From: Entoloma clypeatum
Lineage: Eukaryota > Basidiomycota > Agaricomycetes > Agaricales > Entolomataceae
Reading direction: 5' to 3'
Assembly (NCBI GenBank): GCA_963565915.1
Contig: OY751488.1
Coordinates: forward strand, 4,030,001 to 4,094,000
DNA length: 64,000 bases
Shown here: piece by piece, positions 1 to 64,000 of the stretch
Position numbering within the stretch: position 1 is the stretch's first letter
Layout of the letters: each line of letters begins with the position of its first letter
The notes under the pieces: generated by a model
What the model saw: only the letters and a program-made list of their open reading frames with translations
What the model was told of the DNA's origin: nothing
Databases searched by the model: none
Position numbers and translations under genes: made by a program

Positions 1-1959
1 CGGTCCTCGGTCCTTCCTTTTCGGGGGTCAAAAACGAGACCAAAGTGAACTTTCAATCACTAAGTACAATCCTTCCTGGGATTCACTAACTTCTATCGCC
101 ATTTTATTGAAGGGTTTTCGGACATCACATGCCCTCTTTTTAAGCTCACGAAGAAAGGGCACCTCTGGTCTTGGAAGGAGGGAGAAGTGTCCGCATTTGC
201 GGAGCTGAAGCGGAGGATTACATCTGCTCCAATCCTGGTCTTAGCTGATCATGGAAAGGAGTGGCAGATAGAAGCGGATAGCTCGGACTTTGCAACCGGA
301 GCAGTACTGTCCCAACCAACAGAGGATGGTAAGTGGCACCCTGTCACATTCTATTCCAAAAGCCTTAGTCCGGTGGAACGCAACTATGAGATCTACGACA
401 AGGAGATGTTGGCGGTGGTCCGCGCATTGGAGGAGTGGAGGCACTTCCTTGAAAGAGCGGAGAAGACAGTGGAGATTTGGACAGACCACAAAAATCTTGA
501 GTATTTCATGACAGCTCAAAAACTAAATTGACGACAGGCTAGATGGTCCTTATACCTCGCTCGTTTCGATTTCAAAATGCACCATCGACCTGGCAAGTCA
601 ATGGGCAAGTCCGACGCTTTGTCCCGATGAGCAGACCATGGAGACAGATTGCGGGACAACAAAAACATCATCCTTCTTCAACCAGAATTGTTTGCAGTGC
701 GAGCAATGCGTGGGGTAACTGTTCAAGGGGAAGAACACAACGTCCTCCACCAGGTCCGACAGGGAATCTGAGAGGGGTTACTGGAGGATAGTGTGGCGGA
801 GGTTGTCAAATCCCTTCCGACCATCGGAGTGGGGTCCATCCGTAGTGCGGAGTGGAGGCAAGTGGAAGGTTTGCTCTACTTCAGGGATCATATCTATGTT
901 CCTAACAATCCCCAACTGTGTCATCGGATCCTCACACAACACCACAAAACTCCGGTGGCTGGACATCCGGGATGGTGGAAAACCTTGGAACTGGTGTCGC
1001 GCAATTACTGGTGGCCACACATGTCTCCGACCGAGGACCACAGTTTGTTGCCAAGTTCACGCGCGAACTATACAGGCTGCTTAACATTAAGGTTGCTGCT
1101 TCGACAGCCTACCATCTGCAGTCGGACGGACAGATGGAGCGGGTCAATCAAGGATTGGAACAATACCTTTGCCTATTCATCAATGAATGTCAAGACGATT
1201 GGGACGAATGGCTTCCGATGGCTGAATTTGCATACAACAACCATGTTCATGCATCGACACGTCAAACTCTATTCTACATTGACACCGGCTGCCATCCGCG
1301 CATGGGATTAGAACCTCACGAGAAGCAGACGGAGATTGAGGTGGTAGCGATTTCAGCCAGCGGATGAAGTCTGCTCTGGAGGAGGCTTGCACAGCACTGA
1401 CAAAGGCAAAAGACAACATGGCGTGATACTACAACCAGCATTGGAGCACCACTCCGACATTCCGCCCAGGGGACAAGGTCTTTTTAGACTCATCAGATCT
1501 CAAAACCACCCAACCCACAAAAAAACTTGCACATCGGTACGTAGGCCCTTTCCCAGTGGTCCGACCTGTTGGAACACATGCCTACGAACTTCACCTTCCC
1601 CCTTCCATGTCCCGCGTTCACCCAGTATTCCATGTCATCAAACTTTCACTAGTTCCCGACGACCCTTTCCGATGCCAAGTCCACTCTCCTCCGCCTCCAA
1701 CGGTAGTCAGAGAAGAATTGGAGTACAATGTTGAAAACCTCTTGGACAGCCAACTGCATCAAGGCAAGCTTCAATTCTTGGTCAAATGGAAGGGATATGG
1801 CTACAAAGAGAATTCCTGGGAAGCAGAAGACAATGTCCATGCTCCGCGCCTAGTCCGCGACTTCTACCAATGTCATCCGGGAGCTCCATGTTGGATCTCC
1901 GCTGCGATATTCGACTCATTTCACCTGACACGTCAAGACGCCATGCCTTGAAGGGGGGG
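1..1959 (+). pseudogene. Ty3/gypsy chromovirus pol remnant (RT/RNase H, integrase, chromodomain)
   Basis: A decayed polyprotein read in several frames. The RNase H region is clear at about 187-531 (YEIYDKEMLAVV, then [10 protein letters not shown]). It ends at a stop and continues in another frame with a PGKS-type linker. Integrase follows: a partial zinc-binding part at about 930-1025 (AGHPGWWKTLEL, YWWPHMS) joins directly to SDRGPQFVAKF at about 1035. The cysteine half of the zinc finger and the first catalytic Asp region are therefore deleted. A chromodomain lies at about 1720-1890 (GKLQFLVKWKGYGYKENSW). The 5' part of the element is outside the window or lost. Frameshifts, stops and the deletion make it non-functional. 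It is a different family from elements A, B and C. Confidence 0.9.
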
Positions 1960-2255
1960 TGATATAAGGGCAACCACTTTCACTTTTCCTTTCTTTTCTA
2001 TTCCACCATCTCCGACGTCCTCCCATGGGATCCGCTGCCTCCGACATCTTATCCACCTCTCCGCATCCGATGACTCCGCGCCCATCCCTACTCCTGATCA
2101 TTGCTCATCATTCATATGTCTCGTTTTATCTCTTATTTCATATCTCATTTTACTATTTATCTAACTAGCTTGCAGGGGAATCCTTAGAACTTTCTCTTTG
2201 GATCTCCCTTGCAAGTATCTGAGTTCGAGTCTTGGATTGTAAGGTCGCCCTTACA
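1960..2255 (+). repeat. 3' LTR of the gypsy remnant
   Basis: It begins TGATATAAGGGCAACC right after a purine tract (GAAGGGGGGG at 1950-1959) and ends GGTCGCCCTTACA. The terminal inverted pattern (TG..AAGGGC / GCCCTTACA) fits an LTR. A related but longer copy lies in reverse orientation at 26079-26453, with better conserved ends (TGTAAGGG...CCCTTACA). The matching 5' LTR is not in the window. Confidence 0.8.
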
Positions 2256-2582
2256 GATTCAACCTCAATGTGTCTTCATTGGATGACGACGAGGCAGTGT
2301 GAGGGCGTTGATTGTTATCTGGCGGTTGGGTGGGAATAATTCCCATGGGTGTCTAGATGACTGGTAATGGCCAATTTTGCATCTTTTTCACAAATGCTTT
2401 CATCTACTTCTTCCCCATGATTGGATACACATAGAATTTACTACAGATCTTCTTAATATACAAATAATCATTCCTAGATACTCAAGAATATCAATTTTTG
2501 TGGGGTCATCTTAGAAAAATAGAAAAATAATTTTGGTGTCTAGATGGTCGGTAAATTACTGTAACCCTATCCTTCTTATCTA
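2256..2582. other. gene-free stretch
   Basis: AT-rich sequence between the LTR and the pogo-like remnant. I see no coding signal. It may belong to the 5' part of the pogo-like element, but I could not define a terminal repeat. Confidence 0.4.
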
Positions 2583-3800
2583 GCAATATGTGGGCCAGTT
2601 TCTGAAGAGTGTCATGAACTGGAGTGTTCGCAGTGGTACACGAGCAGCTGCTTATATCCCTGATGATGTGCCTGTTGTGTGCAAATGGAGTCTGTTCTGA
2701 ATCGTCCATCTTGTCAATTTCTATGACATTCCACCTGGTCTCATCATCAACATGGATCAAACGGGCATCATCATCCTTATGACTAAGAACAAGACTTATG
2801 AGCAGAAAGGTCAACAACATTGTCGGATGAGATAAGAAGCGTGCATACACACTTTGTGTTGCAAGTATGCTAGCCGGTGACATCTTGCCCTTTCAGCAGG
2901 TCTGGTCTGGTAAGACCAAACAGTCACTTCCAAATGCAAAGGCTGCAGGATACGAAGAGGCCAATGAGCTTGGCTTTGATTTTGCATTTGCAGATAGCCC
3001 AAAGAAGACAAGCCACTACAGTACATTTAGCTTAATGAAAAAGGTCTGTCATGATCATCAATTTGATAACCTTGTTTGTTTGTTTCCCTAATGCCTTACA
3101 CACTAGTGGATGATGGAAATCCTCAAGCCATACATTGCCTGCTACATTGATGTGCACAAGTTACCAGATGATCAAAAGGCTATCTTGTACCTTGATTGCT
3201 ACCTGGTCCATATCGGCCAGGAATTTTGGCATTATGTTTTCAAAGAATTTCCAAACATATTGCTTGTCTTTGTCCCAGCAAACTGTGAGCTATGATCATT
3301 TTATTTTGCAGCTTTAGTTAACAAGTACTTCACAGGTACCAGCATCTTTCAACCAGCTGATGTTGGTCTTCAGCGTATTGCTAAACAGTTTCTTCAACAG
3401 AGAGCATTAGAGTTTCTTGTTGACAGTCACACTGAACAGATCAAACAAGAGTTGACTCTGGATGCAGTAAAGTTCACAATGTCTCTACCTGTCCTTTGTA
3501 ATACATCCGTCCAGCCCATTGTGGAGCTGTTTAATTTTCTCTCGGGTTCTGATGGTCGAGAAATCCTCAAAAGGGTATGTTATTCTCCAATTTCCAAGCT
3601 CATTCATTGAGGATTGGGACCGTTCAGTTGAACACAACCCCATTGGAGGCTGAGAAAGACGAAACACTCAAAAACTCCAATGATGAAGATGACACTGACA
3701 TACCGTTAGAAGCAATCATCCAGGAGGAGATGGGTCTCAACCATCTATTGCTCACACAGCAACAGTCCTGTGTGGCACCTGATGAAGTGTGTGTGAGATG
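2583..3800 (+). pseudogene. pogo-like (DDE_1) transposase remnant
   Basis: Coding blocks in changing frames match the DDE_1 catalytic core common in mushrooms. They are a helical block with RSGTRAAAYIPDDVP at about 2630; the first catalytic Asp in NMDQTGI at about 2750; MLAGDILPFQQVWSGKT at 2867; the second Asp in LYLDCYLVHIGQEF at about 3185; LVFVPANC at about 3270; and the third Asp in FQPADVGLQRIAKQF at about 3345. An acidic tail follows (3600-3780). A stop near 2697 and frame changes near 2825-2867 and 3290 (the last possibly an intron) break the frame. Tc1/mariner-superfamily pogo transposases cut and paste DNA at TA sites. This copy is inactive. I could not place its terminal repeats. 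Confidence 0.75.
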
Positions 3801-4731
3801 GAGGGCCGGTTCTTGCCTACTGCTGATTCTGAGAATATCTGGGCTTATGGTGATGATGGTGGTGCTTGGGAATGTACCTTACCTATTGAATAATGCAAAT
3901 GTATGCCTTATCTGCCTGTAGAGACCGAAAAAAATCATGTTTTAGTGGTCTTTTTTTTGTGTTTTTTGGTAGCAACCGGGCCTGTGTTATGTGTTATTCT
4001 ACTCAAAATAAGCAATGAAAATGTCCTGTTTATGTGTTACGGTTGCCACCATTCATTTTGCCACAGTATAGATATAATTTCATCAGTCTAAAATGAGATG
4101 GTGATGCATCAAATGAATATATTATGGATTATATGAGGGAGACCCTTAACCCTAAGTGGGTTTATCAAGAGGTGTCAGATCCACCAATTCCAGCCATGGG
4201 ATGGACCCTTGATCAGGGTCAGCTGGGAACTTTCCACAAGTCAGCAGCTGTCCAGCTTCATGATTTGTCAGCTGTCCAGCTGCTGACTTTCCCAAAAATT
4301 ACAATATCTCTACCTTCCCATTTATCTCATCTTATGATATCTTTCTCCATTTCCATGTCTCTTACCTCATGACACCTCACAGTCCCCCTTTGTTCATTTC
4401 CTTTCATTATTTCTGCTGCTTAAAACTCAATCACACCATATGAAGCAAAAAACATGTGAATTTGGCACATAATATGTATGCTAAGACACATAAGGGCACT
4501 CGAGGAAAGTTACTACTGCTGCTGTTCTCATGTTGGGCTCAGGCTACAGCCATGTGTTGTCCCTCGCGGTCCCTCGCTTTATGCCTCCCACCATTCTGGT
4601 GTCCTGTGCCTCCCACGGCTCCTTTGTTGCTGTTGGCGCATCGTTCCTCATGTGATCCTTTCCGCTGTTTGTGGCCTGATGCTGTTCTTGCGTCATGCTA
4701 GGGCTGTGCCTGTGCATTGTCCCAAGGGGCA
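3801..4731. other. gene-free stretch with a repeat fragment shared with 12.6 kb
   Basis: No gene is recognised. At about 4165-4195 the motif GTCAGATCCACCAATTCCAG resembles, in reverse orientation, sequence near 12615-12640, so both loci hold the end of one dispersed element. A direct repeat of GTCAGCAGCTGTCCAGCTTC-like sequence follows at 4240-4285. From 4550 the sequence becomes GC-rich and leads into the minisatellite. Confidence 0.45.
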
Positions 4732-5340
4732 GTCATTGGGCACAGGGGTGGTCGTTGGGCACACAGGACGGCTGCTGGGCATGCAGGGCAGCTCTTGGGT
4801 GCGAGGGGTGGTTGTTAGACACAGAGGGCAGTCGTTGGGCACAGAGAGCAGCTCCTGGGTGTGAGGTGCAGTCGTTGGGCACACAGGATGGCTGTTGGGC
4901 ATGGAGGGCAACTCTTGGGCGCGAGGGCGGTCATTAGACACAGGGGTGGTCGTTGTGCATGCAGGACAGCTCTTGGGCATGGAGGGCAGCTCTTGGGCAC
5001 AAGGGCGGTCATTGGGCACATGCACGGGACAGCCTTTGGGCACAGAGGGCAGCTCTTAGGTGCAAGGGGTGGTTGTTGGGGCACGGGGGCAGCCGTTGGG
5101 CACACGGGACGGCCGTTGGGCATGGAGGGGTGGTTGTTAGGCACGGGGGTGGTCATTGGGCATGGAGGGCAGCTCTTGGGTGCAAGGTGCTGTCATTGAG
5201 CATGGGGGCCATCATTGGACATGGGGGCGGTCATTGGGCATACAGGATGCTGTTGGGCATGGAACAGCTCTTGGGTACGAGGGGTGGTCATTGGGCACGG
5301 AGGGGCAGCTCTTAGGTGGGAGGGCAGTTGTTGGGCACAA
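4732..5340. repeat. 20-bp minisatellite array 1 (about 30 degenerate units)
   Basis: Units of about 20 bp built on the core (A/G/C)TTGGGC followed by a purine-rich half (for example GTCGTTGGGCACACAGGACG). Most units are exactly 20 bp, with occasional 18-24 bp variants. The proline- and cysteine-rich long frames on both strands here are by-products of the repeat. A second array with the same core and period lies at 13397-14030. Confidence 0.85.
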
Positions 5341-5489
5341 CAGGGTCAAAGTGGGAGGAGATGGTGGTAAAGATGAGAATCACAACCAGCAACATGGCTG
5401 GATATAACCGAGCGGAGTTTGAATGGACTTAGACAAAAACACAGAACTGGTCACTTTGCAAAAATCATGAATGTTTGCCTCATGATGCT

Positions 5490-5690
5490 ACGACATACTG
5501 TATCAGTACATGTCTATGGTGCTACCACATACTACATCACTACATCATACTACAGCTCCTACAATGCTACTGCACTGCCATGGTACAGCACTATGGTGCA
5601 CTATGGGACACTACAGTGTTACATGTGACTACATGTGACTACAGCATCACAGTATTTACTATAGTTTGCTACAGCCAAACTGGGTTTGCT
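5490..5690. repeat. degenerate CTAC/ACATC-type simple sequence
   Basis: Low-complexity sequence dominated by repeated TACTAC, CTACA and GCTAC words (for example CTACATCACTACATC). There is no stable period or coding signal. It lies just upstream of the insertion site of chromovirus A. Confidence 0.5.
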
Positions 5691-5775
5691 GATGTGGGAT
5701 CTTGATTAGGTTGATTCTCTTTATTGAATGACAAATTGTGGTGAGAGATGGACAAAGGAGTGGTATACTGCAATG

Positions 5776-6176
5776 TGTTACGGACTCTACGGTATGAGGA
5801 CCACGTCATATCTTTTACCTATCGGCCCGACTCGGCACCCTCTTACGAACTCACTATGTCTAACCTCTACTTTCGCAACCTTCGATTCCCAGTCTGACTC
5901 ATTACATTACTTTGTCATCCCCTTTAGTATACTTCGCTCCCGCGCTGACTCGCTTTCTGCAGTCAGCTTACTCACTGTACATAGCCTTCCGCAGTCGCCT
6001 TACTCATGCGCACTGCCTTCCGCAGTACTGACTCATCCGCTACCACCTATAGTCAGTACCTATATAAACCTCTTGTACTATAGTAGATTCCTTAGATTTA
6101 GCAATCACTTTGCTCTTCGCCTTTCCACTTCCTGCATACTCTGCCCGAACCTTGGAACGGTTTGTTAAGCATAACA
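5776..6176 (+). repeat. 5' LTR of chromovirus A
   Basis: 401 bp, TG...CA. It differs from the 3' LTR (12035-12435) at 10 positions, every one a C/T or G/A change at a site that is CpG in one of the copies or in element B. It contains the promoter and self-primer described separately. Confidence 0.95.
6061..6104 (+). promoter_or_regulatory. TATA box and predicted start of the self-priming RNA (element A)
   Basis: TATATAAA at 6061-6068. AGATTTAGCAA at 6094-6104 begins 33 bp from the start of the TATA box, the expected place for transcription start. These 11 nt are the exact reverse complement of the primer-binding site at 6179-6189. In Tf1 of Schizosaccharomyces pombe the first 11 nt of the RNA fold back on the primer-binding site to prime reverse transcription. 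The arrangement here is the same. The start site itself is inferred. Confidence 0.75.
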
Positions 6177-6178
6177 AG

Positions 6179-6189
6179 TTGCTAAATCT
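6179..6189 (+). other. primer-binding site of chromovirus A (self-priming type)
   Basis: TTGCTAAATCT, two bases inside the end of the 5' LTR, is perfectly complementary to 6094-6104 over 11 nt and not beyond. I see no match to common tRNA 3' ends such as the initiator-Met type TGGT. Confidence 0.75.
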
Positions 6190-7834
6190 CGTTAGGTTCG
6201 CCCAGAGCAAAGAGAGCAACTACCAGACGAGTCAAGACATCGCGCTTCTTTGAAAACTTCACCAGTAACCCATTCAGCACGCCAGAAGCCCGACAGGAGG
6301 AGCTAAGTCCTCGAGACAGTATTGATTTTACACTCATCCAGCAGTACATCAAATCGGAGATCTGTCGCATCCTACAACAGGTGCTTGACGAAGAACTAGA
6401 CAACGACGAGCATCGCCCCCACGGCGAGATAGCAGAGAGCATCCATCTTGCTCGGCAACACCAGATCGCGCGTTACAACGCCCGACAGAACGAACTCGAA
6501 AGTTTTCGCGTTCAAGAAGGACCTCAGACAGGTCGGATCACAGAGATCAGAGAGTTTATCAGTGTCCAGACAACCGTTATCAGAAGATTGATTAGGACGC
6601 TCACATCGAGACGTCCCAGAGCCACATCATCACGTTTTACTCGAAGCAGCAGATCTACGCCCACTTCACCACCAAAGAACAACAGACCGAGTACAACCGC
6701 TGGGCACGAAATGAGAGACTTGACCCCTTCTTGAGACCAACAGATGCGCAGGAACAGAGATTCCTTAGAGATTTACAGAGGAAATACTCTGAACGTTTTG
6801 CCACCGATTCCGCCGACGAGTCCCCTGATGAATTTAATTTTGACTCCGTGCAGTCAGATATCGAACAGACGCCTAGAACAGGGACTCATTTTCAGTCCTT
6901 ACCTGTATCCCGAACCCCATCTTCATCCCAACAACCCAACTCCTCTTCTCCTCCGCAGACTCTAAACATGGCAGAAGCTCTGGCTGTACAAACAATGGAT
7001 ACATCCAAGATCATCAAGGATCCTGGGATGTTCAAGGACAGATACACCTTTGACGAGTGGTGGAAAGCCACCAAACTATACATTAGGTTCCAAAAGAGCC
7101 TCACAGACGATCAGAAGATTCTTGCAGTGCTATCCCGCATGATGGAAGGGTCCGGCAGACACTGGGCCAGTAACAAGTTAGACGCTCTTACCGCTGACAA
7201 CGAGAACATCACTTGGCTAGGTTTTTCCGATGATATCACCACACGATTCTCCATCGCCAACAAGTCGGTCGCTGCCAAAGCAAGACTCGAAGTCCTGAAA
7301 CAAGAGAAACGCACTGTTGATGAATTCTTGGATGAATTTGAAGAACTCTTGGGACTGTCAAACCTTGGCAAAGAAACTGGGAAATACATCCTAGAGAAAA
7401 ACGTCAACCGCAGAATCTCTGAACAAGTGGCTAGCGATGGCAAGATGTACACCGATTACGCAAAGGAGATCCGAAACAAGGGACGACAGATGGAAGGACA
7501 TGCACTGGTCATCCGAGGTGGCGGCGACATGCGCACCGGATCGGGTACCACTTATGGTGGTCAGGGCAAGGCCATGGAGATCGACAAAGCAGGAGTAGCC
7601 CATTGCTACAACTGTCAATGCTTCGGTCATTTGGCTAAAGACTGTAGCGCTCCAAAGAAGAAAGATGGTCGCAAGTGTTTTAACTGTGATCAAGAAGGCC
7701 ATATCGCGCGCAACTGCCGCAAGCCGAAGAAGAACTCCGGAAGGGTTAGGAAGGTGTCTGAGGAAGATGCCGAGAATGATGAAACCACAATCTTAGAAAC
7801 CGAAGAGAAGGATTTTCCCGAAGGGTCTGATTAA
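6187..7834 (+). CDS. gag: gag of chromovirus A
   Basis: The structural nucleocapsid polyprotein. A helical N-terminal part is open in one frame from about 6187 to 6600 (RFFENFTSNPFSTPEARQEE onward). From about 6595 the credible frame is -1 to that (HIITFYSKQQIYAHF, then RWARNERLDPFLRPTD). This frame runs on through a capsid-like domain (YTFDEWWKATKLYIRFQKSL at about 7047) to two CCHC zinc knuckles near the C-terminus (CYNCQCFGHLAKDC, CFNCDQEGHIARNC). It stops at TAA 7832-7834. The same frame change is present in element B, so it predates both insertions. It could be an old mutation, a recoding site or a sign that translation starts downstream. No convincing upstream ATG is visible: ATG 6381 and ATG 6731 are the nearest, in the first and second frame. 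Confidence 0.8.
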
Positions 7835-10800
7835 ACGACGCTATGTAAGTCGCGACCCTTATCTATTAAACAGACTTGCTTGCCTTGTATGACTGCAGAC
7901 AATAGAACCTATGTCATCCCTGCCAAGCGAGCTGCTGCGTCGACTAAGATTGTGAAGGGAGATAAACCTCCGAAAAGACGAGAAATCAGGCTGTTAGCTC
8001 AGCTCAGGACACGACGAGGACCAAAGGTTATCTGACCTGAGGTTGACAGCGGATGTGAACGCACATGCATCCATCCCAGAATAGTACGCGAACAGAACCT
8101 CCCCACGTGAGGAATACCGCCCATAGCAATTCTAAATGCAGATGGATCGCCAAATCGACAACAGAAAGCGAGCCAACTTGCCGAAGTCAAACTGGATTTA
8201 GGAGCACATCAGGAAACCATGGAAGCAATGGTACTGGACATTGGGAGAATGGACATGCTCTTGGGACATGACTGGTTGGTACACCACAACCCCACAGTCA
8301 ATTGGACAACCGGCGTGGTAACATTTAACCGGTGCCCAACAACATGTCGAACCAAACACTCGGATTTCAGGATTAACCTTAATGGTCGCAAACACCGGGT
8401 TCGCATGGTTGAGGTGCGCGACAAAGATGCACCCAAAAAGTCGGATCAGAAATGGAAGCCTGGAGACCCTACAGACATTTTGGAAGCTGTCACTCCCACA
8501 CCACCTCCCACAACCAAACGACCCTCATATGTTGAACGATTTGCTCACCTCTTCGAAAAAGAGAACTTTGACAAGATCCCAAAGGAGAGGGAATGGGACC
8601 ATGGTATTGAACTTACACCGGACGCACCAAAGGAACTAGGGGGAAGTACATATCCTATGACGCAAAAGGAACAAGAGGAATTGGACGCATTCATTGACGA
8701 GGGTCTAGCAACTGGAAAGATCCGCCCGTCCAAATCCCCTTATGCCTCCCCTTGCTTCTTCATCAACAAGAAGGATGGCTCCAAACGATTGGTACAAGAT
8801 TACCGCATGGTCAATAAATTCACGGTCAAAGACAAGTTCCCACTCCCACGAATATCCGATCTCTTGGACGTACTGAAAGATGCGGTCTACTTCAACAAAA
8901 TGGACATCATGTGGGGCTATAACAACGTCCGGATTAAGGAGGGCGATGAATGGAAAGCTGCCTTCCTCACCAGTCGAGGATTGTTCGAACCATTGGTCAT
9001 GTTTTTCGGTCTTTGCAACTCCCCGGGAACGTTCTCTCGAATGATGGCTAGTCTATTCCGGGACCAGATCCGCCGACGTATCTGCGTGATCTACATGGAT
9101 GACATCGTGGTTATCGGTAAAACCAAGGAAGAACTCGCGCGAAACACCGAAGAAATCCTACAGATCCTATCGGACAATGATTTGTTCCTAAAGGAGAAAA
9201 AGTGTTTATGGGAAGTAACGAAATGTCCTATATTGAGATATGTGGTTGGTGAGGGACGTGTTGAGATGGAAACTGAGAAGGTGGATACAATTTGAAACTG
9301 GCGAGCACCCACATCAAAAAAGGAAGTTCAGAAGTTCCTTGAATTTGCCAACTTCTATCGACGTTTTATTGAAGGGTACTCAAATATCACGAAACCTCTC
9401 ACCGCGCTCACAGGCGGTACAGCATTTACTTGGGGACCAACAGAGCAACAAGCTTTTGAAGGTCTCATACGGGCAATTACATCGGCACCAGTCTTGGCAT
9501 TACCGAAACCAGAGGGACAGTTCAGGGTTGAAACCGATGCATCGGGCTATGCAATTGGAGCAGTACTCTCTCAGAAGCAAGACCACAAATGGCACCCCAT
9601 CGCATTCTTGTCGCGGACCATGTCCGCGGCCGAACAGAATTACGAGATATACGACAAAGAACTCCTGGCAGTCGTGGAAGCATTGAAAGATTGGAGACAC
9701 TATCTGCTTGAAGCCAGGGAACGTTTCGAGATCTTGACCGATCACAAGAACCTGGAATATTTCCGTCGTCCTCAGGACCTAAATCAACGACAGCGACGCT
9801 GGAAAATGAAGTTACAAGACTATGACTTCGAATTATGGCATGTACCTGGCAAGACCAATGCAAAAGCGGACATCCTGTCACGCTTACCCTGGTATGAAGC
9901 GGAACTCGAACCACAGGACAGTGACCAGATGCTCAAAGAGGGACTATTCTTGAAACGGTTGGAATCAGAAGATGTGGTACAGATGGAGATGTTCACGGAG
10001 GAACAATTCTTTGAAAGGGGTGAAACATCTGATTCCATCAAAATTGGAAACGTCACAACCATTGAAAATCCGTGGATCACACGCATCAAGGGTTCAAACC
10101 GCATGGAGACAGAAGTAGCGCAGGGCCTAAAAAAGAAGCCTCATTGGTATCAGCAAGAGAATGGGATCACCTACGCAGGAGAACGAGTCTATGTCCCACC
10201 AGACCCACAATTACGACAAGAACTGATGTTTGAGTCACACAATGCACCAGTGGCGGGACATCCAGGACAGTACCGGACACATGAACTCCTCACTCGCACC
10301 TACTGGTGGCCTACCATACTGCATGATGTGAAGAAGTATGTGAAGGGTTGCGACACTTGTCAACGCAACAAGATTAACCGACAAAAGCGACATGCTCCGC
10401 TACATCCCCATGCAGCACCAAGTCACCCATGGGAAGACATAGGAATCGACGTTGTGGGACCGATACCAGAATCTGATGGAAAAAACGCAATTCTGGTCAT
10501 CACGGATAGACATTCGAAGATGCTTCACCTCATTCTGACAACCGTGGAACTATCAGTGGAAGGATTAGCCAAGATCTATCGGGATCAGATATGGAAGCTT
10601 CATGGGATCCCAAAGAAGATCATCAGCGATAGGGGACCACAGTTCGCCGCGAAGTTCATGGAGATACTCTGCCGCATGCTAGGGATCAAGAGGAACCTGT
10701 CCACCGCATACCACCCACAGACTGATGGACAGGCCGAGCGATCGCATCAGGAGACAGAAGCGTTCTTACGAAACTTTGTCAACCATCTACAGGATGATTG

Positions 10801-11494
10801 GGCTGAATGGATCGCAATCGCAGAGTTCCAGTACAATGACAAGGAACATCAGGCGACGAAGCACACCCCATTCTACCTCAACTACGGTTTACATCCATGG
10901 AAGGGAGAGCTCGTGTTAGAAGATACCAATCCGGCTGCCAACGACTTCTTGAAACAACTCAAACAGGCACGAGAAGAAGCCAATGCTGCACTGAAACAAG
11001 CACAGGATCAGATGAAGAAGACAGTTGACACACGGCGAAGTCCGTCTCGGGACTACCGCATCGGAGACAAGGTGTGGCTGGAAGGGACTAACATCAGGAC
11101 CGATCGCCCCTCAAAGAAACTTGATGCACTCCGACATGGACCATTCAAAGTCCTAGAGAAGAAAGGAGCTAGCGCGTACCTTCTTGATCTTCCGAAGACT
11201 TGGAAGATGATTCACCCTGTGTTCAACGAGACCCTGTTGTCACCATATGAAACTCCGAAGTACGCCATCCAGAAAAAGAAACCAGCCCCTGATCCGATCA
11301 TTGTCGAAGGACGAGAAGAGTACCATGTGTCTACAATCCTAGACTCTCGAAAGTTCCGCGGAAAGATCCAGTACCTCGTCCAGTGGGAAGGATATGGTCC
11401 AGAAGAGAACACATGGGAACCTCGAGCTAATGTTCAGAACGCTCAAGATTTGATCCGTGATTTCCATCGGCAGAACCCGTCTCGCCCACGATAA
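7835..11494 (+). pseudogene. pol: pol of chromovirus A (PR-RT-RNase H-IN-chromodomain) with three TGA stops
   Basis: In order: aspartic protease (EVDSGCERTC at about 8040); reverse transcriptase at about 8600-9290 (FINKKDGSKRLVQDYRMVN; catalytic VIYMDDIVV at about 9090); RNase H ([38 protein letters not shown]); integrase HHCC finger (H-x-H in [18 protein letters not shown]-x-x-C in GCDTCQRNK); integrase DDE core ([21 protein letters not shown], then [13 protein letters not shown]); and chromodomain at the C-terminus ([19 protein letters not shown]). The frame is the same as gag and is separated from it by the gag TAA. TGA codons at 8033-8035, 8108-8110 and 9293-9295 are all CGA in element B, so they are CpG-to-TpG nonsense changes. 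The protein would be about 1200 residues. Confidence 0.9.
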
Positions 11495-11628
11495 AAGACA
11501 GCTCTCAGAATCCATGACAAGTATCGACCTCATCAGTCAACCACACACCGAGTTCCCTGCTCTAGTCCTTTTTCCTGCCCAATATAGCCTCCCCTTTCTT
11601 CTTCTATCTCTCAACCATCCTCGCCGCC

Positions 11629-12000
11629 ATGTCCAACACTGCCGTTACCTCCACCTCCACCACCGACATCAACCCTGCCATCGCCGCCCTCATGAACGAA
11701 GCACTCGCCATGAGAGACCAGATCCATGCTCTCGAAACTTCCCTTGCCGACCTCCTCCATCGCCAGATGCATATCCGGCTTCACTCGCTGTCCAATCTCC
11801 CCGTCGCCCTGACTTCCGAGGAAAAACAAATTCTCGGAAATTACACCAGCACCCTCGTCATCGAAAACCGACACATTCGGCTGGCCATCAAAGGCCTCGA
11901 GCTCGCTGTAGCCATCAATGAGGAGTTGATATATGATTGGAGCCTCAAGGAAAGTCCAAACTGGTCCGATCCCGGCAACAACGAGAGATGGGGACAGTGA
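11629..12000 (+). CDS. extra ORF between pol and the 3' LTR (ORF3, element A)
   Basis: 123 codons starting at an ATG in good context (CGCCATGTC), after a 134-bp spacer from the pol stop and 34 bp before the 3' LTR. The N-terminus is Ser/Thr-rich. A helical middle part with heptad-like Leu spacing (MRDQIHALETSLADLLHRQ) suggests a coiled coil. The C-terminus is Trp/Asn-rich (WSLKESPNWSDPGN). There is no signal peptide or membrane segment, so it is not an obvious envelope. The copy in element B (55686-56057) is intact too, with 21 silent and 9 replacement codon differences, which points to selection on the protein. No family is recognised. Confidence 0.75.
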   Translation: MSNTAVTSTSTTDINPAIAALMNEALAMRDQIHALETSLADLLHRQMHIRLHSLSNLPVALTSEEKQILGNYTSTLVIENRHIRLAIKGLELAVAINEELIYDWSLKESPNWSDPGNNERWGQ

Positions 12001-12034
12001 CTCTGTGAGGACCCAGAGCTTGGAGAGGGGAACA

Positions 12035-12435
12035 TGTTACGGACTCTATGGTATGAGGACCACGTCATATCTTTTACCTATCAGCCCGACTCGGCACCCT
12101 CTTACAAACTCACTATGTCTAACCTCTACTTTCGCAACCTTCGATTCCCAGTCTGACTCATTACATTACTTCATCATCCCCTTTAGTATACTTCGCTCCC
12201 ACGCTGACTCGCTTTCCGCAGTCAGCTTACTCACTGTACATAGCCTTCCGCAGTCGCCTTACTCATGCGCACTGCCTTCTGCAGTACTGACTCATCCACT
12301 ACCGCCTATAGTCAGTACCTATATAAACCTCTTGTACTATAGTAGATTCCTTAGATTTAGCAATCACTTTGCTCTTCGCCTTTCCACTTCCTGCATACTC
12401 TGCCCGAACCTTGGAACGGTTTGTTAAGCATAACA
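12035..12435 (+). repeat. 3' LTR of chromovirus A
   Basis: 401 bp, TGTTACGGAC...AAGCATAACA, preceded by the polypurine tract and followed by target-duplication copy CAATG. The self-primer sequence and TATA box are kept. Confidence 0.95.
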
Positions 12436-12440
12436 CAATG

Positions 12441-12939
12441 ATTCTGACATGGTGGAAGGGAGATATCACAGGCGACATGAAGATGCGTTGAATGGGAGGG
12501 AGATTCCCACTTGCATTCCATGCTGCTCAGTGATTGCAACAGACCAAACAAACCACACAAATACCATATTAGGAGGTGCCCCCCCCTATACCATGACATA
12601 GGTATATGGCCGGGATCGGCGGATCTGACCCCTCTTGGGGTTTATACTGTTGGGAACAGTTGCTGAGTGCCCTGGGTAATGCCCAAAAGTCATGTGATTC
12701 AAAGTTTTGCCAGCTGCTATAGGGCATAGTTGGTTTCACCTCAACATCACGATTTGATGGTATCATAGACCTGTCAAAGGGGGGGGGGGGGGGTTACATG
12801 GGCCTGTAGACCTGGAACTTGCCTTAACCCACACACTGCCAATAATTCCTGAAATAATTCCAAATATCACTTATTGATAAAGGCCCCTCAACACTGTCAA
12901 CATGCTTCAGGGTGCTGTCTATTATTAATCCCCCATCAA
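12441..12939. other. gene-free stretch with a repeat end and a poly-G run
   Basis: No gene. Near 12575-12640 lies a reversed relative of the sequence at about 4165-4195 (AGGAGGTGCCCCCCCCTATA, GGATCGGCGGATCTGACC). A run of about 16 G starts at about 12779. The sequence then enters the left arm of the KDZ element near 12940. Confidence 0.45.
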
Positions 12940-13396
12940 TGATTGATATTCCGTTCCGCGCTCCGTTTCCTGTGATCAACAACACCCCCCCCCCTCATTA
13001 TTCTGCCTGCCCGTCCATCACAACGCTGCTCATGCATCCTCCCACCCATCAAGGTACCTCTCGCGCCATCTATTATTAGTTTGAGTGATCTCCCCCATCA
13101 ATGTTGGAGATTCCGTTCCGTTCCCCGAGCCTTGCCATCAACAACACTAAGTAAAGTCCTCCCACTCAACATCTCAATGTTACCTAGTGTTTGAGGGTTC
13201 GGTTCAGTTCAGTTTTTTGCCCCAAAAATGGGTGGACTGAGACCAGACCGGTCTTTTAATCACTCAGAAATATGATAGACTGAGACCGAACCGGGGGGAA
13301 CCGGTCTCGGCATGTCATTTTGCTTGGACCGGACCAGTCCAAACTGGTCTAGACTGGTCGTAACTATGGTAATACACTAATAATGTATAAATGTGT

Positions 13397-14030
13397 GTTG
13401 GGCGCGAGACAACGCCATTGGACGCGAGTGAGGGGGCCGTTGGGCATGAGTCGAGGCCATGGGGCATGAGTGAGGGGCCGTTGGTCGTGAGAGGAGGCCA
13501 CTGGATGCGAGAGCGAGAGTGGGCCGTTGCACGTGAGTGGGGAGTGTTGCACGTGAGAAGGTGCCATTGGGCATTAGAGAGGGCCGTTGCACACTAGTAC
13601 GGGCCATTGGGCACGAGGGGCGGCCGTTGCACACACGAGGGGGACCTTGGGCATTAGAGGTGGCTGTTTGGTATGAAGGGAGGGCACTGGGCATTAAAGG
13701 GCGCCGTTGGGCACAAGAGGGGGCGTTGGGCGCGCAGGGAGGCCATTGGGTGGTAGAGGGGGCCATTGGGCATGAAGGGTCCATTGGGCGCGAAGGGAGG
13801 CCATTGGGCACGAGGGGCAGCCGTTGGGCATGCAGGGAGGCCGTTGGGTGTTAGAGGGGGCCATTGGGCGCTAGTAGGGGCCATTGGGCACGCAAGGGGG
13901 CCATTGGCCATGAAGGGGCATTAGAGGGGGGTGTTGGGCGCGAAGGGAGGCTGTTGGGCATTAGAGGGGGCCGTTGGGCACGAGGGGCGGCCGTTGGGCA
14001 GTGGTAGTGGCCGTTGGGTGGAAGTGGAGC
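13397..14030. repeat. 20-bp minisatellite array 2 (about 31 units)
   Basis: Nearly uniform 20-bp units (for example GTTGGGCACGAGGGGCGGCC, ATTGGGCGCGAAGGGAGGCC). It has the same TTGGGC core and period as array 1 at 4732-5340, but lies inside hAT-1. Long frames across it are repeat artefacts. Confidence 0.9.
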
Positions 14031-14342
14031 CAGGTGGAGTGGAGGTGGGGGGATAAAAGAAGTGTGGGAATATTTCGTTGGCTGTCTGTCGAATTATGGT
14101 TTGAGTTTCGGCGATTGCCGAAAGTGCTTGGCAGTCGATGCCGAGCGATGAGCATCAATGAAACATAAGGCCTCAATGCCCAAACCGTGGCATCACAGGC
14201 CTCAAGATAGCTTTGAACTTATGGATAGATGTATATAGAGTCATAAAAAGTATATATATAGTTGGGAACTCAAGCTATGTATACTAGAGAATCTGTATTG
14301 TAAAATGATGCATCAAAACACACTGTAAATCGTGATGAACAC

Positions 14343-14847
14343 ACAGGACAGGATTCAAAATTTAGCCTTTGCAAATGAGATTGATGAAGGGTTTGCGAAG
14401 GAATAATTTGTAGAGGGGACTTTGGGGGCGAAGAATTGAAATTGTTTGACAGATGTGAAACACATGGCAAAACATCGACTTTGTCGAGGCATTTCTCATC
14501 AACTGTGATACTTGAGGAACAAAAAAATTTGACAATGCAAATATTGATCATTCTCACCNNNNNNNNNNNNNNNNNNNNNNNNNNNNNNNNNNNNNNNNNN
14601 NNNNNNNNNNNNNNNNNNNNNNNNNNNNNNNNNNNNNNNNNNNNNNNNNNNNNNNNNNNNNNNNNNNNNNNNNNNNNNNNNNNNNNNNNNNNNNNNNNNN
14701 NNNNNNNNNNNNNNNNNNNNNNNNNNNNNNNNNNNNNNNNNNNNNNNNNNNNNNNNNNTCGCCCCCAAAGTCCCCTCTACAAATTATTCCTTCGCAAACC
14801 CTTTATCAATCTCATTTGCAAAGGCTAAATTTTGAATCCTGTCCTGT
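14343..14847. repeat. 89-bp inverted repeat flanking an assembly gap
   Basis: Arms 14343-14431 and 14759-14847 are reverse complements with one mismatch. The 200-N gap (14559-14758) directly abuts the right arm. The real spacer is unknown, since 200 N is a placeholder. The palindrome lies in the middle of hAT-1. Confidence 0.85.
14559..14758. other. assembly gap (200 N)
   Basis: Run of exactly 200 N, a fixed-size placeholder inside hAT-1. Confidence 0.99.
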
Positions 14848-16921
14848 GACAGTGCATCATCATGGGTTTTCTCAAACACAAAAACAATCTTTTCTTACTT
14901 CCTCCCTTCCACAACCACTGTAGTCTATATGTACTGTATATATACCATTGTAACATTGTATGTAAATCTACTCAGACCTTTCAAATCAAGCCCAAGGACT
15001 TAATAAGGTGAATAGAAGCAAAATAGGTCGAAAATTTGACCAAAAAAAATTGTTTCAGCTTTGGATTCTCCTCATTCAGGGGACCTCACAGCACATCTGT
15101 TTTTCAAATTTGGTGCATTCATTATGGAGATATAACACTTTTACTGAAATATGCACATTTCATCATTTCTATCTTATCTAGAGATCTAAAAATTATACAA
15201 GGTGTTTCAGAAGGTGAATACATATATATTGATGAGTTCTATCATGTTAAACTATTATTAGATCATGAGGAAGGCACTGCGCGCACCTGCGTGATGCATT
15301 TGCACATTGTTTACTGTTGTTTGGTGTAAAGCGTCGCATCGCTATATGCTCAAATCTGTGGCGAAAATTCATGAAATAAATACATATTTATTAACATATA
15401 ATACTCTGGTACATAGTCTGTAAGCTTACTTCCTCCTGTGTAGCCATATTAAGGAGAAATGCAATGTTTTTTGAGTTTGTTTACATATATTTGACACATT
15501 TGATGCGCGCATGTCGCGCATCATCCAACATTGAATCGATGCATCCACCCATTGCTCGCTCCGCAATGAGAGGCACACAGATATAACAAAAATAACACAG
15601 TAATAATAGTACAGATACAACAAAAATAGCACTGTAAACACAGATACAAAAAAATAACACTGTAATCATATGTTTTAGCTATGTTTTCACCATGTTTCAC
15701 TCAATTATTAACCTTTCTGACTCTGAGCAAGAGTTTATATACAAGCTAGAAATGTATTCCACTCAGTTGTAGCTTCAAAACAAGCCTTAGACCAATGAAA
15801 TTGGACTATAAATATCTAGAATATTATGCAGATTACTGAAAAATCTCCAAAAATTGTAGAATATTAGGGGGGGGGGGTTGGAGGTGTATCCCAAAGGGCA
15901 AAAAGACTGGTCTAGACCTGTTTAGACCGATCTTTTTGCGGTCTAAGTCAAAAGAAAAAAACTAGACTGAACTGCAGTCTAAATTTTCTAAAACGTATAG
16001 ACCTTAGACCGCGGTTCAGTCCAACGTGGTCTATTTTTCAGTTCAGTTCAGTCTGGTTCAGGTCTATGTAGACTGAACCTTCAAACACTAATGTTACCAT
16101 GTCGCGCCCGCCCATCACCATGCCACCAAAGCATCCTCCCGCCCATTCTGCCATCAAGCGGGGTTGTCTTTGCTAATCAAACTGCCATCGGGGGGCCTCC
16201 ATACCCATCCCCTCTCGCGAGCATGCCATGTGCGACTGGTTGTCCATCACCACAGTACCACCAAGTCCCGCCAATCGAGACACCTCTCCCCCGCAGCTGC
16301 ACCCTGGCTCCACCCAGACATGTGTAGTAGCCTATATATACACCTGCCCACCGCGTGTCTTCACTTTGCTACTACCACCATGACCCTGCCTGCGACCGCT
16401 CCCACGTCTCTACATCTGCCGCTGGCCATCAGACCACCCACGTCTCTGTGTGAAGAATAATTGATCATCAATTGATCTCGTTCAACGGCACCTATCACCC
16501 TGGCGCATGAGGAAACCTGACTCGGAGTGAAACAGACGCACTGGCTTTGCCAGTCCCCATCCCGTACACTGCCTAATTGTCACTTGCAGAACACCACTGA
16601 CATCCTCACAACATGGAGGCATTCCTGCTGCCGTGCCCACACGACTCATCCTCTGGCATGTTGTCTTCCAGTTCCATGGTTCCTGGCCAGCTGTTGCCAG
16701 ACATCAACATTGGACCCTGATCTTGGTGTCCTTCCCACACCAGACAGCCTTGGTACCTGGATTTGACAGGCTCGGACTTTGACCGCCATACCCCACCCTA
16801 CATTCAACATGCACAGTCTCTGCTGGTCCGAGAGGACCATCCCTCAAGTGTTATTTGTCATCCTGCTACCACCCCCCACACACAACTCACCCTCTGGCAT
16901 GTAGCCAGCTGTTGGACATCA

Positions 16922-17080
16922 TTTGACACACTCCAACATTTCTGGTGAGTCGACATTGGCTCGATAGCCATTCTTTCTAATGTGTGATCCATGCCCAATG
17001 TTAACAGGAGCCAACTTATTGATTGATAAATATGAGGTCCCTACATGCATACGATTTGGTCACATTGTAGAGTACAGTGG
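16922..17080. other. short spacer between left arm and the unknown gene
   Basis: Nothing recognised. The left arm ends at GGACATCA, where the right arm continues differently. Confidence 0.4.
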
Positions 17081-20000
17081 TCAATCTTTTGCTGCAGCGC
17101 CCAGAGCCGATTGCTTCTTGCACAGCACCCCCTTGTCCTTATGTTGCTTGTGAGGCTTTTTGGTAATTGAAACGACTCCGCCTTGCTCCCCACTCACCGC
17201 CATGTGATTCACAAACTGAGACGAGGGATGAGATGGGGCCGACATGGTAACAGGTGCCGCTGTGGTCTGTTTGGTGGGGGCGCCGTCTGAACCAGGGTTG
17301 GTTGGGTCAGTTTCCGGGTTTGATGGTGGGCCCTCAGAGACCGACAAACATGCTCCTCCCATGTCAGAGCCTGACACTGTGATGAGCCGCTGTCTCCCCC
17401 ACTCCTCGAATTCTTGCGGCGACATCTTCTAAAAATGGGCAGTACCAGTCATCCATGCTGTGAGGAGAAGCTCAAGCTCTATGTGAGAATTGATATCGCT
17501 TGGCACACAGAATGTGCTCAGTGGCCAGTTTTTGATGATAGTCTTATATTTCTCAGTGATTTTTGTATCAAAATTGTGGTAGTACATTCTGTGAATGTCA
17601 TGGTTAGTGGTCACACCTGAATTAAGCAAACTGTTAGTGTTGTGGTCCAAAGTGTTTCACATGGATCTCACAGAGTTTCAAGAGAATCAGAGCTGATATC
17701 TGACTCCAGATGTGAATCAACTGCTGGACATAATTTCGGACCACACCTTCCATGTTGTAAGTATCAAAAATTCTAGTAGTGAGATTAACATACCCTGAAC
17801 CCCAGATAACATGTAGGCCTTCATTTGGACTGACATATCAAACAGGTTTTCTTTCACCGCGAGCTCGAAGAAGTCGGAAATGCGATCACTAGTGGTGATG
17901 ACATGAGGGCGGTTATGTTGGTCCTTTGATGACCAAACGGCAATCAGCATGACCTCAATGCCGGTACGTGCATGAAGGTGTTGGATCTCAAAAACAAGAA
18001 CATCAATAATACTGAGCAGGGAATTTCAATGATACAACTGTCACCTCATTGTCCAAGGTGTCAAGAGTGGTCCATACATCATGGAATGAATTGATGTGCA
18101 TGTTGTGGGTTCCAAGTTCACGCAACATGACAAGGGTGTTGCTTGTATAATTTTTTTATTCTTCAGCAGAAAGTGAGTGCCACTTTTCTGAAATTTGCCC
18201 AATGACATGGTGAGCCTTCTTCTTTATTTCTCCCTCTGGCAACTCTACAAAGGACAACCCACACATCAGAACATGCTTATGAATAGAAAAGCGAATTACC
18301 AGAATTTGAGCACTTGACTTCAATACTGACGAAAGCATTTCAAGATCCAATTTCCTTCTGTTTCTTCTGGAGGCGGCTAATTTGCATGATTTCCTCAAGG
18401 TAATACTGAACCGAGTGTTTCTGGAACTGGGTATAAAGCTGTTTGGCTAGTTTGAGCACCTCAGCATGTGCATTCTGAAGTGCCGCTTGGTACGTAGTTT
18501 TTTGTTCGAGGCGATGTGCTTTCTTCAAGGCTTTCTGAGCAGGAGTTAACTTGATTGCAACACATTTTGAGCACATCCTCCAGGGAGCTCATGGCTGGCA
18601 CAATGATTTCTTGTGTGATGCACTCAAGAGGTGTTGGAAGGCGGCATTGCCCTTAGACATCTTCACTATAAGAACGGAAAATGTCGTGTGGACAGTAACC
18701 TCAAAAAGTAATATATTAATCACAAACCAATGTATTGGACTGAAGACAAGGGTCAAGAAGCATGCCCTGAAAATTGTGTGGAAGTTCAATATGCACACTC
18801 CACCAAAATAAAGGATGAGGAACTGACTTGAGACCAACACAAAGACCAACTATCAATCCAGAATCCAATCATCTTGGTCTACTTGTCTACTTGTATCGAT
18901 TTCCAATGCTAGGCCCATAATTGAGTATGTATGCGGGTGACTACCATAGAGCAATGTACCACAAAAACATGAAATGATTTATCTACAGAATGAACATGTG
19001 ATATGGCGGGGATAGCTAGATGATGCCCCTCAAATGCTAAATGCTTATTAGTGCCCTGAAATACAGAACAGTTGTCCATCCCACCTCTGCATTAGACTAG
19101 TGATTTTCATCGGGAAAAGCGCGGGCTGTTTCTGAGTGGGCATGTGAAGGCAATTCTACCACACATCAATTTTCAGCAAGAAAAAACAGCAAATATAAAA
19201 CTACGATATTGGAATTAAACCCGTCGGGAGGGGCGCTCCATCATGAGGCTAAAAATGAACTTTGCCTCACCTCGAGAGAGGTCCTCACCCACAACTCGGT
19301 TGATGAACTTGAGCTCAGACTGGGTTTCACTGAAGACAGTATGCAATGTATCCCGAGCATCAGACTCAAACCCATGCATGTCCAAGTATAAATCAAACCA
19401 AGGACCATAGTTAGCTGAAGGATTTTGCGTCAGGGCACAACATAGAGTTTTTTGGGGACTTGAAGATGGGCTGCTTGGCATATCCAGGTGGAGGTGTTCC
19501 ATGCTGTGAACAGGCACTGATTACAGACATGTAAGCAGGGGAGATGAGGCAGAGGAGATAACTCACCATGCATGTCAATCTTGATGCTCGGAGAGACCCC
19601 AACATTAACAAGGCCCAGAGATAAGGAAAAAGATGCATGTCCAGCACTAGGTGAGTTGGCGTGCCTGGTCCCATGCCCACCAATTGTGGGAGAGGTTGGG
19701 CCACGAGGCGTCATGCATGTTGCTGGGGTACTGGGAGTCAAGCCACAATGGATGTGGCCAGATGGTCCTGGTATTCCAGAGCGCGCTTGTTGTGGTGTAG
19801 AAGAAAGATGGTCAGCAGGAGGAAAATGGAGCTCGAGTCCCTCCTCTTTGATCGCGCCTCTGAGAAAGTTGGTTGAAACATGACTGGGCGTGGGCAAGGC
19901 TGGACTACTGTGAGGTGTCCTCGGCGCATTGAGAATTGAGTTATCGCGGACATGACCAGACGGTCCTGGCATTCCAGAGAATGCTGTTGGTGATGTAGTA

Positions 20001-20710
20001 GGGTCAACAGGAGAAAGTTGGACCCCCGGTAGCCCCTCCTCCATAATCCCCCCTCCGAGAAAGTCAACCAAGACACTTTTGTTGCTGATTGATGCTAGGA
20101 TGGCACCTCTGAATGATGAGAAACGAGCGCATCCCCTGTAGGGATGTCGGGATGCATAGAAACTGGATGAAGTGGTAGTGCTGGGGATATTCAGTTGCAT
20201 GGGTTGCATCAATCAAAATACAATACATACTGGTCGAGAAAAATTCCAACCCTTCAACCCAAGAAAATGAACCAGAAAGTGTCGCTCAGTGAGTCCATGA
20301 ACGAACAAATTGACGCCCAGTTGTGGTGCTGCTGAACAATATTGAGAACAACCCCCTGATCCGCATAATGTTCACATTCATCCGCAATAGGTTGAAGGAG
20401 ATGAAGGAGGTGCTCAGCCTGTTTGATTGTATGGCATTCGACATTCTTGAAAGGAAATGTGGGACATGACAGTCCGCCAATGCAAAATGGCCTGATGTAA
20501 TGGAGCAGTCAAGTAAACGAAAAACAGGGGCACAAAATGGACATACATAGCCTTGTAAGTTCCTGTCTCAGTTCCTTCATTCCGATATTTTTGGCCAGCC
20601 AGATAGGTAAAAACGAAATGCCCTCTAGTGTTTGACATCATGACAGTGAATGTTGAAGAGTCAAACAACAAGTCGGACTCAGAGCAATCTTTTCTCAGGC
20701 AGCTTTTCCA
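17081..20710 (-). CDS. multi-exon gene of unknown function carried in the KDZ element
   Basis: Several minus-strand coding blocks are separated by short introns. From 5' to 3' they are: WKSCLRKDC, then FTVMMSNTRGHFVFTYLAGQ (about 20710-20560); ECHTIKQAEHLLHLLQ to WASICSFMDSLSDTFW (about 20460-20275); a Pro/Ser-rich linker with repeated GIPGPSGH-type words (20212-19520); PWFDLYLDMHGFESDARDTL (about 19400-19220); MCSKCVAIKLTPAQKALKKA, a charged helical block (18576-18340); KKKAHHVIGQISEKWHSL, faintly HMG-box-like (about 18225); HNRPHVITTSDRISDFFELA (about 17930); YYHNFDTKITEKYKTIIKNW (about 17600); and a low-complexity tail (17425-17081). I recall similar proteins of unknown function in many mushroom genomes, but cannot name a domain. 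I saw no HxD dioxygenase motif of the TET/JBP type known to accompany KDZ elements. It may be more than one gene. Confidence 0.5.
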
Positions 20711-21137
20711 TATGGAGAGTGGACCCTGAAACCTGGGGTTGCCCGGAGAATGACCTCACACCATGCATACTATGGCTGTAGATACTATGGCTGTATTGGC
20801 TGTATTGTACATGGGTCTGCGTTCTTGAGCAGTCAAGCAAGGGACTTGATCTTGAAGCAGTCAGAAATGGACAAGAACTTGGATGTCTTCAAGTTTGCCC
20901 ACATCATTCATTGATGGCTAAAGGCTTCACCCGATGCATTTCACCTTTCACTCAAGTGCAATTGGCAAAGGAACTTAATATGTAGTATTTATCATGCAAG
21001 TAACACCTCAAAGTTGGATCATTTGTGTTATAATAAGTTGTGACTGGTACCTCAACATCAAGTACTCAACTCAGACTTGGTGCGACATGGCCATGATCAG
21101 GCAAAATATCAAAGGTGCCAAATAAACCCGTCTCACA

Positions 21138-21742
21138 TAGTGTTTAAAGGTCCGATTCGGTCCGGTTTTTGACCCTCAAAATTTAGAGACCAAGACCAAG
21201 ACCGATTTTTTGGTTCACATGATCTTGAAAAAACTGAACCGGACCATGTGAAACTGGTCATACCGGTTCTGTTTCTCAGATAGAATGAAACCAAGACCAG
21301 TTCAGACCAGTCTTCACCCGCGGTTGGTATACTCACCAACCGCGGTGTGTTTTTTGAGTTTTTGATGATTGTTTGACTTTATTTGGGTTTTTGATATCAA
21401 AGAATCATCAAAAAATTCAAGATTGAACCACAGTTTGTCAGTATACCAACTGCGGTTTGTTTTTGAATTTTTTTTGATGTCAGAAATTGGTCAAAGAATC
21501 TCGGAGTTCAACTGCAGTTGGTGAGTATACCAACTGTGGGTGACCTTTGGTCACAGACTGGTTTAAACCGGTTCAAACCGGTTTTTTAGCGGTCTCTGAA
21601 AATCCTGAAAAAAAACGAACCGGAAACCGGTTGTGATCAGAAACCTTAAAGACTGAGACCGGTGGTCCGGTCTTTCACCGGTTCGGTTCCATCCAGTCTC
21701 AGTCTGAAACCAATGAAAGTAAACTGGACCTTGAAACACTAG
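21138..21742. mobile_element. non-autonomous hAT element (hAT-2, 605 bp)
   Basis: Terminal inverted repeats TAGTGTTTAAAGGTCC / GGACCTTGAAACACTA, flanked by an exact 8-bp target duplication GTCTCACA (21130-21137 and 21743-21750). The ends resemble those of hAT-1, so both were probably moved by the same transposase family. ACCGGTT words are repeated near both ends. The centre has three related palindromes, the best being an 11-bp stem CCGCGGTTGGT with loop ATACTC near 21318-21345. No coding capacity. Confidence 0.9.
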
Positions 21743-22389
21743 TCTCACATGTAACATGTTGCGGCCTCTCTCACCTCAATCACTCACAAGGAATGTGTGT
21801 TGAGAATCATTCCATTAAGCAAGTAAACCACATTGCCGCGTGAACCTCAAAATATGAGTTTTTTTTGGGCACAACGAGACGGACGGGACAATCGAGGAAG
21901 AGATGAGCTGAGGGGTGCATCTCACCTCTGGCCTCTCACATTCAGCCTCTTCCAGACAACGCTGTGCTAAAGGAGACGGCCAAAGGAGAGAAAAAACAGC
22001 CAATCTTCTCGCTGCTGTCTCGGCGAGGCCTCAGAAAATGCTCGGCTCCCTTGGAACTTGCATTTACTTCAAAGACAATGCATAGATATAGAAGTGGATT
22101 ATAAAATATTTGTCACAAAATCTACGAGCCCCCCAATGTCACCAAGTTGTTCATCATCAAGTTTCTCCCCCTCACTCTCTAATTCATGATCTTGCAAGGC
22201 TGTAGGCTCCACCACATTGGATGGTGAGTTGTCCAAGGATACTTCCTCCCCTCTTCTCGCCTCCTGACCCTTCCGCACTCTAGGTATGCAACTGCCAGTG
22301 AAACCTCAGAGTGCTGGAGTAGGGCCTCCGGCCCGACTCCACCTGAGCACGTGACCTAGCCATATATACTGTCATCCATGTATCATAGA

Positions 22390-24605
22390 CACCACTTGCT
22401 ATCATACCGCGACCTTGCCCTGCCCTCGTCGAGCCCTGCTCCAAGCCTGCCTGACCGCTCCCACCTCTCCAGTGCATAGGTGTCACAAATGCGCGACAGG
22501 AGCACTTGGTTGACTGCCCAATGTCTACTGATAAAATATTTAATTTCTCCAGCAAGTGGATCACCCTCTTGCAGCTCTTTGGTGGTGTTATCAAAGAAGC
22601 AATTCTCATCGAGAATTGAGGTGTGAAGTCGTCGTACCTCAATATTGCATCGATCAATTTCTTCTTTTGCGCGTCAGAGTCGCTGGTACTTGCGCATAGT
22701 CTCACATATCACAGGGTCGACCCAAGGCTGTGCGGCAATGTCATTTTGTGTGTCGCGAAGCAGATCGAACTCATCTAAAAACCATAATGTGAAACTTTGC
22801 TCCAGTCCAGTGTCGGCCGACCCAAAGGTGCAGCATATTGATTATACTGCTTGACGGCATTGCGAATGGCCTTGGAGTGATGTTGCAAGGACTTTGCGAT
22901 ATGGGTTTGCATCCAATAACCTGTGAATTTGATCAACAAGACATTGCGACAGCATGGGAAATGTGCCTGAAAACCTGTGTGAGAGAGATTGAGATGATGA
23001 AGTTCAAAGAGCCGTTTGATTACAAGAGCTTGAAGGTTATCGAGTGCTTGATGGTACTTTCTGGTGGCAATGAATTTCACAGTCTTCTTGTACTCAGGGC
23101 TCAATGGTGTCCAGCGCAATTGTATGTTCATCCAATCCTCGAGTTGGATGACCAAAATGCAGTCTAGTTGCTCATGTAGGTGGCAGCGTTTGGTATCTGT
23201 GCGGTGAGTGACGGAGAGGCCTTGACTATAGAGGTCTCTGGGGAGATGAAGTGGTAGTCATGAGGTGTTTGTGTTTGAAAAAGAGCCGATGCATCATCAA
23301 GTCGAGCTCTGAGAATATTGAACTATTGTCTCAGATGGATTATGACAAGAGACTCACTCAGCATATCTCATCTCCTCCAACAGCTCGACATATGTAATAG
23401 CATGGAGGTCACCCTCCGGTTCCTTCCCCAAGGTCTCGAAATAGTTGCGCTCACTAACGATGAAAGTGTCGAGGTCAGCTTCGTTCAGACCTTTGAGAGT
23501 CAGAACTTCCCGTATATCATTTGTATTCATGTCGATGATTCCAAGAGCTTGTAGGTAATTCTGGTGGAGCATGAGTGCCAGATTTTGATACTTGTCGGCA
23601 TCCCACTGTTGGAAGTATAGGTCAATAAATATTTGACGGTGGTACGCGGACATATAGCGGGTGACAGGTGTGAGTGAGTTAGACAAACTAAACACCCGCT
23701 CTAGTGTCTCAAGGTCCTCGAGACCCATGCCTTCGATGTTGTTTGGGTGGTGGCGCAACTGGCAAAGGTAATTGTGCAAATAGCCATGGAATGCGTTTAT
23801 GCAAGAACAAAAACCTTGTTTTTTGAAACTAGGGCCCAGAGATGTCGATTCATCAGTATTGCCGAAACTACATCCAATGTCGTAGCCGACAAGGTTCCTG
23901 TTGCCAAAGGTGTCAAGTCCCTTCGCAATCATTGCCAGAGGGTATTTTGCCCTTGACATTTTTTGATCAGATCCCTGCAGATGATGAAATCGAGGTACAC
24001 ACAGCTCGCCGCTCTGCACCATGTCCACTATCCAGAGCACAAAACCGTGTCTGCAAGCACTGGCGAAGATCCCTGTTTCTGAGAAAATCACCCACATTTT
24101 CTTCTTTTCATCTGATGCGGCCACCTTCCAGTTGTCCGTGTATCCAGAGACACCCGCATTGATGTTCCCATCTGTTGGATCACCAGCTTCATCTCCAGAT
24201 GTGTCTTCTTGATCTGTATCTGTGTCATCTGATCTAGACACCAGGCGAGCTCTAACTTCATCTGCAAAATGATCCACAAATTCCATTGAGAGGTAGTAGT
24301 CGCTATCATGAAAGACACGGGTGTCAGCTACTTGACGGCTGTCAATACCTTTGATATGTTTGAGCGAGTTGTTACTGTCCATCACCCACATCCAACGGTA
24401 CCTGAGCTCAGGTTCACCCGCCAACTGGGGTAATGTCAGTGAGGTGCAATGGGAGAAAATTTGCAACCAGGTACATACCTCATATGAACATGGTGGACAG
24501 GCATTGAGCACATGATAGTCTGGCATGTCTCTATCAAGGGCCTGAGCAATGTGCTTGTCTACAATGCGGCGAATGGAAAGGTAGAGGTCGAACGTATCAA
24601 ACAGA
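22390..24605 (-). CDS. KDZ-family transposase (multi-exon)
   Basis: The protein starts with DTFDLYLSIRRIVDKHIAQA and a cysteine pair (ACPPCSYE). The RNase H-fold catalytic core follows: first Asp in VMDSNNSLKHIKG (about 24375), second Asp in LVGYDIGCSF (about 23885), then NAFHGYLHNYLCQLRHHPNN with the conserved helix LEDLETLERVFSLSNSLTPV (about 23700). The 390-codon block 24526-23354 is open. After an intron or frame change near 23354-23200 it continues with RTHIAKSLQHHSKAIRNAV-like sequence (23155-22775) and KEEIDRCNIEVRRLHTSI (about 22640), ending near 22390. These are hallmarks of the KDZ class. The right inverted arm directly precedes its 5' end, so the arm probably supplies its promoter. 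Whether the splice structure is fully intact cannot be settled by eye. Confidence 0.85.
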
Positions 24606-24835
24606 CCTGCTAGATTTCAGATACTTGAGAATGAGACTCCTCACGGGCATGCGCAAGTGCGAGGGTGTTCAGGTGTTGGACCCTGGTTTGAGGCACAAAC
24701 ATGCGTAAATCTTCGGGAGACAGATTTCTTGACCGTAGACTTTGGCATCATACAGACACCATGGGCAAGGTACGTGGAGCAGCAATGGTGAGATGTTGTG
24801 GTCGAGTTTTGATGACGACGAATAACACTTGAGGG

Positions 24836-25245
24836 ATGGTCCTCTCGGATCAGTGGGGATTATGCGCGTTGAATGTAGGGTGGGGTATAGCAGTCAAAGT
24901 CCGAGCCTGTCGAATCCAGGTACCAGGGCTGTCTGGAGTGGGAAGGACACTAAGAACGGGGTCCAATGTTGATGTCCAACAGCTGGCTACATGCCAGAGG
25001 GTGAGTTGTGTGCGGGGGGTGGTAGCAGGATGACAAATAACACTTGAGGGATGGTCCTCTCGGACCAGCAGAGACTGTGCATGTTGAATGTAGGGTGGGG
25101 TATGGCGGTCAAAGTCCGAGCCTGTCAAATCCAGGTACCAAGGCTGTCTGGTGTGGGAAGGACACCAAGATCAGGGTCCAATGTTGATGTCTGGCAACAG
25201 CTGGCCAGGAACCATGGAACTGGAAGACAACATGCCAGAGGATGA
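24836..25245. repeat. imperfect tandem duplication of about 215 bp next to the right KDZ arm
   Basis: 24836-25030 and 25051-25245 are diverged copies of one sequence (both hold AATGTAGGGTGGGGTAT). The first copy lies just outside the part of the arm shared with the left side and leads straight into the transposase 5' region. Confidence 0.75.
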
Positions 25246-26030
25246 GTCGTGTGGGCACGGCAGCAGGAATGCCTCCATGTTGTGAGGATGTCAGTGGTGT
25301 TCTGCAAGTGACAATTAGGCAGTGTACGGGATGGGGACTGGCAAAGCCAGTGCGTCTGTTTCACTCCGAGTCAGGTTTCCTCATGCGCCAGGGTGATAGG
25401 TGCCGTTGAACGAGATCAATTGATGATCAATTATTCTTCACACAGAGACGTGGGTGGTCTGATGGCCAGCGGCAGATGTAGAGACGTGGGAGCGGTCGCA
25501 GGCAGGGTCATGGTGGTAGTAGCAAAGTGAAGACACGCGGTGGGCAGGTGTATATATAGGCTACTACACATGTCTGGGTGGAGCCAGGGTGCAGCTGCGG
25601 GGGAGAGGTGTCTCGATTGGCAGGACTTGGTGGTACTGTGGTGATGGACAACCAGTCGCACATGGCATGCTCACGAGAGGGGATGGGTATGGAGGCCTTC
25701 CGATGGCAGTTTGATTAGCAAAGACAACCCCGCTTGATGGCAGAATGGGCGGGAGGATGCTTTGGTGGCATGGTGATGGGCAGGCACAGTGTGGTAACAT
25801 TGAGATGTTGAGCGGGAGGACTTTACTTAGTGTCATTGATGGCAAGGCTTGGGAGACGGAACGGAATCTCCAACATTGATGGGAGAGATCACTCAAACTA
25901 ATAATAGATGGCGCGAGAGGTACCTTGATGGGCGGGAGGATGCATGAGGGTTGTTGTGATAGACAGGCAGGCGGAATGATGAGGGGGGGGCATCGTTGAT
26001 TGCAGGAAACCAAGGGGGTGTCGGAATGTG
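24971..26030 (-). repeat. right inverted arm of the KDZ element
   Basis: The reverse complement of the left arm, almost identical over the inner about 830 bp and about 90% or less toward the outside. A TATATATA at 25551-25558 faces the transposase gene. The arm is uninterrupted where the left arm carries hAT-1. The outer limit is uncertain (about 26020-26040). Confidence 0.75.
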
Positions 26031-26078
26031 ACTACAGCCACACATGTCGGACTTTTTTTTTGACCTTGCTAGACCCCC

Positions 26079-26453
26079 TGTAAGGGTGACCTTACGATCC
26101 AAGACTCGAACTCAGATACTTGCAAGGGAGATCCGAAGAGAAAGTTCTAAGGATTCCCCTGCAAGCTAGCGAGATAAATAGTAAAATGAGATATGAAATA
26201 AGAGATAAAACAAGACGCATGAATGATGAGCAATGATCGGGAGTAGGGATGGGGGATGAATGGAAACAAGATGAATGATAGTACCTGTGATCCGATGTGT
26301 GGAGTAGCGGATGGGGGCGGAGTCGTCGGATGCGGAAAGGCTGATAAGATGTCGGAGACAGCGGATACGATCGGAGGACGTCGGAGATGGTGGAATAGAA
26401 AGGAAAGGAAGAAAGGAAAGGAAAAGTGAAAAGTGAAAGTGGTTGCCCTTACA
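26079..26453 (-). repeat. LTR of the 1-2255 gypsy family, lone copy
   Basis: 375 bp bounded by TGTAAGGG and CCCTTACA, homologous in reverse to the LTR at 1960-2255 (shared CTTGCAAGGGAGATC, GAAAGTGGTTGCCCTTA). No internal element follows. Flanks are C-runs on both sides, so a CCCCC target duplication is possible but ambiguous with a polypurine tract. Confidence 0.75.
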
Positions 26454-26941
26454 CCCCCCCCCCCCCCCCACTCCCCTCCTTCCTTCCTAATATAGTATGT
26501 TATGCCCACAAACATATATATTTCTGTGAAAAACATGAGATAAAATAAAGGAAATACATGGCCCTCTTGCTCAATTACAAAATCGACGAGTGCCGGCGCA
26601 AGGCACTGCACCCACACCTCTGCCTACAGCCACTGCAGCAGCTCTGAGCTCTTCTTCCTGTGCGCCGAGAGGCTCAGGGTGCACAGCACCTCTTGGAGGT
26701 CAGGCAGCAATGAGGGCGTGCAGGAGGGCAAGCACCGTTGATGTGCGTTTGAAGCCACAGATGTACACGCCGGCGGCAGAGAGTGTGGAGGTGGTTGGAG
26801 GTGGTCGGGAAAAGTGAGGGTGAGGATATATTGGGATGAACAAACAAAGATAAGATTTCAGATCAAACATTCACAAAACCTTCGTCGCCCTCCTCGCGGA
26901 TGGTTTTAGGAGCCTGCAGTATTTCGAGAAATTTTCAAGTA
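26454..26941. other. gene-free stretch
   Basis: Starts with a C-run. The GC-rich block 26590-26820 has an open frame on each strand, but I recognise no protein. Confidence 0.35.
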
Positions 26942-27453
26942 TGGTGCAGTGCGCCTTAAAGCCGCTACTTTTGTACAACCAAAATTCCTCCTGAAAAAAA
27001 AGTCAGATTTCTTAGTCCTTTAGCCAAAATGCTTGTTTTGATGAGAGGAACAAAACCCTAAAACGGTTTGTCAAAATACTCAAAACTGTGGAAGTTCTTG
27101 TTTTTGGGGTGGTCGATTCCGCCGCCTAGTACCAAACAAGGTAATTACATGTCAAATTGGGCTGCGACCCGCTCTGGAACCCTTCTGTGTGATGTGTAGC
27201 GCCGTGAACTGAATGCTTTGACCTGGATTTGAGCCTGTTTCGCATCCAGTCCACCCCGATATGCCTCCATCCATCTTTTCATCCTATGCTCCCATTTCCG
27301 GATGGTCTCAACGGATACTGATGCAAGTGCGTCCGGCATGTTTTCCTTCAACGTCTCGAAAGTGTAATCACAGTGCTCCCGAAGATTTGATTTTTTTTTG
27401 CCGGGCAATTCCGCCGCTGTCCAAAAGTGGCGGCCGTAAGGCGCACTGCACCA
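26942..27453. mobile_element. TA-flanked TIR element (512 bp), Tc1/mariner-like
   Basis: 32-bp terminal inverted repeats (TGGTGCAGTGCGCCTTAAAG... and its mirror ...AAGGCGCACTGCACCA) match at 29 of 32 positions and are flanked by TA on both sides (26940-26941, 27454-27455), as expected for the Tc1/mariner superfamily. It keeps one 87-codon ORF from a larger parent and is otherwise an internally deleted derivative. Confidence 0.8.
27145..27408 (-). CDS. N-terminal fragment of a transposon protein inside the 512-bp element
   Basis: 87 codons, reading away from the right TIR. It contains a helical motif with SVETIRKWEHRMKRWMEAYR and ends VPERVAAQFDM. It resembles DNA-binding N-terminal segments found next to transposase domains in basidiomycetes, but no catalytic part remains. 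Function by itself is doubtful. Confidence 0.4.
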   Translation of the reverse strand: MPGKKKSNLREHCDYTFETLKENMPDALASVSVETIRKWEHRMKRWMEAYRGGLDAKQAQIQVKAFSSRRYTSHRRVPERVAAQFDM

Positions 27454-27531
27454 TAGAATACTTACATTTTGCTAATATTATATGTTTCTGAGGTCATGCA
27501 TCTGTAATCTATTCAAGGCTGAAAACAATAA

Positions 27532-29716
27532 TCAAAGAGTATATAAAAATCCTGGTTGGCCCTCCAGGGGTTCCGTGAGCTTTCCTGCCCTGGACAGCCT
27601 GTTCAAACGCCGGAAATGGAGGCTGGTGAGACACAGGACAACGATCAAGAGGCATTGTGATCCAATAGCTGTTGCCAGACCAGGGAGAAATCGAGGTGCA
27701 TCTTCTGTACGGAACGCGAGGGTGCCTATAACAGCACCGACACTACCAAGCTTTAGACCACTTTGGACTGCTCTTCAGAGATAGACTTCATTGACATCTG
27801 TCGCAGGGAACAGCGGCATAAGACATACCTTTTCGAATGAGAAACTAGATTGTTGGAGGCCTAGTAAAAAAGATCAGCGGCCGCATCCTAAAGACACAGC
27901 GGGAAAAGATACTTGCGTAGGCCATGACGCCAGGCCCAGTTCCCTGGTTCCCACAGATAGCAAGAAAAATGCCTGCAAGGAGGTCAACAATGAACTGGCG
28001 GAATTGGACGGTGTATTACCGAGATATCTGATTCCACTGCGGGAGGCAAAGGCTGTCATGAGCAACCCTGCGATGCAAATGAGGGCGGATATAACGATAA
28101 AGCCAGTTCGATGCTTTGTTTTATCCGATGCCCAAGAGAGAAACACCATGAACACGATCTGCTACCTACAATCAGGTATTATTCGGATTCTTCCGGCCTG
28201 ACGTACGGAACAGAAGTAAGGTGGTGCGCTCTGCAAAATAAAGTTCATGGTGAGCAAGTTACGGGCTGAGTGTGACTCACGAGAAGTAGAGACTGTGTTT
28301 TGCTCATTCCCATGCCTCGGAGGATGATCGATATGAAGTAGGCTTGAGCATCTAAGCACACGTCGTGAATATTGTTTCTCATGGAGAGACAGGATGGACA
28401 AACATGCGGGTAAGGAGATACACGCGGACATGATTCCTATCGACGTTCAAATTGTGAGTCAGTGCATGGCCAACTTCTTAGGCCTTGTTCCCGAGTGCAC
28501 TTACCATATGCCCAGAGAGTCCAGTCACATAGATGTTTTAATACCACCTGTTTGTTTAATGGATCAGGAATGGAGTCTCCTCGATCCTCTTCGACGCGTT
28601 TCAGGACAAGAGCAGTTTGCTCTGCCGTGAGGAATTTGTTTCGATGAGGGAAGTCTGGGACGAAAAACCAACACAGCACTCCAAAAAAGAGAGTCAGGGA
28701 ACCCTCGATTATCTAACGCCATCCATTCTTGGATGATAAAGTGAAATGATTGTCAAGGATTTGATACTCACAAAAATCCATGCCCAACCCTTGATACCAC
28801 GTTGTCCGTCAAGCAAGGTGAACGTGTATGCTAGTATCGGACTCAAGGCACTTATGGCTGTAGGTACCAAAAGAAAGTAAGCAATTCTGCGACATCACCA
28901 TGAGCATCACTTCCAAACCACGTCGGAGACACACACCGCTTCTGTACTTCGTGACGTTTGTACCTGGGGCTTGGTCAGTCTCTTGGGCATCCATGTGGAT
29001 CGTTACTAGACTGACCAGGTCGGGATGATAAAAAGCATTGCCGGCAAGAGGGAGGCCTGGGGTCAGCATCAGCCGGGATTTTCTAAGATGTGGCAGATAA
29101 TCTACCCCGAAGCTTCCCAGCAAGAGGCGCATCAAAACGAGACAGCCCCAGGTCGGCACAAATGCCGTTGCGAGCTGAACAGCACCCGATGCGGTGATGA
29201 TAAACGTCAGCCAGTTACGCACGCCGACCTTCCGCATTGCGAGTATTCCGGGTAGTTGCCTAACAATGTCACGACCTCAGCAAGGCACACGAGCAGGAAA
29301 TACCTCACTGACAACAAGATGTAAGGGACAGAGTCAAGCGACGATATGATGCTGTAACGATTTCCTGTTTGGAGTTTCTTGACATACACAGGATCAGGAT
29401 GGGAAGAGAAGCAAAGAATGATGGAGTTGCTGACGAGATCGACACCCATGCCTACAGTGTATGCTGCTCCAAGGTTGATTCGATCCATGTCAAGAAAAGA
29501 AAACAGCAATGCTAAGATAGGTAAGATGCGCCAATCGACATAACGCCTACAGATATGTTGTATGAGTGGTCGCAGAGCTTGAGTATAATCATTGCCATAC
29601 ATCGTCTTCTTCTCAAGCACAGAGTCATAAGCGCAATCGTCGCCCTTAGCCTTGATCGATTCAACGGAGGACGTTTTTGACTTAGATGGATCGTCAACCT
29701 TCGATATGAACGGCAT
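27532..29716 (-). CDS. MFS permease, anion:cation symporter (allantoate/Dal5-like) family, copy 1
   Basis: A multi-TM plasma-membrane transporter assembled from several exons. Exon 1 is a hydrophilic N-terminus (MPFISKVDDPSKSKTSSVES), followed by a 54-nt intron (GTATGG...CTGTAG). Later exons encode RYVDWRILPILALLFSFLDM; RYSIISSLDSVPYILL; QLPGILAMRKVGVRNWLTFI; TAFVPTWGCLVLMRLLLGSF; ILAYTFTLLDGQRGIKGWAW; DFPHRNKFLTAEQTALVLKR; and KTKHRTGFIVISALICIAGL. The C-terminus is LEGQPGF-LYTL, stopping at 27532-27534. This order, including the DWR and WAWIF motifs, fits the ACS family, which takes up organic anions such as allantoate, nicotinate or related compounds. The substrate is not predictable. I found no stop inside the exons I could trace. 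A tandem copy lies at 32825-35007. Confidence 0.75.
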
Positions 29717-29919
29717 TGAAAAAATAGGAGGGTAACCACTGGGGTCACTGTCGGAAAGCGCTTTATGTATAGTGGTTCATCCGTCGAGAAAAGACAGGGC
29801 CGTGCGTATAATCTTAGGGTCATCGAGTGGGAACACGTCTCATCCGTACCATGAATCAACCTCCCACTCTTACGTAGTGCTGCCGCGTGGCGAGGTACCA
29901 GCCTGATGTATTGCAGCTC

Positions 29920-30198
29920 CTATTTTGCAGGAGACGGGTCCGCGGTGCGAGGCTCGCTGCCGTGTCTGCCGATCACCGTGAGGAACCACAGCGGATGATG
30001 ATCAACAGAGGCAGGCACGGTCCGTTTCGAGGTGAAGGGTGACTCGGAGAGCAGGAGATCTGCCACATTGGAAGCATCCTGATGATACATAGTTGTAATC
30101 CCAGGCAAGATCATGTCCAGGCAGGCGCGTGCCACCTTGAGTCCTGTCTCCCAGGGAGAAATACCTCGCTCATACGGCCAGCTCAAGTTTCTCATCAA
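29920..30198 (-). CDS. possible amidohydrolase fragment
   Basis: 92-codon frame directly upstream of MFS copy 1 on the same strand. The stretch NLSWPYERGISPWETGLKVA followed by LPGITTMYH-Q-D resembles the (S/L)GTTT..H.D region of chlorohydrolase/guanine-deaminase-type amidohydrolases. The metal-binding start (HxH) and the rest of the barrel are not found, so this is at best a remnant. The assignment is tentative. Confidence 0.25.
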   Translation of the reverse strand: MMRNLSWPYERGISPWETGLKVARACLDMILPGITTMYHQDASNVADLLLSESPFTSKRTVPASVDHHPLWFLTVIGRHGSEPRTADPSPAK

Positions 30199-30291
30199 GT
30201 GAACCCATCAGCATGTCACATCGCACAAGGAGGGTGCCAGGTTTGCCGGGGTTATCTTCTTTTCAGTGATGTCCTAACGACAAGATGTTAG

Positions 30292-31240
30292 TCAAAAAAC
30301 GAGACTACAAAATTCAAACCACCATGTGAGTCGTCGAATATAACTATCCATGCATCTTTAGAACCTGAAGACGTGGAAGCCCCTCACGCCCCAATATATT
30401 TCATATGCCAGCACTGTAATGTGAAAACCCCCCAGGTCTACGAAACATTTTGATCCCAGATGTTGAGAGGCAATCCAAGGACGAAGAACTTCCATAACCT
30501 CCCGGGCGGGGCACAGTACTGAGGATTACTGAGGAATGGCGATAAGCATGCCATAATTCCATCACTTGCGGGGCGGGCGAGCGAACGATGAACACTGAGC
30601 ATACTAGAGTTGTTAGTCGTGGCTGGAAAGTCGAGAAGGTTGGACGAAGACTCCCCTCGTTGACTCGGGGTATGTACGTTTTCTGATTAATCGTTGCACG
30701 CACCCGCTCAGGCTGTAACGTCAGGTGCAAAGGAAGGCCGCTTGAAGTAAACTGCCTGAATCACAGAGGCTTTTGGCGTGAGAAGGAGACTATGTACCTC
30801 TGCCCGCAATTCGACCAGACCATCCTACGACCGGTCATTTCGAGTCCTTCTCATCTTTCCATTGGACCACACTTACCCCATTTTCAGGTTGCCAACTTTC
30901 CCTTCCGCCCAACACGGGTGCAGGCCCGCGCGTCGCCTTAGATGGGCTTTCGATTATCTTCTGTTATCTAGCAATCACGGCATTAAGGGTTCCAAGGCCT
31001 GGCAGCGGTCAGAATAACAAAAGCGTGAGTTGACAGAATTTCCGCCGACGGTCCACGGAGTGCGATGCTAGGATTCGGTTGCAATTGGTGAGTCAAGAAG
31101 AATTTAAATAAGAAGGAAGAGCACGTTGAGAACTAGTATGTACATACATGTCAATACGATTGCAAAGTCTTGTCACTTGTGTCGCTGTCGCGATTGCTTG
31201 TAACCGTATCACGCGTTACGACGAGCATGATTTAAAAACC
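30292..31240. other. gene-free stretch
   Basis: Nothing recognised on either strand, apart from short chance frames. It probably holds promoter sequence for the OPA3 locus. Confidence 0.4.
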
Positions 31241-31248
31241 ACACCCCA

Positions 31249-31757
31249 GGTTCCGCAAACTCTGCGTGAACTCTGTACAGATGATGCACCGAAGTCAGGA
31301 TGCAGACTCAGCTCGTGAGCGAGCCGGCAGAGCATAATCGACCTCTTTCTGAAACATGGTGCGTAATTTTGTCGTCTGTCACCTCTCTACCTTCACCCCT
31401 CTGTTCATATAGAAAACGGCGCCAACGCCATCGCGGAGGGTTTCCTCTAGTCCATTGCAGCTGCACTCATAATAGCAAAGACGTGGCTCTCATCTCGCAG
31501 CCGGTCCGAGCTCGATGCCCTCTGGACAAAGGTGACGGAACTCAACAGTCGGGTGGACAGTGTGGCTGAGAGAGTGACTGGGAGACAGATCTGCGTAAGG
31601 ACCGGCGGCAGAGGTGCGTTACTCTCCCTATCCCTTGTGGCACCAACAGTTGATGCTGCGCTTTTGGAAGAACGAGGAACTTGCATGTATCCTAGAACGT
31701 GTAGTGGAAATCGGTCGAGTTCCAAGACACGCGGCGGTTTCCGCGCACATCATTAGC
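31249..31757 (+). pseudogene. OPA3-like protein pseudogene
   Basis: OPA3 proteins are small mitochondrial proteins with a conserved core. Here FRKLCVNSVQMMHR is followed after a one-base frame change by QTQLVSEPAEHNRPLSET. After a typical intron (about 31361-31414, GTGCGT...ATAG) come ENGANAIAEGFL, an in-frame TAG, and SIAAALIIAKTWLSS. A coiled-coil part follows (WTKVTELNSRVDSVAERV), then ELACILERVVEIG in another frame. Gene order and intron are those of a normal copy, so it is not a processed copy. It has at least one stop and two or more frame changes. The functional paralogue is presumably elsewhere in the genome. Confidence 0.75.
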
Positions 31758-31859
31758 ACCCCACCGAGGCCCTCCTTCGTCATCGCCCGTTCGGCCCCCA
31801 TCTTAACACCGTCTGATATGTCTTCGCAAGATACTCAAATAAATGAAAACTTGGATCCC

Positions 31860-32824
31860 TGATTTTTACAGATAGATATCATATGGAACAAATCCAATGC
31901 AAAATGTTCAGGAACCATACCGGATGTATATAATGGTACAAGATAAAGCTGGTAATGCATGAAAAGGAGTGGTCATCATCAGCGAAAGAAGGGATAGCAT
32001 CCCAAGACCAGAAAACATAATCACGTCACAGTAAATCCTCACGCATTACGTCGTCTTCCTCGCCAATGATTATCTCGACCGCCCCGAGCACGTTATCCAA
32101 CCACGTCAAGACCACTTCCCGGACGTTGTGCATCAGGCTATGGGCGTTTCTCGATGGAGAAAGGCTTCACGAAGCCGATGGTGAACCTGCACCGCCCTTG
32201 AATCGTCAAGACACTACATAGCAAGCCAATGATAGCCACACCGCCTTTGACCTTCCGCCACGGCACTGTTTATCAGCCACGCTCTGAGGGTCACTCTGTT
32301 GATCCTTTCCGACCCCTTTTTCTCATCTGCCCTGTGTTGCCATGCTAACTCGAACGTGTCTCTCTACGTTGCCCGTTTCACTCAACCTTTTGTATCGTTT
32401 AGGCTGCCTTGCAACTTCATTCTATCGTTGAGTGGTTGCATCTGGCTCTCTGTTTCTCTGCCAAGTCTGCCTTGTCGGGCTGTCCACCCCGCCAAGTACT
32501 TATTTGCTTGCTTCGGAAAGTCGGGCCTCTCGCGGATATTGGTGCTCCCCTGTTTCTAGGGTCTTATGCCAGTGAGCGATGATAAGCATTCGTGCGCATC
32601 AAAAACCAGGTCTCCCGGATGCTGAGAAGCAGTGAGAAGCTCTGACGAGTAAAAACTAACTAGGTTAGCCTTCTCCACCAGCACGAGTCATCGTCTAGCG
32701 TTTGATACAGTATTTAGTAGTTGCTCAAGCGCCGCCACTACAGGACGAGGCACTCTCCACATGTTTCTGTGGTCAAACGGACATCTCTATTACGAAGTCC
32801 TTGTGCCAGACCGTAAATGAACGA
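31860..32824. other. stretch with no identified full gene
   Basis: Apart from the possible exon at 32026-32137, nothing is supported. Short frames around 32300-32560 do not resemble proteins. Confidence 0.35.
32026..32137 (-). CDS. possible last exon of an unrecognised gene
   Basis: Minus-strand exon of about 37 codons (MHNVREVVLTWLDNVLGAVE, then an acidic end, stop at 32026-32028), preceded by a plausible 3' splice site (CCCATAG). The amphipathic composition looks coding, but I could not follow it upstream (32140-32820) and recognise no family. Confidence 0.25.
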
Positions 32825-35007
32825 TCAAAGCGTATAGAAAAATCCAACTTGGCCCTCCAGGGGTTCTGCGAGCTTGCCTGCCTTGGACAGTCTGTTCAAG
32901 CGTCGGAAATGGAGAGTGGTGATACACAGGACTATAATCAACACGCATTGCGATCCAATGGCTGTCCCAAGTCCAGGGAGAAATCGAGGTGCATCTTGTG
33001 TACGAAATGCCAAGGTCGCTATGATGGCACCCAGATTGACAAGATTTGTACCATTCTGGACTGATCTTGAAAGATAGTAGAATTTAATGGATCGTAGGAA
33101 TCGGCGGGGGGGTGTGGAAGAAAGACATACTTCTTCGTATGGGTGACCATATTGTTGGAGATCTAAAGGGCAAGATTAGCAATCGTATCCCGAGACACGA
33201 CTGGAAAAAGAGACTTGCATAGGCCATGATGCCAGGCCCAGTTCCCAGGTTCCCAGAGAGGGTAAGAAAAATGCCTGCAGGGGGTCAACAAGGGACCGGT
33301 GGAGTCGGACGGCGTATTACCGAGATATCTGACTCCATTTTTGGAGGCGAAGGCTGTCGTGAGCAACCCCACGATACAAATGAGGGCAGGCAGAATGATA
33401 AAGCCAGTCCGGTGCCTCGTTCTATCGGATGCCCAAGAGAAAAGCATTGTGGTTGCGATCTGCTACCTGCGGTCAGTTATCATTCGAAGTAATCAGGCCT
33501 GACGTACGGAAAAGAAGCAAGGTGGCGCGCTCTGAAAACAAAAATTTAATGGGCAAAGTACGGACTGACTGTGACTCACGAGAAGTATTGACTGTGTTTG
33601 GCCCATGCCCATTCCTTGAAGGATGATCGTTATGAAGTATGCTTGAGCATCTTGAGCACGCGACGTGAATACGGGTTCTCAAGGAGAGACATCATGGACG
33701 AACATGCGGGTAAGGCAGCACACCCAGTCATGATTGCTGTTGACATAAGTCAGTGTGCGGACCAACGTCTTAGGCCTCATCCGGATGCACACCCACCACA
33801 TGCCCAGAGAGTCCAGTCACATAGATGTTTTAATACCACCTGTTTGGTTAATGGATCAGGAATGGAGTCTCCTCGATCCTCTTCAACGCGTTTCAAAACA
33901 AGAGCAGTTTGCTCTGGCGTAAGGAATTTGTTTTGATGGGGGAAGTCTGGAACAAAAAACCAACACAGCACCCCCGAAAAAGAGAGTCAGGAACCCTCGA
34001 TATCTAACGCCATCCATTCTTGGATGAAAAAGCGAGATGATTGTCAAGAATCCGATACTCACAAAAATCCATGCCCAACCCTTTATACCACGTCGTCCGT
34101 CAAGCAAGGTGAGCGCGTATGCTAGTATCGGACTCAAGGCACCTAAGGCTGTAGGTATCAAAAGAAAGCAAGCAATTCTACGACATCACCATGAGCATCA
34201 CTTCCGAACCATGTTGGAGATACACACCGCTTCTGTACTTCGTGGCGTTTGTACCTGAGGGCTTGGTTAGGTTTTGAGGCGTTCATCTGATTTTGTACGA
34301 GGCTCACCAGGTCGGGATGAGAAAAAAAATGGCCGGCGCGAGGGACGCCTTGAGGTCATCATTAGCCAGAATTTTCTAAGCAGATGGTAGATAATCTACC
34401 CCGAGACTTCCGAGCAAGATGCGCGTTAGAATGAGATAACCCCAGGTCGGTACAAACGCCATTGCAAGTTGGACGGCACCCGATGCGGTGATGATAAACG
34501 TCAGCCAGTTGCGCATGCCGACCTTCTGCAAAGCAAGCATTCCAGGTAGTTGGCTAACAATGACATAGTAACCTTAGCAGAGGCAAACCAGCATGAAACA
34601 CCTCACTGACAACAAGATGTAAGGGACAGAGTCAAGCGACGATATGATGCTGTAACGATCCCCTGTTTGGAGTTTCTTGACATACACAGGATCAGGATGG
34701 GAAGAGAAGCAAAGAATGATGGAGTTGCTGACGAGATCGGCACCCATGCCTGCAGTGTATGCTGCTCCAAGGTTGGTTCGATCCATGTCAACAAAAGAGA
34801 ATAACACTCCTAAGACAGGTATGATGCGCCAATCGATATAACGCCTGTTATTAATACTGTATGAATAACGCAGAGCTCGAGGAATCGTAATTGCCATACA
34901 TCGTTTTCTTCTCGAACACAGAGTCATAACCGCAATCGTCAGCCTCAGGCTTAACGGATTCAACGGACGATACTTTCGAGGTGCTTGAGTTGGATGGATG
35001 TTCGAGC
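32825..35007 (-). CDS. MFS permease, ACS family, copy 2 (5' end lost in a gap)
   Basis: Tandem duplicate of the gene at 27532-29716, on the same strand and about 5.3 kb away, with the same exon blocks: RYIDWRIIPVLGVLFSFVDM; RYSIISSLDSVPYILLS; ILAYALTLLDGRRGIKGWAW; DFPHQNKFLTPEQTALVLKR; RTRHRTGFIILPALICIVGL; C-terminal LEGQVGFFYTL with stop 32825-32827. The first intron keeps GTATGG...AACAG, although its length differs by one base from copy 1. The start codon lies in the N gap at 35008. The exon parts I checked are open, but full integrity is unproven. Confidence 0.7.
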
Positions 35008-35207
35008 NNNNNNNNNNNNNNNNNNNNNNNNNNNNNNNNNNNNNNNNNNNNNNNNNNNNNNNNNNNNNNNNNNNNNNNNNNNNNNNNNNNNNNNNNNNNN
35101 NNNNNNNNNNNNNNNNNNNNNNNNNNNNNNNNNNNNNNNNNNNNNNNNNNNNNNNNNNNNNNNNNNNNNNNNNNNNNNNNNNNNNNNNNNNNNNNNNNNN
35201 NNNNNNN
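35008..35207. other. assembly gap (200 N)
   Basis: Exactly 200 N, a placeholder covering the 5' end of MFS copy 2. Confidence 0.99.
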
Positions 35208-36239
35208 AAGCAATTCGCGCAACGTCGCTACGGGGACACATGCGTTTACGGACGACGAGGTTCGAGATTACTAGACGGTAGGGTTTGCGTTGTGCGCCTC
35301 GAGGATAGACGTCAAACGAGCACCGTCTGGGGGAGCGGTATAGCTCTCCTCGAGTTGAAAGCCCCGCACCCGAGTCATTCCTAGTTTTCGACGGTCGACG
35401 AGTCCCGCGGCGCTTGGTGATCTCAACACGACCGGACCGAAAAGCTGAAGGCGAAAATCTGTTTAATTCATCGCTTCCGTTACGAACAACTTCCATTTCC
35501 TACAACCCTGCCTGTCACCTACATTCGGATACTTCGTTACCAATAACCTCATTCTCGTAACCAGACAAGATCTTTCTCTTTGTACGTGTTAGTAGGTACA
35601 AAATCGTTTGTATTCGCATCAACAAATGGATCCTTCCCGACTTTTGACTCCCACTTTTCGATTTCGACTCTGCGAACTTTGCCTCACCCACGAACTCTCT
35701 CTCACTCACTTGGGCGGACCCCACTTGAGTTTTTACAACCCGACTTTATCTCCGTGTGCTCGTGTGCTCCGCGGTTTACGACTCGCCTCACTGCTCTCCG
35801 GAGATATAACGCCGACCGACCCTCCACCGTCTGTAGCCGGTTCGCGCCTCCACACCGTCAGGCCTGCCCAGGCGCGCCCTCGATTGGTTCGACAGATCGC
35901 TCACTACCAAGGGAGGCCAGCTCGATGGTAGATGCACGGTCAATGCCATGGCGCGCATTTTCGGTGTTCTTGATGATATGACAATTCTTGAATAATATGA
36001 GATTATTAAGAGAAACGAGAGGCAATGAATCGACGCACAGCAGATGCCATCACAAGCACACCTAGTCTAGAAGGGTGGACTACCGATCAGCTGTCGTGTT
36101 CAACCGATCGACCGAATGAAGAACATACGGAAGTGTGCAATGGAAAAAAGACATCACATCGAAGTTGAAGTTCGAGAGATGAGTGTTAGCTAACATTCCG
36201 GCGAAGAGAACTGTCAAACACTGTGAATATCTTGAGGTT
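35208..36239. other. gene-free stretch
   Basis: Long chance frames on both strands (for example 35580-35981) have no recognisable protein pattern. Probable intergenic sequence with the upstream region of MFS copy 2. Confidence 0.35.
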
Positions 36240-36930
36240 CCACAGCGGATAAACACATACCAAACGTGATGCTGACGATGGTCGAAGTGTCACGGAGGAC
36301 GGGCCTTGACGGAGGAGCTGCGCTTGCATGAAGCTCCGGCAGGCTGAATACCCAAAATATCCCTTGGGTTACGATACGAAAGGCACTAAGGGGAGACTTG
36401 TCAAAAGTGGTGTGGACAATCGCAGGACCAGCAGGACGTACAGAAAATAGAAGATGTCATACGGAACTTTTTTGATTAGACACGCTCCTATTACCTCCAT
36501 CCGTTGGCCGATTAGAGTGTCCCCGGTCACGGCGACGAGGAACTCCATGACAGTCAACAAATTCAGAAATGCAACGATCTTGAAATTGTCCTTGTGCAGC
36601 GCGATTACTTGGGGGTTACGAATCAATCATAAGCATTGATGAAATGTCGTTACATGGTACGTACTACGCTGTCGCATAGTAATGTTGAGAGAAAGTGCCA
36701 GAGTCTCCCATAGGTAAATCAGAAGAGATGAGACCATTCGGCACAAGGGCAGGGGAAGAGATTCGAAAGTTTGTATTCGGGCGTAGAAGGTGCAGTAGGT
36801 TCTGTACAATTGAGTGAATTCAGAAATCATTATAAGGACCGTTCTGGGCACCTACAGTTGCGCGATCAATCCGATATAGCGAGACCATAGATATTGCCAT
36901 TTGACGACCGACGATGCTGGCTTGCTATTC
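36240..36930 (-). CDS. probable multi-TM membrane protein (DUF6533-like), possibly degraded
   Basis: Minus-strand blocks resemble the basidiomycete DUF6533 membrane proteins. They are VKWQYLWSRYIGLIAQL at about 36905-36855, hydrophobic LIYLWETLALSLN near 36710, VIALHKDNFKIVAFLNLLTV near 36600, and a final hydrophobic stretch (FRIVTQGIFWVFSLPEL) near 36365. Splice sites such as GTAGGT and GTACGT lie at block ends. The N-terminal exon was not found. Function of the family is unknown. Confidence 0.4.
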
Positions 36931-38940
36931 GAGATCATCCATAACGTATCAAACCGACGGAACGTCGCGTGACCAACCTCCAAATGTGTTCCACCTCGAA
37001 AGGCACGCCAACCAGCAGCTCACAAACCTGGAACGCAGCGGCAGAGTCTGGCGGACGACGGAGGCGTTAGCAGACTATGCACATCCAGAAATCATTCCTT
37101 ACACGATATGCAATTCACCACGAAACTTGACGAGGGGGACAAGAAACCAGGGGAAGTCTGAGTCATGTCCATTGAACGTGACGTCTGCTGGATCCCAAGA
37201 GTTGGCAAGCAAACAAAGTCTTAAGTATAGATTCCATATATATCCTGATCCTGAAGGGCTGACTCTTGGATCTGTTTCAAGGGTTCAACGTTCTAACCAG
37301 GTCCAAACGTTACCTTTCACTTAAGTCCCATCATATGTATATACTTTTATAGTATCGACTCGGGGTGGCGGTCTGAGTTGTTGCGGCCGTTCACACCCTC
37401 ATCGGCTGCGCAGGTCGACGGGATACTTGGCCATCGCAGTCCAGCAGGCTTCACGTCGGTCCGCATCGCGGTCCAGCTGCATGTACATACAGACTTGAAT
37501 GTGTCGATAAGTCGGTTTTGGAGCTCATCTTGAATCTGATTTCTATGTAGACTTTAGACATGAACTCAGATAGCCCCTAGAAAAAAATTTAAGTGACTAG
37601 TAGAAGTGAAAAAGAGCCTTTCCTCGATAAGTCTCTGTATCATAGCTAGTAGGATTGCATCGAAATTCGCAAGTCGATTGTGTGGTTTGAGCCTCAACTG
37701 AATCGCCAGACGCCTGATGGAGCAGAGTTGACTGCAGCCCTGGCCGGTCTCAGCACCTCACAATCTGTTATCAATCCAAACTCCAGCAGGGCATGCGGGA
37801 GAGGACTGAGTTCACGGGGATGGCAAATGTTCGATATTGTAACGTTACCTCCAAGAGTATTCGCGAAAAATATCGTCTCATCCCGGGCCGTTCAGCCGTT
37901 CATGGCCAGAGATGCCCGTGGAGAGAAAAAAGCGTAAGTTACAATGAGTCACGAAACACACGCGCGGAATATTGTTATTGTATCCAAAGCCTGGTAAGGT
38001 CATTTAGAACTCACAGCTTTGAAAATCAATCAAGGTTAGAAACTTACATTGACGTTGTTGAAACTTCCCAGACCACACCAGTTATTTTACTGTGAAAGTG
38101 GGTTTAATGAAACAACGGAGGAATCCCAGTAACCGTTAGCGAAAAAAAGTTGTATACACGAAAAAAAAACTCGCTTTTTGTTGGCTCCCGAGGCGAGGGA
38201 ACAATGTTTTTGCACGGTTCGCCATATTGAACGCGGTTATCGCGAGCGTCACAACGCAACGAGAAGACAAGCCGAAAAAAACAATAAACGGCGTTCAAAA
38301 AAGACCGTGTCGGCGACGGGAACGGAGGCGAATCCGAGGCAGCGTCGGCGAGGGAACCACCATGCTCTTCCCGCTTCTTGATTTCAGCTTCTACTGGACT
38401 CGGATAAAGCGGTAATGACATACAGTATGGGCTCCAGCCTGAGAGGGGGGAGCAACGATGGGTTCATCTCTGAAGGAACTTGGGACATGTGGTTGACGGA
38501 AGAAAATGGAAGGAATGACCATTAGTGGTTGAACTGGAATGCAGGAGCTCGACATGATCAAAAGAGGAAAAGACTCACTTCCGAGTGTGTTGACCTGCCA
38601 TAATATTATGAATTAGATGCGGGAGCGGGTAGTCTGCAAAGATTTTTTGGCTTTTGGTGAGCTTCAGGCTTCAAGGACTGGACACTGGTTCTGGCGAAGG
38701 TGGGAAGCCTTGGCGTAAGCCTGCTAAGAATGTCCTTCACTACATCCGCAGTGCTGTTCACAATAACCCAAACTGTCTTCTCTGCAGATGGTGCGTTGGC
38801 CAAAAAAAATGAGCTCTGTTCTAATGCGACTCATGCTAGAAAACAATATGTTCTTCCCCTACTTGACAACCGCGCTATAGGACGACCTAGTATAACCAAG
38901 CGTCAGGGCGCAGCCCATCTATTTGATATAAGAAGATGAC
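36931..38940. other. stretch with no supported gene
   Basis: The 136-codon frame 36914-37324 and others at 37680-38421 show no protein family pattern. 38600-38940 is the 3' flank of GH12 copy 1 and is partly repeated at 41500-41840. Confidence 0.35.
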
Positions 38941-39910
38941 TCACGTCTTGAATGTGGCAGATCCCGAGGTGGCTTCTGTGCCTGCTTTCACGGCGGTGAG
39001 GTATTGTGTGTTGGTTAACCCCTGTTTCTTGACCAAGTACTGGGGGGCAGGTTTGAACACTCAAGCTCTTTATCAAGAAAAAGTAGCTCACAGTAAGGAA
39101 CACGTTCAAATCACTGTTGAATATGGATATAGTTCCACGGGAGGGAACGAAGGTGCGGACGTTTATACCATTAGCCAATCCAATGTAAAGGTCCCTGTGT
39201 TTGTACCCATTTAGGGCTCTTCATTGAGAGAAAATTATCCCTGGACTGACCAAGTGTAGCCAGCAAGAGAAATATTAGTTGTCACAGGTACTGGCTTTCC
39301 AGCAACGTTGATAGCCTTTGAAACCGGAAACGCATTATGAGTCGCAAGCCAGATCCTGATCTCATTGGTGCCGTCATGAGGGACCAATGAAGTGATCAAG
39401 CGGTACGTGATGGTGTCGACAACAGATGACGGGTTATGAGAGGCTGGAGACGATTGGGACCACGACCATGACGACTGAATACAACCTCAAAAAATCAGCA
39501 AGGGGTGGGGGGTCAAGCATGCATGAGGGGATTTACTTGGATGGAATGGATAGCAGAGAGTTGGATGGGAAGGTTATTTTTCACAGCAACATTTGTGTAG
39601 CTCTTTATATTGTTACCACCTTCCCAGGCCCAAACGGTCGACCATCCAACGTTGATGCCGCTCTGAGAATCGACCTGAGCACAGACTTTCGGCTTTGAAG
39701 CTGTCACCAATTGATCGAGGGAAAGTCTATACGGTCCGGCGGGAAGAGTTTCGGATTGATCTTGAGACAATGAAAGATCAGAATCTAGGCCGCGCTCGAA
39801 GATATCACTGGCTCACGGCAGGTCAGAGCAGGCCTTACAACCAACTCAGCAAGCGGTGAGGTCACGGCGAGTGGAATCAAGGTGACGAGGAAAGCGACTG
39901 TCAACTTCAT
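38941..39910 (-). CDS. secreted GH12 endoglucanase/xyloglucanase-like, copy 1
   Basis: Five exons, about 250 residues, the normal size for GH12. Exon 1 is a signal peptide (MKLTVAFLVTLIPLAVTS). Exon 2 has CAQVDSQSGINVGWSTVWAW and the SYTNVAV strand. Exon 3 begins SSWSWSQ and holds the nucleophile Glu in TNEIRIWLA. Exon 4 has GLANGINVRTFVPS and ends in the NSDLNVFL strand. Exon 5 has YLVKKQGLTNTQYL and the acid/base Glu in AGTEATSG, with stop 38941-38943. All four introns have GT-AG ends (GTGAGC, GTAAAT, GTCAGT, GTGAGC). GH12 enzymes cut beta-1,4-glucan or xyloglucan with a pair of glutamates, both present here. A tandem paralogue lies at 41843-42836. Confidence 0.85.
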
Positions 39911-41842
39911 CGTAAGCGATGTTCGGGAGGAAATGTTAAGACGGGATTTGTTGTGACTTTGAACTGCACACCTTTTTATGCTTGGTGTTTCGAAGAAAGA
40001 TACATTGATAAGAAGGCGTTTTTTTTTGTTGAACAGGGTCAGAAGATGTCGCCCACTTTCACAGGAACGTGCAGCCAATGTAGTATGGCCCAAACGGATG
40101 TTTGGAGGCTCTCTATCAAGGGTGAAACATGGACGAACATGAACGGAGTGCTCGTGACGTGCAAAAAGTTCAGGGGTGAGATCGATGAGGGATTCGCCCT
40201 TCTACCAAGGCTGAGGAATCGAGTGGATAACAACGGCATGGGAATGTGACGATGGTCCGTGGACTCGGAACTTCGATTCTTGTGTCGAGTTGCCATGTAC
40301 CAGGTGCCAGTTTCGAGTCATCGTCGACTCTGAGTTCGGTTTAACAGTTCAAATTGGCTTCCCATTGCCTCCGAGACGTAAGACTGGCGCCGGAGCCATC
40401 GCTTGTACCAGAACAGAACAGACACGGGTATCTTCCTCCCTGTGGACCGTCCTAAGGTTGAGTTTGTCCTCGAAAAATCACAACGATGAATGGGGTCGCT
40501 CCGCAATGTTCGAAAGGATCTACGCAGTGTGGCTGTGCCCTGAACGTTGAACCGCAATTTCTTCATCCTCCCCATCTGAACCGCCATCTCCACTGTTGGT
40601 CCAACTCCTAGGCCTCAACCTTGGCCCTTCTGAACCCATTCTCCCGCGGGTCGGGATCGACTGATCGTTCCAACTTCTCGAGGTTCGGGGTCTCCGTCGT
40701 CGCTTTGGGGGGCGGGGGGGGAGGCCGCGACAACGTTCACATTCGCCGTCTTTGCATCGCTGGACCTCAAGGCCAACAGAAAGGAGTCATGCGGGGTTAC
40801 TACGAACGAGACTGTATGTTCCCATGCGTCATTCATTCCCTCGTTCCCACCAACCAATTCACCCCTTTGAACCCCAAGTCAACACGCTATGCCCACCTCC
40901 GCCCGAAATCCTCCACCTCTTGACGTCTACTTTCATTGCCGTTGGCTGCGCATCCTCGACCTCGGCACTTAGCTGCTCCTCCGCCAATCACTGCCTTAAA
41001 CTAGCTAATCGTAACAACCGTCCCTTCTCGACCAGGCCATCGAATCGCCTCACCACTCTCGGGATAGGGGGAAGTATTGCCTCCACGTGCCAAGGCCGGT
41101 ACCCTCATTGTTGAAGTTTACGCGACGGTTGGGTCATAGATCCGAGACGGCGGTTGGAAATATCGGTGACAAATTTGAAGCATCATATCCTTGCCTTGCT
41201 TCTAGTCCCGCGAATGGTTTAGACCGGAAAGGTTCTTGGTATGCAGCCACTTTTGGTCACTGCATCATCATTCATGCAAACTTTGAGAAGAACTGATCAT
41301 TGGTACTTCGAAAGGTTTTGAAAACCATCGGAATACTTCAATGTGGTCGACAGAGCGGGTAAAGAGTATCTATGATTGGTTGCTGAACTGGAACTCAGGA
41401 AGAGTTGTGGCCATGCTGTAATAATATTGACGGTCATGGATACTTACTTTTGAACCTAGGTGGTGGCCTGAACAAGGCCGACATGATTAAATGAGGAAGC
41501 GACTGTTATGAATTAGATGCGGGTGGGACGACAAAATAGCTCTTCATGCAGAGTTAGTCTGCAAAGATTCTCAAAGCTGTTGGTTAGTCTTCAAGAATTG
41601 GAGACTGGACAGTGGACACTGGTTCCGGTGATATTCCGGTGATGTACTAGTAGATGCGAAAATTTGCGGCTGTAGTCTGCTTTCGACGCCCCCCACTGCA
41701 ACCACAGTAACCCAGACTTTCTTTTTTTCCAAATGATTCATTGGGGAAGAAAATATATACTGTTCTATTGTATCTCATGCCAGAAACCAATACCTTCATC
41801 CGTTGATGACCGCGCTAAAGGACGATCTAGTATAACCAAGCG
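39911..41842. other. spacer between the GH12 genes, partly a tandem duplication
   Basis: 39911-40420 (promoter side of copy 1) recurs upstream of copy 2, and 41450-41840 resembles the 3' flank of copy 1 (38600-38940). The middle (about 40550-41450) appears unique, with a G-run near 40710. I recognise no gene in it. Confidence 0.5.
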
Positions 41843-42836
41843 TCAGTCCACAATCCGTCCATGTGAGCATGAAATGATGACCAACGTCTGGATTTTGGCG
41901 TATCCCGAGGAGGCTTGTACGCCTGCGCGTACCGAGGTGAGGTAATAAGTGCTGGGGAACTTGTTGTTCAAGAGCAGGTACTAAGAGGCAGAGCTTGAAC
42001 ACTGAAACAGTTCTATCACCACGAAAAAATAGCTCACTGCGAGAAACACATGCAAATCGCCTTTGAAGGTTGAGATAGTCCCGCTGGTAGGAACGAAGGT
42101 GAAGATGTTTACATTGCTATCCATTCCATTGTGAAGGTTCCTGTATTTATATCCGATTACCGGGATTCTTCAATGAGATTATTGCCCTGGACTGACCACT
42201 CGTGACTGGCAAGAGATTTCACAAGTACTGGCTTTCCACTTGAGATTGGAACCGCCTTATGACTTCCAAGCCAGATCCTGATCTGAATGGCATCGTTGGC
42301 GGAGTAAAAGCTCACGGAAATGAACAAGTGGTACATGACGGTGGCGACAACGGAAGACGCTTGAGAGTCTTGAGACCATGACCATGACGACTATATATAA
42401 CCACCCGAAATCAGCAAGGAGGGTCAAGCATGGATGAAAGGGACTTACTTGAATGGAACGGACACCGGAGAGCTCCCGGTAGATGCCATGTTTCACAGCG
42501 ACGTTCGTGTAGGTTTGTTCGGTGCCAGCTTTGTTGGACCGAGTGGTCGACCACGCAATGTCGTTGCCGCTGTGAGAATCGACCTGAGCGCAGACTATGC
42601 CTGACGGCGCCTTGGTATCTTTCACCAATGTATTGACGGAAAGTGAATACGGTCCAGCAGCGATAACGTCAGTTTGACCTTGAAGATAGGGGTAGATCAG
42701 AATCTAGGGCATGCTTGAAAAACATCACTGGCTCACGGCAGTTGACAGCCCTTACATCCAACTCAACAAGCGAGGAGGCTGCGATGAGCGGAATCAAGGC
42801 GACGAGGAAAGCGAGCTTGGAGACGGTCAACTTCAT
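41843..42836 (-). CDS. GH12-like protein with both catalytic Glu replaced by Gln (copy 2)
   Basis: Same five-exon layout as copy 1, with the same intron positions and GT-AG ends. Signal peptide MKLTVSKLAFLVALIPLIAA; exon 2 CAQVDSHSGNDIAWSTTRSN and TYTNVAV; exon 3 WSWSQDSQ; exon 4 NVNIFTFVPTSGTIS with GDLHVFL; exon 5 YLLLNNKFPSTYYLTSV; stop 41843-41845. The nucleophile motif reads IQIRIWLG (E to Q, CAG where copy 1 has GAG) and the acid/base motif reads AGVQASSG (E to Q, CAA where copy 1 has GAA). No frame breaks were found. By GH12 chemistry this protein should not hydrolyse glucan. A binding or decoy role is possible but not shown. The promoter-side sequence is shared with copy 1. Confidence 0.8.
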
Positions 42837-43180
42837 CGTAGGCAGTGTTCGGAAGGAAATGCTAGAACGGGGTTAGGCTGTGATCTGAACTGCACCTTTT
42901 CTTGTACTTGTTGGTGTTTCGAAGCACAGACCCAGATAATCTGTGGGAAGATGTTTTTGATTATTAAAAAAACAGGGTATGACCTCTACCTCGACAGGGA
43001 CGTGCGCCAGTCTGGTATGACCCAAATGGGTGAATTTCTTGGAGGCTATCCGGTATCACGTATCGTGGGAGGGCCCTAGCATAGACAGTTGAAAGGAGAA
43101 GTGCTTCCAACAAGGCCAACGAATTGAGCGGAAAACTCACAACAACGACACGGAGAGTCTTCGCCATGTTCGTTTTTGAT

Positions 43181-43560
43181 TATGAACAGGGTCAGAAGAT
43201 GTCCCCCACTTCCACAGAAACGTGCAGCTAGTTTGGTATGGCCCAAACAGATGGATTGGTTGGAGGCGCTCCGGTATCACATATCACGGGTGGAAACTAG
43301 CATGAACGGTTGAAAATGGAGTGCCCGTGACGCGCCCTCCTAACAAGGCTGAGGAATCGAGTGGATAACAACGGCATGGGAATGCGACGCGGTGGATGGT
43401 CCGTGGACTCGGAACTTCGATTCTTGTGTCGAGTTGCCGTGTATCAGGTGCGAGTTTCGAGGCATTGTCAACTCTGAGTTCGGTTTAACAGTTCGAAAGT
43501 TGGCTTCTCATTCCCTCCGAGACGTTAGACTGACGCCAGAGCATCGCTTGTACCCAGTGT
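43181..43560. repeat. extra copy of the GH12 upstream segment
   Basis: Closely matches about 40035-40420 upstream of GH12 copy 1 (both contain GAGGAATCGAGTGGATAACA and GTGGACTCGGAACTTCGATT). A shorter related segment lies at 42860-43080, so the upstream region of copy 2 is itself repeated. The 67-codon signal-peptide-like frame at 42964-43167 (minus) sits between these and is probably chance. Confidence 0.65.
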
Positions 43561-43565
43561 TGTCA

Positions 43566-44310
43566 TGACTCAGTCAGACTACGAAGTAGTCATCATAGTC
43601 ATGACCCTTGACTATACTATCATTAACCTAGTGATGCCACACCCAAAATTTACCCACGTAGTGATGCCACACTCACTGATAGGCCTCCTCCAGCACCACA
43701 ACACATATCAAGGCCTGGAAACACTGAGATCGGGGGTCTAAAAGCATGGAAGATTGCTTTTCAATATTTCATCACAGAAATTTCGGTAGAGAGATTGTTC
43801 TAGAGGTCAAAAATTCTCGTCGCGAACACAATTCTTGCCACAGGGAAGTAACTACTGCATTAAAAACTTGATCCTTTGAAACTCAGCATATTAAAGGGTG
43901 TCCCAAGAAGTTGATTTAGTTTTAAAGAGCAAGGCTTGCTGCCCTTTGAAGAACCAGCTGAGGAGGTCAAAAGCGTGACGCGAGCGCAATCTGTGCTGAT
44001 CCCGGCCTTTTCCGTAGAGCATCCATCAACAGCCATCAGCCTGTTTCTCGGCGGCAACCGAACTCTGATCGTTACCTGACTGTGACAGGTGTGGCATCAC
44101 CCCGTAAGTTCGAACCTGTCAAGATTCCCTCTCTAGTGCTTTTCGTACTTCACATCTTTTCATGATCCTGGGTATCATCGTGGAGCAAGGATCATAGGCT
44201 TTCAGATGGTACAAAAATTATGAGAATTGAATGAGTTCACATGGAATCAGAAGCACATCTATAAAAGTGTGGCATTACTAGGTTAATGATAGTAGTCTGA
44301 CTGACATCAA
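43566..44310. mobile_element. putative inverted-repeat (MITE-like) element
   Basis: Left end GACTCAGTCAGACTAC plus CTATCATTAACCTAGTGATG; right end mirrors it (GTGTGGCATTACTAGGTTAA then GTAGTCTGACTGACATCA), with an extra about 35 bp in the left copy. The word GTGATGCCACAC is repeated within the left part and again near 44090 in reverse. No coding content. The exact termini and target duplication were not resolved. Confidence 0.5.
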
Positions 44311-44356
44311 GGGTTTGAAAGGGTTCATGTGATATTACCATATACAGCATTAACGT

Positions 44357-45118
44357 CTACACTGATTCATTCATCGCCGTGTTCACTGACGGTCCATAAT
44401 CGGCAGCAGCGTCTCCCGCCTCAGACTCCAACAAGAGTTCGTAAGCCTCCAGCTCCTCTGCCAAGCCCTCTAACCCTCCCTTCCAAAAGTACTCCATTGC
44501 ATGCACCGATGCTTCTGCACTGCCATCTCGCAAGTTTGGATATTTGAAGAGGGTTTTAAGCAGTATAGAAACCTTTCGTGGTGGATCACTGGGTTGGGCT
44601 GGAGGAAGGGTTGATGGTGGGATTGTAATCCTTCCAGTTCGGGGTGGCAGCAGCAGTGGCATCGGCAAGGGATCATTATCTTCTACAGGCTCAGTGTCCT
44701 CAGCAACGACGTCATTGATCAGCTGTTCTGAAAGCTGATTAAAGGTTAGTGGGTGTTCCAAAACCTCGGCTTCCATGTCGTCGGCAGCCTCTGACTCTCC
44801 CTCGTTCGGCAGCCTCGTGCTGAACCTTCTCTTCCCTCGGGCACAAAGCAAGTTAAGTCTATCATGAGTCTGTCTAATATCCATCCCTACCATGGTGGCC
44901 TTACGAACCTTCTCAACCCCTAGCCTACTGCGAATAGCTGTATGCACCAACCCCATGTGGCTGAATACACGTTCGCAATCTGCTGAATTTGCGACAGCGC
45001 TCAGGATGTGCATTGCCAGTGCCACAAGCTGGTTGTGTCCGGTTGGTTTGTTTGACTCGGTTTCAAGGTTTTCCCAAATATGGATGGGATCCAGCTCTTT
45101 TCCCTTTTGATCAACAAT
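44357..45118 (-). pseudogene. hAT transposase C-terminal dimerisation domain fragment
   Basis: Minus-strand frame with WENLETESNKPTGHNQLVAL, then AMHILSAVANSADCERVFSH and the following MGLVHTAIRSRLGVEKVRKA, the typical hAT C-terminal dimerisation pattern. An acidic tail follows (222 codons from 45025 to a stop at 44357). The catalytic N-terminal part is missing, since upstream sequence changes at about 45120 to the head of another gene. It may be related to the source that mobilised hAT-1 and hAT-2, but this is unproven. Confidence 0.75.
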
Positions 45119-45239
45119 TAAGGCCCGCTATCCATATGTGTGCAGGATACCGCAATCTGGACAGCAGAATATTATGTAATGTGCACATGACTTTACTCAA
45201 CCTCGCCGCCAACTCGCCAACTCGACACGCTTTCCGAAG

Positions 45240-48200
45240 ATGCACAATGACGATGACGAATGGGACGACATCGGCTGCGACCAGCTCACGCAGGAAGAGG
45301 TCCAGGCCCTTCAAGCCATCAAAACGGCCATGTTCAGCCAACATGAAGGGCATCACACGTTGGGTAAGTCCTTGACACCGACTTTCCGGGCGGGAGCTAA
45401 TCAAGCGCAAAAAGGCAAGCAGCCGTGGAGGGCACCGTGCCGCATTGTCCCCTTGCTGTACAGGGTGACGAACCAGGTAAGTACTCAACCGACCCAGCTC
45501 ATCACCTCATTACGCCCATCTCACCGTTTTTTTCCTGCAGGCTCATCAGATCACGATTCGATGCAGTCTGTAACACTGGTGCGTGCACTCATCGTGCTTC
45601 CCCCGTCCCGGCCGACCTCTCCCCTGGATTCCGGCGCATCAACGCCCAGCACCACCGCATCTGCAACCCCAGTCAGACAGAAACACGGCCGCCCGAAGTC
45701 CACGCCGGCCTTTATCGGTCCACGATGGCCTCCTGGCCGTCCACGAGGGACTGGTCCTAAGCAGACGGCAGAGGCGATGAGAGACGCTCAGGAGAAACCA
45801 AAGCGGGGGCCAGGGTGGCCAAGAAAGACGGTGGTCTCTGAGCCACCGGTGGTCGTCATCAAATTCAGAAGGATGGTACATCCATCGTCTCTCGCATCAC
45901 TTGCCTTCCATAGGTGCTCACTTCCATTCTCCCAGCGCGCTCCGGGAACACGGGCTCCCATGGCAGCAGCTTCCGAATGTGAAACCCAGGTCTGTGCTCT
46001 CTGTTGTTCATCCCGTTACCAGCTACTGACATCGCGACAGCATTCGGCCACCTCCACTCGATTCGGCGCAGGTTCAGCAGGGGTACAGGATGGTGCTCAG
46101 GGCTCTGTAGTACCTATTACTTCAAATGTACGCCCCTCCCCGCCAACAGAGCCCTGCATTTCCAGCAGCTCTCACCCAGTGAATGCACCGAGTATGGTTG
46201 CTCTTCAGGGTCAAAGGACTCTTGCCCCTGTTGTCAAGAAGTATGAGTCCGTAAGAAGTAGCCAACCTTGCCAGTTGATTGTGCCGGAGGAGGATCCACA
46301 ATGGCCAGCCAAAATTGGGGATGAGGAGGAGGAAGAGGACTCAGGGGTTGTTGGAGATGGTGTTGGAGAGGATGATGGTGATGTTGATGAGGGGGAGAAT
46401 GGGCTCAATGATGCCAAGGATGGAGCACACAAGGCAAGCCCAAAGAAACTTCCACTTTGGCTTGAAAAGGTGTTCAAGGCCCACGCTGCTGAGGCTGAGC
46501 AGAGGGATGAAAATAGTGTTCCTCTTCTGTACGCTCACTCAAAGATGTTCTGGTTCCCCAACAAGGCCAACTACTTCCTGCTAGAGGAGGCAGCAGAGAC
46601 TTCACCCTCGGTGCTCAACAATCCCCGAATCCTCTTGTGAGATCCAATGCCACTCTGCCAGCCTCATGGAATTCCGTGCCCAAGCAGCCCCTCCAGCGGC
46701 ATAGCATGCTACCACGCCCTCGTCGCTGTGTCGACAATGATGGCTGCTTCTGGATCATTGGGTATCATTACCGCTGTGCTCACTGTGTTCATCCGAGGTC
46801 TGGCAAAAATACGATCACATTTTGCAGCTGGGACAGGCGGATATTGTCTGCTATTCCAGGTGAACTCGCTTGCGAGTTTCCAGCCCATCTGACTTCCTGC
46901 AGCAGGATGTCGGAGCCCCTGTTTGAGTTGATGAGGACGTCCTTCCAGAATGGCACTGGCTCAAAGCAGTTCTCAGATTCTCTTCGTGTGCAGCATCTGT
47001 TGAAGCATGATGCGCACCACCTACAGTATCTCAAGTATCTTGCACAGCGTCATCTTGATCAGTGGACAGGAGAGAAGTATCTGGCCTTCCTCCCCTACGA
47101 TGATACCAGCCCTGATGGGCCCCATGGCTTCGTCCCAAGCTCAAAGTGGCTCTGTGCTGTATATGACTCATTCATTGAGGATCACTCCGCCGACTTCAAA
47201 CAGCATATGTCCATGTTGAGTGGTGAGATTATTGCAGTTGACCACAGCTTCAAAGTGTGTTGGTATATTACTCTGAAATACCCATTTTCATTTAGTCTCT
47301 TTCTTCAGATCACAAAACAAATTGCGAGGGAGGATGGTGAACAGGTCTTCAATGGTCTCTACATGATAACAAATGAGAAAGCACAGATCCGGGGATGCTA
47401 TCTTGTGGTGACCAAAGCTCACTCACAGGTTGAGCATGGCCTGATGAAGATGAATGAGTCATTGATCCTTTATGGTAATTCTCCACCAAGTGTGGCTTAC
47501 ACCGATGCAATAGGTGATCGGCAGCTTCTCGAGTGATGCTTCCCTGCTCTGAGGGAAGGTGTTGTTCCTGTGGAAGAGTACAGCCATCTTGATGAGTTTC
47601 GGGTACCTCCAGAGTTTGATGTTCAGGTCAAGAATACATCCACATTGATGGATGATGCTATTCTCACCATTATGGATGATGTACCAGTGGATAAGGGATA
47701 CATAGTTGTGGGCGTTGATACCAAATGGAACACCAAGCGTGGTATCAATGAGCAGGTTTGCGAATGTGGAAAGACAGCCATCATACAGATTGCATATCAG
47801 AGCCGTGTCTATATTTTCCAAGTACATGTCATATCTGTTTGGTCTAGAGCTCAGGGAGGGCTCACTCTTATCTCAATTGAAGATTGCCAATTTGGAGACT
47901 CTTCCACAGCAACTCAAGGTGTTTCTGTCCCATCCTCGCATCCTTAAGGCTGGCCGGATGGTCTCAGGTGATCTTCTCCATCTGCAGAATGCCTGTGATT
48001 CATCTGAATCATTTGTGGGTGGCCTTGACCTGGGAAGATATGCGAAGGACCGGCGCATCATCTCAAATATGGCAAAGGGCAGCCTCTCTGACCTCTGTGC
48101 TCTGGTTTTGAACAAGAGGCTCAACAAGAACAGACCTGAGTGCCTCAGCCAAGCATGGGAAGATCTGATGCTGACAAGGGAGCAGGTTCAGTATGCCGCA

Positions 48201-50257
48201 AAGGATGCTGTGGCATCTTTTCTCATTTATTGGGAGCTCTCAAAGCTTGCCTGTCCTGAGCCACTTTCTGGTGAGCTCTCACCATCCATTCCCATCCTTC
48301 TTCTTGGCTCTGATAACAATGTCATTGCAGAAGGACAGATCTCCTCCCATTTCGACGATGGCGCCTATGATGACATTAACATCTCAAAAACTCGAACAGT
48401 CATTGACATCTCAAAGGTCTTGATTCCTGGTGCAAAGGTTACCACACATCGAAAGCAGCCTTTGAACAGCTTTGGACCCACACCGTTTTCTGTTGTCTGT
48501 CTCAAAAGCCATCTCTGCACATTTGTTCCCTCCACTTTTTCCCATCCATCTTCTTCAGATCCACCCTCAGGCTTAACACCCCCCTCGCTGCCCCTGCCAC
48601 CTCCAGAGGCAGACGACGAGGATATTATGTCCATTGGAAATCTCCTTGACTCTGATCTCTCTGGGCCTGAACTCTCTGACAGCATGAAGGAACTCGACCC
48701 TGCCAGTGCCGCCCTTGGAAGGGCTGTGCTTGGAAATCTTGGGATTCCATGGTTTTGAGCCGCATCATCAAAGATCCATTCCATGTCTTCCAGATGTTCC
48801 ATATCTCTGCCAAGCATCCTCTCCGAAAACAGTTTACCCGGGACCTCCGCGATGCCATCTTTATTCCCGATGTGGTAGACAAGGCTCACATTGAGGCTTG
48901 GGGATCTACCCAGAATCCACCAAAGACATACAGAGAGCTGTGGAACTCATCTCCAGGATGGCTTCGCCGGCGTTGTAAACACATCATCCCTCCTCCAGAC
49001 CAACTCTATCCACTTGTTTCAGCCGTATTTCACACTTATGGTCCCTTGAAGGATCCTGAATCCCATCTGCCACTCTTCACCCCCACCAACTGGAAAACGG
49101 CAAAAAGTGTTCTGGACCTTATTCAAAAGGGCTTCCTATCAGATCCCCCTGGAGTTCCACTCTTCACAAAAATCGGCATTGACAAGACGGCGGATGGGCT
49201 CCCCTTGTATCACTGTGCACGAGGAACCAACACAACTGAGAGTGGTGTTCACATGCACATTCGCTCACGGCTACCAAAATGTGGCACATCCATCTGCCAC
49301 ATGCAGGCTATTCTGATGGACTTCACCCTTCGCCACAATCTTATGGTCAGTCTAAACATTCTAAATTTTGATTTGTCATGTGTTCTGTTGATCACATTCA
49401 ATTTAGACGGGAACATTCACTACCACTGGCCAGCACTACTGTGCACACTTCTCTACTGGCTCACCAATCAGATACAGGAGTACCTGGTCTTCCTAGAGGA
49501 CAAGCTCATCAACCCGATTTCAATGTTGGGATGGGTCAACACAAACTTGTACATACCGACAAAGGAAGTGATCGGCATACCACTGATTCCAGCCAAAGTT
49601 CGAGCAGTGAGCGGCATGGCTGAATACCTGTCCACCATCAGCCAAAAGCAAAGGCATCATTTTCTGGCACTTATGCAAGATACACGAAAGCCAGTCCTGC
49701 CTGTATATTCTCCGGCCAAGAAGCAGCTGTTCCGCAAGCTCATGAAATCCAACCAGTTCCAGAGTGGAGAGCCAAAATGGAAGGAGACTGTGAAAGTGTG
49801 GAACACAGAGGCCGACATCAGCTCGAACGTTTTCATATCCTATAAGGTGTGTAACACTTGATCTTTGGATCTCTCACTACTGTGATCACTGTTGCTCGGG
49901 TGACAGCTTTCCAAACACCTTGAGGCCTACTACACCAAATGGAAAACCATGATCAAGGTCCGAGAAACCCTATCTCTCAATTCGGCACCCCGCAATGCCC
50001 TATCCCACATCATTCACAACCCCTGTCACTTGTTAAATGCTCCCCCGGTACCAGAACAGCAGCCTCGCGGGCCCAATGAGAGCCATGCCTGTGGCCTCCT
50101 TCATGCCGAAGCTCTCAACAATTCAACCTGGCCTCCTGAAGCCATGGAACCTCAACCTCGAGCACCCATGACCACCAGCGCATCACCAGGACCGAGTACC
50201 AGTCACGCCCCAATTCGCACCGAACTGTCACCGGCCCTTGAGTATGAAGAACACTGA
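45240..50257 (+). pseudogene. large transposase-like protein with DDE-type domain and 3'-5' exonuclease domain (decayed)
   Basis: Order of parts: AT-hook-like basic motifs (KHGRPKST, PPGRPRGTG, GPGWPRKT, about 45690-45835); an acidic stretch (about 46320-46400); LPLWLEKVFKAH and FWFPNKANYFLLEE; a cysteine-containing block (WIIGYHYRCAHC); an RNase H-fold DDE-like domain (EIIAVDHSFK, 54-nt intron 47255-47308, ITKQIAREDGEQVFNGLY, AYTDAIGDRQLLE); a WRN-like DEDDy exonuclease (VVGVDTKWNT, HPRILKAGRMVSGDLLHLQ, QVQYAAKDAVASFLIYWEL); and a long C-terminal region (GWLRRRCKHIIPPPDQLYPL, GLPLYHCARGTNTTESGVHM) with a last intron near 49848. Decay includes TGG to TGA at 46638, a frame change near 46680, CGA to TGA at 47534, frame changes near 47820 and 48750, and loss of exonuclease motif I Glu (DTK for DTE). 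I recall this architecture in many mushrooms; no function is established that I know of. Confidence 0.7.
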
Positions 50258-51095
50258 CATATCCTTGAAATGCAGTCCCGAAAGTGAGTTGCAGATGCTC
50301 TGATCCAGATCCGGCCAGCGAAAACAGCACGGAGGGGTCGGACGTGTTGTAAATGCTCGGAGCCGGGGTGCGCAGGAAAGCGGAGCATCAAGGATTGCAG
50401 GAATCCCTGCAGTGATTGCTGAAAGGTCGAATGTGAAGGTAGGAACCCAAAGCAGCCAGGGAGAATGTGTGAGTCAGCCTGGCTCCCGACGTGAGCTAAT
50501 AGGACAGTCTTGTTTGACATTGTGGTGGATTCTGCAGACGAATAATATATATTTGGTCCTACAATACACAAATTAATAGTAAAACCTTGTTGTTGATCAC
50601 GAAATCGCAAGGGATACCAATGAAAAACCCTAGGAATAGAATAAACAGGCGTTAGCGGTGGGGACATCATCCCCTTCATCCTCAGTTCTCAAGAAGATAG
50701 TCGAACACACCTTATCGACAATGAACAGCCCCTTGTCTCCTTGTCCATCCTCGACCAAACCCCCCACTCCTTATCCTCCACAATGACAGCACTGAACAAT
50801 GATAGATGAAGCACCCCCCAGGCATTGCTGGCCATGGACCCCACTGGGAGTCCGATGGTGGCACTGAGGAACAATGGTGGGGAGGATTGGTGTGGGATGG
50901 CTCACCCGAGTGCAAGGGGAGGGCATGAGCGCACGGAAGACTGGGGGATCTGCGGCGAAGATGTCCATTGGCCCGCCCAGCAGGTGACTGGAGTTGTCTG
51001 CAGAGCCGTTGAGCACAGCAGGCGCGTTGCCAAACCGATCTGTGGGGGAACCGGGGGGAACAGGAACTATAAGTAAGATGATTGTTAGTTTGATA
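50258..51095. other. gene-free stretch
   Basis: 3' flank of the large gene, then GC-rich sequence (50770-51070) with proline-rich frames on the minus strand that I cannot assign. Confidence 0.35.
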
Positions 51096-51970
51096 CACTG
51101 ACTCGGAAAAAGTATTGCACCACGTGATATCAAAAACATATTGATGCGATGTCTGCCTGGCAAGAGATAGGTGGATGAGACAAGGTGGCGAAATTATACA
51201 TTATTGGGTAGATATTATGTGCAGAAAATATCCCGTTTGGTATCCTAAGATTGGGGGTACAGTGGGGGGAAAAAACACATCAGATGATGCATTTCTTTTT
51301 CTGTTTTTTCGCACCGAAGCAAAAGTTTGTCAAAACAATTGCGAGAGAAGAGGAATTTTCACGAGACACTCACAGAATACTAGTATCGGATGTGTTCACC
51401 CTTTGCCCTCAACAAGTCATGCACCCTATTTGGCATGCTGTTGTAGAGATTGTTGATGAAGCCCTTGGGTATATTCTCCCACTCCTCCCTCAAAGCCAGC
51501 CATAATTCATCGATGTTCCTTGGTAGTGGGTTCCTAGCATGTACCATGTGATCCAAGTAGTCCCACAAATTCTCGATTGGGCTCATATCGGGTGAGTTGG
51601 GACACCAGGGTAAGATATCAATGCCCTCGAGTTCAAGCCAGCCCTGAGCATGTGCCGAACGGTGCTTCGGATTGCCGTCCTGTTGGAAATAGATAGCTTC
51701 ACGGTCCATACCATGCTTGGTAAGAGTCCCTAGAAGGGATTTGGAGAGAATATCAACATAAACAAAGCGATCCATGATGCCTTCGATTCGATGTAGTTCT
51801 CCAACTCCATAACTCGTGATGCACCCCCAGACTATCATGCTCCCGCCCCTGTGCTTGATCTTCTTTTTATTGTATCTCGGATCGCAAGCCTTCCCTGGTT
51901 CCCTCCAACACCATTCCCGACCATCCGATCTGAATAGATTAAATTTTGACTCATCCAAAAATATCATGGA
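51096..51970 (-). mobile_element. Tc1-like element, truncated by insertion of chromovirus C
   Basis: The terminal repeat starts at 51096 (CACTGACTCGGAAAAAGTAT), preceded by TA at 51094-51095. The transposase reads toward this end. The element stops at 51970, where the 5' LTR of C begins. Its other half should lie beyond the 3' LTR of C, outside the window. Confidence 0.85.
51380..51970 (-). CDS. Tc1/mariner (DD34E) transposase, C-terminal part
   Basis: Catalytic triad visible: first Asp in MIFLDESKFNLF, second Asp in YFQQDGNPKHRS, Glu in SPIENLWDYLDH with exactly 34 residues between the last two, hence DD34E. Also GGSMIVWGCITSYGVGELH. It ends at 51380 after a basic C-terminus (MPNRVHDLLRAKGEHIRY). 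The DNA-binding N-terminus is cut off by the LTR at 51971. The remaining frame is open. Confidence 0.9.
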   Translation of the reverse strand, partial: SMIFLDESKFNLFRSDGREWCWREPGKACDPRYNKKKIKHRGGSMIVWGCITSYGVGELHRIEGIMDRFVYVDILSKSLLGTLTKHGMDREAIYFQQDGNPKHRSAHAQGWLELEGIDILPWCPNSPDMSPIENLWDYLDHMVHARNPLPRNIDELWLALREEWENIPKGFINNLYNSMPNRVHDLLRAKGEHIRY

Positions 51971-52513
51971 TGTCATAACCATACGATTCACATCCGACTT
52001 ATCCGACGACTCCGACGATTCATCCGCTCCAACATCCGCTCCAACAACATTCTATTTATATTGATTATACTTCTACTACGTAACATCTCAACCATACTTA
52101 CAAGTAGACATATGTTGTTCACTTTTCATTTGCTACTCTCCGTACTCCGAATGTTCCGATGGTCAACTCCGATATCTGCACATCACTTATAGTAATACTG
52201 ATCATTCTAGTCTACTATAAATAGTGTACAAACCTGTCGTAGAACCTCAGTTCAAATATCATACGTTACACCTCATTCGCATCCGTCTCTACTTGCCTTT
52301 GAGCATTCTCTCCGTCACCTCCGCTCATCCGCTCATCCGCTCATCCAACATCTGCCAATCCGAAATCGAGGACCACGTCAAAGAGTGGGGCGCAACACAC
52401 AAGTTGAAGCCAGGTCCTTTCTGCCAACGTCGCACTTACCGCATTCCGCTCCTCCGCTACTCCGCTCCTCCTCGTCCGACATTTTCCGACGTTGAGAAAC
52501 ACGCTACGTGACA
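51971..52513 (+). repeat. 5' LTR of chromovirus C
   Basis: 543 bp, TGTCATAACC...CTACGTGACA. The first 370 bp recur almost unchanged at 63630-64000. Confidence 0.85.
52216..52259 (+). promoter_or_regulatory. TATA box and predicted start of the self-priming RNA (element C)
   Basis: TATAAATA at 52216-52223. AGTTCAAATAT at 52249-52259, starting 33 bp from the TATA box, is the exact complement of the primer-binding site at 52516-52526. The spacing matches element A although the sequences are unrelated. Confidence 0.75.
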
Positions 52514-52515
52514 GT

Positions 52516-52526
52516 ATATTTGAACT
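52516..52526 (+). other. primer-binding site of chromovirus C (self-priming type)
   Basis: ATATTTGAACT, two bases after the LTR end, complementary to LTR positions 52249-52259 over exactly 11 nt. Confidence 0.75.
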
Positions 52527-52564
52527 ACCACCATTCTTTGATTTACCCAACAACCTCTACCCAC

Positions 52565-53851
52565 ATGTCTCAAACCCGTAATACAGTTCGAACAACTAGG
52601 ACTGCTCGTGCAGCAGCAGAACATTCATCCTCCACACCACGCTCTGCTTTTCTTTGAGGAACACGCAATGTAACCATTACCCCTTGAGGAGCCACAGCAT
52701 CATCATCCGCTCCTACCCCCGGACCATCTGTTCCTCCGCCTTCTTCCGACTCTCAGCTCCCACCACTTCCTACCAGTCCTCCACTAAACCCACCAACGGA
52801 ATCCTCCGCACCTCTAAATTCTGGCTTATTTGGCAGACCTCCAGGAGGATCTCCTCCTCCTTCTGACGGTAGTTTACATGGAGATTTGGACGACTCCGAT
52901 TCCAATCCAGATCAGGAACCCAATCTAGCTGAAGCCATTCTGCTCATGACCAAAGAGTTGAAACGTCGAGATACAAAGAAGAAAAAGTTGTATGCCAACG
53001 AACCGGATACCTTTGACGGATCCGATCCGCGCAAACTCTCCGCATTCATTTTACAATGCAAACTTTACTTCTCCGACAACGACAACTTCGACTCAGAACA
53101 TTCCAAAGTCAACTTTGCCATGTCTTACTTCCGAGGCACAGCACTCGAATTTTTTGAACCCTTCATTCTTGACGATGATGAACCCAATTGGCGGGGTTCT
53201 TTCCCCAAGTTTGTCCAACTTCTCTGCTCCGAGTTTGGTACCATTGACCCTCAGGGCGAAGCCGAAGAACAGTTGGACAACCTATGGATGAAGGAAAATC
53301 AAAAGATGTTGGGGTGCGGTGTTGAATTCCAACGTCTTGCTACCAAGACTGACTGGGATGAAAACTCCCTCCAACACCGCTACTACGTCGGACTTCTGGA
53401 TCGGATCAAGGACATCCTCTCCCAACAACCCAAGATCAAGTCTTTACCAGACCTACGATCCGCGGCTCATACTATTGACGCTCGCTACTGGGAACATCAA
53501 CGAGAGAAATCCAGAACCGATAAACCCACTCCCAAGTCCGACAAGAAACAATCCACTCCGAACCAATCCACTGCACAAACATCATCAACCAAACCCTCCG
53601 CTACCGCTTCCGCTTCCACATCCGCTCCGAAACCCGACCTCTCCAGTAAATTAGGCAAAGACGGCAAACTGATGTATCAAGAACGCAAACATCGTTTTGA
53701 TAATAACCTTTGCTTATTCTGCGGTAGCGTCGGACACGCTGTCAAGGACTGTCCCAAGTCCACCTCCTCTGCTTCCAAGGCTAAAGGGAAAGCCGCCCAA
53801 GTTGGCACTCAAGCCAAGGAAAAAGGTAAGGAGATCGAGTCAAAAAAATAG
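52565..53851 (+). pseudogene. gag: gag of chromovirus C with two N-terminal TGA stops
   Basis: ATG at 52565 (MSQTRNTVRTTRTARAAAEH). In-frame TGA codons at 52655-52657 and 52685-52687 both sit in TGAGGA where CGAGGA would restore Arg, so they are CpG transitions. A Pro/Ser-rich linker follows, then a capsid-like domain (EPDTFDGSDPRKLSAFILQC; FAMSYFRGTALEFFEPF) and one CCHC zinc knuckle (CLFCGSVGHAVKDC). It ends at TAG 53849-53851 after seven A residues. From codon 52886 on it is open for 321 codons. Confidence 0.85.
53842..53848 (+). promoter_or_regulatory. -1 ribosomal frameshift heptamer at the gag-pol junction of C
   Basis: A AAA AAA in register with gag (codons TCA AAA AAA then stop TAG), the X XXY YYZ form used for -1 slippage. 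The -1 frame is open across the junction and runs into protease (VPALIDSGSTH). Whether a downstream stimulatory structure exists cannot be told by eye. Confidence 0.65.
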
Positions 53852-54963
53852 GCAGTGGTCCTCATGAAGCACGGTCTGAGGACTGCGTTGACTCTCTCCG
53901 TGCCTCCGCTCCCATCCGACTTAACGCGTCCGCTCTCTCCGATCCGAACTCTTTACGTATCAATATCTCATCTTCTTTTTTCTCTTCAGATTCTGTCCCA
54001 GCACTTATTGATTCAGGATCTACCCACTGTTTTATTGACATTAACTTTTCCTCCGCTTATGATCTTCCGACCTCCGCTATTCCGCCTTTAGAACTAAAGC
54101 TTTTCGATGGTTCTTCTAACGCGTTTATCACTCAAGTTGTAACAATACCTATATGTTTTCCTTCAGGTGAATCTTTCGAACAGGATTTTTATGTTACTCC
54201 GCTTGACTCTGCTTCTTCCGTGGTTCTTGGATACAACTGGCTCACCGGCCACAATCCTATGATTGACTGGGTATTGGGCAGTATCACTTTCCGTCCACAG
54301 ATGCAAAAAGAGCTGTTTCCGACATCGACGTCGACCCCCTCCCAAGGTAGGACAGCTACGCTTCCTCCTCCGGAACCTCTGATTGTACCTCCGCAGATTT
54401 CACTCATTAACGCAGCCACATTTATGAGGGCATGCAAATTGCCTGGTACACAATCCTTTCGACTTCACCTTTCGACTCCCTCTGTTTCCGCTCACTCCGC
54501 ATCCGCTTCCGACACCCCCGACTTGACAAATGTACCCGAAGAATACCATGACTATGCTGACGTCTTCAGTAAAGGAAAAGCAGACACTCTTCCACCCCAC
54601 CGTCCCTACAACCTCAAGATTGAACTTGAAGAGGGCTCCGCTCCTCTGTTCGGTCCAATCTACTCCCTTTCACAAACCGAACTCAATGCCCTCCGTGAAT
54701 TCATTGACGAACACCTCACCATTGGATTCATCCGACCCTCTTCCTCTCCACACGGTGCTCCCGTCCTTTTCGTTCATAAAAAGGATGGCTCCCTTCGTCT
54801 TTGCGTTGATTTCCGTGGTCTTAACAAAATCTCAAAGAAGGACCGATATCCGCTTCTGCTCATATCCGATCTTCTCCAGACCGCTGGAAAAGCCAGTGTT
54901 TATACGGCTCTCGACCTCCGACACGCCTATCACCTCGTCTGCATAGCGGAAGGAGATGATTAA
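53848..54963 (+). pseudogene. pol: pol of C, part 1: protease and start of reverse transcriptase
   Basis: In the -1 frame relative to gag. Aspartic protease active site ALIDSGSTHCFID at about 53998, then VLGYNWLTGHNPMIDW. The RT N-terminus follows (FSKGKADTLPPHRPYNLKIE; VHKKDGSLRLCVDFRGLNK; TALDLRHAYHLVCIAEGDD) and stops at 54961-54963. The YxDD-containing core of RT and all of RNase H are missing. The next codons belong to integrase in another frame, marking an internal deletion at about 54957. Confidence 0.9.
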
Positions 54964-55250
54964 ACAACTCCCTATTCCTGAACGTCCCTGGCATTCTATT
55001 TCCATGGATTTCATTGAACCCCTTCCGACATCTGCTGGCTCCGATGTGATTCTGGTCATTGTAGACTGCCTCACTAAACAAGGCATCTTCATCCCTACCA
55101 CCATTAATTGCACATCCGAAGACCTAGCAAACCTTTTCGTGCTTCACATCTTTTCCAAGCACGGAGTTCCGCAAAATGTCACATCCGATCACGGACCTGA
55201 ATTCGTCTCCCGCTTTTTCCGCTCTCTTGCAAAAGCCCTCGACATGAGAC
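54956..55250 (+). pseudogene. pol: pol of C, part 2: integrase core before the nested insertion
   Basis: IKQLPIPERPWHSISMDFIE (first catalytic Asp) to VTSDHGPEFVSRFFRSLAKA (second Asp) and ALDMR, where element B is inserted. The frame resumes at 61900 without loss except for the 5-bp target duplication. Confidence 0.9.
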
Positions 55251-55651
55251 TGTTATGCTTAACAAACCGTTCCAAGGTTCGGGCAGAGTATGCAGGAAGT
55301 GGAAAGGCGAAGAGCAAAGTGATTGCTAAATCTAAGGAATCTACTATAGTACAAGAGGTTTATATAGGTACTGACTATAGGCGATAGCGGATGAGTCAGT
55401 ACTGCGGAAGGCAGTGCGCATGAGTAAGGCGACTGCCGAAGGCTATGTACAGTGAGTAAGCTGACTGCGGAAAGCGAGTCAGCGCGGGAGCGAAGTATAC
55501 TAAAGGGGACGACGAAGTAATGTAATGAGTCAGACTGGGAACCGAAGGTTGCGAAAGTAGATATTAGACATAGTGAGTTCGTAAGAGGGCACTGAGTCGG
55601 GCCGATAAGTAAAAGATATGACGTGGTCCTCATACCGTAGAGTCCGTAACA
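55251..55651 (-). repeat. 3' LTR of chromovirus B
   Basis: 401 bp. Reverse-strand ends TGTTACGGAC and AAGCATAACA. Adjacent polypurine tract in reverse. Confidence 0.95.
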
Positions 55652-55685
55652 TGTTCCCCTCTCCAAGCTCTGTGTCCTCACAGAG

Positions 55686-56057
55686 TCACTGTCCCCATCC
55701 CTCGTTGTTGCCGGGATCGGACCAGTTCGGGCTCTCCTTGAGACTCCAATCATATATCAACTCCTCATTGATGGCTACGGCGAGTTCGAGGCCTTTGATA
55801 GCCAGCCGAATACGTCGATTCTCGATCACGAGGGTGCTGGTGTAATTTCCGAGAATTTGTTTTTCCTCGGGAGTCGGGGCGACGGGGAGATTGGACAGAG
55901 AGTGAAGCCGGATATGCATCTGGCGATGAAGGAGGTCGGCGAGGGAAGTTTCGAGGGCGTGGATTTGGTCTCTCATGGAGAGCGCTTCGTTCATAAGGGT
56001 GGCGATGGCGGGGTTGACGTCGGTGGTGGAGGTGGAGGTAATGATGGTGTTTGACAT
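55686..56057 (-). CDS. extra ORF between pol and 3' LTR (ORF3, element B)
   Basis: 123 codons, same length and place as in element A (11629-12000), without gaps relative to it. Nine replacement codons (for example A to I, V to I, A to T, A to S, L to P, H to R) and 21 silent ones. The central helical stretch MRDQIHALETSLADLLHRQ is unchanged. No recognised family and no signal peptide. Confidence 0.75.
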   Translation of the reverse strand: MSNTIITSTSTTDVNPAIATLMNEALSMRDQIHALETSLADLLHRQMHIRLHSLSNLPVAPTPEEKQILGNYTSTLVIENRRIRLAIKGLELAVAINEELIYDWSLKESPNWSDPGNNEGWGQ

Positions 56058-56190
56058 GGCGGTGAGGATGGTGGAGAGATAGAAGTAGAATGGGGTGGCT
56101 ATATTCGGCAGGGAGAAGACTAGAGCGGGGAACTCAGTGTGTGGTTGACTGATGAGGTCGATGCTGCCATGGGTTTTGAGAACTCATCTT

Positions 56191-59100
56191 TTATCGTGGA
56201 CGAGACGGGTTCTGCCGATGGAAATCATGGATCAAATCTTGAGCGTTCTGAACATTAGCTCGAGGTTCCCATGTGTTTTCTTCTGGACCATATCCTTCCC
56301 ACTGGACGAGGTACTGGATCTTTCCACGGAACTTTCGAGAGTCTAGGATCGTAGACACATGGTACTCTTCTCGTCCTTCAACGATGATCGGATCAGGGGC
56401 TGGTTTCTTTTTCTGGATGGCATACTTCGGAGTTTCATATGGTGACAACAGGGTCTCGTTGAACACAGGGTGAATCATCTTCCAAGTCTTCGGAAGATCA
56501 AGAAGGTACGCGCTAGCTCCTTTCTTCTCTAGGACTTTGAATGGTCCATGTCGGAGTGCGTCAAGTTTCTTTGAGGGGCGATCGGTCCTGATGTTAGTCC
56601 CTTCCAGCCACACCTTGTCTCCGATGCGGTAGTTCCGAGACGGGCTTCTCCATGTGTCAACTGTCTTCTTCATCTGATCCTGTGCTTGTTTCAGCGCTGC
56701 ATTGGCTTCTTCTTGTGCCTGTTTGAGTTTTTTCAAGAAGTTGTTGGCAGCCGGATTGGTATCTTCTAACACGAGCTCTCCCTTCCACGGATGTAAACTG
56801 TAATTGAGATAGAATGGGGTGTGCTTCGTTGCCTGATGTTCTTTGTCATTGTACTGGAACTCTGCGATTGCGATCCATTCAGCCCAATCATCCTGTAGAT
56901 GGTTGACAAAGTTTTGTAAGAACACTTCCGTTTCCTGATGCGATCGCTCGGCCTGTCCGTCAGTCTGTGGGTGGTATGCGGTGGACAGGTTCCTCTTGAT
57001 CCCTAGCATGCGGCAGAGTATCTCCATGAACTTCACGGCGAACTGCGGTCCCCTATCGCTGATGATCTTCTTGGGGATCCCATGAAGCTTCCATATCTGA
57101 TCCTGATAGATCTTGGCTAATCCTTCAGCCGATAGTTCCACGGTTGTCGGAATGAGGTGAAGCATCTTCGAATGTCTATCCGTGATGACCAGAATTGCGT
57201 TTTTTCCATCAGATTCTGGTATCGGTCCCACAACGTCGATTCCTATGTCTTCCCATGGGTGACTTGGTGCTGCATGGGGATGTAGCGGAGCATGTCGCTT
57301 TTGTCGGTTAATCTTGTTGCGTTGACAAGTGTCGCAACCCTTCACGTACTTCTTCACATCATGCAGTATGGTAGGCCACCAGTAGGTGCGAGTGAGGAGT
57401 TCATGTGTCCGGTACTGTCCTGGATGTCCAGCCACTGGTGCATCGTGTGACTCGAACATCAATTCTTGTCGTAATTGTGGGTCTGGCGGGACATAGACTC
57501 GTTCTCCTGCATAGGTGATCCCATTCTCCTGCTGATACCAATGAGGATTCTTTTTTAGGCCCTGCGCTACTTCTGTCTCCATGCGGTTTGAACCCTTGAT
57601 GCGTGCGATCCACGGATTTTCAATGGTCGTGACGTTTCCAATTTTGATGGAATCAGATGTTTCACCCCCTTCAAAGAATTGTTCCTCCGTGAACATCTCC
57701 ATTTGTACCACATCTTCTGATTCCAACCGTTTCAAGAATAGCCCTTCCTTGAGCATGTGGTCACTGTCCTGTGGTTCGAGTTCCGCTTCATACCAGGGAA
57801 AGCGTGACAGGATGTCCGCTTTTGCATTGGTCTTGCCGGGCACATGCCGTAATTCGAAGTCATAGTCTTGTCACTTCATTTTCCAGCGTCGCTGTCGTTG
57901 ATTTAGGTCCTGAGGGCGACGGAAATATTCCAGGTTCTTGTGATCGGTCAAGATGTCGAAACGTTCCCTGGCTTCAAGCAGATAGTGTCTCCAATCTTTC
58001 AATGCTTCCACGACTGCCAGAAGTTCCTTGTCATATATCTCGTAATTCTGTTCGGCCGTGGACATGGTCCGCGACAAGAATGCGATGGGGTGCCATTTGT
58101 CGTCTTGCTTCTGAGAGAGTACTGCTCCAATTGCATAGCCCGATGCATCGGTTTCAACCCTGAACTGTCCCTCTGGTTTTGGTAATGCCAAGACCAGTGC
58201 CGATGTAATTGCCCGTATGAGACCTTCAAAGGCTTGCTGCTCTGTTGGTCCCCAAGTAAATGCCATACCGCCTGTGAGCGTGGTGAGAGGCTTTGCGATG
58301 TTTGAGTACCCTTCAATGAATCGTCGATAGAAGTTAGCAAATCCAAGGAACTTCTGAACTTCCTTTTTTGATGTGGGTGCTTGCCAGTTTCGAATTGTAT
58401 CCACCTTCTCAGTTTCCATCTCAACACATCCCTCACCAACCACATATCCCAATATAGGACATTTCGTTACTTCCCATAAACACTTCTTCTCCTTTAGGAA
58501 CAAATCATTGTCTGATAGGATCTGTAGGATTTCTTCAGTGTTTCGCGCGAGTTCTTCCTTGGTTTTACCGATAACCATGATGTCATCCATGTAGATCACG
58601 CAGATATGTCGGCGGATCTGGTCCCGGAATAGACTAGCCATCATTCGAGAGAACGTTCCCGGGGAGTTGCAAAGACCAAAAAACATGACCAATGGTTCGA
58701 ACAATCCTCGACTGGTGAGGAAGGCAGCTTTCCATTCATTGCCCTCCTTAATCCGGACGTTGTTATAGCCCCACATGATGTCCATTTTATTGAAGTAGAC
58801 CGCATCTTTCAGTATGTCCAAGAGATCAGATATTCGTGGGAGTGGGAACTTGTCTTTGACCGTGAACTTATTGACCATGCGGTAATCTTGTACCAATCGT
58901 TTGGAGCCATCCTTTTTGTTGATGAAGAAGCAAGGGGAGGCATAAGGGGATTTGGACAGGCGGATCTTTCCTGTTGCTAGACCCTCGTCAATGAATGCAT
59001 CCAATTCCTCTTGTTCCTTTTGCATCATAGGATATGTATTTCCTCCTAGTTCCTTTGGTGCGTCCAGTGTAAATTCGATACCATGGTCCCATTCCCTCTC

Positions 59101-59829
59101 CTTTGGGATCTTATCAAAGTTCTCTTTCTTGAAAAGATGAGCAAATCGTTCAACATATGAGGGTTGTTTGGTTGTGGGAGGTGGTGTGGGAGTGACAGCT
59201 TCCAAGATAGGGTCTCCAGGCTTCCATTTCTGATCCGACTTTTTGGGTGCATCTTTGTCGCGCACCTCAACCATGTGAACCCAGTGTTTGCGACCATTAA
59301 GGTTAATCCTGAAATCCGAGTGTTTGGTTTGACATGTTGTTGGGCACCGGTTAAATGTTACCGCGCCGGTTGTCCAATTGATTGTGGGGTTGTGGTGTAC
59401 CAACCAGTCATGTCCCAAGAGCATGTCCGTCCTCCCAATGTCCAGTACCATTGCTTCCATGGTTTCCTGATGTGCTCCCAAATCCAGTTTGACTTCGGCA
59501 AGTTGGCTCGCTTTCTGTTGTCGATTTGGTGATCCATCCACATTTAGAATTGCTATGGGTGGTATTCCTCGCGTGGGGAGGTTCTGTTTGCGTACTATTC
59601 TGGGATGAATGCATGTGCGTTCACATCCGCTGTCAACCTCAGGTCGGATAACCTTTGGTCCTTGTCGTGTTTTGAGCTGCGCTAACAGCCTGATTTCTCG
59701 TCTTTTCGGAGGTTTATCTCCCTTCACAATCTTAGTCAACGCAGCGGCTCGTTTGGCAGGGATGACATAGGTTCTATTGTCTGCAGTCATACAAGGCAAG
59801 CAAGTCCGTTTAATAGATAAGGGTCGCAA
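56191..59829 (-). CDS. pol: pol of chromovirus B (PR-RT-RNase H-IN-chromodomain), one internal TGA
   Basis: About 1213 codons in one frame, with a single TGA at 57871-57873 (element A has TTA, Leu). Protease RPEVDSGCERTC; RT FINKKDGSKRLVQDYRMVN and VIYMDDIMV; RNase [16 protein letters not shown] and [13 protein letters not shown]; integrase finger [11 protein letters not shown] with GCDTCQRNK; core [21 protein letters not shown]; chromodomain [19 protein letters not shown]. It lies in the -1 frame relative to gag (11 bases after the gag TAA), unlike A, because A has four more bases at the junction. No canonical slippery heptamer is seen; TTTTCCC before the stop is a weak candidate. Confidence 0.9.
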
Positions 59830-59840
59830 CTTAGCGTCGT

Positions 59841-61400
59841 TTAATCGGACCCTTCGGGAAAATCCTTCTTGTCGGCTTCTAAGATTGTGGTTTCATCATT
59901 CTCGGCATCTTCCTCGGACACCTTCCTAACCCTTCCAGAGTTCTTCTTCCGCTTGCGGCAGTTGCGCGCGATATGGCCTTCTTGGTCACAGTTGAAACAC
60001 TTGTGACCATCTTTCTTCTTTGGAGCGCTACAGTCTTTAGCCAGATGACCGAAGCGTTGACAGTTGTAGCAATGGGCTACTCCTGCTTTGTCGATCTCCA
60101 TGGCCTTGCCCTGACCACCATAAGTGGTACCCGATCTGGTGCGCATGTCGCTGCCACCTTGGATGACCAGTGCGTGTCCTTCCATCTGTCGTCCCTTGTT
60201 TCGGATCTCCTTTGCGTAATCGGTGTACGTCTTGCCATCGCTAGCCACTTGTTCAGAGATTCTGCGGTTGACGTTTTTCTCTAGGATGTATTTCCCAGTT
60301 TCTTCGCCAAGGTTTGACAGTCCCAAGAGTTCTTCAAATTCGTCCAAGAATTCATCAACAGTGCGTTTCTCTTGTTTCAGGACTTCGAGTCTCGCTTTGG
60401 CAGCAACCGACTTGTTGGCGATGGAGAATCGTGTGGTGATATCATCGGAAAAACCTAGCCAGGTGATGTTCTCGTTGTCAACGGTAAGAGCGTCTAACTT
60501 GTTACTGGCCCAGTGTCTGCCGGACCCTTCCATCATGCGGGATAACACCGCAAGAATCTTCTGATCGTCTGTGAGGCTCTTTTGGAACCTGATGTATAGT
60601 TTGGTGGCTTTCCACCACTCGTTGAAGGTGTATCTGTCCTTGAACATCCCAGGATCCTTGATGATCTTGGATGTATCCATTGTTTGTACAGCCGGAGCTT
60701 CTGCCATGTTTAGAGTCTGTGGAGGAGAAGAGGAGTCGGGTTGTTGGGATGAAGATGGGGTTCGGGATACAGGTAAGGATTGAAAATGAGTCCCTGTTCT
60801 AGGCGTCTGTTCGATATCTGACTGTGCGGAGTCAAAAGTAAATTCGTCAGGGGACTCGTCGGCGGAATCGGTGGCAAAACATTCAGAGTATTTCCTCTGT
60901 AAATCTCTAAGGAATCTCTGTTCCTGCACGTCTGTTGGTCTCGAGAAGGGGTCAAGTCTCTCGTTTCGTGCCCAGCGGTTGTACTCGGTTTGTTGTTCTT
61001 CGATGGTGAAGTGGGCGTAGATCTGCTGCTTCGAGTAAGACGTGATGATGTGGCTCTGGGACGTCTCGATGTGAGCGTCCTAATCAATCTTCTGATAACG
61101 GTTGTCTGGACACTGATAAACTCTCTGATCTCTGTGATCCGACCTGTCTGAGGTCCTTCTTGAACGCGAAAACTTTCGAGTTCGTTCTGTCGGGCGTTGT
61201 AACGTGCGATCTGGTGTTGCCAAGCAAGATGGATGCTCTCTGCTATCTCGCCGTGGGGGCGATGCTTGTCGTTGTCTAGTTCTTCGTCAAGCACCTGTTG
61301 TAGGATGCGACAGATCTCCGATTTGATGTACTGCTGGATGAGTGTAAAATCGATACTGTCTCGAGGACTTAGCTCCTCCTGTCGGGCTTCTGGCATGCTG
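59841..61400 (-). CDS. gag: gag of chromovirus B
   Basis: As in A: N-terminal helical part (PEARQEELSPRDSIDFTLIQ) in one frame, then a -1 change shared with A, then the capsid-like domain (YTFNEWWKATKLYIRFQKSL) and two CCHC knuckles (CYNCQRFGHLAKDC, CFNCDQEGHIARNC). Stop TAA at 59841-59843. The first knuckle has Arg where A has Cys (CpG change in A). Confidence 0.8.
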
Positions 61401-61485
61401 AATGGGTTACTGGTGAAGTTTTCAAAGAAGCGCGACGTCTTGACTCGTCTGGTAGTTGCTCTCTTTGCTCTGGGCGAACCTAACG

Positions 61486-61496
61486 AGATTTAGCAA
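61486..61496 (-). other. primer-binding site of chromovirus B (self-priming type)
   Basis: TTGCTAAATCT on the minus strand, two bases inside the 5' LTR. The complement of the start of the predicted transcript lies in the LTR at 61571-61581, 33 bp from TATA (61607-61614). Confidence 0.75.
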
Positions 61497-61498
61497 CT

Positions 61499-61899
61499 TG
61501 TTATGCTTAACAAACCGTTCCAAGGTTCGGGCAGAGTATGCAGGAAGTGGAAAGGCGAAGAGCAAAGTGATTGCTAAATCTAAGGAATCTACTATAGTAC
61601 AAGAGGTTTATATAGGTACTGACTATAGGCGATAGCGGATGAGTCAGTACTGCGGAAGGCAGTGCGCATGAGTAAGGCGACTGCCGAAGGCTATGTACAG
61701 TGAGTAAGCTGACTGCGGAAAGCGAGTCAGCGCGGGAGCGAAGTATACTAAAGGGGACAACAAAGTAATGTAATGAGTCAGACTGGGAACCGAAGGTTGC
61801 GAAAGTAGATATTAGACATAGTGAGTTCGTAAGAGGGCGCTGAGTCGGGCCGATAAGTAAAAGATATGATGTGGTCCTCATACCGTAGAGTCCGTAACA
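61499..61899 (-). repeat. 5' LTR of chromovirus B
   Basis: 401 bp, the pair of 55251-55651 with four CpG-type differences. Confidence 0.95.
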
Positions 61900-62760
61900 G
61901 AGACTTCACTTCACTTCTGGATATCACCCTGAAGGCGATGGTCAAACCGAACGCACCAACCAGACACTCGAACAATACCTCCGCATTTTCTGCAACTACC
62001 AGCAAGACAACTGGTCCGCTTTGCTTCCGCTTGTGGAGTTTGCTTACAACGACACTCCGAGTGCCACTACAGGTGTATCACCATTCTTCGCCAACAAAGG
62101 TTATCATCCCAACATTACACTCCATCCGGAACGTGATCTAGCATCCGATAAAGCTCGACAATACATCGTCGACTTAGATGAATTACATCAAGAACTAAAG
62201 ACTGCTGTCGCAGAGGCACAACAATGTTATCAAGGCCCTGCGGACGTCCGACGTTCTCTGCCTCCTCCGCTCCGCATTGGACAAGAAGTCTTTGTTAAAG
62301 CCAAGTTCTTCCGCACCACATGACCCACCCAAAAGTTATCCGACAAATATGCTGGCCCATTTGAAATCATAGCCCAACCCGGCACGCACTCCTTTACACT
62401 ACGTCTACCTGACACCATGCGTGCTATACACCCCGTCTTCCACATATCCATGCTCGAACCAGCAACTCCTAACGAGATTCCAAATCGGATACAATCTCCT
62501 CCGCCTCCGCTCGAGATGGACGGAGAAACCAAATACGAAATTGCACCCCCTCTGTTTCCTCGTTCCACTTCGATCCGGATTCCGCATCTGCTTCCTCCAT
62601 CCGTTTCCGCTTCTTTGTTTCGTCTTCTTTTTCTTCTTCTTCTTCTACCTCCCTTCCCAACTCCTCCAATACCCTATCATACTCCTCCGCATCCTCGTCC
62701 TCGTCGGATCCCTCCTCCGAAGCCTCCAAATCCTCCCTCCACGCGATAACCATCAAAAGC
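61900..62760 (+). pseudogene. pol: pol of C, part 3: integrase C-terminal part, chromodomain lost
   Basis: Continues from 55250: FTSGYHPEGDGQTERTNQTL (with catalytic Glu region), LVEFAYNDTPSATTGVSPFF, then TGA at 62321-62323 (CGA expected, CpG change). It reads on in frame through KLSDKYAGPFEIIAQPGTHS and HPVFHISMLEP to MDGETKYEI. There the usual chromodomain is absent and the sequence passes into the 3' end of the antisense gene. Confidence 0.85.
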
Positions 62761-63498
62761 TCCTTGATCTCCCACAGTTCCTTCAACTCCGCCTTTATCA
62801 GCCGCATCTCCCTTATCATGCTCCTAAGCCCTCTCACCACCTCCGTGCCTATGACCACCTCTGGCGGACCAAACCCCTCTGGCATGAACTCCGGCTCCTC
62901 CGACGCTGCGGCTATCCACGATCCCTCCGTGGTCCCCTCTCCCTTGGACGATCCCGCCTTCGCGTTCTTCGTTGCACCACCTGCCACCTTAGCCTTTCTG
63001 ACCCTCACCGCCTTGGTCATCCTCCGCTTCACCTCCGATCCGCTTCCGCTCCCGTTCTGCAGCTTCGTTTTAAACGCTGGCACCACCAGCACGACAAAGC
63101 ATTGTCATTCCTAAAGAACAAGTTAATAACAAAGCGTATAAAGAAATAGAAAAAACTCACTCCGATGGCCAAGAACACAAGTCCCCCGCTTTCAAGCAGG
63201 AGGTGCAATCCTCCTTTCCCTGCTCGTAACTCGCAGGCATATTCTTGAAAACCCCCTGCAGCCGGACCTTCTTCACCTCCGCATTCGCCGCATCCGCATC
63301 CACACCCACACCTGCAACCAGTTCCTTCGCCTTCGCCTTCTCTGCCTTCCTCTCTGCTCGTCTCCGCTCTTTCGCCGCCCTCTTCGCCTCCGCGCGCTCC
63401 TCTGCCTCCTGTAGCTTCCTCTCCAACTCTTCAGTGACCTTCTTCTGGCGCTCCCTTTCAGCACGAAGAGCGGTGAGGGGTGAGTTCTCAGCGGACAT
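62469..63498 (-). CDS. antisense gene in the 3' part of chromovirus C
   Basis: Runs opposite to the element between pol and the 3' LTR. Exon 1 (63498-about 63160): MSAENSPLTALRAERERQKK, then a long Lys/Arg/Glu/Ala coiled coil, ending in CTSCLKAGDLCSWPS. A canonical intron follows (GTGAGT...TTCTTTAG, about 50 nt). One exon-2 frame gives CWWCQRLKRSC, which would complete a zinc-cluster-like cysteine set but soon stops. The other frame (63092-62469) is open for 207 codons with an acidic coiled coil (EVVRGLRSMIREMRLIKAEL, long Glu runs). A one-base frame change probably separates the two. I recall similar cysteine-cluster coiled-coil proteins as abundant hypotheticals in mushroom genomes. Function unknown. 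Confidence 0.5.
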
Positions 63499-63629
63499 AA
63501 CGGATAGGCGTCGGGATAGATGTTGTGGTTGGGTGACAAGAGAGAAAGATCACGCACAAAGCTTTTCAACCAACGGTCATGTGGATTACCTCATCTGGGC
63601 CTCAGGGTTCGGCCCTAAGAGGGAAATAC

Positions 63630-64000
63630 TGTCATAACCATATGATTCACATCCGACTTATCCGACGACTCCGACGATTCATCCGCTCCAACATCCGCTC
63701 CAACAACATTCTATTTATATTGATTATACTTCTACTACGTAACATCTCAACCATACTTACAAGTAGACATATGTTGTTCACTTTTCATTTGCTACTCTCC
63801 GTACTCCGAATGTTCCGATGGTCAACTCCGATATCTGCACATCACTTATAGTAATACTGATCATTCTAGTCTACTATAAATAGTGTCAAACCTGTCGTAG
63901 AACCTCAGTTCAAATATCATATGTAACACCTCATTCGCATCCGTCTCTACTTGCCTTGAGCATTCTCTGTCACCTCCGCTCATCCGCTCATCCGACATCT
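63630..64000 (+). repeat. 3' LTR of chromovirus C (cut by window end)
   Basis: Starts TGTCATAACC after the polypurine tract and follows the 5' LTR for about 370 bp with few changes, including TATAAATA and the self-primer word AGTTCAAATAT. Confidence 0.9.

Follow-up and report, generated by a model that had tools for sequence, protein, structure and literature searches.

Apparent stepwise loss of catalytic residues in a GH12 family of Entoloma clypeatum, and a probable secreted pseudoenzyme among its members

Introduction

An intact gene that belongs to a family of glucan hydrolases and encodes glutamine at both catalytic positions raises the question of what its product does, if anything. Such a gene, referred to here as copy 2, is found together with a related gene, copy 1, in a stretch of 64,000 nucleotides from the basidiomycete Entoloma clypeatum (GenBank assembly GCA_963565915.1, contig OY751488.1, positions 4,030,001 to 4,094,000), hereafter called the window. 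The original prediction, made from the DNA of the window, regarded copy 2 as an altered tandem twin of an active copy 1, in which two separate changes had fallen exactly on the catalytic codons while the rest of the enzyme was preserved. It proposed a secreted non-hydrolytic glucan binder or a decoy, which might shield its partner in the manner of PsXLP1, a decoy of Phytophthora sojae.

The residues relevant to this question have been described for Trichoderma reesei Cel12A (TrCel12A) and other GH12 enzymes. According to Zhang et al. 2015 (PMC4680936), Trp22, Glu116, Met118, Trp120 and Glu200 are absolutely conserved in GH12, the mutants W22A, D99A and M118A of TrCel12A each have <1% activity, W7A carries an activity cost of 13%, and E200Q served as the inactivated form of the enzyme. 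The GH12 Asp equivalent to Asp99 has also been termed a strictly conserved catalytic residue (PMC3597598).

Results and Discussion

Gene structure and active-site residues of the two copies

The spliced model of copy 2 is open throughout, i.e. no frame breaks were found, and both copies score well above the curated cut-off of the Pfam GH12 model (Table 1). Both genes consist of six exons, not five as had been proposed. The last donor is GTTGGT in copy 2 and GTGAGT in copy 1. The GTTGGT donor is common to all five members of the clade formed by copy 2 and its sisters on the same contig (C6:4282k, 4286k, 4334k and 4339k, see below). This odd donor raised the suspicion that intron 5 of copy 2 might be coding, which we rejected: the intron measures 59 nt in copy 2 and C6:4286k but 60 nt in the remaining sisters, and a coding stretch that varied in this way would not keep the frame.

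Table 1. Positions in the window of the two GH12 genes and their features
Feature	Position	Strand	Basis or remark
Copy 2 gene (250 aa), start codon through stop	41796..42836	-	spliced model open throughout; PF01670 71.1 bits (curated cut-off 27)
Copy 2 exons (n=6)	42836-42737, 42678-42449, 42390-42197, 42140-42038, 41980-41886, 41826-41796	-	spliced model
Copy 2 nucleophile-position codon CAG, Gln146	42283..42285	-	alignment; Glu in 91/91 outside GH12 proteins
Copy 2 acid/base-position codon CAA, Gln231	41915..41917	-	alignment; Glu in 91/91 outside GH12 proteins
Copy 2 codon CAC, His131, at Asp99-equivalent (YDLF)	42328..42330	-	Asp in 91/91 outside proteins
Copy 2 codon AGG, Arg148, at Met118-equivalent	42277..42279	-	Met in 91/91 outside proteins
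Copy 2 intron 5, donor GTTGGT, 59 nt	41827..41885	-	gene models
Copy 2 upstream stretch matching that of copy 1	43333..43542		also in sisters C6:4282k, 4286k, 4334k; absent from 4339k
Copy 1 gene (255 aa), start codon through stop	38859..39910	-	gene model; PF01670 78 bits (cut-off 27)
Copy 1 exons (n=6)	39910-39817, 39760-39537, 39474-39251, 39194-39092, 39039-38945, 38886-38859	-	gene model
Copy 1 codon GAG for the retained nucleophile Glu144	39361..39363	-	alignment to GH12 chains
Copy 1 codon GAA for the retained acid/base Glu237	38974..38976	-	alignment to GH12 chains
Copy 1 upstream stretch, three blocks 87-95% identical to those of copy 2	40195..40396		repeat families D8, D2, D11

The catalytic columns were located by phmmer alignments to solved GH12 chains (the Glu columns of EIMVWL / EIMIWL and GTEPF), and equivalences to TrCel12A were assigned from sequence motifs (YDLF; E-x-M-x-W; LWG) and their spacing in the alignment rather than from superposed coordinates. 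The alignments agree with the predicted replacement of both catalytic residues: copy 2 has Gln in the columns of Glu116 and Glu200, encoded by CAG versus GAG and CAA versus GAA, and falls short of an active enzyme at both. The equivalents of Asp99, Met118 and Trp22 are His, Arg and Leu, and the equivalent of Trp7 is lost as well; the equivalent of Trp120 (Trp149 in the numbering of the metagenome GH12 protein P0001) and the core fold residues are kept. Copy 2 thus resembles the xyloglucanases and endoglucanases of the GH12 family (PF01670), such as PsXEG1 and TrCel12A, in Pfam and phmmer matches that span most of its length, in two cysteines (present in all 16 paralogues described below) and in the core Trp, Tyr and Phe columns, but differs from them in the absence of both Glu, of the Asp99 and Met118 equivalents and of the Trp of the -2 subsite. 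Judged by these residues, copy 2 should not hydrolyze glucans, as had been predicted. Its secretion is read from the N-terminus, which by eye is signal-peptide-like, as is that of copy 1.

Copy 1 retains both catalytic Glu and had been taken for the active partner. Its equivalents of Trp22, Asp99 and Met118 are, however, Leu, Arg and Arg, and because these are the positions at which Ala mutants of TrCel12A have <1% activity, copy 1 is a doubtful enzyme and is probably inactive despite both Glu.

A search of the protein collection with copy 2 alone yielded 591 candidates and none at 1e-5, with a restrictive word filter that missed even P0001 (50% identical). The search of a plasmid collection and the Rfam scan of the window led nowhere.

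A family of 16 GH12 genes

Among the named records in the 120 matches listed out of 1138, the mitochondrial ATP synthase subunit a of this genome is most similar to that of Hypsizygus marmoreus (95%), Singerocybe (92%) and Collybia sordida (91%), followed by Lyophyllum and Leucopaxillus (90%). This suggests an agaric close to Lyophyllaceae and Clitocybaceae; the taxa named belong to the suborder Tricholomatineae. We searched the 60 Mb genome (20 contigs; the window corresponds to C6:4030001-4094000) with copy 1, copy 2, P0001 and a GH12 protein from Stereum (P0082). Each of the four queries returned the same 16 GH12 loci: eight on contig C6, four on C8, three on C1 and one on C15 (C15:1797k, hereafter the C15 gene), a number to which copies concealed by assembly gaps could add. 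The Pfam GH12 model matched only five of the 16, because introns split the genes. Eleven weak matches of copy 1 (E 0.003 to 2.3, 22-29% identity) were not accepted as paralogues; the one on C13 was inspected and has no GH12 motif. At the DNA level, copy 2 together with its upstream region recovered the same 16 loci and eight short matches, of which we inspected one, a relic of 73 bases (C12:402359-402431) comprising a copy 2-type 5' leader and the first codons without the GH12 body. This is the only broken copy recognised among the places inspected.

All 16 frames are open from the ATG to a single stop according to spliced alignment with extension to the stop, made with a gene-model script that penalises stops and is therefore slightly biased to open frames, and all share the six-exon layout. 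In the C15 gene this layout is obtained with a GC-AG intron 2. In all 16 genes the modelled acceptor of intron 1 ends in AAG, where CAG or TAG would be usual. A Gly-rich C-terminal tail is present in C1:1056 and C1:1195 and absent from the other 14 genes.

In order to place copy 2 within the family, a maximum likelihood tree was calculated for the 16 paralogues and 16 of the 105 outside matches, with the four catalytic-site columns excluded. The paralogues are monophyletic (support 100/98) and adjoin P0001 and P0002. The C15 gene branches first (it bears a long-branch flag, which makes this placement less sure), followed by the C1 trio and then by the C8 and C6 genes. The closest relatives of copy 2 are its four sisters, which lie 210-270 kb away and share 89-94% DNA identity; the five-gene clade has support 100/100, and the group of copy 2, C6:4286k and C6:4334k within it 99/96, although the inner order of the five is less firm than these values imply, because conversion has shuffled exon blocks. 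Copy 1 is placed outside a group of seven genes that includes copy 2 (90/79, a modest support), and the two proteins are 52% identical. The view of copy 2 as a tandem twin of copy 1 is thus not supported, and both the tree and the DNA identities reject a simple duplication from one to the other. The upstream likeness of the two genes (Table 1), whose proteins are only 52% identical, may reflect either conversion or a kept control region.

Apparent order of residue losses

For comparison with the family we used 91 of the 105 GH12 matches, after dropping 12 with lengths outside 230-300 residues and two from Streptomyces, and defined 60 columns conserved at >=93% in this outside set. Asp131, Glu145, Met147 and Glu238 (P0001 numbering) are present in all 91 proteins. 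It had been stated that the changes in copy 2 hit just the catalytic residues; in fact copy 2 departs from 30 of the 60 conserved columns, copy 1 from 22 and the C15 gene from 6. The median conserved column is altered in five of the 15 non-C15 genes, and Glu145 and Glu238 in six each. With half of the conserved columns changed in copy 2, it is unsurprising that both Glu are among them, and by this comparison the catalytic codons are not singled out. Fifteen of the 60 columns are intact in all 16 genes and, besides the start Met, all of these are Trp, Tyr, Phe, Gly or Leu.

The C15 gene is the sole paralogue that has the equivalents of Trp22, Asp99, Glu116, Met118 and Glu200 together, the equivalent of Trp7 being lost. 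It shares with copy 2 the family, the six-exon layout and the type of N-terminus, but differs from it in having kept the Asp, Glu, Met and Glu of the active site and the -2 Trp. In the other paralogues we found a graded pattern of losses. Asp131 and Met147, which correspond to Asp99 and Met118, are missing from 15 of the 16 genes and replaced by various residues, so that a single early loss is the simplest, though not the only, reading. The Trp22 equivalent is lost in 11 of the 15 non-C15 paralogues, and the Trp120 equivalent is kept in all 16. The nucleophile column has Gln in three genes, Ala in three and Glu in ten, the acid/base column has Gln in five, Ala in one and Glu in ten, and seven genes retain both Glu. 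The minimum number of changes on the tree is two for each Glu column and six for Asp131. The loss thus looks stepwise, the acid/base Glu having apparently changed to Gln in the five-gene clade before the nucleophile changed in three of its members, and Glu-to-Ala changes would so have arisen on two other branches. On the tree the two Glu went one after the other, and after other active-site residues, which does not support the notion that two changes were directed at the catalytic codons while the enzyme stayed intact elsewhere.

Selection, gene conversion and the case against decay

Rates of change were estimated with a codon-model script that matches the omega and log-likelihood of IQ-TREE for the five-gene clade. 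Omega is 0.93 for all 16 genes, 1.87 for the five-gene clade (p 0.0026 against 1), 1.51 for this clade without C6:4339k, its most distant member (p 0.068 against 1), 0.82 for three C8 genes (p 0.32 against 1) and 0.68 for the C1 trio (p 0.046 against 1). M2a is preferred over M1a for the five genes (p 1e-14), for the five without C6:4339k (p 1e-7), for the C8 genes (p 0.007) and for the C1 trio (p 0.0003), and M8 over M8a for the five-gene clade (p 1e-15), all of these being site-model p-values that gene conversion can inflate. A branch model of the 16 genes with six groups fits better than one with a single group (p 0.005), and yields omega values of 1.85 for the five-gene crown, 1.08 for its stem, 0.98 for copy 1, 0.82 for the C1 stem, 0.64 for the C1 crown and 0.86 for the rest.

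Trees of separate blocks reveal recombination among the five genes: exon 1 with intron 1 joins C6:4286k with C6:4339k (bootstrap 99), and exon 3 joins C6:4282k with C6:4339k (bootstrap 100). When each block was given its own tree, omega was 4.13 for exon 1 (p 0.065), 2.12 for exon 2 (p 0.041), 2.39 for exon 3 (p 0.020) and 0.71 for exons 4-6 (p 0.43). A joint test of exons 2 and 3 gave p 0.008, and the joint comparison of M2a over M1a p 5e-8. In pairwise comparisons of the five, the bootstrap probability that dN<=dS is <0.05 in four of ten pairs, each of which involves C6:4339k, and the probability that dN<=intron K is <0.05 in eight of ten. Introns did not provide a clean neutral yardstick: in each of 12 further pairs tested their divergence is lower than dS, and they may be constrained or homogenised, and for this reason the codon models were relied on instead.

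Eleven codons exceed a posterior of 0.9 (copy 2 residues 30, 32, 99, 101, 102, 105, 136-139 and 141), as calculated on a single tree for all exons. Nine of them are within residues 99-105 and 136-141, the latter segment being 5-10 residues before the nucleophile position. In a GH12 protein of A. niger, the loop that contains Asp114, two residues before the nucleophile Glu116, lies at the substrate pocket (PMC10991132), and by analogy residues 136-141 of copy 2 are expected to border the cleft. Taken together, the evidence that diversifying selection acts on the front exons of the five-gene clade is good, although not final; the effector-like fast evolution suggested by omega >1 is weakened by the conversion and by the p-value of 0.068 without C6:4339k.

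About 3.7% of random substitutions in GH12 frames create a stop, and the 16-gene tree carries about 1,546 substitutions. By this approximate count, about 58 stops would be expected if the genes were neutral (about 6.5 in the five-gene crown) and none is seen, which argues against decay. Copy 2 does not look like a decaying pseudogene, and this part of the original prediction stands.

Possible functions of copy 2

We consider it rather likely that the product of copy 2 folds, is secreted and acts as a GH12 pseudoenzyme, in a diversifying family used for binding. The components of this reading carry different weight: that copy 2 is not a glucan hydrolase and is kept by selection seems highly probable, and that it has an evolving protein partner is nearly an even question, leaning slightly to the doubtful side. 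The combination of intact genes with fast change in one group suggests GH12-fold proteins turned to binding. According to this scenario, the Asp99 and Met118 equivalents would have been lost early in the family, in all members except the C15 gene; the acid/base Glu would have been replaced by Gln in the ancestor of the five-gene clade, and the nucleophile Glu by Gln in three genes including copy 2. The frame, the splice layout, the two cysteines and the core aromatic and glycine residues are retained, with amino acids in exons 2 and 3 of the five genes changing faster than silent sites. The hydrolytic cleft would have been abandoned and the jelly-roll scaffold reused to bind, most likely, an evolving protein (a host inhibitor or receptor, or a protein of a competitor), and the loop before the nucleophile strand would be one changing surface.

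More tentatively, an ordered dismantling of catalysis and diversifying selection beside the nucleophile strand might have turned this enzyme family, within a single mushroom lineage, into a radiating set of secreted pseudoenzymes, which would be an arms-race family or a recognition system between fungi. In the former case the partners could be, for instance, plant inhibitors of GH12 that bind in the groove, or receptors similar to RXEG1: the loops of RXEG1 insert in the active site of XEG1 and inhibit it (PMC11431604, PMC13331592), and GmGIP1 binds both PsXEG1 and PsXLP1, the latter more tightly (PMC8960721). A changing cleft rim would fit proteins that evade or capture partners of this type.

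Two GH18 proteins of Moniliophthora, a genus of the Agaricales, bring up a different kind of binding, in which the cleft of copy 2 would hold glucan without cutting it and hide or sequester fragments, as MpChi does with chitin. MpChi of Moniliophthora perniciosa has a natural Glu to Gln replacement (E167Q) in its catalytic motif and a changed Met in the catalytic pocket, and binds chitin, and MrChi has D135N and keeps a reduced activity (PMC8960721). Copy 2, too, has Gln for Glu in the catalytic motif of a GH protein whose secretion is suggested by the N-terminus; it differs from MpChi in that the latter is a GH18 protein with a chitin ligand that has been shown (PMC8960721), the likeness of copy 2 being one of residues. 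The E200Q form of TrCel12A retained its binding to CMC, even when W22 was altered as well (PMC4680936), and the Trp120 equivalent is retained in the whole family. Nevertheless, we regard glucan binding as rather unlikely, given that the -2 subsite Trp is Leu in copy 2 and missing from most of its paralogues, that the Trp7 and Asp99 equivalents are lost with Arg at the position of Met118, and that a cleft for sugar should be conserved, yet fast codons adjoin the nucleophile strand. A remodelled cleft that catalyses some other reaction is hardly credible: His131 and Arg148 do stand in place of Asp and Met, but copy 2 lacks a carboxylate in both catalytic columns, and we know of no GH12 precedent.

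The proposal that copy 2 is a decoy that protects an active copy 1 against an inhibitor from a plant, in the way PsXLP1 does for PsXEG1, draws on the proximity of the two genes, on their common upstream blocks and on the existence of a GH12 decoy (PMC8960721). PsXLP1 is, like copy 2, a secreted inactive GH12 paralogue that has lost the acid/base Glu; it lost this residue by a C-terminal deletion and has an active partner to which it is 67% identical (PMC8960721), whereas copy 2 is a full-length protein altered by substitutions, in a 16-gene family and with no close active partner. PsXLP1 is therefore not supported as a close precedent. Copy 1 is itself probably inactive and not the sister of copy 2. 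If there is a decoy, the enzyme it protects is more likely encoded by the C15 gene, which alone retains Asp, Glu, Met and Glu, and we find the decoy model improbable. We think it quite improbable as well that the genes are useless and drift under relaxed constraint, held open for now by homogenising conversion. The family omega of about 0.93, the conversion between copies and the omega of the three C8 genes, not different from 1, are in line with such drift; against it stand the absence of any stop or frameshift from the 16 copies, the omega below 1 of the C1 trio, and the C12 relic as the single broken copy recognised among the places inspected.

Individual cases of inactive GH paralogues that serve as decoys or trap fragments are already known (PsXLP1, MpChi). 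Our literature search, whose coverage falls short of most subscription journals, gave no report of a GH12 family comparable to the one described here, and none that treats GH12 together with the term pseudoenzyme. A whole family dismantled stepwise would provide a natural series, from the near-canonical C15 gene through the partially altered copy 1 to the dead copy 2, suited to testing how an enzyme fold is used once its chemistry is dropped. It also implies that counts of GH12 genes taken as counts of endoglucanases in mushroom genomes can mislead, as only one of the 16 genes keeps the key residues here.

Surroundings of the GH12 pair

The window contains two near-identical retrotransposon copies in opposite orientation (6186-11494 on the plus strand and 56191-61489 on the minus strand), recognised from their long frames, which we take to be of the Ty3/gypsy type. 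Matches to KDZ, hAT and DDE_3 transposases (23357-24616, 44360-45127 and 51383-52051) flank the GH12 pair on either side, thus it is located in a transposon-rich stretch. Adjacent plus-strand frames at 46517-48755 match DUF6729 and a 3'-5' exonuclease, and are perhaps another mobile element. Transporter-like peptides, near-identical to each other, are encoded at 29207-29776 and 34574-35227; the Pfam scan of the former frame gave no match, and the latter abuts a masked stretch. The genes of the window are intron-bearing throughout.
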